Shown here: one piece after another, positions 1-38,782 of the stretch
How positions within the stretch are numbered: position 1 is the first letter of the stretch
How the letters are laid out: every line of letters starts with the position of its first letter
From: Nocardiopsis lucentensis DSM 44048
GTDB taxonomy: Bacteria > Actinomycetota > Actinomycetes > Streptosporangiales > Streptosporangiaceae
Assembly: GCF_000341125.1 (NCBI RefSeq)
Contig: NZ_ANBC01000186.1
Span: 1 to 38,782, forward strand
Direction: 5' to 3'
Length of the DNA stretch: 38,782 bases
Made by a program: the position numbers and the translations under genes
The notes under the pieces: generated by a model
What the model saw: the letters and a program-made list of their open reading frames with translations, nothing else
Told to the model about the DNA's origin: nothing
Databases searched by the model: none

Positions 1-1
1 G

Positions 2-790
2 ACGGCCAGCATCACCCAGCACCTGCTCGGCGCCCACCGCGCCGCCGCCTTCGACGTGAACTCCGTGTGCAGCGGGTTCGTCTACGCCCTCTCTGTGGCC
101 GAGCACCTGCTGCGTCCCCACGCCGAGGCCTACGCGCTGGTCATCGGGGGCGACATCTACTCCCGCATCCTCGACTACGGCGACCGGAAGACCGCCCCCC
201 TGTTCGGCGACGGCGCGGGAGCCGTCGTCCTGGGGCCCGCCTACGACCGCGACGGCGTCCTGGGCGCCCAGCTGAGCACCGACGGCGACCACCACGACCT
301 GATCCGGGTTCCCGCGGGAGGCTCGCGGATGCCCGCCTCCGCGGCGACCCTGGGCGGGGGAGAGCACTTCTTCAAGATGGAGGGGCGGGGCGTACGCGAC
401 TACGTCGTCCGGCGTCTGCCCGAGACCATCCACCGGACACTCGAGAGCCTGGGGGTGGCCAGCGACGAGGTCCGCCACTTCGTCCCCCACCAGGCGAACG
501 GAGCCATGCTCTCCGACATCTGGCCCTCGCTCGGCCTCGACTACGCCCACATGCACCTCACCGTCGACACGCAGGGCAACACCGGGGCGGGGTCGATCCC
601 CGTGGCCCTGGACACGGTCCACCGGTCAGGGGTGCTCCAGGAGGACGACCTCGTCCTGCTCGCCGGGTTCGGCGGAGGGATGAGCGTGGGTCTCGCCCTC
701 GTACGGTGGAGCCCGATCCCCCTGACCCCGGCCCCCGTCCACCAGGCCGTCCCCCTGGGCGCGGCGGCCCCGGCCTCCGCGTCCGTGTGA
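2..790 (+). CDS. 3-oxoacyl-ACP synthase III (KAS III/FabH-like), 5'-truncated by the window edge
   Basis: This is the C-terminal part of a thiolase-fold condensing enzyme, which joins an acyl-CoA starter to malonyl-ACP. The reading frame is already open at base 2, so the true start lies upstream. All three residues of the KAS III triad are visible: Cys in the NSVCSGF motif (codon 68-70), His in VPHQANGAM, and Asn in TQGNTGAGSIP. After the usual final strand (LALVRW) the protein carries about 27 extra Pro/Ala-rich residues. The stop overlaps the next start by one base (TGATG), so it is probably translationally coupled to the carboxylase gene. A KAS III next to carboxylase subunits suggests starter and extender supply for a polyketide or unusual fatty acid rather than housekeeping fabH; that is inference. 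Confidence 0.9.
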   Translation, partial: TASITQHLLGAHRAAAFDVNSVCSGFVYALSVAEHLLRPHAEAYALVIGGDIYSRILDYGDRKTAPLFGDGAGAVVLGPAYDRDGVLGAQLSTDGDHHDLIRVPAGGSRMPASAATLGGGEHFFKMEGRGVRDYVVRRLPETIHRTLESLGVASDEVRHFVPHQANGAMLSDIWPSLGLDYAHMHLTVDTQGNTGAGSIPVALDTVHRSGVLQEDDLVLLAGFGGGMSVGLALVRWSPIPLTPAPVHQAVPLGAAAPASASV

Positions 791-2349
791 TGTCCGCCTC
801 CAGCGACGCGCGTCGGCGCGTCACGGAACTGGCCCGGCTCCACGAGCGGGTCCGGGAGGGCGACGAGGCCGCCACCCGACGCCAGCACGACAAGGGCAAG
901 CTCACCGTCCGGGAACGGATCGACCTGCTCTTCGACAAGGGCACCTTCGTCGAGGTCGAGCCGCTGCGCCGGCACCGGGCCACCGGGTTCGGGTTGGCGG
1001 ACAGACGCCCCCACACCGACGGGGTCGTCACTGGTTGGGGGCGTGTGCACGACCGGCAGGTGTTCGTGTTCGCGCACGACTTCCGGCTGTTCGGCGGAGC
1101 GCTCGGCGAGGCCCACGCGCAGAAGATCCACAAGATCCAGGACATGGCGCTCAAGGCCGGGTGCCCGATCGTCGGTCTCAACGACGGCGCGGGCGCCCGC
1201 ATCCAGGAGGGCGTGGTCGCGCTCGCCGGGTACGGCGGGATCTTCCAGCGCAACGTCCGGTCCTCGGGGGTGGTCCCGCAGATCAGTGTCATGCTCGGCC
1301 CGTGTGCCGGCGGGGCGGTCTACTCGCCCGCGCTCACCGACTTCGTGTTCATGGTGCGCGGAACCTCGCAGATGTTCATCACCGGTCCCGACGTCGTGCA
1401 GGCCGTCACCGGGGAGGAGATCACCGCGGACGGCTTGGGCGGGGCCGACGTGCACGCCCTGCGCTCGGGCGCGGCGGGCATGGTCTACGACGACGAGGAG
1501 TCGTGCCTGGCCGATGTGCGGTTCCTGCTGTCGCTGCTGCCCTCCAACAACCGGCAGGTGGCCCCGTCCTACTACAGCGAGGACCCCGTCGACCGGGTCT
1601 CGGAGGGGCTGGTGGACATCGTGCCCGCCGACACCCGGAGGTCCTACGACGTGCGGGACGTGGTCCGGGAGGTCGTCGACGACGGCGACTTCTTCGAGAC
1701 CCACGAGCGGTGGGCGCCCAACATCGTGGTCGGGCTCGCCCACATCGGGGGCCGGCTCGTGGGCGTGGTCGCCAACCAGCCCTCGGTCCTGGCCGGGGCG
1801 ATGGACATCGACGCCTCCGAGAAGGGCGCCCGTTTCGTTCAGATGTGCGACGCCTTCAACATCCCGCTCGTGACCTTCGTCGACGTGCCGGGCTTCCTGC
1901 CCGGAAGGGAGCAGGAACACGAGGGGATCATCCGGCACGGGGCGAAGCTGCTGTACGCGTACTGCGACGCGACCGTGCCCCGGATCCAGGTGATCCTGCG
2001 CAAGGCCTACGGCGGCGCCTACATCGTCATGGACTCGTTGTCCATCGGCGCTGACCTGTCCTACGCCTGGCCCACGAACGAGATCGCGGTCATGGGCGCC
2101 CAGGGCGCCGCCGACGTCGTCTTCCGCCGTGAGATCGCGGCCTCCGACGATCCGGAGGCGACCCGCGCGGAGCGGATCCGCCAGTACGAGGAGGAGCTCA
2201 TGCACCCCTTCTACGCCGCCGAGCGCGGACTGGTCGACGACGTGATCGACCCGGCCCGGACCCGGCAGGTCCTGGCCGGATCGCTGGAGGCGCTCAGCGC
2301 CAAGCACGCGGAGGGCCCCAGCCGCAAACACGGCAATCCGCCGATGTGA
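790..2349 (+). CDS. Acyl-CoA carboxylase beta subunit (carboxyltransferase, PccB/AccB type)
   Basis: A 519-aa carboxyltransferase that moves CO2 from biotin on an alpha subunit to acetyl- or propionyl-CoA, giving malonyl- or methylmalonyl-CoA. Length and order fit the actinobacterial family: a basic N-terminus, an oxyanion-hole segment GPCAGGAVYSP near residue 170, and the second-half segment RKAYGGAYIVMDS near residues 403-416, followed by AWPTNEIAVMGAQGA. The ATG at 790 overlaps the stop of the KAS III gene and gives the family's usual N-terminus. A biotinylated alpha subunit is not in the window and must be supplied in trans, as is common in actinobacteria. Substrate specificity cannot be settled from sequence reading alone. 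Confidence 0.95.
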   Translation: MSASSDARRRVTELARLHERVREGDEAATRRQHDKGKLTVRERIDLLFDKGTFVEVEPLRRHRATGFGLADRRPHTDGVVTGWGRVHDRQVFVFAHDFRLFGGALGEAHAQKIHKIQDMALKAGCPIVGLNDGAGARIQEGVVALAGYGGIFQRNVRSSGVVPQISVMLGPCAGGAVYSPALTDFVFMVRGTSQMFITGPDVVQAVTGEEITADGLGGADVHALRSGAAGMVYDDEESCLADVRFLLSLLPSNNRQVAPSYYSEDPVDRVSEGLVDIVPADTRRSYDVRDVVREVVDDGDFFETHERWAPNIVVGLAHIGGRLVGVVANQPSVLAGAMDIDASEKGARFVQMCDAFNIPLVTFVDVPGFLPGREQEHEGIIRHGAKLLYAYCDATVPRIQVILRKAYGGAYIVMDSLSIGADLSYAWPTNEIAVMGAQGAADVVFRREIAASDDPEATRAERIRQYEEELMHPFYAAERGLVDDVIDPARTRQVLAGSLEALSAKHAEGPSRKHGNPPM

Positions 2350-2353
2350 CCGG

Positions 2354-2394
2354 GTGTCCGCCGCGCCCCCACCGTCCGGGGGCGCGGCGGACAC
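2354..2394 (+). terminator. Long perfect hairpin between the carboxylase beta and epsilon genes
   Basis: A 17-bp perfect stem (GTGTCCGCCGCGCCCCC, 2354-2370, with its complement at 2378-2394) and a 7-nt loop begin a few bases after the beta-subunit stop. No T-run follows, so it may be a partial terminator or mRNA stabiliser that lowers epsilon-subunit expression rather than a full stop. Confidence 0.6.
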
Positions 2395-2474
2395 CCCGCC
2401 TTCCCGTCCCCCTCACACCGACACCGCGGTCAGCCGACGGCGGCCCGGCCACGGCCTTTCGAAGGGGAACCCGT

Positions 2475-2708
2475 ATGAGTGAGACGACGCAGGCAGAGGA
2501 GGCCCTCGTGGCCGAGAACATCCTGATCCTGGACATCCTGAGGGGGCGGCCGACGCCGGACGAGGTGCGGGCGCTCACCGAGGCGCTGCGGACCACCATC
2601 CGGGCGGAGCAGAGGCGGCGGTCCGGCGGCGCGGGCCACCGACCGGCGCCGCGGCCAGCGCGGCCCGCCGGGTCCTGGCAGTCCGGGCCGGAGCTTTCCT
2701 GGGGCTGA
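2475..2708 (+). CDS. Acyl-CoA carboxylase epsilon subunit
   Basis: A 77-aa protein matching the small epsilon subunits that stabilise or activate actinobacterial acyl-CoA carboxylases. The recognisable core is ILRGRPTPDEVRALTEAL at about residues 19-36, followed by a Pro/Arg-rich linker and a short tail ending WQSGPELSWG; Trp-containing C-termini are usual in this family. The ATG at 2475 has a GAAGGGGAA ribosome-binding site. It lies 125 bp after the beta-subunit gene in the same direction, separated by a strong hairpin. Family assignment rests on size, core motif and position; its partner is almost certainly the gene just upstream. Confidence 0.85.
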   Translation: MSETTQAEEALVAENILILDILRGRPTPDEVRALTEALRTTIRAEQRRRSGGAGHRPAPRPARPAGSWQSGPELSWG

Positions 2709-2728
2709 CACCTCCGGGGCCGTTCGCC

Positions 2729-2761
2729 GGGGTTCGCGGCACACGGTGCTTTGTGAACCCC
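2729..2761. terminator. Possible terminator between convergent genes
   Basis: GGGGTTC (2729-2735) pairs with GAACCCC (2755-2761) in the 65-bp gap between the epsilon-subunit gene and the convergent MarR gene. The loop is long (19 nt), so this is a weak candidate. Confidence 0.3.
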
Positions 2762-2773
2762 GGGGGCGCGGGG

Positions 2774-3238
2774 TCACGCCTCGTTCAGGTCCACCAGTTC
2801 GGTGCGGGCCTCGGCGGAGGCCTCGGAGCACCGGGCCAGGAAGCGGATGAACTCCTCCTCCTCGGCCTTGGTGAAGGCCTGGCTCAGTCGTGTCTCGACC
2901 CGGACCGCCGCCTCGTCCGCCTGCTTGAGCAGGGCGTGACCGCTCTCGGAGAGCCGGGTCTCCAGGATGTGTGAGTGCAGCGGGTGCGGTTTGCGCTCGA
3001 TGAGCTCCCGCCGACTGAGCGTTGCGAGGACGGACGACATCGTCTGCGGGGTCACCAGGCACCGCCGGGCGAGGATCGCGCCGGACAGGCCGGGTTCCTC
3101 CGACAGCACGAGAAGTACCGTGTACTGCGGGACGGACAGGTTGAACTGACGCAGCACCGCGTGCTTGGCCGCGATCAGCTCCTGCTCGGCGCGCTTCAGG
3201 TGATGACCGATCCGCTGGTCCATGGGAAGCTGGGTCAT
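2774..3238 (-). CDS. MarR-family winged-helix transcriptional regulator
   Basis: A 154-aa regulator starting at MTQLPMDQRI (ATG at 3238); a longer upstream frame exists but its N-terminus is Gly/Pro-rich and unlike the family. The winged-helix core is visible: helix NLSVPQYTVLLVL, recognition region LARRCLVTPQTMSSVLATLSRRELIERK, then a wing (PHPLHSHILETRLSESG) and a long C-terminal dimerisation helix. Members of this family usually repress a neighbouring gene and release DNA on binding phenolic or other small ligands. The aldo/keto reductase just upstream on the same strand is the natural target candidate, though a terminator separates them. A TATACGAT box 8 bases before the ATG suggests a leaderless transcript. 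Confidence 0.9.
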   Translation of the reverse strand: MTQLPMDQRIGHHLKRAEQELIAAKHAVLRQFNLSVPQYTVLLVLSEEPGLSGAILARRCLVTPQTMSSVLATLSRRELIERKPHPLHSHILETRLSESGHALLKQADEAAVRVETRLSQAFTKAEEEEFIRFLARCSEASAEARTELVDLNEA

Positions 3239-3312
3239 CTGCGAATCGTATATCAGGGCAGTTGTCCCTCCGTGCTCGTCGGTCCCTCCGGGAACCGGCA
3301 CCAAGGCGATAC

Positions 3313-3342
3313 CCGGGGCAGGCGTGTGCACACCTGCCCCGG
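3313..3342 (-). terminator. Terminator of the aldo/keto reductase gene
   Basis: A perfect 10-bp stem (CCGGGGCAGG at 3313-3322 with CCTGCCCCGG at 3333-3342) sits 11 bases past the aldo/keto reductase stop on the minus strand. The 10-nt loop is itself partly palindromic. Confidence 0.6.
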
Positions 3343-3353
3343 AGGGAGGGCTT

Positions 3354-4319
3354 TCAGTACCGCTCGCCCGCGACCGCGGCGGCGATGGGGTCGAGCGCGT
3401 CCAGGTCCTCCCGGGTGAGGGACAGCTCGGCGCCCCGCACGTTCTCGTCCAGGCGGCCGCGTCGCTTGGTGCCTGGGATCGGCACGACCGGTAGACCCCA
3501 CGTCGAGGCCTGGGCGTGCACCCAGGCGAGGGCCACCTGGCCGGGGGTCGCGCCGTGCGCCTCGGCGATCCGCTCCACGACGGCGAGCAGCTCCCGGTTC
3601 CGGGTGGAGTTCTCCTTGGAGAACCGCGGCTGTCCCCGGCGGAAGTCGTTCTCGGCCAGCCCCTCCGTGGAGGTGAACTTCCCGGTGAGGAAGCCGCGCC
3701 CGAGGGGGGAGTAGGGGACGAAGCCGATGCCCAGGTCCCGGCAGGCCGCCAGGATCCCCTCGTCCTCCACGTGCCGGGTCCACAGCGAGTACTCGGTCTG
3801 GACGGCGGCGATCGGGTGGACGGCCTGGGCCTGACGGATCTCCTCGGCGCTCACCTCGGAGAGTCCCAGGTGGCGGACCTTGCCCTCGGCCACCAGCTCC
3901 GCCATCGCCCCCACGGTCTCCTCGACGGGCACACCGGGGTCACGGCGGTGCATGTAGTAGAGGTCGATCGTGTCCAGCCCCAGACGGCGCAGACTCGCGT
4001 CACAGGCGGACCGTACGTACTCGGCGTCGCCCCGGATCGTGCGCTCTCCGGTGTCCCGGTCGCGGACGATCGCGAACTTGGTGGCGAGGACGACCTCGTC
4101 GCGCCGCTCGCGAACGACCTTGCCGACGAGTTCCTCGTTGGCTCCGTGGCCGTACATGTCGGCCGTGTCCAGGAACGTGACACCGAGGTCGAGGGCGTGA
4201 TGGAGGGTCGCGATGGACTCCGTGTCGTCGCCGGGGCCGTAGAACTCACTCATGCCCATGCACCCGAGTCCCTGGGCGGACACGGTGGGGCCGTTGGCGG
4301 TCAGCGGGACGGTCCGCAT
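3354..4319 (-). CDS. Aldo/keto reductase
   Basis: A 321-aa NADPH-dependent TIM-barrel reductase of aldehydes or ketones. The complete catalytic tetrad is present: Asp51 and Tyr56 (FLDTADMYG), Lys81 (LATKF) and His124 (YYMHRRDP). The C-terminal NADP-binding segment [14 protein letters not shown] is also clear. Length and motifs fit the YakC/PcrA-like group of oxidoreductases often annotated as general detoxification enzymes; the natural substrate cannot be inferred. The gene follows the PaaK-like gene by 92 bp in the same direction and may be read from its promoter. Confidence 0.93.
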
Positions 4320-4411
4320 TGCGCACTCCTGTGGTCGGGATCGATCGGCACGACCCAGGAGTGGCTCGCCGCCTGTGGGGGGGCGACGGGCGGCGCTCGC
4401 CCCTCCTGAAT

Positions 4412-5704
4412 CTACGTAATCAATCTATCATAAGTATTCTTATTAATCGCAGGTGTCGATGGAACTACATATCTCTGTCCTTGGCGGAGGACCACCGCGG
4501 GAGCGCCGTCGCCCAGGCACGTGAACAGGAGACGGGGGGCCGGAACGACCTCGAACACCTCGGGCGCTCCGTCCGTGATCGAGGACAGGGCCAGGCAGCC
4601 GGAGACCACGTGGTGCCGGATCCACTCGCTGGTGTACAGGTCGGGCTCGACCCCCGGCACCAGCCGGACCCGCAGGTGCAGCCGCTCGTCCTCGGTGTGC
4701 GGGTCCACCACCACGACCTGGGCCTGGTCCACCGAGTCCAGCTGACGCGCGAGCGTCACCAGCTCGAGCGGGGAGACCAGCCGGGTCAGCCGTCCCAGGG
4801 GCGCGTCGATGCGGTTGTGCGTTCGGATCGCCTGGCCGGGCAGGCCGCACTCGCAGCGCGTCCACTCCGCCGAGATCCCGGTGTCGTACCTGAGCAGGGG
4901 GATCACCGCCTTCTCGTGCGTCACCGTCACGAGCATCCGGCCGTCGTCGATCTCCGTGTACTGGTGCGGGAGCAGATGGAGGGTGTCGTCGGAGCACGTG
5001 GGGCCGCTGTGCCCTATGATCCAGGTCTCCGCCGACCCGAAGAGCGCCCAGGTGCGCAGGTGGGGGAACTGGGACCGAATCAGCGCGCGGGTGTCGGAAT
5101 CCAGCGCCGGGCCGCTCCAGACCACCTTGCTCAGGAAGTCCAGGCCGCGTCCCTCCGCGGCGCAGAACCGGAGCAGGCGGCGGATGGTGTCGAGCGTGGT
5201 GGCCAGCGCGGTCACGCCCCGCTGTTCGAACAGGTCGAGGTAGGGGCCGATCATCGTGTCGGTCGGCGCGTCCATCGACAGGGTCGGCACCCCCGCCCGG
5301 GTGGCCAGGGCGGTGTGCAGGTCGTGCGAGGCCCGCATGTGGAAGGGCGTGGTCAGGCTGGCGAGGAGGTCGCCGGGCTCGAACGGGTTCACGTACGGGG
5401 CGATCTCGTCGAGGTACAGGTCGGCCGGCAGCGCCCCCATGCGCATCGTCGAGGTCGTCCCGCCCATGATGTGCAGCGAGGCACGGTTCAGGGCGGTCGG
5501 GGCGTCCCTCATCAGGGCGTCGGTGGCCTCACCCAGTTCGTCCCGGGTCAGCGTGGGCAGTTCCGTCAGGCGGGGTGGACGGCTCCGGCTGGCGTAGTCG
5601 CTGTACTTGTCGCGGACCACCGGGATTCTGGAGAGGCGGGCCAGGGCATGGGACAGAGACCGGGCCTCGTCATGTGATTCCTCTGCCCCGGAAGTTATTG
5701 TCAT
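4412..5704 (-). CDS. PaaK-like adenylate-forming enzyme (phenylacetate-CoA ligase family), substrate unknown
   Basis: A 430-aa member of the ANL superfamily closest in architecture to phenylacetate-CoA ligase: a Gly/Thr-rich phosphate loop [10 protein letters not shown] near residue 82, an A5-like motif [13 protein letters not shown], a YDTGISAEW segment in place of the usual YRTGD, a CECGLPG knuckle, and a C-terminal domain with [13 protein letters not shown]. The phosphate loop is diverged (TSTMRMG rather than TTGxPxG), so it may activate an unusual acid or transfer it to a carrier protein rather than to CoA. A 521-bp, locally AT-richer non-coding region precedes it. The downstream aldo/keto reductase on the same strand could reduce its product; that is speculation. 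Confidence 0.75.
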
Positions 5705-6225
5705 TCTCGTACTCGCATTCCTAGTTATTCTCAGGTGGCCGTAAGCGGCCGACCGGAGTGGTTGCGGTGCGGTTAATGAACTAGAACTGCCGGGGACACT
5801 CCCGGAAGTTCCCTTCGGTGGCCGACAGGGTTGGGGTCGGTGTCACTCGAACAGTAAAGCAGGTTCCTACGACAACCGGCCAGGGTAAAGTCTCTTTATT
5901 TGTGATCGGGTGAATGCGTATGGTTATCAGTTCTTGTCGGGGGCGGTGCCCGGAAGGGTTCAAGATCATTTTCAAGGTTGTGAGGTTGGTCACATGGGCT
6001 TTCAATACCATGAGGTAACCAGAAGGAAATGGAATGTGTCCTGGAGGTCACTTCGGGGTTGAACTGGCCACGGGCCAGGAAGCGGCCTCGGCGCACGTGC
6101 GGGGTGCCGGGCGGGGTTGATCGGCGGCATATACCCTGGAAACCGACGCCCTGGTGCGACGCCGTGCGCGGCATGCCGTGCCGCCGGCGCGCGGGGGCGC
6201 CTCCCGACCACAAGAGAGAGCACCC
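5705..6225. other. 521-bp non-coding region between divergent PaaK-like and proA genes
   Basis: The region has AT-richer patches (around 5690-5780 and 5890-6020) compared with the flanking coding DNA. I see no convincing gene. A 76-codon minus-strand frame (5781-6011) and a 66-codon plus-strand frame (6029-6229, with an AGAAGGAAA site and an ATGA overlap with proA) are open but have no protein-like composition. A TATACC box at 6130-6135 is a possible -10 for proA. Confidence 0.5.
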
Positions 6226-7500
6226 ATGAGTGACATCGAGCGCGAGGTCCACGCGGTGGCCGAACGTGCCGGGGACGCGGCGGTCGACCTCGCCCCGCTC
6301 AGCCGGGCCGTGAAGGACGCCGCCCTCCTCGCCATCGCCGACGCCCTCGTCAAGAGGAGCGACGAGATCACCGCCGCCAACGCCGAGGACGTGGAGCGTG
6401 CGCGGAGCGAGGGGACCACGCCGGCCTTCGTCGATCGCCTCACCCTGACCCCCCAGCGGATCGAGGCCGTCGCCGACGCCGTGCGCCAGATCGTCGAGCT
6501 GCCCGACCCGGTCGGGGAGTCGGTGCGTGGCGGTGTGCTGCCGAACGGCCTGGACCTGCGTCAGATCCGGGTGCCGCTCGGTGTCATCGGCATCATCTAC
6601 GAGGGGCGGCCCAACGTCACGGTCGACGCCGCCGCGCTGTGCCTCAAGAGCGGAAACGCCGCCCTGTTGCGCGGTTCCTCCTCCGCCTACTCCTCCAACG
6701 CCGCCCTCGTCTCGATCATGCGCGAGGCGCTGGAGGGGACCGGTGTCCCGGTCGACGCCGTGCAGATGGTGCCTGGTCGCACCCGCGAGTCCTCCACCGC
6801 GCTCATGCGGGCGCGGGGACTGGTCGACGTCCTCATCCCGCGCGGGGGCAACTCGCTGATCCAGGCGGTCGTGCGCGACTCCACGGTCCCGGTGATCGAG
6901 ACGGGGGAGGGCCTGTGCCACGTGTACGTGGACGAGGACGCCGACCTCGACAAGGCGGTCGCGATCGCCACCAACGCCAAGGCGCAGCGCTGCTCGGTGT
7001 GCAACGCGGCCGAGACGCTGCTCGTGCACGAAGCGGTCGCGGACACGTTCCTGCCCCGGGTGCTGGATTCCCTCGCCGAGGCCGGCGTCACTGTGCACGG
7101 CGACGCCCGCGTGTTGGCCGTGTCCCAGGCCGCGGGCGGTTCGGCGACGGTGGTCGAGGCCACCGAGGAGGACTGGGCCACCGAGTACCTGTCCATGGAC
7201 CTGGCCGTACGCGTGGTCCCCACCATCGACGACGCCCTGGCCCACATTCGGCGGTACTCCACCCGGCACACGGAGGCCATCGTCACCGACTCGCTCTCCG
7301 CGTCCCGGTATTTCGTGTCCCGGGTCGACTCGGCCGCGGTCATGGTGAACGCCTCCACCCGTTTCACCGACGGCGGTGAGTTCGGATTCGGCGCGGAGAT
7401 CGGTATCTCCACCCAGAAACTGCACGCCAGGGGGCCGATGGGGCTCACGGAGATGACGTCGACCAAGTACGTTGTGACGGGCGACGGACACCTGAAGTAG
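6226..7500 (+). CDS. proA: Gamma-glutamyl phosphate reductase
   Basis: The second enzyme of proline biosynthesis: it reduces gamma-glutamyl phosphate with NADPH to glutamate semialdehyde. The 424-aa protein is full length for the family. It has the nucleotide-binding segment [19 protein letters not shown], the catalytic cysteine in VCNAAETLL (Cys259), and the characteristic C-terminus [25 protein letters not shown]. The ATG at 6226 gives the usual N-terminus. In many actinomycetes proA follows obg-proB and precedes nadD; here neither is adjacent. A strong terminator follows. Confidence 0.97.
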
Positions 7501-7521
7501 GAGTCATAGGATCTTTCCACG

Positions 7522-7551
7522 CGGGGTCGCCGGGCATGCCCGGCGACCCCG
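7522..7551 (+). terminator. proA terminator
   Basis: A perfect 14-bp stem, CGGGGTCGCCGGGC at 7522-7535 with its complement at 7538-7551, 21 bases after the proA stop. The loop is minimal, so the apex probably opens. Confidence 0.8.
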
Positions 7552-7788
7552 TCGTGTGTCAGGGGACGCCAAACTACACAAACACACCATGTGTCGCATA
7601 TGCCACAGGAGGGTCCCATGAATGCTTGATGCATGTGCAGTTTCCCTGGTCGAAACCTAGACAAACGAGATTATTCGCCTCAGAAGTATTCCCAAATCGC
7701 CTAGGTATCGGTACGTTCCTGCGTGTGTCCCGGCGCTCCGCCCTTCGGAACGCCGCCCCCATGGTCACGATGAAAGGAACACCCCCGA

Positions 7789-8760
7789 ATGAAGCTTCCG
7801 AGTAAGGCTGCGGCGCTCGCCACCGCCTCCCTCGCCGTCGGCGGGGTCGCGCTCGTCGCCACCCCCGCGCAGGCTGACCTCGTCACCCTGTGCTCGGGTC
7901 ACGGCGGTGCGGTCACCCTCCCGACCGACCTCGCGGTCCCCGAGGGGGAGAGCTGCTACCTGGACGGCACGGTCATCCAGGGCGACGTCACCGTTCGCGC
8001 GGACGCCAACCTGCACATCATCGGCGGTGAGATCGAGGGAGAGGTGACCGTCCAGGGCAACGGCTACTTCGACGCCTCCAGCACCACCCTGGGTGACAGC
8101 GTCGTCAACAACGGCTCCTTCGGTACCCACCTGGAGGAGAGCACCAGTGGCGCCGGGGTGAGCGCGGTTCCCGCCGAGGGCGGCAGCACCGACGGCTTCG
8201 TCTTCGTCGTGGACTCCTCGGTCGAGGGCCTCGACTCTGAGGTGGGCGAGGTCTACGTCAGCGGTTCCCGCATCGGCGGCGACGTCAGCGCCGACGGCAC
8301 CGAGTACGTCGACGTGTACGACACCGCCGTCCGCGGCGACCTGTCCGTCACCGGTTCCGCCGGCGGCGGCATCCTGTGCGACAGCGAGGTGCTGGGCGCG
8401 GCCACCTACTCCGGCGGTGGCGGCCCGGTCGCGGTCGGCGCGGGTGAGCAGGAGGGCTTTTGCGAGTCGCTCAACTACGTCGACGGGGACCTCACCGTCA
8501 CCGGTGTGACCGGCGGCGTGTACGTGGACAACAACATCGTCGGCGGTGACCTGTCCACGTCCGACAACCAGCCCGTCGCCCAGGTCGGCGACAACAACCG
8601 CGTTCGCGGCGACATCCTGACCGAGGAGGTCGCGCTGCGCTCCTTCGCCGCCGCCGTGACGGAGGAGTTCGAGGCCCACGAGGAGGGCCTGGTCGAGCAG
8701 GTCGAGGAGGCCCGTACCGAGACGATCGACGAGGCCATGGCCGCGGGTCCCGCCTTCTAG
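7789..8760 (+). CDS. Secreted repeat protein, probable beta-solenoid, unknown function
   Basis: A 323-aa exported protein that I do not recognise. The N-terminus is a Sec signal peptide with cleavage predicted after TPAQA (residue 29). The mature part is acidic, Gly/Val/Asp-rich, and built of imperfect repeats in which GDVTV, GEVTV, GDVSA, GDLSV, GDLTV and GDLST recur roughly every 20-50 residues, typical of a right-handed beta-helix or bactofilin-like stack. Four cysteines in the mature protein could form two disulfides. The last 40 or so residues (EEFEAHEEGLVEQVEEAR) look like an acidic coiled coil. AAAGGAAC precedes the ATG, and the gene is monocistronic between two terminators. A cell-surface or matrix role is possible but not shown. 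Confidence 0.85.
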   Translation: MKLPSKAAALATASLAVGGVALVATPAQADLVTLCSGHGGAVTLPTDLAVPEGESCYLDGTVIQGDVTVRADANLHIIGGEIEGEVTVQGNGYFDASSTTLGDSVVNNGSFGTHLEESTSGAGVSAVPAEGGSTDGFVFVVDSSVEGLDSEVGEVYVSGSRIGGDVSADGTEYVDVYDTAVRGDLSVTGSAGGGILCDSEVLGAATYSGGGGPVAVGAGEQEGFCESLNYVDGDLTVTGVTGGVYVDNNIVGGDLSTSDNQPVAQVGDNNRVRGDILTEEVALRSFAAAVTEEFEAHEEGLVEQVEEARTETIDEAMAAGPAF

Positions 8761-8788
8761 GAGGCTGTGCCCCCGGGGTGCGCTCCCG

Positions 8789-8819
8789 GCGGCGCCGACG
8801 GTCCTCCCGTCGGCGCCGC
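8789..8819 (+). terminator. Terminator of the secreted-protein gene
   Basis: GCGGCGCCGACGG (8789-8801) pairs perfectly with CCGTCGGCGCCGC (8807-8819) around a 5-nt loop, 28 bases after the stop. Confidence 0.8.
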
Positions 8820-8867
8820 TTCGCGTGCGCGGGGTGGTTCGGGGTGTTGTGTGTGCTATCACGGTAT

Positions 8868-8890
8868 GTCGTCCTAATGACGACGGTCAA
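8868..8890. promoter_or_regulatory. Candidate operator upstream of the SDR gene
   Basis: An inverted repeat GTCGTC-ctaat-GACGAC (8868-8884) runs into GACGACGGTCAA (8879-8890). The same 12-mer with one change (GACGACCGTCAA) occurs on the minus strand at 11907-11918, over the -35 of the acyl-CoA dehydrogenase promoter. Two shared sites at the two operon heads flanking a PaaX-type repressor suggest its binding motif. Confidence 0.45.
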
Positions 8891-8912
8891 AGTTGGGTGA
8901 TACAGTCCACCC

Positions 8913-9677
8913 ATGGCTGACTCCGTGCGGCGTGTCGTGGTCACCGGTGGATCGGGCGGTATCGGACGAGCGGTCGTGTGCGCGCTCGCCGCGGAGGGAT
9001 ACCGGGTGGTCGCCCTCGGCCGGGACTCCGGTCGGCTCGCGGCACTGGAGCGAGAGAGCCGCGCACACGGACTCGACGTCACCGCACGGGTCTGCGACGT
9101 GACCGACGAGGCCGCCGTCGCCACGACCGCCGGAGCCCTCGGCCCCGTCGACGTCCTGGTCAACAACGCGGGGACGGCCGCGCCCGCGCCGTTGCGCGGC
9201 ACCGGGCTCGACCTGTGGGAGAGCCACCTGCGGACCAACGCCACCTCGGCCTTCCTCATGACCCGCGCCCTCCTGCCGGGCATGCTCGAACGCGACCACG
9301 GCCGCATCGTCTTCGTCGCCTCCACCGCGGCCCTGGTGGGCACCCGCTACACGACCGCCTACACCGCCTCCAAGCACGCCATGATCGGGCTGGCCCGTGC
9401 CGTGGCCGCCGAGGTGGCCGGGACCGGGGTCACCAGCAACGCGGTGTGCCCCACGTTCGTCCGCGGCCCCCTGACCGACCGCTCGGTGGCGCGGATCGTC
9501 GAGCGGACCGGCCGCGACCGGGACCACGCCGAGGCCGCCCTGGCCTCGGCCTCACCCCTCGGCCGACTCCTGGAACCCGAGGAGGTGGCCGCCGCCGTGT
9601 CCTACTTCGCCAGCCCCCTGGCGCGCGCGGTCAACGGCCAGTCCCTGACCATCGACGGAGGAGGAACCCACACGTGA
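8913..9677 (+). CDS. Short-chain dehydrogenase/reductase (3-hydroxyacyl-CoA dehydrogenase-like)
   Basis: A 254-aa classical SDR with the NAD(P) glycine motif TGGSGGIG (11-18), VNNAG, and the catalytic triad Ser137, Tyr150, Lys154 (YTASK). The C-terminus INGQSLTIDGGG-type ending is typical (here VNGQSLTIDGGGTHT). It heads a three-gene overlapping operon with the crotonase and Rid genes. In the aromatic pathway it most likely oxidises or reduces an alicyclic hydroxy/oxo-acyl-CoA formed after ring reduction; it could equally act as a general beta-hydroxyacyl-CoA dehydrogenase. A TACAGT box lies a few bases before the ATG, so the message may have a very short leader. Confidence 0.9.
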   Translation: MADSVRRVVVTGGSGGIGRAVVCALAAEGYRVVALGRDSGRLAALERESRAHGLDVTARVCDVTDEAAVATTAGALGPVDVLVNNAGTAAPAPLRGTGLDLWESHLRTNATSAFLMTRALLPGMLERDHGRIVFVASTAALVGTRYTTAYTASKHAMIGLARAVAAEVAGTGVTSNAVCPTFVRGPLTDRSVARIVERTGRDRDHAEAALASASPLGRLLEPEEVAAAVSYFASPLARAVNGQSLTIDGGGTHT

Positions 9678-10501
9678 GCCCGTTCCGCGCGTCCGCCCCC
9701 CTGACCGAGGACTGGAACCACTTCGACGTCCACCACGCCGACGGGGTCACCACCGTGACCCTGGACCGCCCCGACCGGCTCAACGCCCTCACCTTCGAGT
9801 CCTACGCCGACCTGCGCGATCTCCTGACCGAACTGCCCCACCGGGGCGACACCCGGGCCCTCGTGCTGCGCGGCAGGGGCCGGGGTTTCTGCTCGGGAGG
9901 GGACGTCCACGAGATCATCGGGCGCACCCTGGCGATGGACCCCGACGACCTGCTCGCCTTCACCCGGATGACGGGTGAGGTGGTCAAGGCGATGCGGGAG
10001 TGTCCGGTGCCGATCATCGCCGCCGTCCACGGCACGGCCGCGGGCGCCGGGTCGGTACTGGCGTTGGCCGCCGACTTCCGGGTGGTGACGCGGTCGGCCC
10101 GGTTCGCGTTCCTGTTCACCAAGGTCGGCCTGGCCGGGGCGGACATGGGCGCCGCCTACCTGCTGCCGCGCGTCGTCGGCCTCGGTCACGCCACCAAACT
10201 CCTCATGCTCGGCGACACCGTCGGCGCGGAGGAGGCGGACCGCTGCGGACTGGTCAGCGAGCTCGTGGACGACGGCGCGCTGGACACCGCGGTGTCGGCG
10301 CTGGCCGCCCGGCTGGCGGAGGGGCCGGCGTTCGCCCACGCGCAGACCAAGGCGCTGCTCTCGCGTGAACTGGACATGAACCTGTCGGGTTCGGTCGAGC
10401 TGGAGGCGATGACCCAGGCGCTGCTGATGAAGAGCGCCGACTACGCCGAGTTCCACGCGGCGTTCACCGGTCGGCGCGCACCCGAGTGGAAGGGCCGCTG
10501 A
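9674..10501 (+). CDS. Crotonase-superfamily protein (annotated-type enoyl-CoA hydratase, diverged active site)
   Basis: A 275-aa crotonase starting at a GTG that overlaps the SDR stop by 4 bases. The CoA/oxyanion-hole segments GFCSGGDVHEI and GTAAGAGSVLALAADF are clear. However, both glutamates of classical enoyl-CoA hydratases appear absent: the first position is Val128 (GSVLA) and the second aligns with Phe/Thr in RFAFLFTKVG. An Asp157 in GLAGADMGAAY may be the catalytic acid. That pattern fits crotonases doing C-C bond hydrolysis or other chemistry better than hydration. In this cluster a role in opening the oxidised cyclohexane ring of the CoA ester is plausible, by inference. Confidence 0.88.
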   Translation: MSPFRASAPLTEDWNHFDVHHADGVTTVTLDRPDRLNALTFESYADLRDLLTELPHRGDTRALVLRGRGRGFCSGGDVHEIIGRTLAMDPDDLLAFTRMTGEVVKAMRECPVPIIAAVHGTAAGAGSVLALAADFRVVTRSARFAFLFTKVGLAGADMGAAYLLPRVVGLGHATKLLMLGDTVGAEEADRCGLVSELVDDGALDTAVSALAARLAEGPAFAHAQTKALLSRELDMNLSGSVELEAMTQALLMKSADYAEFHAAFTGRRAPEWKGR

Positions 10502-10938
10502 TGGCGGACGCACGCATTCCTCCGACACCCCACGCCCTGGTCGATCCGCCTGAGCTGGGAGCGGGCTCCGGTTTCGCCCACGCCGTGGTCCCCGCACGGG
10601 GCCGGACCGTGTACCTGGCCGGGCAGATCGCCACCGGCCCCGACGCGAGGGTGGCCGCCGAGGGGCTGGTCGCCCAGTTCGACCTCGCACTGGCCAACGT
10701 CCTGACCGCGCTGGGCGCCGCGGGTGGTTCCCCCGAACACCTGGTCAACCTGACCGTCTACACCACGGACGTGGCGGGTTACCGCGCCGCCGCCCGGGAG
10801 ATCGGCCGCGCCTACCGGGGCCGTCTGGGCCGCCACTACCCGGCGATGGCCCTGTTCGGCGTGACCGGGCTGTTCGACCCCGACGCCCTGGTGGAGCTGG
10901 TCGGCGTCGGGGTCGTCCCCGAGCCCGCTACCCCCTGA
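10501..10938 (+). CDS. Rid-family protein (RidA/YjgF/RutC-like) lacking the archetypal arginine
   Basis: A 145-aa Rid-fold protein whose ATG overlaps the crotonase stop by one base. Family features are GRTVYLAGQIATGPD, the helix QFDLALANVLTALGAAGG and the C-terminal strand DALVELVGVGVV. In deaminating RidA an arginine (Arg105 of the E. coli protein) precedes LPxD; here the aligned residue is Gly123 (GVTGLFDPDALVEL). It therefore belongs with Rid subgroups that lack this residue and need not be a 2-iminoacid deaminase. Its place beside a 2-aminobenzoyl-CoA-type oxygenase hints that it handles the enamine/imine formed when the amino group is lost. The 3' end overlaps the convergent paaX-like gene by 11 bp. 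Confidence 0.88.
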   Translation: MADARIPPTPHALVDPPELGAGSGFAHAVVPARGRTVYLAGQIATGPDARVAAEGLVAQFDLALANVLTALGAAGGSPEHLVNLTVYTTDVAGYRAAAREIGRAYRGRLGRHYPAMALFGVTGLFDPDALVELVGVGVVPEPATP

Positions 10939-11818
10939 CGGTGGCGCGGACGTGCTCCAGAGCCGGGGCGCGCAGCAGGGTGTGCAGGTCGAAGAAGACT
11001 CGCGCCGCCCTGCTGCCCGCCCACGGGTCCGGCAGCAGCTCCGGCGGCAGCCCGGGGTCGAGGTAGGGCATCCGCCGCCAGGCGTCCACCGCGCGCAGGT
11101 GGTCGGCGAACGCCGCCGGGCCCGGTTCGGGTGTCCCCGCGCGGCCGCCGCGGCGCCGCCACGCCTCCAGCACGGGTTCGTGCTCGGTCAGGAAGCGCCG
11201 GTACATCTCCTGGAGCGCGGGCAGGTCCCACCAGCGTGCCACGGCCTCGGTCGGATCGCCGAAACCGAGGTGGTCGGCGTGGAAGAGATCCACGTACCCC
11301 TCCAGACCGAGACCGCGAAGGACACGGCGGGCCTGGTCGGTCAGGTGCGCCGGGGCGATCCACACCCCGGCGGCGGTGGTCCCGAAACCGAGTCGGGTGA
11401 GCGCGGTACGCAGGGCGTGGCGGCGGTCGCGTTGGGACTCGGGGACGGAGAAGACCACGAGCACCCAACCGTCGTCGGTCCGGGCGACCCGGTGCCCGAA
11501 GATGCGCTGGTCGCCCTCGGCCAGGACCCGATGCCCCTCCTCGGACAGGCGGTAGCCGGCCACTCCGCCGATCCGCTCGGAGACGAGCAGGCCGCGCCGT
11601 TTGAGTCGGGAGACCGCCGAGCGCACGGAGGGCGCGTCGACGCCGGGGCCGGCCATGAGCGCGATGAGGTCGGCCACACCGATCCATCCGCCGAGGTCGC
11701 GGGCGTAGGTGCCGAAGAACGACACGATGAGCGAGCGCGGCCGTCGGCTGACCCGTCCGTCGCCGTCTCCGCCTTCGGGGGACACGTGTGTCTGTTCACT
11801 GCTCTCCGTCACGTCCAC
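10928..11818 (-). CDS. PaaX-family transcriptional repressor
   Basis: A 296-aa regulator with the PaaX layout: N-terminal winged helix (RSLIVSFFGTYARD, then VRSAVSRLKRRGLLVSERIGGVAGYRLS), a central domain with WVLVVFSVPESQRDRRHALR and GVWIAPAHL, and a C-terminal helical domain (FDLHTLLRAPALEH). PaaX proteins repress aromatic CoA-ester pathways and are released by the aryl-CoA intermediate. The gene lies between the two catabolic operons, divergent from the acyl-CoA dehydrogenase operon, so a CoA ester made by the ligase is the likely inducer. The start is a GTG; an AGAGG site lies about 9 bases upstream. An alternative GTG lies two codons in. Confidence 0.93.
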   Translation of the reverse strand: MDVTESSEQTHVSPEGGDGDGRVSRRPRSLIVSFFGTYARDLGGWIGVADLIALMAGPGVDAPSVRSAVSRLKRRGLLVSERIGGVAGYRLSEEGHRVLAEGDQRIFGHRVARTDDGWVLVVFSVPESQRDRRHALRTALTRLGFGTTAAGVWIAPAHLTDQARRVLRGLGLEGYVDLFHADHLGFGDPTEAVARWWDLPALQEMYRRFLTEHEPVLEAWRRRGGRAGTPEPGPAAFADHLRAVDAWRRMPYLDPGLPPELLPDPWAGSRAARVFFDLHTLLRAPALEHVRATVRG

Positions 11819-11906
11819 ACGATAGTGCCTCTTTCGTGAGTCCTCCCATCACCCGTTCTCACGCCGAGGCAAGGGCAGGGTCGGCAGAGAGCTTCATATC
11901 GATCTC

Positions 11907-11934
11907 TTGACGGTCGTCGCCAGTCCTGTACATT
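11907..11934 (+). promoter_or_regulatory. Promoter of the acyl-CoA dehydrogenase operon, overlapped by a candidate PaaX site
   Basis: TTGACG (11907-11912), a 16-bp spacer and TACATT (11929-11934) form a good housekeeping-type promoter 40 bp before the ATG. The -35 is part of TTGACGGTCGTC, the complement of the motif found upstream of the SDR gene, so a bound repressor would block it. Confidence 0.55.
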
Positions 11935-11974
11935 CGGAACGTGGGATGGATCACTATCCGAGTCGAGGTCGCCC

Positions 11975-13132
11975 ATGGGGTTCGCTCTGAACGACGCTGA
12001 CCGCGCGTTCGCCGACTGGGTGGGGGAGCGCGCCGCGGAGCTCGCCGCCACCCCGCCAGGGGAACCGGTGGGTCGAGTCGACCGACCGCTGCTCCGCCGC
12101 CTCCGCGACCTGGGCCTGCTCCCCGCCCTGTTCCCCGGCGCCCACGACGGCGGCCCCCTCCGCGAGGCTCCCGCCACCCGCCTGTGCCTGCTCCGGGAGC
12201 GCCTGGCGCGCGTGGACACCCACGCCGAGACCGCCCTCGCCCTCCAGGGCCTGGGCGCCTACCCCCTCCTCCAGTCCGGCACCGCCGCCCAGCGACGCCG
12301 CTGGATCCCCGCCGTCGCCGCGGGCGAGGCCGTGGCCGCCTTCGCGCTCACCGAGCCCGGCGCGGGCTCCGACGCCGCCGCGCTCGCGCTGCGCGCCGAA
12401 CCGGACGGCGGCGGCTGGCGCCTGCACGGTGAGAAGACCTGGATCTCCAACGCCCCCGACGCCGACTTCTACACCCTCTTCGCCCGCACCGCCCCCGGTG
12501 CCCGAGCCCGGGGCGTCACCGCCTTCCTCGTCCCGGCCGACCGCCCCGGCCTCACCGGATCCTCGCTGGAGATGCTCTCCGAGCACGCTCTGGGCCACCT
12601 GGTCCTCGACGGCGTCCCCGTCGGCGCCGACGACGTGGTGGGCCGTCCCGACGAGGGGTTCTCCGTCGCCATGCGCACCCTCGACCTCTTCCGCCCCAGC
12701 GTCGGGGCGTTCGCGGTCGGGATGGCCGACGCCGCTCTGGCCGCCGCCCGAGAGCACACACGCGGCCGCCACGCCTTCGGCGCGCCCCTCGACCGCCTCC
12801 AGACCGTCGCCCACACCCTCGCCGAGATGGCCACCCGGGTCGAGGCCGCCCGCCTCCTCGTCTACGCGGCGGCCGAGGAGTACGACACCGGCGGCGACGC
12901 GGTCACTCTCAGGGCCGCCATGGCCAAGCTGCTGGCCACCGAGACCGCCCAGTACGTGGTGGACGCCGCCGTGCAGCTGCACGGCGCGCGCGCACTGCGC
13001 CGCGGCCACCTCCTGGAGCGCCTGTACCGGGAGGTCCGCGCACCGCGCGTCTACGAGGGCGCCTCGGAGGTCCAGCGCCAGATCATCGCCCGCCACCTGC
13101 CCCCGATCCCGGGCACCCCACCCACCTCGTAG
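11975..13132 (+). CDS. Acyl-CoA dehydrogenase
   Basis: A 385-aa flavoprotein that introduces a double bond alpha-beta to a CoA thioester, passing electrons to ETF. Diagnostic segments are FALTEPGAGSDAAAL (FAD/substrate), GEKTWISNA, RHAFGAPLDRLQ, and the catalytic base in YEGASEVQRQIIARH (Glu361). It is first in a co-directional run with the CoA ligase (22 bp gap) and the fused monooxygenase. In this cluster it could dehydrogenate the ring-derived acyl-CoA or a beta-oxidation intermediate after ring opening. No unusual deletions are seen. Confidence 0.93.
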   Translation: MGFALNDADRAFADWVGERAAELAATPPGEPVGRVDRPLLRRLRDLGLLPALFPGAHDGGPLREAPATRLCLLRERLARVDTHAETALALQGLGAYPLLQSGTAAQRRRWIPAVAAGEAVAAFALTEPGAGSDAAALALRAEPDGGGWRLHGEKTWISNAPDADFYTLFARTAPGARARGVTAFLVPADRPGLTGSSLEMLSEHALGHLVLDGVPVGADDVVGRPDEGFSVAMRTLDLFRPSVGAFAVGMADAALAAAREHTRGRHAFGAPLDRLQTVAHTLAEMATRVEAARLLVYAAAEEYDTGGDAVTLRAAMAKLLATETAQYVVDAAVQLHGARALRRGHLLERLYREVRAPRVYEGASEVQRQIIARHLPPIPGTPPTS

Positions 13133-13153
13133 GCCCTGACCGCGGAGGTCCCC

Positions 13154-14770
13154 ATGCCGCCGACCCTGTCACCCACCGGCCACGTCGACACCTTCACCCG
13201 CGACCACCTCCCGCCGCCCGAGCAGTGGCCCGAACTCGTCCTCGATCCGCCCGCGCCGCGCTATCCCGACCGGATCAACTGCGCCGAGGAGCTCCTGGAC
13301 GGGACCATCGCCACCCACGGGGCCGATCGCCCCTGCCTCGTCGGAGAACACGAGAGCCTCACCTACGGCGCCCTGCGCGACCGGGCCGACCGGGTGGCGC
13401 GCGTCCTGGTCGAGGACACCGGCCTGGTTCCGGGGCAGAGGGTCCTGCTGCGCGGCCCCAACTCCCCCTGGACGGCCGCCTGCTGGCTGGGGATCCTGCG
13501 GGCCGGGGGAGTGGTCGTCACCGTCCTGCCGGTCCTGCGCACCGACGAACTCGCCGCCGTCATGCGCTCCGCCCGCGTCACCCACGCACTGTGCGACGCC
13601 CGCTTCCTCGACGACCTGGCCGCCGCCGCGGCCGTGATGGCGTCCACTCCGCACGTGATCGCCTACGGGGGAGCGGGATCCGAGGACCTCACCGCACGCG
13701 CCGCCGCCCGACCGGCCGGGTTCGCCCCCGTGCGCGTGGCGGCCGACGACGCGTGCATGATCGCCTACACCTCCGGGACCACCGGCACCCCCAAGGGCTG
13801 CGTCCACTTCCACCGCGACGTCCTCGCCGTCGCCGACACCTACTCCGCGCACGTGCTCCGGCCCACCCCCGACGACGTGTTCACTGGCAGTCCGCCGTTC
13901 GGTTTCACGTTCGGGCTCGGCGGCCTGTTGATCTTCCCCCTGCGCGCGGGCGCCTCCTCGGTCCTGTTGGAACGGCCCCACCCCGGGGCCCTGCTCGGCG
14001 CCGTCGCCGAGCACGGCGTGAGCGTCCTGTTCACCGCCCCCACCGCCTATCGCGCCATGCTCGGGCGGCTCGACGGCCACGACCTTTCGCGGCTGCGGCG
14101 CTGCGTCTCCGCCGGAGAGCACCTGCCCGCCGCCACCTGGCACGCCTGGCACGAGGCCACCGGGTTGCGCATGCTCGACGGGATCGGCGCCACCGAGATG
14201 CTGCACATCTTCGTCTCCTCCACCGACGAGCACACACGCCCCGGCTCCACCGGGCGACCGGTTCCCGGGTTCGAGGCGGTCGTGCTCGACGACGACGGCC
14301 GACCCGTACCCGACGGGCGGCCCGGACACCTGGCCGTGCGCGGCCCGGTCGGCTGCCGCTACCTCGACGACGACCGCCAGCGCGACTACGTCCGCGACGG
14401 CTGGAACCTCACCGGAGACACCTACGTCCGCGACGCGGACGGCTACCTGTGGTATCGGGCGCGCAGCGACGACATGATCGTCACCGCCGGGTACAACGTC
14501 GCCCCGGCCGAGGTCGAGGAGGCCCTGCTCACCTCCCCGGACGTGGAGGAGACGGCGGTCGTGGGCGTACCCGACCCCGACCGGGGCCAGGTCGTGCGCG
14601 CCTACGTCGTGCTGCGCGACGGCCTCACCCCCGACGAGGACCGCGCGGAGCGGCTCCGCGAGTACGTGCGATCACGCATCTCCCCGTACAAGACCCCGCG
14701 CTCCATCGAGTTCCGCCCGGTCCTACCCCGGACCGCCACCGGAAAGCTCCAGCGGTTCCGGCTGCGCTAG
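13154..14770 (+). CDS. Benzoate / 2-aminobenzoate-type CoA ligase
   Basis: A 538-aa AMP-forming ligase activating an aromatic acid to its CoA ester, the entry step of this cluster. ANL motifs are complete: YTSGTTGTPKG (205-215), GIGATEMLHIF (from about 343), LTGDTYVRDADGY, and the C-terminal catalytic lysine in TATGKLQR (Lys531). The GATEMLHIF form of motif A5 is characteristic of benzoate- and 2-aminobenzoate-CoA ligases rather than fatty-acid or 4-coumarate ligases. Because the next gene encodes a 2-aminobenzoyl/salicylyl-CoA-type oxygenase, anthranilate is the favoured substrate, with salicylate or benzoate as alternatives. GGAGG lies 6 bases before the ATG. Confidence 0.9.
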   Translation: MPPTLSPTGHVDTFTRDHLPPPEQWPELVLDPPAPRYPDRINCAEELLDGTIATHGADRPCLVGEHESLTYGALRDRADRVARVLVEDTGLVPGQRVLLRGPNSPWTAACWLGILRAGGVVVTVLPVLRTDELAAVMRSARVTHALCDARFLDDLAAAAAVMASTPHVIAYGGAGSEDLTARAAARPAGFAPVRVAADDACMIAYTSGTTGTPKGCVHFHRDVLAVADTYSAHVLRPTPDDVFTGSPPFGFTFGLGGLLIFPLRAGASSVLLERPHPGALLGAVAEHGVSVLFTAPTAYRAMLGRLDGHDLSRLRRCVSAGEHLPAATWHAWHEATGLRMLDGIGATEMLHIFVSSTDEHTRPGSTGRPVPGFEAVVLDDDGRPVPDGRPGHLAVRGPVGCRYLDDDRQRDYVRDGWNLTGDTYVRDADGYLWYRARSDDMIVTAGYNVAPAEVEEALLTSPDVEETAVVGVPDPDRGQVVRAYVVLRDGLTPDEDRAERLREYVRSRISPYKTPRSIEFRPVLPRTATGKLQRFRLR

Positions 14771-14905
14771 GCGGTGTTCTCCGGGCCCTTCCGCCTCGCT
14801 CCGGACCGTGCCCGGGCGAGCATTCCACGGCACGGGCCCTGACAGGCACCTGCCCCGGCAGCTCCGAACAGGGCGAACGCGACCACTGACAGGAAGGCGG
14901 ACCCC

Positions 14906-17269
14906 ATGCGCATCGCGTGTGTCGGGGCGGGCCCCGGAGGACTCTACTTCGCCGCCCTGGCCAAGCAGCTCGACGTCGGCCACGAGATCACCGTGTACGA
15001 ACGCGACCCGGCCGACGCCACCTACGGCTTCGGGGTGGTGCTCTCCGACGAGACCCTCGGCGGAATCGAACACGCCGACCCCCACGTGTACGCGGCCCTG
15101 GCCGCCGAGTCCGCCCGCTGGGACGACATCGACGTCCACCACCGGGGCGCCGTCGTCACCTCGGGCGGCCACGGGTTCTCCGCGATCGGCCGCCGGACCC
15201 TGCTGAGGATCCTGCGCGAACGCTGCGCCGAGCTCGGCGTGCGCGTGCGGACCGGCGTCCACGCCCCACCCGCCGACGAGCTGGCCGCCGCCCACGATGT
15301 GGTGGTGGCCGCCGACGGGGCGCACAGCCGCACCCGCGCCGCCTACGCCGACGCCTTCGGCACCACCCTGGAACACGGCCGCAACCGGTTCATGTGGTTG
15401 GGCACCGACCGGGTGTTCGACGCCTTCCGGTTCCACGTCCTGGAGACCCCCCACGGCGTCATGCAGCTGCACTGCTACCCCTACTCCGCCGACGCCAGCA
15501 CGTTCCTGGTGGAGACGCACGAGGACGTGTGGCGGGCGGCCGGTTTCGCCGACCTCGCCGAGCGCTGCGACCCCCGACCCGGCCGCAGCGACACCGAGAG
15601 CATCGCCCGCTGCTCGACGCTCTTCGCCGACGTCCTCGACGGCGGCCGCCTGCTGCCCAACAACTCCCGGTGGCAGCGGTTCACCACGGTGCGCAACCGC
15701 TCCTGGCACCACGGCAACGTCGTCCTCCTCGGCGACGCCGCGCACACCGCGCACTTCTCCATCGGGTCGGGCACCAAGCTCGCCATGGAGGACGCCCTGG
15801 CCCTGGCCGCCTGCCTGCACGAGAACCCCACCGTCCCCTCCGCCCTGGCCGCCTACGAGACCGAGCGCGGACCCGTCGTGGCCAGTACCCAGCGCGCGGC
15901 CCAGGCCAGCATGGAGTGGTTCGAGGGCATCGGCCGCCACGTCGGACAGGAGCCCGTCCAGTTCGCCTTCGACCTGCTCACCCGCAGTCGCCGGGTCACC
16001 TACGACAACCTGCGCCTGCGCGACCCCGAGTTCGTCGCCGAGGTGGACGCGTGGTTCGCCGACCGCGCCGGCGCCGCCCCCGTCGCACCCCGCCCGCCCA
16101 TGTTCCACCCCTTCCGCCTGGGCGGACTGGAACTGGCCAACCGGGTGGTGGTCTCGGCCATGGACGTGTACTCCGCCGTGGACGGCACCCCGCAGGACTT
16201 CCATCTGGTCCACCTCGGCGGCAAGGCCCTCGGCGGCGCCGGACTGGTCATGACGGAGATGGTGTGCGTGTCGGCCGAGGGGCGCATCACCCCCGGTTGC
16301 GCCGGCCTGTACCGGACCGAACACGAGACCGCCTGGCGCCGGGTCACCGACTTCGTGCACGCTCACAGCGGAGCGCGTGTCGGCGTCCAGCTCGGCCACT
16401 CCGGACGCAAGGGGTCCACCCGGCGCATGTGGGAGGGGATGGACGAACCGCTCCCGGAGGGCAACTGGCCGATCGTCGCGCCGTCCCCGATCCCGTACCG
16501 GGAGGGCGTCAACCAGGTCCCCCGCGAACTCGACGCCGCCGCCATGGCCTCGATCCGCGACGATTTCGTCGCCGCCGCGCTCGCCGCCGACCGGGCCGGG
16601 TTCGACCTGCTGGAGCTGCACTGCGCCCACGGGTACCTGCTGTCCGGCTTCCTGTCCCCGGTCACCAACCGCCGCACCGACGCCTACGGCGGGGACCTGG
16701 CCGCCCGTCTGCGCTACCCCCTGGAGGTGCTCACCGCGGTCCGGGCGGCGTGGCCCGACCACAAACCCCTCACCGTGCGGATCTCCGCCACCGACTGGGT
16801 GGAGGGCGGCACCACCGCCGACGACGCCGTGGAGGTCGCCCGCGCCCTGGCCGCCGCCGGGGCCGACGCCATCGACGTCTCCACCGGACAGGTCACCCCC
16901 GACGAACGGCCCGCGCGCGGCCGCAGCTACCAGGTGCCCTTCGCCGAACGCATCCGCCGGGAGACCGGGGTCCCCGTCATCGCGGTGGGGGCGATCTCCT
17001 CCCACGACGACGTCAACTCCACCATCCTGGCCGGTCGCGCCGACCTGTGCGCTCTGGGACGACCCCATCTGTACGACCCGCACTGGACACTGCACGCCGC
17101 CGCCGACCAGGGGTATGAGGGCCCCGGCGCGACCTGGCCGCCTCCCTTCCGGGCGGGTAGCCGGAAACCGCCCACGGGCCGCACCGACGGCCCCCGCCCC
17201 CGACTCGACCTGCTACGTTCCCCAGGAGCCGACGCCACCCGCCACCGGCGCTGGCGCCCCGGCCGATGA
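14906..17269 (+). CDS. Fused FAD monooxygenase / old-yellow-enzyme (anthraniloyl-CoA or salicylyl-CoA monooxygenase)
   Basis: A 787-aa two-domain flavoenzyme. Residues 1-390 form a PHBH-type monooxygenase: VGAGPGG near the N-terminus, ERDPADATYGFGVVLS, and LLGDAAHTAHFSIGSG. From about 392 (PMFHPFRLGGLELANRVVV) an OYE-type FMN domain follows, with HCAHGYLLSGFLSPVTNRRTD and late FMN-phosphate motifs. Length and domain order match 2-aminobenzoyl-CoA monooxygenase/reductase, which hydroxylates C5 and reduces the ring to 2-amino-5-oxocyclohex-1-ene-carbonyl-CoA, and salicylyl-CoA 5-hydroxylase. No gentisate dioxygenase is nearby, which favours the anthranilate route. The C-terminal 50 residues are Arg/Pro-rich and poorly conserved-looking. 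An AGGAAGGCGG site precedes the ATG. Confidence 0.92.
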   Translation: MRIACVGAGPGGLYFAALAKQLDVGHEITVYERDPADATYGFGVVLSDETLGGIEHADPHVYAALAAESARWDDIDVHHRGAVVTSGGHGFSAIGRRTLLRILRERCAELGVRVRTGVHAPPADELAAAHDVVVAADGAHSRTRAAYADAFGTTLEHGRNRFMWLGTDRVFDAFRFHVLETPHGVMQLHCYPYSADASTFLVETHEDVWRAAGFADLAERCDPRPGRSDTESIARCSTLFADVLDGGRLLPNNSRWQRFTTVRNRSWHHGNVVLLGDAAHTAHFSIGSGTKLAMEDALALAACLHENPTVPSALAAYETERGPVVASTQRAAQASMEWFEGIGRHVGQEPVQFAFDLLTRSRRVTYDNLRLRDPEFVAEVDAWFADRAGAAPVAPRPPMFHPFRLGGLELANRVVVSAMDVYSAVDGTPQDFHLVHLGGKALGGAGLVMTEMVCVSAEGRITPGCAGLYRTEHETAWRRVTDFVHAHSGARVGVQLGHSGRKGSTRRMWEGMDEPLPEGNWPIVAPSPIPYREGVNQVPRELDAAAMASIRDDFVAAALAADRAGFDLLELHCAHGYLLSGFLSPVTNRRTDAYGGDLAARLRYPLEVLTAVRAAWPDHKPLTVRISATDWVEGGTTADDAVEVARALAAAGADAIDVSTGQVTPDERPARGRSYQVPFAERIRRETGVPVIAVGAISSHDDVNSTILAGRADLCALGRPHLYDPHWTLHAAADQGYEGPGATWPPPFRAGSRKPPTGRTDGPRPRLDLLRSPGADATRHRRWRPGR

Positions 17270-17296
17270 CGCCCGTCCACGACGATGGAGAGGCCC

Positions 17297-18025
17297 GTGC
17301 CGACGACCCTCACCTACGGGGAGCACCCCAGCCAGACCGTCCACCGGTGGGCCCCCGCCGACGGAGCCGACCGGCCCGCGCCGGTCGCGGTACTGCTGCA
17401 CGGAGGATGGTGGCGCGACCTGCACGACGCCCGTCTCATGGAGCCGCTGGCCCGGGACCTGGGCGCCGCCGGGTGGGACGTGTGGAACGTGGAGTACCGG
17501 CGCACGGGGGCCGACGGGGGAGGGTGGCCGCGCACCCGCGACGACGTCGCCCGCGCGCTGGAGCTGCTCGCGGAGACCATCGACCGGGAGGACGGCGCGC
17601 TGGACGCCTCCCGGGTGGCGTCGGTGGGGCACTCGGCGGGCGGGCACCTGGCCCTGCTCACCGCGGTGGACTCCCCCGTCACCGACGTGGTGGCGCTCGC
17701 CCCGATCACCGACCTGCGGCGCTGCGCCGACGCGGGGCTGGGCGAGGGCGCGGTCGAACCGTTCCTGGGCCCCGATCCCGACCCGTGGCTGTACGAGACC
17801 ACCTCACCCCGCCACCGGCTTCCTGTCGGGGTGCCCCAGCTGGTCGTGCACGGCGACGCGGACGACCGGGTCCCGGTGGCGCACAGCCGCGACTACGTGG
17901 CGGCGGCCCGCGCGGCCGGGGACGCGGTGGACTACCGGGAGGTGGCCGGGGCCGACCACTTCGCGGTCATCGACCCCGCGCACCCCGCCTGGGGTGCGGT
18001 CCGCGACCGCCTCGACCGGCGCTGA
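17297..18025 (+). CDS. Alpha/beta hydrolase, kynurenine-formamidase-like
   Basis: A 242-aa hydrolase with oxyanion motif HGGWW (35-39), nucleophile elbow GHSAGGHLA (Ser113), acid in HGDADDRVP and base His in GADHFAVI. The HGGxW plus GHSAGxHLA pair is typical of kynurenine formamidases (N-formylkynurenine to kynurenine) and of related esterases. Following the anthranilate genes by 27 bp, it would connect tryptophan breakdown to anthranilate, although kynureninase and tryptophan dioxygenase are not in the window. I chose GTG 17297 because GGAGAGG (17287-17293) precedes it; an in-frame ATG at 17285 would add four residues but lacks a ribosome-binding site. A generic esterase is the alternative. 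Confidence 0.85.
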   Translation: MPTTLTYGEHPSQTVHRWAPADGADRPAPVAVLLHGGWWRDLHDARLMEPLARDLGAAGWDVWNVEYRRTGADGGGWPRTRDDVARALELLAETIDREDGALDASRVASVGHSAGGHLALLTAVDSPVTDVVALAPITDLRRCADAGLGEGAVEPFLGPDPDPWLYETTSPRHRLPVGVPQLVVHGDADDRVPVAHSRDYVAAARAAGDAVDYREVAGADHFAVIDPAHPAWGAVRDRLDRR

Positions 18026-18092
18026 GCGCTCCCGGGCCGACCGGGGCGGGGTGTCAGGCCGGCCGCCGGCGCGTCCGGACGTCCGGGACCCG

Positions 18093-19127
18093 TCAGGACT
18101 TCTGGGCGGACCCGCCCCGCCAGCGGTCGGCGACGGTGTCGAAGATCTTCCCGCCCGCGCTGGCCGCGCTTCCGGCGACGTCGCGCAGGGTGCCCAGGAG
18201 CGGGTCCTCCGATCGCTCCCACGCGTCCTTGTAGTGGTTGGCGGCGTTGCGGGCCTCCTGGCCGACACTGGCGTCGCGGTCCGAGGAGCGGCGCGGGTAG
18301 TCACCGCCCAGGATGCGCTGGTAGGAACCGTCCTCCACCCACCGGTGCAGCTCGGCCAGGCGGACCACCGCGAACGGGTGGGTCTGCCCGCTGAGGCTGA
18401 GTAGCTTGAGGAGGCTGTCGCGTGCGTCGCCGCCGCGCTCGTACTCGCGGGCCTGCTCCAGGAAGGCGTCGGGGTTCATCTCCGCCAGGGTGGAGCCGCC
18501 CGCCATCTTCATCAGCGCGCGCTTGCCCGCCTCGGGGTCCTGGCAGGCCAGGACGCCCGCGCGGTCGCAGGACAGCTCGGACTTGCGGTACCACTCCTCC
18601 AGCGCGGCCACGATGGCGCGCAGGCCGATGTAGCCCAGCGGGATCCACGCCACGCGGGCGGCGAGCTGGATCAGGGCCAGCAGCATCGTGCGGTAGACGG
18701 CGTGGCCGCTGAGGATGTGGCCGACCTCATGGCCGATGACGAACCGCTGCTCCTCGGCGTCGAGCAGGTCGAACAGACCCGTGGTCATGACGATGAACGG
18801 CTTCTGGCTGCCGATCGCCATCGCGTTGGGCTTGGGGTTCATCTGGACGTAGAGCTCGGGAACCTCGTCCAGGTCCAGGACGTAGGCGGCGTCGCGCACG
18901 TAGTCGTGCAGGTGCGGGAACTGGGTGGGGCCCACGCGCACCGCGCTGGACAGGAACATCAGGCGCAGAGCCCGCTCGTTGAAGAGCCCGGACATGCGCT
19001 TGAACACCTCGTCGAACCCGCGCAGCGAGCGCAGCGCGACCAGGGCGCCCCGGTCGGCCGGGTGCTCGTAGGCGCGGGGTGAGATCTCGGAGAGCCGGAC
19101 GCGTACGCGGTCTGGTGAGTTCGCCAT
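18093..19127 (-). CDS. M48-family membrane metallopeptidase
   Basis: A 344-aa zinc protease related to Ste24/HtpX. The zinc motif HEVGH is at 133-137 within GHEVGHILSGHAVY, and the third ligand is Glu184 in SELSCDRAG. A hydrophobic stretch at about 147-176 (MLLALIQLAARVAWIPLGYIGL) could form one or two membrane segments. The C-terminal 80 residues (tandem QEARNAANHYKDAW and an Ala/Gly linker) look cytoplasmic. In several streptomycetes a gene of this type sits near nadD (recalled, not checked). It is divergent from nadD; a TAGCAT box 7-9 bases before the ATG suggests a leaderless message. The substrate is unknown, with membrane-protein quality control likely. Confidence 0.9.
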   Translation of the reverse strand: MANSPDRVRVRLSEISPRAYEHPADRGALVALRSLRGFDEVFKRMSGLFNERALRLMFLSSAVRVGPTQFPHLHDYVRDAAYVLDLDEVPELYVQMNPKPNAMAIGSQKPFIVMTTGLFDLLDAEEQRFVIGHEVGHILSGHAVYRTMLLALIQLAARVAWIPLGYIGLRAIVAALEEWYRKSELSCDRAGVLACQDPEAGKRALMKMAGGSTLAEMNPDAFLEQAREYERGGDARDSLLKLLSLSGQTHPFAVVRLAELHRWVEDGSYQRILGGDYPRRSSDRDASVGQEARNAANHYKDAWERSEDPLLGTLRDVAGSAASAGGKIFDTVADRWRGGSAQKS

Positions 19128-19356
19128 ACCGGCATGCTATGCGTCGCGATGGCGGTTGGCCACGGTTTCGGGCAATCGAGATATGACGTGATTCGCCGAT
19201 CCTTCGGGAACCGCGGGGAAGGAACCCGTCCCACCACTCGTTGACCCAGTTCCAGGGGCATATCGGGAAAAAGCGCCGACGACGGTACACCCCGTCGGCT
19301 AATCTCGGTTGGCCGATCCCGGCAACGACCACGACCACGGCGAAACGGAGCGCACA

Positions 19357-19989
19357 GTGGCCAACGAAGCGACCGGCGCGCCCACCAGGGCCGGAGCCGC
19401 CCCCACCAAGGTCGGCATCATGGGTGGCACCTTCGACCCCATCCACCACGGGCACCTCGTCGCCGCCAGTGAGGTGGCCCACCTTTTCGACCTCGACGAG
19501 GTCGTGTTCGTCCCCACGGGCCAGCCCTGGCAGAAGGACCCCGACAACGTCACCCCCTCCGAGGACCGCTACCTCATGACGGTGATCGCCACCGCCGAGA
19601 ACCCCCAGTTCCGGGTCGACCGCATCGAGATCGACCGCGCCGGGCCCACGTACACCCTGGACACCCTGCGTGAGATGCGCGCCTCCTACGGCCCCGACGT
19701 CGAGCTGTACTTCATCACCGGAGCCGACGCGCTCGGTGCCATTCTGAGCTGGCACAACGTCGACGAACTCTTCGAGCTCGCGCATTTCGTAGGCTGTAAC
19801 CGTCCCGGGCACCACCTCAGTGACTCCGGGCTGCCCGAGGGCAAGGTCTCGCTGGTGGAGGTTCCCGCGTTGGCCATCTCCTCGACCGAGTGCCGGGAGC
19901 GGGTCCGCAAGGGCGAACCCATCTGGTACCTGGTCCCCGACGGCATCGTCCGCTACATCAACAAGACCGGGCTCTACCGAGAGAGCTGA
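19357..19989 (+). CDS. nadD: Nicotinate-nucleotide adenylyltransferase
   Basis: A 210-aa nucleotidyltransferase making nicotinate adenine dinucleotide from NaMN and ATP in NAD synthesis. It shows the family signatures [12 protein letters not shown] and [10 protein letters not shown] (ISSTxxR), with FITGADAL and WHNVDEL between them. I place the start at GTG 19357, preceded by GGAG (19347-19350); an in-frame TTG at 19309 is possible but less likely. It heads the nadD-rsfS-phosphatase operon, a conserved actinobacterial order ending at a tRNA-Ala gene, as seen here. Confidence 0.95.
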
Positions 19990-20006
19990 AAGGCAGCAAG
20001 CACAAC

Positions 20007-20405
20007 GTGACAGCCACCGACAGGGCGCTGGAGCTGGTCAGGGTCGCCGCAGAGGCCGCCTCCGACAAGCTCGCGCAGGAGATCATCGCCTACGACGTCA
20101 GCGACCAGCTCGTCATCACCGACGCCTTCGTGCTGTGCTCGGCGCCCAACGACCGGCAGGTCCGCGCGATCGTCGACGAGGTCGAGGACCAGCTCCGCCT
20201 CAAGGCCGGAGCCAAGCCGGTGCGGCGCGAGGGCGAGCGGGACGGCCGCTGGGTGCTGCTGGACTACGCGGACATCGTCGTGCACATCCAGCACGAGGAG
20301 GAGCGCGGGTACTACGGCCTCGAACGCCTGTGGAAGGACTGCCCCGAGATCAGCCTTCCCGAGAACGCGCGCGGCGCCGAGCGCACCCCGCTGGACGAGC
20401 AGTAG
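20007..20405 (+). CDS. rsfS: Ribosome silencing factor RsfS
   Basis: A 132-aa protein that binds L14 (uL14) on the large subunit and blocks subunit joining in starvation. Family marks are LAQEIIAYDVSDQLVITDAFVLCSA and DYADIVVHIQHEEERGYYGLERLW. The start is GTG 20007, 17 bases after the nadD stop with AAAGG upstream. The nadD-rsfS-phosphatase order supports the call. Confidence 0.95.
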   Translation: MTATDRALELVRVAAEAASDKLAQEIIAYDVSDQLVITDAFVLCSAPNDRQVRAIVDEVEDQLRLKAGAKPVRREGERDGRWVLLDYADIVVHIQHEEERGYYGLERLWKDCPEISLPENARGAERTPLDEQ

Positions 20406-20431
20406 CCGCCGAACGAGGAAGACGCGACCAC

Positions 20432-21058
20432 GTGAGCGACACCATCCCCCGCGTGCTGTTCTGGCGGCACGGACGTACGGCCTGGAACGTCGAGAACCGC
20501 TTCCAGGGACAGACCGACATCGAACTCGACCGGCTCGGCCACGCCCAGGCCGAACGGGCGGGCCGCGTGCTCGCCACCCTGGAACCCGACGTCATCGTCG
20601 CCTCCGACCTGCGGAGGGCGGCCGACACCGCCGGGTACCTCAGCCGTGCGTCAGGGGTCGCGGTCGAGTACGACAAAGGGTTGCGTGAACGCTTCGGCGG
20701 CTCCTGGGAGGGACTGACCGGGGCGGAACTGTCCGCCCGCTGGCCCGCCCAGCACGCCGTGATGGACATCCCCGACGGGGAGGACATCTCCGATGTCGGA
20801 GACCGGATGACCGCGGCCGTCGACCGTGCGCTGGAGCGGACGCCGTCCGGGGGACTGCTGGTCGTCGTCAGCCACGGCGCCGCGGTTCGGGTGGGTATCT
20901 CCAGGATGCTGGGGATCCCCGACGGGCAGCGGGAGGTGCTCGGCCCGCTCAGCAACTGCTGCTGGTCGGTCCTCCAACGCAGACGGGACAGATGGCGGCT
21001 CATGGAACACAACGCCGCGAGCCTTCCAGAGCCCGTCGTGCTCAGCGACGACGCCTGA
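20432..21058 (+). CDS. Histidine phosphatase family protein (phosphoglycerate-mutase-like)
   Basis: A 208-aa member of the histidine phosphatase superfamily with the phospho-acceptor in WRHGRTAWN (His13), Arg in SDLRRAADTA, acid Glu in RERFGGSWEG and the second His in VVVSHGAAVR. In actinobacteria this gene follows rsfS and is often called phosphoglycerate mutase, but the sequence fits a broad-specificity phosphatase; a role with glucosyl-3-phosphoglycerate has been described for a mycobacterial relative (recalled, not checked). The start is GTG 20432, 26 bases after rsfS, with GAGGAAG upstream. Confidence 0.92.
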   Translation: MSDTIPRVLFWRHGRTAWNVENRFQGQTDIELDRLGHAQAERAGRVLATLEPDVIVASDLRRAADTAGYLSRASGVAVEYDKGLRERFGGSWEGLTGAELSARWPAQHAVMDIPDGEDISDVGDRMTAAVDRALERTPSGGLLVVVSHGAAVRVGISRMLGIPDGQREVLGPLSNCCWSVLQRRRDRWRLMEHNAASLPEPVVLSDDA

Positions 21059-21070
21059 CCGGGACTCCGT

Positions 21071-21100
21071 TTCGACGTTCGCGCCGGATTCCGCTAAGGT
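21071..21100 (+). promoter_or_regulatory. Possible promoter of the first tRNA-Ala
   Basis: TTCGAC (21071-21076), an 18-bp spacer and TAAGGT (21095-21100) lie 41 bp before the tRNA. The other two tRNA-Ala copies have CCGGTAGAGT (29511-29520) and CCGGTAGACT (38004-38013) at similar positions, so each copy appears to have its own -10. Confidence 0.4.
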
Positions 21101-21141
21101 TCTGGGAGTCGGCGGGCGACACACCCGCACGACTCCCACAC

Positions 21142-21214
21142 GGGGCTATGGCGCAGTTGGTAGCGCGCCTCCATGGCATGGAGGAGGTCTGGGGTTCGAA
21201 TCCCCATAGCTCCA
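21142..21214 (+). tRNA. tRNA-Ala (anticodon GGC), copy 1
   Basis: A 73-nt cloverleaf: acceptor GGGGCTA/TAGCTCC (one G-U pair), D-arm GCGC/GCGC, anticodon stem CCTCC/GGAGG with loop ATGGCAT (anticodon GGC), and T-arm TGGGG/CCCCA with loop TTCGAAT. The discriminator is A and the CCA is not encoded. It follows the phosphatase gene by 83 bp. Confidence 0.97.
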
Positions 21215-21469
21215 CTCGATTCCGAGACGATCCTGCTCGCGCGTGACCGCGCTCGCCGGGTCGTCTCGTCGTTTCTTCTGGGGGACGACCCCCAGACCCC
21301 CGATGCGGGGCTTCGCCCCGCGGGTTCGAGTGACGTCCCGTCAGGTCCACGGACTCAGGACGACCCTGCTCGGGGGCCTTCGGCCGCCTCGCCGGGTCGT
21401 CCGTCGTGTTTGCCGGGGGGACGACCCCCCGAACCCCCCGGTGTGCCGCTCGGCCTTCGGCCGTCGCGT
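21215..21469 (+). repeat. Structured GC-rich repeat array after tRNA-Ala copy 1
   Basis: Two full units and one degenerate unit. Unit A (21224-21267): outer arm GAGACGATCC, TGCTCG, inner hairpin CGCG-tgac-CGCG, CTCGCC, outer arm GGGTCGTCTC; then a T-rich tract, hairpin GGGGG-ACGA-CCCCC (21280-21293) and GCGGGGC-TTC-GCCCCGC (21305-21321). Unit B (21358-21402): arms GGACGACCC/GGGTCGTCC around inner GGCC-TTC-GGCC, again followed by TCGTGTTT and GGGGGG-ACGA-CCCCCC (21415-21430). A remnant with CGGCCTTCGGCCG lies at 21450-21462. The array runs to the end of the convergent GH13 gene and probably terminates transcription from both sides. Confidence 0.85.
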
Positions 21470-23128
21470 TTACCGGGGGGAGACGCAGGACTGACCGTCC
21501 CCCGCGCGCGGGCGGCGCAACCACACGGCGGTGTCGCCCGGTAGCGCCCCGTCCAGTTCGGCACTGGCCACCAGGACCTCCCCCGGCGGGAGCCGCACCG
21601 CGTCGGGACCGGTGTTGACCAGGACCAGTGTCTGCGCTCCGCGCCAGAACGCCATGAGGGGACCGCCGTCCAGCTCCGCGTCCCAGGTCAGGGACTCGTC
21701 GGCGGAGAACCCCCGCCGTGCGGCGAGCGCCCGCCGGTACAGGTTCAGAGTCGACCCCGGATCCCCCGCCTGAGCCTCCACCGACCAACGACCCCACCCC
21801 GCGGGCTGGGGGAGCCAGGAACCTCCGTCACCGAAGCCGTGGGAGGGGCCGTCCACCGTCCACGGCAGCGGGACCCGTGAGCCGTCCCTTCCCTTGTCGG
21901 TGTGCCCGCTGCGTGGCCAGCGCGGGTCCTCCAACGCCTCGGGGGGAAGGTCGGCGACCTCGGGCAGCCCCAGCTCCTCCCCCTGGTAGAGATAGGCCGA
22001 CCCGGGCAGTGCCAGCATCAGCAGGGCCAGCGCCCGGGCGCGGCGCGTGCCCAGATCGAGGTCCGGGGCGGGGTCGCGGCCGTCACCGAGCAGCCAGGTC
22101 CGTAGGTCGGTGCCAGGGGGCAGGCCCAGGACCGACACCCGACGCACCAGGTCATGGTTGTTGGTCACCCACGTCGCCACCGTGCCCGTCCGCGCGGCGT
22201 CGGTGATGGAGGCATCGATCACGCGCCGATAGGAGCCGGCGTCCCACGGAGTGAGCAGGAAGTCGAAGTTGAAGGTCTGGTCCAGTTCGTCGGGGCGGGT
22301 GTAGCGGATCCGGCGGTCGGCGGGCAGCCACACCTCGCCGACGGTGGTCGGGGGCGGGTCGAACTCCGCCAGGACCCGGCGCCAGTCCCGGTAGACGTCA
22401 TGGACCCCGGGGCGGTCCATGAGCGGATGGTCCGGGTTGGCCGCGATGTCCTCGTACCGGCCGCCGTCCACCAGGACCAGGTCGCGCAGCGGCTCGGCCA
22501 GGTCCTTGACCAGCCCGTAGGCGACGTCGACGCGGAACCCGTCCACCCCGCGGCGGCTCCAGAACCGGAGGATGTCGCGGAACTCGTCGCGCACCCGCGG
22601 GTCGTCCCAGTTCAGGTCGGGCTGCTGGGGGGCGAAGAAGTGCAGGTACCACTGCCCGTCGGGCACCCGGGTCCAGGCCGGGCCGCCGAAGGTCGACCGC
22701 CAGTTGGACGGTGGCAGTTCCCCGTCCGGCCCCCGGCCGTCCCGGAAGACGTACCGGTCGCGTTCGGGCGATCCGGGCCCGGCCGCCAGGGCCGCGCGGA
22801 ACCAGGGATGTGCCTCGGAGGTGTGGTTGGGCACGATGTCGATCATCACGCGAAGATCGCGCTCGTGGGCCGCTCGCACCATGGTGTCGAAGTCGTCCAG
22901 GCTTCCCAACAGCGGATCCACGTCCCGGAAGTCGGCGACGTCGTAGCCGCCGTCCGCCCATGGCGAGGGGTTGAACGGGGTCAGCCAGATTCCGTCGGCG
23001 CCCAGGTCGCTGATGTGGTCCATCCTGGCCGTGATCCCTGGGAGGTCGCCCACGCCGTCACCGTCGGAGTCGGAGAAACTGCGCGGGTAGACCTGGTAGA
23101 GGACCGCGTCGCGCCACCACTGCTGCAT
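21470..23128 (-). CDS. GH13 alpha-glucosidase / alpha-amylase family enzyme
   Basis: A 552-aa retaining glycoside hydrolase starting at MQQWWRDAVLYQVYPRSF. Conserved regions: DIVPNHTS (97-104), nucleophile Asp201 in GFRVDVAYG, acid/base Glu265 in VGEVWLP, and Asp326 in TNNHD. The opening WWRDAVLYQVYPRSFSD is typical of intracellular alpha-glucosidases or oligo-1,6-glucosidases, and no signal peptide is present, so it probably splits malto- or isomalto-oligosaccharides brought in by the divergent importer. AGGGGGAA precedes the ATG. Its 3' end enters the tRNA-linked repeat array. Confidence 0.94.
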   Translation of the reverse strand: MQQWWRDAVLYQVYPRSFSDSDGDGVGDLPGITARMDHISDLGADGIWLTPFNPSPWADGGYDVADFRDVDPLLGSLDDFDTMVRAAHERDLRVMIDIVPNHTSEAHPWFRAALAAGPGSPERDRYVFRDGRGPDGELPPSNWRSTFGGPAWTRVPDGQWYLHFFAPQQPDLNWDDPRVRDEFRDILRFWSRRGVDGFRVDVAYGLVKDLAEPLRDLVLVDGGRYEDIAANPDHPLMDRPGVHDVYRDWRRVLAEFDPPPTTVGEVWLPADRRIRYTRPDELDQTFNFDFLLTPWDAGSYRRVIDASITDAARTGTVATWVTNNHDLVRRVSVLGLPPGTDLRTWLLGDGRDPAPDLDLGTRRARALALLMLALPGSAYLYQGEELGLPEVADLPPEALEDPRWPRSGHTDKGRDGSRVPLPWTVDGPSHGFGDGGSWLPQPAGWGRWSVEAQAGDPGSTLNLYRRALAARRGFSADESLTWDAELDGGPLMAFWRGAQTLVLVNTGPDAVRLPPGEVLVASAELDGALPGDTAVWLRRPRAGDGQSCVSPR

Positions 23129-23461
23129 GAGTTCCCCCTGTGGTCGATTGTGCGTCGGGTCAGACCGCGCGTTCCCCTCACGGCCGCGATGGAGCGCCGG
23201 AGGATGATCCGGGCGGGCGGCCCCGCCAGGAGCGAACCTCGCGGACCTGACAGGCGAGCGTGTCGCGATCGGCCGACCCCTGGACGCGTTGACGGACCCG
23301 CCGGGCGACATCACGCGTGCTCGCGGGCCTGTTGGACATGCGGACCACGTTAGAGAACGATGAGGGTGACGGCACTGTTTCCTTCCGGAGAGCCTCACGG
23401 TTGATCCACGACCGGCTCGACACCGCGCGCCCGTCTCCGGCCGGCGCGAAAGGAGAGCGCC
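23129..23461. promoter_or_regulatory. Divergent control region between the GH13 gene and the sugar importer
   Basis: 333 bp without a convincing gene. The notable element is CGTT-agag-AACG (23348-23359), a short palindrome about 100 bp before the binding-protein ATG, which could be a sugar-regulator operator. AAAGGAGAG lies just before the binding-protein ATG. I could not identify confident -35/-10 boxes. Confidence 0.4.
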
Positions 23462-24748
23462 ATGTCCGTCATCGCACGGCGTGCGGGGGCGGCGGTCCGC
23501 ACCTGCGCCGCCGGGTTCGGGGCACTGGTCCTGACCGTGGCCGCCGCGTGCGGGGAACCGCCGGGCGGGGGCGGCGGCACCGCCGGTCTGGCCGACGACC
23601 CGCGGTTCGTCTGGGCGCTCACCGGCGCCGACCGGCAGATCCACGAGGCCGTCGCCCGGCTGTGGAACGAGGAGAATCCGGACCGGCGGGTCGACATCTT
23701 CTTCCTGGCGCCCACCGCCGACGAGCAGCGCCAGGCCCTGTTCCAGGACCTCCAGAGCCAGGCCGGGGGGTTCGACGTCCTCGGACTCGACGTGATCTGG
23801 ACTGGAGAGTTCGCCAATTTCGGCTACCTCGAGAGCCTGGAGGAGTTCAGGCCGAGGATCGAGGGCACCAGCCTGGCGGGCGCGGTCGACAGCGCCCAGT
23901 GGCGGGAGGAGCTGTACGCACTGCCCTACTCCTCCAACGGCGCGCTCCTCTACTACCGCACCGACCTCATCGACGAACCGCCCACCACGTGGGAGGAGCT
24001 CTACGAGACCGGTACCGAGGCGGCCGGGAAAGCGGGTGTCTCCGCCTACGTCGGCCAGGGCGACCGCTACGAAGGCTTCGTCGTCAACTTCCTGGAGCTG
24101 TACTGGTCGGCGGGCGGCGAGCTGTTCGACGACGCCCAGGAGTACAGCACCTTCCTGGAGGGGGACGCCGCCGAGACCGCACTGGACTTCATGACCGAGG
24201 CCTACGAGACCGGCTTCTACGCCGAGGGTTTCGACTCGATGGTCGAAGACGACGCCCGTGCCCTCTTCCAGGCGGGCGAGGCCGTCTACATGCGCAACTG
24301 GCCCTACGCCGTCCCGCTCCTGGAGGGCGAGGGCAGCGCGGTCGCCGGGGACTTCGCGGTCGCTCCGCTGCCGACCTTCACCGGTGAGGGCACCACCAGC
24401 GCGCTGGGCGGGCTCAACAACGCCGTCAGCTCGCTCAGCGACACCCCCAAGCTCGCCCGTGAGTTCGTCCTGTGGGCCGCCACCGATCCCGAGGCCCAGG
24501 CGATCCTGGCCGACAGCAGTCTGCCTCCGACCCTGACCAGTGCTTACGACGACGTCGACGACCCGCGTCTGGAGCTGCTCGGCGAGGTTCTCGCCCAGGC
24601 GCACGCGCGTCCGCCGGTGCCCGGATACAACGCTCTGTCCCTGGCCATCCAGGACAACCTGCACCCCGCCTACATCGGGCAGGAGAACCCGGCCGCGGCG
24701 CTGGAGGACGTCGACCAGGCGGCCGACGCCGCGCTCGAACAAGAGTAG
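23462..24748 (+). CDS. Sugar ABC transporter substrate-binding lipoprotein
   Basis: A 428-aa extracellular solute-binding protein of the maltose/oligosaccharide type. The N-terminus is a lipoprotein signal with the modified Cys30 in TVAAACGEPP, followed by a Gly-rich tether. The mature part has family landmarks: FDVLGLDVIWTGEFANFGYL, YALPYSSNGALLYYRTDLI, MRNWPYAVPLL and LGGLNNAVS. It captures sugar outside the membrane and delivers it to the two permeases encoded next. The alpha-glucosidase divergently encoded suggests an alpha-glucoside substrate such as maltodextrin, isomaltose or trehalose. Confidence 0.93.
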   Translation: MSVIARRAGAAVRTCAAGFGALVLTVAAACGEPPGGGGGTAGLADDPRFVWALTGADRQIHEAVARLWNEENPDRRVDIFFLAPTADEQRQALFQDLQSQAGGFDVLGLDVIWTGEFANFGYLESLEEFRPRIEGTSLAGAVDSAQWREELYALPYSSNGALLYYRTDLIDEPPTTWEELYETGTEAAGKAGVSAYVGQGDRYEGFVVNFLELYWSAGGELFDDAQEYSTFLEGDAAETALDFMTEAYETGFYAEGFDSMVEDDARALFQAGEAVYMRNWPYAVPLLEGEGSAVAGDFAVAPLPTFTGEGTTSALGGLNNAVSSLSDTPKLAREFVLWAATDPEAQAILADSSLPPTLTSAYDDVDDPRLELLGEVLAQAHARPPVPGYNALSLAIQDNLHPAYIGQENPAAALEDVDQAADAALEQE

Positions 24749-24752
24749 GGCC

Positions 24753-25652
24753 ATGACCACGACCACGAACGTCCGCATGCGACAGGGCTTGGGAGAACGG
24801 GCGATGGGGTGGGTGTTCCTCACCCCGTCGTTCGCCTTCATGGCCGTGATCGCGCTCTTCCCGGTCCTCTACGCGATCGGGATCAGCCTGTACCGGATCC
24901 GCGGGTTCCGGCGCGAGCCCGTAGGCCTCGACAACTACCTCCGTGTGCTCAGCGACTCCGGCTTCTACAACGCCGTGGGCAACACGCTGGTGTTCACCGT
25001 GACGTCGGTGGCGCTGGAGTTCGCCATCGGGATGGCGTTCGCCTTGATCATGCACCAGGCGTTCGTTGGCCGGGGCCTGACCCGGGCGGTCATCCTGGTG
25101 CCCTGGGTGATCCCCACCGCGGTCGCCGCCCAGGTGTGGCGGTACATGTTCGATCGCAACCCGGGCTTCGTGAACGCGGTGCTCGGCACCGACATCAACT
25201 GGCTGCGGGACCCCACCTGGACCATGGTCGCCATCATCAGTGCCGACGTGTGGAAGACCGCGCCGTTCGTGGCGCTGCTGCTCCTGGCCGGTCTCCAGAC
25301 CATCCCGAAGGACTACTACGAGGCGGCCAAGGTCGATGGAGCGGGCGCGGTCCAGCGGTTCTCGCACATCACCCTGCCGCTGCTGCGCCCGGCGATCGTC
25401 GTCGCACTGCTGTTCCGGACGGTGGACGCGCTGCGCATGTTCGACTTCGCGTACGTGTTCGCCGGGTACTCCAACTCGGTCGCGACCCTGTCGGTGTACG
25501 CGCAGCGGTTCCTGGTCGCTGACCCGAAACCGGGGTACGCCAACGCGCTGTCCACGGTGACGTTCGTCGTCGTCATGCTCGTCGGACTGGCCTTCATCAG
25601 CCGGATGGGCCGCCACATGGTGGGCGACGTGGCACGGAAGGAGAGGCGATGA
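24753..25652 (+). CDS. Sugar ABC transporter permease (MalF-like)
   Basis: A 299-aa inner-membrane permease with about six membrane segments, from FLTPSFAFMAVIALFPVLYAI to VTFVVVMLVGLAFI. The cytoplasmic EAA loop that contacts the ATPase reads YYEAAKVDGAGAVQRFSHI. It follows the binding protein by 4 bp and overlaps the second permease by 4 bp, so the three are one operon. Confidence 0.93.
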   Translation: MTTTTNVRMRQGLGERAMGWVFLTPSFAFMAVIALFPVLYAIGISLYRIRGFRREPVGLDNYLRVLSDSGFYNAVGNTLVFTVTSVALEFAIGMAFALIMHQAFVGRGLTRAVILVPWVIPTAVAAQVWRYMFDRNPGFVNAVLGTDINWLRDPTWTMVAIISADVWKTAPFVALLLLAGLQTIPKDYYEAAKVDGAGAVQRFSHITLPLLRPAIVVALLFRTVDALRMFDFAYVFAGYSNSVATLSVYAQRFLVADPKPGYANALSTVTFVVVMLVGLAFISRMGRHMVGDVARKERR

Positions 25653-26554
25653 CGGGCCGGACGCGGACGGCGGCCCCGACCCGGCCGGGGACCGCGCGCC
25701 GTCGGGGGACGCCCCCGGCGGCGGTCAACGCGCTCAAGCCGCTGGGGCTGCTCCTGGTGTTGGGCTGGTGCCTGTTCCCGTTCCTGTGGATGGCGATGAC
25801 CAGCCTGCGTACGGGATCGGTGGCGCTGACCGACCCGAACATCCTCCAGGGGCCGTTCGACCTGGACAACTACCGGCAGATCATCGGCCAGGGCTTCCAC
25901 TTCGCGCTGCGCAACTCGCTGATCGTGGCCTCGGTGACGACGGTGGTCTGCGTCCCGGTGGCCTCCCTGGCGGGGTACGCGCTGGCCCGGTTGCCGTTGG
26001 CGGGCAAGTTCGTGATCCTGGCGGTGACTCTGGTCGCGACGCTGTTCCCACCGGTCGCCCTGGTCAACCCGCTGTACCAGATGTACCTGGAACTCAACCA
26101 GTGGACGGGGATCAACCTGCTCAACACGTACACGGGCATGGTGATCCCCTACGTCGCGCTGACCCTGCCACTGTCCATCTTCATCCTCGCCACGTTCTTC
26201 TCGGGCATCCCGAAGGAGATCGAGGAGTCGGCCAAGGTGGACGGCGCCACGCCGTTCCAGGCCTTCCTACGGGTGGTCGCGCCGCTGGCCGCCCCCGGCG
26301 TGGGGGCGGCGGCGATCCTCACCTTCGTCTACGCCACCAACGAGTTCCTGCTGGCCTTCTCCTTCGCCCCGAACGACCTCAACGTGCAGACCGTCCCGGT
26401 GTTCGTGGGCACCTTCGAGAGGGTCGGCTACGAGAACCCGATCGGGCAGATCATGGCGGCCTCGGTCCTGGTCTCGATCCCGCTCATCGTCTTCGCCCTG
26501 CTTCTGCAACGCCGGATCGTGGCGGGCCTGACCTCGGGGGCCGTCAAGGGGTGA
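25649..26554 (+). CDS. Sugar ABC transporter permease (MalG-like)
   Basis: A 301-aa partner permease with an Arg-rich cytoplasmic N-terminus, six membrane segments and the EAA loop IEESAKVDGATPFQAFLRV. Starts within the stop of the MalF-like gene (ATGA). No ATP-binding subunit gene follows: the next gene is a convergent exporter only 7 bp away. As in streptomycetes, a shared ATPase of the MsiK type is presumably supplied from elsewhere. Confidence 0.93.
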   Translation: MTGRTRTAAPTRPGTARRRGTPPAAVNALKPLGLLLVLGWCLFPFLWMAMTSLRTGSVALTDPNILQGPFDLDNYRQIIGQGFHFALRNSLIVASVTTVVCVPVASLAGYALARLPLAGKFVILAVTLVATLFPPVALVNPLYQMYLELNQWTGINLLNTYTGMVIPYVALTLPLSIFILATFFSGIPKEIEESAKVDGATPFQAFLRVVAPLAAPGVGAAAILTFVYATNEFLLAFSFAPNDLNVQTVPVFVGTFERVGYENPIGQIMAASVLVSIPLIVFALLLQRRIVAGLTSGAVKG

Positions 26555-26561
26555 ACGGAAG

Positions 26562-28406
26562 TCACCGCGCGGGTGAGGCCTCGGGAACCTCGGGCCCGTC
26601 CTCGGTGACACCGCCGATGCGCAGCGCCGCCACCAGCTCCCGGTACAGCGCGTCCCGCTCCAACAGGTCCCGGTGGGTGCCTCTCGCGCGCACCCGCCCC
26701 TCCTCCATGACGATGATGCGATCGGCGCCGATCACCGTGGACAGGCGGTGCGCGATGGTCACCACCGCGGCCCGCTCGGCGTGGCGGCGCACGCTTTCGG
26801 TGACGGCGGCCTCGGTGATCGCGTCCACCTGGGATGTCGCCTCGTCGAGCAGCAGCACGTCCGCCGAGCACAACAGGGCGCGGGCGAGCGCGACCCGCTG
26901 GCGCTCGCCCCCGGAGAACGAGGTCGCGTCGACGGGGGTGTCCAGTCCGTCGGCCAAGGCGTCCACCCGGTCCGCGAGCCGCACCTCACGCAGGACCCGG
27001 CCGATGTCCGCCTCGTTCGCGTCCGGTCGGCCGAACACCAGGTTCTCCCGCAGAGTTCCAGGCACCACGGGTGTGTCCTGTTCCACGTACGCGAACCGCT
27101 CGCGCACCCGGGCCGGGCTCAGCTCCCGGTAGGGGAGGCCGTCCAGCAGGATCCGGCCACCCTCCGGTTCCAGGAAGCGCAGGAGGAGGGAGAACACGGT
27201 GGTCTTTCCCGCCCCCGACGGGCCGACGATCGCGGTGTGTCCGCGCCGCGGCACGGTGATGTCCACCGAGTCGAGGGCCGCCTTCGTGCCGGGCGCGTAC
27301 CTCGCGGTGACCCCGCGCAGCTCCAGCAGGACGTCGTCGGAGTCTCCGGAGGGGGAGACGACGGCGTCCGGCGTGCCCGCCGCACCGGGGTCCGCCTCCG
27401 GTTCGAGCGGGATCCGCGCCACCTCGCGGATCCGTCTCGCGGCGGCGACGCCCGACTGGAGGTCCGTCACGCTCTGGGAGAGCTCCGAGACCGGACCCAT
27501 CAGGGTGAAGGCGTAGAGCAGGAAGGCGACCAGGGTGGAGACCTCGATCGTTCCCGCGCCGACGCGCACGGCGCCCAACCCGAGGATGGCGATGATGGCG
27601 AGCTGCACCCCGCTGAAGGCGATCGTCATGGCGACGGCCTGATGCCGCACCGCGCGGACGCTGTGCTCGGCCGACTCCTGGGCGTCGCGCAGGATCCGGT
27701 CGCCGAGTCGCTCCTCCGCCCGGCTGACCTTGACCGTGCGCATGGCGCGCAGGGCGCCCTCCAGGACACCGCCCATGGAACCGAGCGAGGCCTGGGCGCG
27801 CTCCTGGTGCCGGGCGATCGCCGGCATCAGGGTCATGAAGAGCACCGACACGACGACGACCGCGACGACCGCGGTGCCCAGCAGGACCAGGTCGAGCAGG
27901 GCCATCATGACGAGTGTGCCGACCAGCAGGACGGTGCCGTTGACGAGGCTGACCACGCTGTGGCCGACGGCTTTGTTGAGGAGCACGGTGTCGGAGGTGA
28001 CACGGGTGACCAGCTCGCCGAGCGGTCGCTTGTTCAGCGACAGGATCGCCGCGCGGAAGTAGCGCTGGACGATCGAGGTCCGGGCGTCCAGGACGATCCG
28101 CTCGGACATCGTGCCCAGCAGGATCCAGTGCCACAGACCCAGGACCGCCCCAGCCGCGAACAGGCCGAGCAGGAGCGTGACGGGCGCGCCGAGCCCACCC
28201 CCCTCGGTGACGGTGTCCAGGACCAGCTTGATGATCATCGGGCTGGCCAGTTCCAGGGCCGAGCCGAAGAGGGCCAGGACCAGGCCGAGGAGGAGGGTGC
28301 CCCGGTGCGGGCGCACGAACGACCACAGCACGCGTAACTGGGCGAATCGGGGCTCGCTCTCGTCCGAGGATGAACGGGCGACAGTGTCCGGTGATTGATC
28401 ATCCAT
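26562..28406 (-). CDS. ABC exporter, fused permease-ATPase half-transporter
   Basis: A 614-aa type IV exporter (MsbA/LmrA-like): six membrane helices in residues 1-320, then an ATPase with Walker A GPSGAGKTT (about 393-401), a Q-loop region FAYVEQDTPVV, signature FSGGERQRVALARALL (about 494), Walker B VLLLDEATS and H-loop TIAHRLS. A single polypeptide would work as a homodimer exporting a drug, lipid or peptide. It is divergent from a TetR gene, and a shared palindrome lies over its promoter, which points to ligand-induced efflux. Promoter elements on the minus strand: TTGACG (28443-28438) and CCTAAT (28419-28414), 18 bp apart. Confidence 0.93.
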   Translation of the reverse strand: MDDQSPDTVARSSSDESEPRFAQLRVLWSFVRPHRGTLLLGLVLALFGSALELASPMIIKLVLDTVTEGGGLGAPVTLLLGLFAAGAVLGLWHWILLGTMSERIVLDARTSIVQRYFRAAILSLNKRPLGELVTRVTSDTVLLNKAVGHSVVSLVNGTVLLVGTLVMMALLDLVLLGTAVVAVVVVSVLFMTLMPAIARHQERAQASLGSMGGVLEGALRAMRTVKVSRAEERLGDRILRDAQESAEHSVRAVRHQAVAMTIAFSGVQLAIIAILGLGAVRVGAGTIEVSTLVAFLLYAFTLMGPVSELSQSVTDLQSGVAAARRIREVARIPLEPEADPGAAGTPDAVVSPSGDSDDVLLELRGVTARYAPGTKAALDSVDITVPRRGHTAIVGPSGAGKTTVFSLLLRFLEPEGGRILLDGLPYRELSPARVRERFAYVEQDTPVVPGTLRENLVFGRPDANEADIGRVLREVRLADRVDALADGLDTPVDATSFSGGERQRVALARALLCSADVLLLDEATSQVDAITEAAVTESVRRHAERAAVVTIAHRLSTVIGADRIIVMEEGRVRARGTHRDLLERDALYRELVAALRIGGVTEDGPEVPEASPAR

Positions 28407-28409
28407 GAC

Positions 28410-28437
28410 TTGAATTAGGTCATGACTGACCTATTAT
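28410..28437 (+). promoter_or_regulatory. tetR promoter with embedded palindromic operator
   Basis: TTGAAT (28410-28415), a 16-bp spacer and TATTAT (28432-28437). A perfect inverted repeat TAGGTCA-tgac-TGACCTA (28416-28433) fills the spacer and also overlaps the -10 and spacer of the divergent exporter promoter. One TetR dimer pair bound here would shut both genes. Confidence 0.75.
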
Positions 28438-28464
28438 CGTCAACTGATTATCTGCCGGTCTAGG

Positions 28465-29064
28465 ATGGAGGCCATGGCGAACAGGGCTTCTGCGATGGAT
28501 GAGACGAGGACACGCGCGCGCACCCGCCGGGCGATCCTCGAAGCGGCGGTCGAGGTCCTGGGGGAGAACTCGGCGGCGCCGCTGTCGGATGTGGCCAGAA
28601 CCGCCGGGGTGGCGCGGAGCACGCTCCAGCGCTACTTCCCCGAGCGCTCGGACCTCATCTGTGCCCTGGGGGAATACGTCGAGGAGCTGGTCAACGAGGC
28701 CACCGAGCGGGCGCGCACCACCGACGGCACCGCCATCGAGGCCTTCTCCCGCCTGGTCGCGGAGTACTTCGGGGTGCGCAAGGCGGTCATGGCCGCCTTC
28801 GGGGATCACGACGCCACACAGCAGAGTCCGCAGGAGGAGTGGAACAGTCCCGCGGACCTGGCCTTGTACGAGCTCGTCGAACGAGGGCACGAGGACGGCA
28901 CCATCGACCCCAGGATCACGCCGCTGTGGGCGCAGCAGCTGCTGTGGTCGGGCCTGTACGCCGGGGCCACCTACGTCTGGGTCGCCAGGGTGCCCGCCTT
29001 CGAGGCACTCAACATGTGCCTGCTGTCCCTGGTCAAGGCGGTGTCCACCGAACCGCGGAAGTGA
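28465..29064 (+). CDS. TetR-family repressor of the divergent exporter
   Basis: A 199-aa regulator. The N-terminal helix-turn-helix is ILEAAVEVLGENSAAPLSDVA with recognition helix GVARSTLQRYFPERSDLI; the remainder is an all-helical ligand domain (e.g. AFSRLVAEYFGVRKAVMAAF and LWAQQLLWSGLYAGATYVW). Possible starts are ATG 28465, 28474 and 28495; I use the first because transcription should begin near 28444, but the second has GGAGG two bases upstream. Operator position predicts autorepression plus repression of the exporter. Confidence 0.92.
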   Translation: MEAMANRASAMDETRTRARTRRAILEAAVEVLGENSAAPLSDVARTAGVARSTLQRYFPERSDLICALGEYVEELVNEATERARTTDGTAIEAFSRLVAEYFGVRKAVMAAFGDHDATQQSPQEEWNSPADLALYELVERGHEDGTIDPRITPLWAQQLLWSGLYAGATYVWVARVPAFEALNMCLLSLVKAVSTEPRK

Positions 29065-29078
29065 ACCGGGCGGTGGAG

Positions 29079-29104
29079 CCCGCCGCGCGGGAGGGCGCGG
29101 CGGG
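29079..29104. terminator. Bidirectional terminator between tetR and the GroES-like gene
   Basis: CCCGCCGCGC (29079-29088) and GCGCGGCGGG (29095-29104) form a perfect 10-bp stem with a 6-nt loop in the 47-bp convergent gap. Confidence 0.7.
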
Positions 29105-29111
29105 CGACGGA

Positions 29112-29435
29112 TCAGAGGTAGAGGCCGGTTCCCCGCTCGGGGGATTCGTTGGCGACGGCGTGCACGTCGCGTTCGCGCAGGATGACGTAACGTTCGCCGT
29201 TCAGTTCGACCTCGCCCTGGTCCTCGGGGTCGAACAGCACGCGATCGCCGGTCTTGACGTGACGGGCGCCCGTTCCGGCGCCGCAGACCTCACCCCAGGC
29301 GAGCCTCGTCGCCAGCTTCACCGTGTCCGGAATGACCAGACCGGCGCTGCTGCGCCGCTCGCTCTTGTCCGGGACCGCCCTCACCAACAGGCGGTCATGG
29401 AGCATCTGGATTTCAAGCTTTGATTCGGGCACCAT
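29112..29435 (-). CDS. GroES-family (Cpn10-like) protein, no adjacent groEL
   Basis: A 107-aa Cpn10-fold protein: MLHDRLLVRAV at the first strand, a mobile-loop-like region KSERRSSAGLVIPDTVK, then VKTGDRVLFDPEDQGEVELNGERYVILRERDVHAV. It differs from housekeeping GroES in the acidic DPEDQGEVEL segment and the C-terminal extension (ANESPERGTGLYL), like the extra GroES-type proteins found singly in actinomycetes. No CIRCE element is visible upstream. The ATG at 29435 is chosen; MLHDRLL at 29405 is an alternative. Confidence 0.85.
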   Translation of the reverse strand: MVPESKLEIQMLHDRLLVRAVPDKSERRSSAGLVIPDTVKLATRLAWGEVCGAGTGARHVKTGDRVLFDPEDQGEVELNGERYVILRERDVHAVANESPERGTGLYL

Positions 29436-29558
29436 TCCAGGGTATTCGGCCCCGCCCACGGGTCCTCCCCGCCCAGGGCGGAGGCCGATGGCACGACCCA
29501 CTCACGAACTCCGGTAGAGTGTTCCCAACGCCGAGCGGGGGAACCGCCCGGCACACCA

Positions 29559-29631
29559 GGGGCTATGGCGCAGTTGGTAGCGCGCCTCCATGGCATGGAG
29601 GAGGTCTGGGGTTCGAATCCCCATAGCTCCA
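29559..29631 (+). tRNA. tRNA-Ala (anticodon GGC), copy 2
   Basis: Identical in all 73 positions to the copy at 21142, with its own TAGAGT box at 29515-29520. CCA is not encoded. Confidence 0.97.
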
Positions 29632-30025
29632 CTCGACTCCGAGACGATCCTGCTCGCGCGTGACCGCGCTCGCCGGGTCGTCTCGTCGTTTCTTCTGGGG
29701 GACGACCCCCAGACCCCCGATGCGGGGCTTCGCCCCGCGGGTTCGAGTGACGTCCCGTCAGGTCCACGGACTCAGGACGACCCTGCTCGGGGGCCTTCGG
29801 CCGCCTCGCCGGGTCGTCCGTCGTGTTTACCGGGGGGGAGACTCCCCGAACCCCCCGAGGTACCCCCTGCGGTTGAGGTCGCGCAGGTCGACGAGGTGGG
29901 CGGGGCACTCTCTCGCAACGCGGGGCTTCGCCCCACGGGTTGTCGTTGGCTTGCGTAAGGTCCGCTCTGGACCGCTTGGGAACCCTCGGCCGACGCCGGG
30001 GGCCGGGAAGCGCGCCGAACGGGTT
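29632..30025 (+). repeat. Structured GC-rich repeat array after tRNA-Ala copy 2
   Basis: From the tRNA through about 29827 the sequence repeats 21142-21410 with one substitution (GACTCC for GATTCC). It contains unit A (29641-29684) and unit B (29775-29819), then GGGGA-gac-TCCCC in place of the usual GGGGG-ACGA-CCCCC. From about 29850 it follows the copy-3 array instead (AACGCGGGGCTTCGCCCC, then GGGTTGT). The last 100 bases are unrelated to either. The array reaches the end of the convergent amidohydrolase gene. No gene is seen. Confidence 0.85.
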
Positions 30026-31120
30026 TCACGCAGCACCCCCTCCACCGTCGGAGAGGGCGTCGCCGCCGGCCGTCGCCAGGCTTCGGACCGCCGCGCGCTC
30101 GGTCGCACGGGCGGTGAGGCGTTCCCAGTTGCGGTGGGCGATGTCGGCCTTCTGCCCGTCGGTGAAGGGCGCCCCCTCCAGGAAGGAGCGTGCGGCGCCG
30201 CCGCTGGTGTCGACGTAGGGGAAGCCGCCAGGACGGAAGCCGTAGGTGAAGGGGTAGTCGGTGGAGTACAGCATCCGGTCGGTGCCCATGACCTCGGCGG
30301 TCCAGCGCAGGTAGCGGGGGCTGTTGGTGCCGCTGCCGGCGACCCAGAAGTTCTGTGTGAAGTAGTCGGCGAGCGGCCGCTGAAGGCCACCGGCCTCGGC
30401 GAAGAATCCGATGTGGTCGAGGTAGAACGTGACGACCTCGCCCCAATGTCCGGCGATCACCTGTAGATCGGGGAACCGGTCGAAGACGCCCGAGAAGATC
30501 ATCCGCAGGTACTGCACGCCCAGGTCGTAATACCAGCCGATCGCCGCCCCGGCCAGCGGCGTGCCGATCTGGCCGATGTTGGAGTAGTAGGCGTCGATCA
30601 CCGGCTGGACCGGCATTTGCGGGTGGAAGTGCAGTGGCACACCCAGCCGCTCGGCGGTGGCGTAGAGCTCGTCGTTGCTCGGGTGGTCGGCCAGTCTGTC
30701 TCCGGTGCGGCCGTACAGCATCGCGCCGGGGAAACCCAGTTCGCCCACCGCGCGTTCCAGCTCGGCCGCGGCCGCGGCCGGTGACTGGGTGGGGATCGCG
30801 GCGAACGCCTGGAAGCGGTCGGGGCGCGAGGCGACGATCTCCGCGAGCTGGTCGTTGGCCTCACGGGCCACGGCGATCGCGTCGGTCTCCGGCAGGTCCT
30901 GCACACCCGGCGACGACAGGGACAGCACGGCGACGTCGATGCCCTGGTCGTCCATGTGGGCCAGCCGCCGCTCACCGACCTCGCGCAGGTTCTCGGCGAT
31001 CGGGCCGTCCCCGAAGCCGCGGGCGGGGATCTGCGGCGATCCCGCCCGCCGGTACGCCTCATAGACGGCGGGTACGACGACGGTCTCTTCCACTCCGATG
31101 ATCCGCAGGCGGTCGGGCAT
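30026..31120 (-). CDS. Amidohydrolase-2 family protein (gamma-resorcylate decarboxylase/ACMSD-like)
   Basis: A 364-aa TIM-barrel protein resembling metal-dependent nonoxidative decarboxylases. Landmarks: VEETV (Glu11), LHFHPQMP (His164, His166), VIAGHWGE (His225) and MLYSTDYPF (Asp288). Compared with gamma-resorcylate decarboxylase (metal ligands Glu8, His10, His164, Asp287 as I recall), the second ligand His appears to be Thr13. The start is ATG 31120 with AGGAG 9-13 bases upstream; a GTG at 31135 would only add five residues. Three near-palindromic 13-mers precede it. A hydroxybenzoate decarboxylase or a related C-C hydrolase is likely; the substrate is unknown. Confidence 0.85.
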   Translation of the reverse strand: MPDRLRIIGVEETVVVPAVYEAYRRAGSPQIPARGFGDGPIAENLREVGERRLAHMDDQGIDVAVLSLSSPGVQDLPETDAIAVAREANDQLAEIVASRPDRFQAFAAIPTQSPAAAAAELERAVGELGFPGAMLYGRTGDRLADHPSNDELYATAERLGVPLHFHPQMPVQPVIDAYYSNIGQIGTPLAGAAIGWYYDLGVQYLRMIFSGVFDRFPDLQVIAGHWGEVVTFYLDHIGFFAEAGGLQRPLADYFTQNFWVAGSGTNSPRYLRWTAEVMGTDRMLYSTDYPFTYGFRPGGFPYVDTSGGAARSFLEGAPFTDGQKADIAHRNWERLTARATERAAVRSLATAGGDALSDGGGGAA

Positions 31121-31165
31121 GGCGGTGCTCCTCACACGCGTGTTTCCAATGGAATGACATAAATG

Positions 31166-31247
31166 TTATCGCTGATAATTACACTGTCAACACTATTGCG
31201 TTAACATCGATAAAAAAGTGATGCTTGGATGGCGTTATCGTTGATAC
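31166..31247. promoter_or_regulatory. Three phased copies of a TTATCGnTGATAA operator
   Basis: TTATCGCTGATAA (31166-31178), TTAACATCGATAA (31201-31213, i.e. TTATCGATGTTAA on the minus strand) and TTATCGTTGATAC (31235-31247). Centres are 35 and 34 bp apart in an AT-rich island just upstream of the amidohydrolase. The motif looks like a binding site for a dimeric regulator. Confidence 0.7.
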
Positions 31248-31584
31248 ATGCCTGTTGACCCGAGCCCCCGGCGGCCAAGCACGTCGCCCCCGACCGGCAG
31301 GGTCCGATCAAGGAACCGCGCGTCGAGGAGGACCTCGCGGCCCGGATCATCCACGCCGCCGCGCGCCGCGCCGCCCGGCCGGAACGTCCTCAGCCGCGCC
31401 GAACGGCGACTGCTGACGGAATGGCTGGGTCGGCTGTCGTCCGCATGGCCGCTTCGCGGACGGGCGGGGCGCCGGTCGGCGCGGGTGCCGGGCGCGCGGC
31501 GGTCGGCGACGACTCCGTTTCGGGCCGGATCATCGGGCTCGTTGTGCCTGGCGCCCCGGCTTCGGGGCCGGCTCGGAGGGGAAC
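31248..31584. other. Non-coding stretch with a possible regulator remnant
   Basis: No intact gene. One frame reads IKEPRVEEDLAARIIHAAAR (from about 31310), and a second frame shortly after reads LSRAERRLLTEWLGRL (from about 31390), which resembles the C-terminal helix of MarR-type regulators. These may be remnants of a frameshifted regulator gene divergent from the amidohydrolase, but GC-rich open frames are misleading and the evidence is thin. Confidence 0.25.
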
Positions 31585-32613
31585 CTACGCCGGGGGAGCG
31601 GTCGAGGCGCGGATCACGAGGTTCGGTGAGAGGACCTCGTGCCGGTCCTCACTCCGCCCCGACAGGCGCTCCACCACCATCTCCACCGCCAGGCCCCCCA
31701 TCACCAGGCGAGGCTGGTCCACACTGGTCAGGCGGGGGCGTACGGTCTCGGCGAGGGCGGTGTTGTCGTACCCCACGACCGACAGCTCCTCCGGGACGGC
31801 GATCCCCTCCGCGTGGGCCTGGTCCAGGACCGCGAGCGCGGCCAGGTCGTTGACGGTGAAGACCCCCGTCGGCCGGGCGGCCAGCAGGGCCCGGGCGGCG
31901 CGCTCCCGCCCGCGCGGGTCGTCGCCGGTCTCCCACACGGCCACGTGCCTCTCCGCCCCGAGGGAGACCATGGCCTCCCGATACCCCTCACGACGGGCGC
32001 GCGAGGCCGGGCGCCGTGATCCCGACAGGTGGGCGATCCGCTCATGCCCGAGCCCGGCCAGGTGCCGGACCGCCGCCTCCGCGCCCGCGCGGTCGTCGTT
32101 GGCGATGGTGTCCACACCCCGGGTGAAACGGTCGGGGCGTCCCACCATCACGACCGGGGCGCGGCGCGCCGCGTCGGCCAGCGCGTCCGGCTCGACCCAG
32201 GAACTCACCACGACCACGCCGTCCACGTTCAGCTGCAACAGCGCGTCGAGCTGGTGTGTCAGCCGTGCCCGGTCGCGTCGTCCGTGCGCCAGGAGGACGG
32301 TGAGGCCCCTGGTCTCCGCCGCTTCCTCCACCCCCGCCACGACCTCGGTGTGGTAGGGGTTCGCCAGGTCGGTGAGGAGCACCCCGAGGATCATCGTGCG
32401 CCCCTGTACCAGGCCCCGGGCAAGGGCGTTGGAGCGGTATCCGAGCCGTTCCGCGGCCGCCAGGATGCGGGCGCTGGTCGCGGCGCTCACCCCGTCGTCC
32501 CCGCGCAGAGCCAGGGACACCAGCGACTTGGACACCCCCGCGGCGGCGGCGACGTCCACGATCGTGGGACGTCCGCCGCGCCGGGTCCGCCCGCCTCCGC
32601 CTGTGGTCGTCAC
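31585..32613 (-). CDS. LacI-family transcriptional regulator
   Basis: A 342-aa repressor with an N-terminal helix-turn-helix (TIVDVAAAAGVSKSLVSLAL, hinge SNALARGLVQGRT) and a periplasmic-binding-protein-like effector domain (GVLLTDLANPYHTEVVAGV, DGVVVVSSWV, VGYDNTALAETVRPRLTSV). Start is GTG 32613. It is divergent from the tandem-HAD/ECF operon; a 24-bp perfect palindrome with central CG, the classical LacI-type operator form, lies 38 bp upstream. It therefore very likely controls itself and the ECF operon, sensing a sugar, nucleoside or related ligand. Confidence 0.94.
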   Translation of the reverse strand: MTTTGGGGRTRRGGRPTIVDVAAAAGVSKSLVSLALRGDDGVSAATSARILAAAERLGYRSNALARGLVQGRTMILGVLLTDLANPYHTEVVAGVEEAAETRGLTVLLAHGRRDRARLTHQLDALLQLNVDGVVVVSSWVEPDALADAARRAPVVMVGRPDRFTRGVDTIANDDRAGAEAAVRHLAGLGHERIAHLSGSRRPASRARREGYREAMVSLGAERHVAVWETGDDPRGRERAARALLAARPTGVFTVNDLAALAVLDQAHAEGIAVPEELSVVGYDNTALAETVRPRLTSVDQPRLVMGGLAVEMVVERLSGRSEDRHEVLSPNLVIRASTAPPA

Positions 32614-32651
32614 CCCACCATTGTGTCGTGTTCGGGGCGGGACGGCCCATT

Positions 32652-32675
32652 CGAATCTGGAACGTTCCAGATTCG
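32652..32675. promoter_or_regulatory. 24-bp perfect palindrome, probable LacI-type operator
   Basis: Half-site CGAATCTGGAAC followed directly by its exact complement, centre between 32663 and 32664 (AACGTT core with central CG as in LacI-family operators). It lies between the regulator gene and the tandem-HAD gene. Confidence 0.85.
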
Positions 32676-32767
32676 TTTCCCCCGGGGTCATCCACAGGAT
32701 CCGCGGTGTCGGTGGCGCGTGCCTAGGGTCGCTGGTGAACGCGGCCCCGACCCGACAGGAGACGTTC

Positions 32768-34399
32768 GTGGACAACCCTCCCCCGCCCCTGCTCCTCCGC
32801 CCGGAGGCGCTCCTCCTCGACTTCGGCGGAGTGGTCTTCCAGACCCGCAAGCGCCCCGACGGCCGTGCCGCCGTCGTCCGCCACCTGCACGGTGTCCTGG
32901 CCCGCGCCGGACACGACGTGGCGGTCGAGCTGCTGCGTGGATCACTCGACGCCGGGCTCGCCGCGCTCAAGGACTGGAAGAACGCCGCCGGACGGCGCCG
33001 CACCCCGGAGGAACTCGACCACCGTACGATCTGGGTCGACTTCCTCGCCTCCGACCTGGACGCGCGGGCACGGGAGGTCCTGGCGGGCGACGCCGCCGGG
33101 CTCCTGGCCGCCATGTCCCCCCTGCTGTCCGAACACGAGGTGCGGCCGGGCGTCCGCGACCTCCTCGCCGCCGCCCGCGACCTCGGGGTGCGCGTCGGCA
33201 TGGTCTCCAACGCCCACTCCGGCCGCTCCCACCGGGCCCTCGTCCGCGAGGCGGGCCTGGAGGAGTACTTCGGCGTGCAGGTCTACTCCGACGAGGTCGG
33301 TGTCCGCAAACCCCACCCCGAGATGATCCGCCTCGCCGCCAGGGCGCTCGGCACGGCCCCCGAACGCTGCTGGTATGTCGGCGACACCCAGGACCGGGAC
33401 GTGGTCGCCGGGCGGCGCGCGGGTGTGGGCGCGGTGGTCCTCACCCGCCACCACCACACCGACACCCCGCCCTACCCCGTACGTGACCGGGCCGACGCCG
33501 TCCTGGACACCCCGGAGGGCCTGGTGTCCCCCCTTCGCAACAGCCGCCCCGTGTCCGCTGTCCCCTCCCCGGCGCCCGACCACCGTCCTCCCGCCGGGAG
33601 ACGTCCCCCCGGGGCCCTCCTGCTGGACCAGGGCGGGGTCGTCGTCCTGTCCACACCGACCCCGGACGCCTGGAACTCCTTCGCCGGGAGCGTCGCCGAA
33701 CGGCTCGGCCGAGTCGGGTACGCGACCACCCCCGACGCCGTCGCCGCCCTCGTCCGCGAGGGCCGTGACCGCTATCGGGCCTGGAAGGCCGGTCACCCGG
33801 ACGCGGGGCCGATCCCCGAGATCACCCCGCGGGAGTTCTGGCACGACATGGTCGGGCGGGACCTGCCCGAGCGCGCCCGTGCCCTGCTCCTGGCCGAGTC
33901 GGCCCAGCTCACCCTGGAGTACGCCCGGTCCAAGAGCCGGGCGGCGCCGCGCCACGGGGTCCGCGAGGTCCTGGAGTTCTGCGCCGACCGCGCGATCCCG
34001 GTCGCGATCGTCTCCAACACCGTGTGCGGCCGGGCGGCGCGCGAGGAGCTCGACCGCTTCGGTCTCGACCACCTCGTCGGCGCCCACGTCTACTCCGACG
34101 AACTCGGCCGTCGCAAACCCGACCCCGCGACCGTCCGCGCCGCCGTCACCGCCCTCGGTGTGGACCCCGCCGACTGCTGGTTCGTCGGGGACAAGCCCTG
34201 GCGCGACGTCGCGGCGGCCCACGCGGCCGGGGTCGGCACGGCCGTGGTCGTGCGCGGCGGGTCGGCCGACGACGACGAGATCGACGCCGCGCTCACCGGA
34301 CCGCCGGAGCGACGGCCCCAACACGTCATCGACCAGATGCACGACCTCCTCGGCCTGTGGGCCGACACACCCCTCCCCCTCACCCCCTCCAGCACCTGA
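32768..34399 (+). CDS. Tandem HAD-superfamily hydrolase (two HAD domains in one chain)
   Basis: A 543-aa fusion of two complete HAD domains. Domain 1 (about 13-235): nucleophile Asp18 in LLLDFGGVV, motif II VGMVSNAHSG, Lys in VRKPHPEM, and acid motif YVGDTQDRDV. Domain 2 (about 282-510): Asp287 in LLLDQGGVV, IVSNTVCG, RRKPDPATV and FVGDKPWRDV. Both have Gly at the usual second Asp (DxG rather than DxD), as in many subfamily-IA enzymes with a DFGGV start. An Arg/Pro-rich linker joins them. Start GTG 32768 has AGGAG upstream. It precedes the ECF transporter by 10 bp, so it probably dephosphorylates or processes the imported substrate; this is inference. Confidence 0.9.
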   Translation: MDNPPPPLLLRPEALLLDFGGVVFQTRKRPDGRAAVVRHLHGVLARAGHDVAVELLRGSLDAGLAALKDWKNAAGRRRTPEELDHRTIWVDFLASDLDARAREVLAGDAAGLLAAMSPLLSEHEVRPGVRDLLAAARDLGVRVGMVSNAHSGRSHRALVREAGLEEYFGVQVYSDEVGVRKPHPEMIRLAARALGTAPERCWYVGDTQDRDVVAGRRAGVGAVVLTRHHHTDTPPYPVRDRADAVLDTPEGLVSPLRNSRPVSAVPSPAPDHRPPAGRRPPGALLLDQGGVVVLSTPTPDAWNSFAGSVAERLGRVGYATTPDAVAALVREGRDRYRAWKAGHPDAGPIPEITPREFWHDMVGRDLPERARALLLAESAQLTLEYARSKSRAAPRHGVREVLEFCADRAIPVAIVSNTVCGRAAREELDRFGLDHLVGAHVYSDELGRRKPDPATVRAAVTALGVDPADCWFVGDKPWRDVAAAHAAGVGTAVVVRGGSADDDEIDAALTGPPERRPQHVIDQMHDLLGLWADTPLPLTPSST

Positions 34400-34409
34400 A
34401 AGGCGCGTC

Positions 34410-35342
34410 ATGGCCGACTCCTCCCGAACCGCCGCGATCCCCGACCTCCGGGGCCGCCCCGGCCCGCCGGAACTCAACTCCGGTCAGAAGCTCATGGTCT
34501 TCGTTCTCTCGATGACGCTGTTCGGACTGGCGAACATCGTCACGGAGGTCCTCCCCGAGATCCAGGTCGGCCCCGTCGAACTCGGGGTGTCCTACCTGAC
34601 CTTCGTTCCCGTGCTCATGGTCGCCCTCTTCCACCCGCTGTACGCGGCCCTGGGAGCGCCCCTCGGCGAGATCGTCTTCGCCGACCTCCTCATGGGTGAC
34701 TTCTCCGGGATCGGGGAACTGGAGGGCTACCTCCAGATGTTCCTGGCCCTCTACGTCGCCGGTTGCCTGGTCCGCGACCCGGGCCGCAGGTGGCAGCTCG
34801 CCCTGGCCAGCGTGGTCACGGTCGTCGTGGACAAGATGCTGTCCGCCACCGTGGACGTCGCCAAGGTGTGGGTGGGGGTCGAGGAGGCCGACTCCGTGCC
34901 CGGGCTGCCCGAGTCGGTCCTCGTCCTGGAGGGAGTCGACTTCGCGGTCGCCCTCGTCATCAGCGGCGTCCTGTTCGGTGTCCTTCCGGCCATGGCGCTG
35001 GGGCCCCGGCTGCACGGGAGGATCGAGCCGCTGCTCGGCCTGGCGCCGCGCGACGCCCGGCACCGGATCCCGCTCGCCGAACGCGGGACGGGTGCGTTCC
35101 TCCTGCTCGCCGTCTTCCTGTCCTTCGTGGCGATGATCGCGGCGTTCACCAATGAGATCGTGGACAACTTCGGCGTGTGGGAACCCGATTTCGTCGAGCT
35201 CTACGGAGCCCGCTTCCTGTGGGTCGGCGCGTCCGCGGCGCTCATCGTGCTCGTCGGGCTGGTCGTCTCGGTCCGGTTCGTCCTGCGGTCGCGCGGACGG
35301 CGCGCCGCCCAGGACCGCCAGGTGGGGGAGCGGCGGCCATGA
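34410..35342 (+). CDS. ECF transporter substrate-binding membrane protein (S component), substrate unknown
   Basis: A 310-aa integral membrane protein with about seven hydrophobic segments, e.g. LMVFVLSMTLFGLANIV, YLTFVPVLMVALFHPLYAAL, LQMFLALYVAGCLV, FAVALVISGVLFGVLPAMAL, LLLAVFLSFVAMIAAF and WVGASAALIVLVGLVVSVRF. It lies immediately upstream of genes for the ECF ATPase and T subunits and overlaps the ATPase gene by 4 bp, which identifies it as the substrate-specific S component. It is longer than usual S components (about 170-220 aa) because of a polar loop near residues 150-170 and two extra C-terminal segments. I recognise no vitamin-specific motif, so the substrate is open. Confidence 0.75.
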   Translation: MADSSRTAAIPDLRGRPGPPELNSGQKLMVFVLSMTLFGLANIVTEVLPEIQVGPVELGVSYLTFVPVLMVALFHPLYAALGAPLGEIVFADLLMGDFSGIGELEGYLQMFLALYVAGCLVRDPGRRWQLALASVVTVVVDKMLSATVDVAKVWVGVEEADSVPGLPESVLVLEGVDFAVALVISGVLFGVLPAMALGPRLHGRIEPLLGLAPRDARHRIPLAERGTGAFLLLAVFLSFVAMIAAFTNEIVDNFGVWEPDFVELYGARFLWVGASAALIVLVGLVVSVRFVLRSRGRRAAQDRQVGERRP

Positions 35343-37099
35343 CCTCCACCGAAGCCGCCACGGGGCCGGGGCCCGCCGACGCGCCCGCGGTCGAGGTGTC
35401 GGACCTGGCCTTCCGCTACCCCGGCGCCGACCACGACACCCTGCGCGGAGTGGACCTGAGGATCGAGCGCGGCGACTTCGTCGCGGTGGTCGGCGGTAAC
35501 GGGTCCGGCAAGACCACCCTCTGCAAGACGTTCAACGGACTGGTCCCGCACTACTGGTCGGGAACCTTCGAGGGCCGGGTCAGGGTCCTGGGCCGGGACA
35601 CCCGTGAGGTGTCCGTCGGCGCGCTGTCCCACCTCGTCGGATACGTCTACCAGGACTTCGGCAACCAACTGGTGCGGCCCACCGTACGCGACGAGGTCGC
35701 CTTCGGCCCCGTCAACTTCGGCCTGCCCGACCATCGTGAACGCACCGACGAGGCCATGGAGCTGCTCGGCGTCGCCCACCTCGCGGACCGGTTCACCTGG
35801 CAACTGTCCGGAGGCCAGCAGCACCTGGTCGCGCTGGCCAGCGTGATGGCGCTGCGCCCGGGCGTGGTCGTGGTGGACGAGCCGGTCGCCGAACTCGACC
35901 CGGCCCGGGCGGCGCGGATCTACGAGGTGCTCGAGGACCTCAACCGCCGCCTGGGCACCACGGTCGTCGTCATCGAGCACCACGCGGAGTACGTGGCCCG
36001 GTACGCCCGTTCCGTGGTGCTCATGGCCGACGGCGCGCCGGTCTGGCACCTGCCGACCCGTGCGGCGATGGACCGGGCCGAGGAACTGGAACGCCACGGG
36101 ATTCCCGCGCCCCAGGTGGTACGGGTGGCGCGCGGACTCGATCCGGCCGCCCCACCCCCGCTGACCGTGACCGAGGCCGCCGACCGGCTGCGAAGCCGAC
36201 ACCCGCACGCCCTTCCGCCGGACCGCCGCGCCGTGCGGGTGGCGGGGTCGGAGCCCACGGGGGAGACGGTCGCGGAACTGGCCGGAGTACGGCACGGCTA
36301 CCGCGGCGTCGGCGGAGACCTGTCCGTCGTCCTGGACGGCCTCGACCTCACCCTGCGCGACGGGGAGCGCGTCGCCCTCGTGGGTGGCAACGGGGCGGGC
36401 AAGTCCACGCTGCTGCGCCTGCTCACCGGGTTGAAGGTGCCCAGGGAGGGGACCGTGCGAGTCGGCGGAACCGACACCCGGACGGTACGGCCGAACGCTC
36501 TCGCCGACCGGGTCTGCCACCTCTACCAGCGCCCCGAGCAGATGTTCCTCAAGGACAGCGTGTACGAGGACGTGGCCATGTTCCCGAGGGGGCGCGGCCG
36601 AACCGACACCGACACCCTGGTCGCCGAGGTCCTCGACCGAGTCGGGCTGTCCGGTCTCGCCGGGCGCGACGGCCGTCTGCTCTCCGGCGGCCAGCAGCGC
36701 AGGGCGACGCTGGCCGTCGGGCTGGCGACGAGCCCCGCCCTGCTCCTGCTGGACGAGCCCACGTCCAGCCTGGACACCGCCAGCCGTGACGCGGTCATCG
36801 CCATGTTGGACGCGCTCTCCGGCACCATTCGGTGCACGGTGGTGGCCACCCACGACATGCATCTGGTCGCCGAGTGGGCTGGTCGTGTCCTCGTGCTCGA
36901 CGGGGGACGGGTCGCGGCCGACACCGATCCGGCCGGCCTGTTCGCGGACACCGCGCTCATGGAGTCCGTGGGGCTGGTGGCGCCCGAGGTCACGCGGTTG
37001 GGGCTGGCCCTGGGCGTGGAGCCGCCGCCGTTGTCGGTGCCGGAACTCGTGAGCAGGCTGGGTGGGATCCCGGCGGAGGAGGTGGGGGAGCGTGCGTAG
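35339..37099 (+). CDS. ECF transporter ATPase, fused A-A' (two ABC domains)
   Basis: A 586-aa cytoplasmic ATPase with two ABC cassettes in one chain, equivalent to EcfA1 plus EcfA2. Domain 1: Walker A GGNGSGKTT (about 52), YQDFGNQLVRPTVRDEVAFGP-type Q-loop, signature LSGGQQHLVALASV, Walker B VVVVDEPVAELD, H-loop IEHHAEYV. Domain 2: GGNGAGKST (about 348), LYQRPEQMFLKDSV, LSGGQQRRATLAVG, LLLLDEPTSSLD, ATHDMHLV. Both sites look catalytically complete. It drives import with the T and S components encoded on either side. Confidence 0.95.
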   Translation: MTSTEAATGPGPADAPAVEVSDLAFRYPGADHDTLRGVDLRIERGDFVAVVGGNGSGKTTLCKTFNGLVPHYWSGTFEGRVRVLGRDTREVSVGALSHLVGYVYQDFGNQLVRPTVRDEVAFGPVNFGLPDHRERTDEAMELLGVAHLADRFTWQLSGGQQHLVALASVMALRPGVVVVDEPVAELDPARAARIYEVLEDLNRRLGTTVVVIEHHAEYVARYARSVVLMADGAPVWHLPTRAAMDRAEELERHGIPAPQVVRVARGLDPAAPPPLTVTEAADRLRSRHPHALPPDRRAVRVAGSEPTGETVAELAGVRHGYRGVGGDLSVVLDGLDLTLRDGERVALVGGNGAGKSTLLRLLTGLKVPREGTVRVGGTDTRTVRPNALADRVCHLYQRPEQMFLKDSVYEDVAMFPRGRGRTDTDTLVAEVLDRVGLSGLAGRDGRLLSGGQQRRATLAVGLATSPALLLLDEPTSSLDTASRDAVIAMLDALSGTIRCTVVATHDMHLVAEWAGRVLVLDGGRVAADTDPAGLFADTALMESVGLVAPEVTRLGLALGVEPPPLSVPELVSRLGGIPAEEVGERA

Positions 37100-37922
37100 G
37101 GAACGCGACCGGCTCTCGGTGGAGTGGGTCAAACTCGAACTGCTCCGGACCGCCTACGCCACCCGTGGCGGGCTGCTGGCCGGGAGAGACCCCCGGGTCG
37201 TGATCGGCTGGTACCTGATCCTCGCGGTGGTTCCGTGGTTCACCCACAACGTCACCGTGCTCGCCGGGCTGTTCGTCGTGTGCGCCGCGGCCGTCGTGCT
37301 CAGCAGGGTCGGTCCGCTGATCCTGGGACTGTTCGTCATCGGTTTCGTCCTGGAGGGCCTGTACGTCCTGTTCGCCGCGTGGCTGTTCGGCGGTGACGCG
37401 AGTACCGTCCTGGCGATGGCCGAGTTCACCCTGAAGCTGGCGACCGTGAGCCTGGCCAGCATGGCTGCGTTCGTCTCGCTCGACCCGGAGAAGCTCTCCG
37501 ACGCCCTGCTGAGCCTGCACGCGCCCGCCATGGTCAGCTTCGGAGTCAGCTACGGATACCGGATGCTGCCCGTCCTCATGGAGGAGTTCCACACCGTGGT
37601 CGACGGGCACCGGCTGCGCGCCGCGCCCCTGGCCTCGAAGGGGTTCCTCGGCTGGCGGGTGGCCGTCCGTACGGCCACGACGCTCGTGGCCGCGTTCTAC
37701 CCGCTCATGCTCAACACGGCCAAGCGGACGCGGACCACGGTGGAGGCCCTGGAGACCCGGGGGTTCACCTACGCGGCCGAGCACCCCGACGGCAGACGGA
37801 TCCGCCTCGCAGCGCTGAGGGCGGACCGCTGGGACGCGTTGTTCCTGGGGGCCACGCTGGCCCTCGTGGCCGTCTGCTTCACCGTCGGCCGGGCCTTCCC
37901 CCTCCTCGGCGGAGCCGTCTGA
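37092..37922 (+). CDS. ECF transporter transmembrane coupling protein (T component)
   Basis: A 276-aa membrane protein starting at GTG 37092, overlapping the ATPase gene by 8 bp with GGAGGAGG upstream. About five hydrophobic segments (VVIGWYLILAVVPWF, VTVLAGLFVVCAAAVVL, LILGLFVIGFVLEGLYVLF, LKLATVSLASMAAFVSL, ALFLGATLALVAVCF) and the coupling-helix motif ALETRGF identify it as EcfT, which links the ATPase to the S component. A strong terminator follows, closing the HAD-S-AA'-T operon. Confidence 0.93.
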   Translation: MRRERDRLSVEWVKLELLRTAYATRGGLLAGRDPRVVIGWYLILAVVPWFTHNVTVLAGLFVVCAAAVVLSRVGPLILGLFVIGFVLEGLYVLFAAWLFGGDASTVLAMAEFTLKLATVSLASMAAFVSLDPEKLSDALLSLHAPAMVSFGVSYGYRMLPVLMEEFHTVVDGHRLRAAPLASKGFLGWRVAVRTATTLVAAFYPLMLNTAKRTRTTVEALETRGFTYAAEHPDGRRIRLAALRADRWDALFLGATLALVAVCFTVGRAFPLLGGAV

Positions 37923-37939
37923 ACACGAACGTCCACACC

Positions 37940-37974
37940 GCGGGCGCCCCGGGAACCCGGGACGGGGCGCCCGC
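37940..37974 (+). terminator. Terminator of the HAD-ECF operon
   Basis: GCGGGCGCCCC (37940-37950) pairs with GGGGCGCCCGC (37964-37974); the 13-nt loop can fold further. Confidence 0.75.
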
Positions 37975-38032
37975 CGTCGGTCGGTCATTCCACCCCGCGT
38001 CGTCCGGTAGACTCTTCTTCGTCGCTTCGCAC

Positions 38033-38105
38033 GGGGCTATGGCGCAGTTGGTAGCGCGCCTCCATGGCATGGAGGAGGTCTGGGGTTCGAATCCCCATAG
38101 CTCCA
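38033..38105 (+). tRNA. tRNA-Ala (anticodon GGC), copy 3
   Basis: Identical to the copies at 21142 and 29559. A TAGACT box at 38008-38013 is a likely -10; no CCA is encoded. Confidence 0.97.
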
Positions 38106-38495
38106 CGGACTCGGGACGACCCTGCTCGGGGGCCTTCGGCCGCCTCGCCGGGTCGTCCTTCGTGTTTTCCGGGGGGAGACCCCCCCGAACCCCCCGGGGT
38201 ACCCCCCTGTGGCCGGGGTCGCGGTGATCGGTGGGGTGGGCGGGGCTCTCTCTCGCAACGCGGGGCTTTGCCCCGGGGGTTGTAGTTGGGTCGCCCAGGG
38301 TCCACGAGTTGCGGGCTGCTGCTCGCCGGTCTTCGACCGGCTCGCCGCGGCCCGCATCTGTTTTTCGGGGGGACGACCCCCGGACCCCCGGTGTGCCGGG
38401 TTCCTGATCCGAAAACCTCGTGTGCGAGGGAACCGGCTCGCCGCCATTCGCGTCCAAACAGACAAATCCCCAAAACCGACGCACACGGGGGTGCA
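38106..38495 (+). repeat. Structured GC-rich repeat array after tRNA-Ala copy 3
   Basis: Begins directly with unit B (38114-38158), lacking unit A. It continues TTCGTGTTTT, a G-run/C-run hairpin, and AACGCGGGGCTTTGCCCC. A further unit D follows (38311-38355): arms GCGGGCTGC/GCGGCCCGC around TGCTCG, inner CCGGTC-ttc-GACCGG and CTCGCC, then CTGTTTTTC and GGGGGG-ACGA-CCCCC. Both arms of unit D differ from unit B yet still pair. The last 100 bases (38400-38495) are unique, locally AT-richer, and presumably carry the promoter of the next gene. Confidence 0.85.
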
Positions 38496-38782
38496 ATGCG
38501 CAGTCTGTGGACCCGGATCTCCCTTCCCGCCTTCCTCCGCCCCGCCGAACCGTCGTCGGCCTCCTGTCGGAACTGTGAGTCCGCGCCCGCCGTCCACGTC
38601 CCCGCGCCGGCTCCCGCCGTTCGGCGGACCGTCACGGAGCCGTTCACCACGGCCGAGTGGGACCAGGTGGTCCGGGTCGCCGCGGTCGACAAGGTCGAGC
38701 AGGTGCTGAGCGACAGCTACGACCTCCTCTCCGAGCACACTCTCCGCGAGCCCGCCGACTCCCCGGATCTGTGGCGGGGGCG
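38496..38782 (+). CDS. Unidentified protein, 3'-truncated by the window edge
   Basis: An open frame from ATG 38496 to the end of the window (95 codons) with strong G/C third-position bias and a GGGG site upstream. It begins MRSLWTRISLPAFLRPAEP, has a CRNC pair near residue 27, an Ala/Pro/Val-rich stretch, and from about residue 50 a folded-looking acidic segment (TTAEWDQVVRVAAVDKVEQV, then LSDSYDLLSEHTLREP). I do not recognise the family. Confidence 0.6.
   Translation, partial: MRSLWTRISLPAFLRPAEPSSASCRNCESAPAVHVPAPAPAVRRTVTEPFTTAEWDQVVRVAAVDKVEQVLSDSYDLLSEHTLREPADSPDLWRG

Follow-up and report, generated by a model that had tools for sequence, protein, structure and literature searches.

Putative miniature mobile elements with a terminator-like hairpin end behind tRNA and tmRNA genes of Nocardiopsis and related Streptosporangiaceae

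What kind of structured repeat lies directly behind the tRNA-Ala(GGC) genes of Nocardiopsis lucentensis DSM 44048, and what might it do there? The question was raised by a preliminary description of a 38,782-nucleotide stretch of this genome (contig NZ_ANBC01000186.1; hereafter, the window), in which three tRNA-Ala(GGC) genes are each followed by two units of the repeat. That description spoke in its title of five occurrences; the count is six units, as in its own list, and the positions given for all six were confirmed in the window sequence (Table 1). Sequence comparison within and between genomes indicates that the unit is the left end of elements bounded by CCAC. These are probably miniature mobile elements that target the ends of tRNA and tmRNA genes and whose left-end hairpin would serve as a replacement intrinsic terminator. 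No description of these elements was found in the open-access literature searched.

Table 1. Features of the three tRNA-Ala(GGC) loci of the window
Feature	Position	Strand	Basis and remarks
tRNA-Ala(GGC) copy 1	21142..21215	+	ARAGORN; gene end CTCCAC; insertion point after 21215
A-type element, 135 nt	21216..21350	+	Leader, unit, T-rich tract, hairpins 2 and 3, diverged right end with CCAC at 21347-21350
Unit A1, imperfect hairpin	21223..21269	+	Covariance model, 60.4 bits
Hairpin 2 of A1, GGGGG-ACGA-CCCCC	21280..21293	+	Guanidine-II look-alike, sub-threshold
Unit B1	21356..21404	+	Covariance model, 76.2 bits; left end of a B-type element starting at 21351
tRNA-Ala(GGC) copy 2	29559..29632	+	ARAGORN
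A-type element, 135 nt	29633..29767	+	CCAC at 29764-29767; right end diverged like that of copy 1
Unit A2	29640..29686	+	Covariance model
B-type element, 198 nt	29768..29965	+	Right end ...AAGGTCCGC (degenerate CCAC)
Unit B2	29773..29821	+	Covariance model
tRNA-Ala(GGC) copy 3	38033..38106	+	ARAGORN
B-type element, 199 nt	38107..38305	+	Between the CCAC of the tRNA and CCAC at 38302-38305
Unit B3	38112..38160	+	Covariance model
Unit C3	38309..38357	+	67.2 bits; 3-nt leader GAG after the preceding CCAC
T-rich tract and hairpin 2 of C3 (GGGGGGACGACCCCC)	38358..38381	+

No right end was seen for the B-type element that starts at 21351 behind copy 1, and a scan of the window against Rfam at gathering score returned tRNAs and no other family. 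The trio of genes is spaced 8.4 kb apart (window 21142-38106), and an alpha-amylase, ABC transporters and an amidohydrolase were among the ten reading frames scanned. A tRNA-Ala(CGC) query gave four matches in 34 of 40 genus genomes, three of the four lying within a few tens of kilobases of one another where listed, and the trio is therefore probably old. Elsewhere in the same genome, seven tRNA-Gly(GCC) genes with a 136-nt spacing lie upstream of tRNA-Cys and tRNA-Val(GAC) (L035/L010).

The unit folds as an outer arm, a U-C mismatch, two G-C pairs, a 2x2 TC/TC internal loop and an inner stem. The three outer-arm pairs were quoted correctly at the outset, and each pairs throughout if U-G is allowed. 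TGCTCG and CTCGCC, both present in all six window units, had been taken for unpaired internal-loop segments, whereas part of each is itself paired, in the two G-C pairs. Similarly, the second hairpin had been given as GGGGG-ACGA-CCCCC; the ACGA loop is found in four of the six units, and those at 29773 and 38112 have AGA-type loops. Taken singly, three of the six window stretches of unit plus tail fold only modestly better than shuffled sequences (z-scores of -5.5, -2.5, -4.8, -1.6, -1.9, and -5.3).

Selection on structure, which the preliminary description had proposed, was borne out in a larger set of 76 non-redundant units, obtained from the 138 units described below after seven had been set aside by hand. 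The consensus structure was derived from the tested sequences themselves, which favours it, and with it 95.4% of cells pair, compared with a shuffle mean of 74.5; sliding the partners, a partial control, drops pairing to 35-52%. Cells changed on both sides number 249, against a shuffle mean of 73. Double changes occur at 12 of the 16 pairs, a count that is not above shuffles (110 of 500 reach 12), and on the other pairing measures none of the 500 shuffles reaches the observed value. Against this shuffle null, the covariation proposed from six units thus stands, in that pairing is kept despite changes. G-T and T-G pairs outnumber A-C and C-A pairs by 91 to 16, and the structure is therefore carried by the tRNA-sense strand. 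The same balance led to rejection of an opposite-strand reading, in which the complement would have tandem G-A mismatches; matches of the model on the reverse strand are near-palindrome echoes.

The boxes that had been described as invariant are variable across the family, TGCTCG being exact in 55 of the 76 units, CTCGCC in 29 and both in 25, while the U-C position reads U-C in 28, U-G in 22 and U-A in 18. What survives of the conserved internal loop is the 2x2 pyrimidine loop, which is exactly TC/TC in 48 of 76 units, is seldom pairable and, by eye, seems rare among the ordinary terminators behind tRNA genes in the relative G001. Its unpaired state in most units and the location of the structure on the tRNA-sense strand would suit an RNA set free from tRNA precursors to act in trans or to bind a protein, with contacts at TGCTCG and CTCGCC, as the preliminary description implied; a precedent is RtT RNA, which is released from tRNA operon transcripts (as related in the accessible part of PMC4986893). 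Such a role is nevertheless very unlikely: the boxes vary, many genes of the same types have no unit, and one and the same gene can carry different numbers of units and different arm types from one species to the next. A trans-acting contact accounts for the shared core less well than does common descent, as the end of a mobile element that was copied, with recognition of this end as a possible further factor.

Hairpin 2, GGGGACGACCCC, brings up a different regulatory RNA. A lenient Rfam search matched window 21277-21319 to Guanidine-II (mini-ykkC) with 27.6 bits (E 0.0011), and this stretch is a possible trap for automated riboswitch annotation. The score is below the gathering score of 32, of 91 tails that have a hairpin of this kind only 28 show the ACGA loop (19 have CGA, 18 AGA), and the site is downstream of a tRNA, not upstream of a protein gene. 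On the variable loops and low score the riboswitch was rejected, and it is hardly credible that these are Guanidine-II-like regulatory hairpins.

A covariance model built first from the six window units found 11 matches in the same genome at E <= 1.8e-7, six in the window and five outside, all behind tRNA or tmRNA genes: the outside matches are a pair 3' of tRNA-Val(TAC), a pair following a tRNA cluster whose last gene is tRNA-Val(GAC), and a single one that follows tmRNA. A short exact pattern was less useful in this genome, where its 45 matches were mostly due to chance (a backwards control gave 4 forward and 11 reverse); in named genomes it was found in four Nocardiopsis records and in Streptomonospora nanhaiensis 12A09. 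Further members in related genomes, on which the earlier proposal depended, were detected by the covariance model in 21 of 21 sampled Nocardiopsis and Streptomonospora genomes; when a later sample was searched under stricter filters (E <= 1e-4), at least one genus genome (G158) had no match. A second model matched 25 of 120 genomes in a family sample (E <= 0.001), 51 of 200 in an order sample (E <= 1e-4; all 51 belong to the family of the window) and 22 of 394 in a class sample (E <= 1e-5), where four of the 22 are from other families. Two of these four were inspected (L237, L239); they have no tRNA nearby and look like chance. Weak family matches without a tRNA (L214-L218) were likewise treated as chance.

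The position of the units was examined in at least 100 genus clusters, chosen by model match independently of tRNAs, all but eight of which were fetched. Keeping the best 150 of 176 model matches and removing overlapping reverse matches and one duplicate locus left 138 units, of which 130 have an RNA gene of the same strand no more than 600 nt upstream. The genes in question encode tRNA-Ala (GGC 48, CGC 11 and TGC 8 units), tRNA-Val (TAC 22, GAC 6), tmRNA (22) and tRNA-Leu (CAG 12, TAG 1). Of the eight units left out of this count, L081 and L129 do in fact follow a tRNA and had been scored on the wrong strand, L088 and L108 resemble chance matches, L117 is at a contig end, and L086, L122, and L140 are at insertions. 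At L140, a partial second unit is directly adjoined by what appears, by eye, to be the terminal part of an IS3-type transposase gene, an arrangement that would fit an insertion sequence having inserted into the unit.

First units, defined as those 12 nt or less behind a gene, follow a gene ending in YCCAC in all 86 cases, and they start between 3 nt inside and 10 nt past the annotated gene end. In the complete genome of G001, where 60 RNA genes were read, units are found at 5 of 16 genes ending in YCCAC versus 0 of 44 others (one-sided Fisher p = 8e-4), the tmRNA unit among the five being weak. Later units have YCCAC within 14 nt upstream in 13 of 44 cases and lack it in 31. In many arrays the units recur every 80-93 nt or so with no CCAC, a pattern accounted for by simple tandem duplication, and these short-period arrays are thus probably tandem duplications. 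The nearest neighbour of a unit in other genomes is behind the same type of RNA gene for 52% of units, compared with 21% by permutation, which suggests that much of the inheritance is vertical and that spread is slow.

Orthologous sites are empty in some genomes and occupied in others at tRNA-Val(GAC), tRNA-Ala(CGC) and tmRNA, as is characteristic of miniature elements, with the insertion point between the RNA 3' end and the old terminator. The empty tRNA-Val(GAC) site of G001 (L159, L160) reads ATCGCCCAC followed directly by CAGTATCACC..., and the occupied site of G002 (L091) reads ATCGCCCAC, then 135 nt ending in GGCCAC, then CAGCATCACC..., so that CCAC stands on both sides of the insert and the old trailer, with the same terminator stem as in G001, lies beyond it. 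The boundary repeat is no longer than CCAC at tRNA-Val(GAC) and tRNA-Val(TAC), where it was read exactly. At tRNA-Ala(CGC), read in 30 of 40 genomes, a unit is directly behind the gene in 6 of the 30 loci; the ordinary terminator is kept beyond the units in four of these six (G007, G013, G015, G019) and was not seen within 330 nt in G602 and G011. The tmRNA query gave one match per genome in 40 genus genomes, and in the best 30 loci the model matches directly behind the gene in 29, several of these matches being weak and some coming from loci that had contributed to the model; several of these loci, by eye, keep an older terminator further down. In other genera the unit model matches 3 of 28 tmRNA loci: the old terminator is directly 3' of tmRNA in L287, L288, L292, L294, and L296, and L286 has one unit and hairpin 2 between tmRNA and the old terminator. 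Within the window, the B element starts at the CCAC of the copy 3 tRNA, and behind copy 2 a 135-nt A element intervenes.

The elements are discrete repeated sequences with defined ends at different loci, and come in sizes of 134-138 nt, 194-199 nt and about 1.65 kb, the last with PIN and HTH genes. Among the 30 start-to-end stretches listed, eight belong to the A class, with lengths of 134-138 nt after correction of five stretches cut at a CCAC inside the leader, and 13 measure 194-199 nt. The others are 185, 207, 344 and 357 nt, together with five longer ones, three of which (563, 1227, 1341) probably start at a false match. A common 29-nt right end, GGGTTGTAGTTGGCTTGCCCAGGGTCCAC, was found with seven or fewer mismatches in 36 distinct contexts, 25 of which are then followed by another unit, and in none in a Markov control sequence of half the size; the right ends of the window A elements are more diverged and outside these 36. 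Hairpin 3, near the right end, shows compensatory changes too. In B elements the GGACT/GGTCC ends can pair, and relatives of about 1.65 kb share both ends, with no transposase recognised among the proteins scanned. The copy 2 B-type element is 94% identical over 205 positions (BLAST) to an element behind tRNA-Val(GAC) in the same genome; here a second element (212-415) aligns with a first (77-280), and the homology runs exactly from CCAC to the next CCAC. In several other pairs of elements the alignment continues for at least 20 nt into the tRNAs, whose sequences are alike.

These features bear on an account without any mobile element, in which an unusual terminator arose once behind a tRNA, spread by ectopic gene conversion and then underwent tandem duplication. 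Half of the units are nearest to a relative behind the same gene type in another genome, the short-period arrays look like plain tandem duplications, and tRNA-Ala copies 1 and 2 share 300 nt at 98%, the tRNA included, as conversion would give. Conversion sits poorly with many inserts of constant lengths and a common right end, and with an old terminator that is kept beyond the insert, not replaced, at tRNA-Val(GAC) and in four of the six occupied tRNA-Ala(CGC) loci. It also has to accommodate homology between a second and a first element that can run from CCAC to CCAC, although that of several others extends into the tRNAs. We regard this account as quite improbable.

Larger copies are exemplified by an element of 1635 nt in another genus (L345, reverse strand, 145-1779), which lies behind tRNA-Val(TAC) and has an ordinary-looking terminator beyond its right end, and by one of 1686 nt in G010; elements of about 1.6-1.7 kb were noted behind tRNA-Val and other loci (L345, L066/L122, L253, L248). 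Their genes are of three kinds, PIN_3-like, HTH_17 and double-HTH, those of L345 being recognised by eye because they resemble the ones scanned. The neighbouring PIN_3-like and HTH_17 genes likely form a toxin-antitoxin pair. The double-HTH protein (L345, L250, L349, L350) has about 100-145 aa and a resolvase-type HTH (PF02796), appears to start at the right-end CCAC, and showed no recognised catalytic domain and no phage match; relatives of 144 and 145 aa at two loci in other genera had no obvious catalytic domain and, by eye, no partner. A transposase, integrase or recombinase domain was found in none of six cargo proteins or fragments scanned (G002, G010, G145, G156); the full element of G196 was read as a list of open reading frames, separately from this domain scan.

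Most actinobacterial integrative elements enter tRNA 3' ends (according to the accessible text of PMC3218068), and the units might accordingly be scars of integrative elements, such as AICEs or prophages, each of which brought a tRNA tail and a terminator and then lost its genes. Displaced 3' fragments of tRNA or tmRNA are joined to units in L331, L207, and L213, and L277 has a second CACCTCCAC before the old tmRNA terminator. In addition, the right end of the window A elements resembles a tRNA-Val 3' end (14 of 2000 shuffles are as good), which slightly raises the standing of this account and slightly lowers that of the miniature-element reading. By contrast, the common right-end motif and the window B right end are no closer to tRNA-Ala or tRNA-Val ends than shuffles are (290 and 1282 of 2000 as good), elements decaying independently would not be expected to end up with two constant lengths and one common 29-nt right end at many loci, the boundary repeat at tRNA-Val(GAC) and tRNA-Val(TAC) is only CCAC, and the cargo proteins scanned had no integrase domain. 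As a general explanation, integration scars are therefore unlikely. The displaced tRNA fragments with units and the tRNA-Val-like A end show that ordinary integrative elements also land at these sites, and they may have carried units. In L331, the tRNA-Ala(CGC) gene of G016 has an ordinary terminator behind it, beyond which lies a displaced 3' tRNA fragment with a unit, an arrangement that is probably the far end of an ordinary integrative element.

The function of the unit is suggested by what follows it. In the T-rich tract 3' of the unit, A is at or below 6% at positions +1 to +12, T makes up 74, 64 and 80% at +3 to +5, and at least three T occur within the first 8 nt of 116 of 126 distinct units, compared with 11% of random 8-mers from the same loci. 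A hairpin with at least three U in 8 nt defines the 'HS-U-rich' class in Term-seq data from Streptomyces clavuligerus (PMC8269248, accessible part). The unit has the features of an intrinsic terminator, that is, a stable hairpin directly followed by a U-rich tract and located directly behind a gene, and behind most other tRNAs of G001 the same slot holds, by eye, ordinary, well-paired terminators. The preliminary description had held a plain terminator to be unlikely; position, T-tract and displaced older terminators point instead to a terminator, and the unit hairpin likely ends transcription in place of the displaced terminator of the gene.

In the miniature-element reading, elements mostly without genes, hosted by Nocardiopsis and related Streptosporangiaceae, would insert directly behind the YCCAC end of tRNA-Ala, -Val, and -Leu and tmRNA genes. 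A newcomer would separate the RNA from its original terminator, with CCAC flanking the insert at either end; its hairpin and U-rich tract would then be within about 10 nt of the gene and would end transcription instead of the displaced terminator, and older copies would be pushed downstream to form arrays. Mobility is well supported by the empty and occupied sites, and we infer that copies still move and that some enzyme moves them. Several observations weigh against this reading: CCAC is too short to explain target choice alone, 31 of the 44 later units lack YCCAC, inheritance is to a large extent vertical, no recombinase was recognised among the proteins scanned, and the tRNA-Val-like right end of the window A elements suits ordinary integration scars. 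More tentatively, it is conceivable that a putative enzyme uses two kinds of recombination or transposition site, the acceptor end of the tRNA (YCCAC and additional sequence) and the conserved imperfect hairpin, possibly as folded single strands, and stacks cassettes behind the tRNA, some with toxin-antitoxin genes, each newcomer supplying a working terminator and sparing the host RNA gene.

If the miniature-element reading is true, tRNA and tmRNA terminators across the genus have been replaced by a parasite that brings its own terminator, so that the tRNA is left unbroken. The sites would form a natural series, empty and occupied, for testing how stable RNA genes tolerate insertions, and a new question would be which enzyme reads the tRNA end YCCAC. 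The family would also be a clean case in which covariation reflects a mobile end and a terminator, not a riboswitch or sRNA; covariation alone should not be taken as a sign of regulatory RNA.

Among known systems, the intrinsic terminators of GC-rich actinobacteria share with the unit a stable GC-rich hairpin, at least three U in 8 nt and a location directly behind stable RNA genes. The unit differs from them in its mostly conserved 2x2 pyrimidine loop, in being shared between unrelated loci, and in belonging to an insertable element that has a right end and additional hairpins. REP and other palindrome-associated elements derive from IS200/IS605 transposons and have a GTAG tetranucleotide at the foot of the hairpin. 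They are similarly non-autonomous, form arrays and consist of an imperfect hairpin beside a fixed tetranucleotide, and insertion 3' of a short fixed target, as in IS200/IS605, would fit CCAC. The conserved tetranucleotide of the present family is CCAC, however, not the GTAG of REP/RAYT systems, and the family sits behind tRNA and tmRNA genes instead of being dispersed.

AICEs and other tRNA-targeting integrative elements resemble the present elements in inserting at tRNA or tmRNA 3' ends and displacing the old end or terminator. The present elements differ in measuring 134-199 nt or about 1.65 kb, in having only CCAC at both boundaries where these were read exactly, and in the lack of an integrase among their proteins scanned. 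Downstream of tyrT in E. coli, 178-bp repeats carry the 3' end of tRNA-Tyr. As with these repeats and RtT, tandem copies that include a portion of the tRNA 3' end lie behind a tRNA in the present family; the family differs in involving several tRNA types, many species and discrete inserted elements, and Rfam RtT had no match in the window. Integrons, finally, hold cassette arrays at one anchor site, with attC hairpins that have unpaired inner bases and with toxin-antitoxin cargo. The present family likewise has arrays with a single anchor, ends that are structured and keep unpaired inner bases, and probable toxin-antitoxin cargo, with the difference that its anchor is the 3' end of a tRNA.
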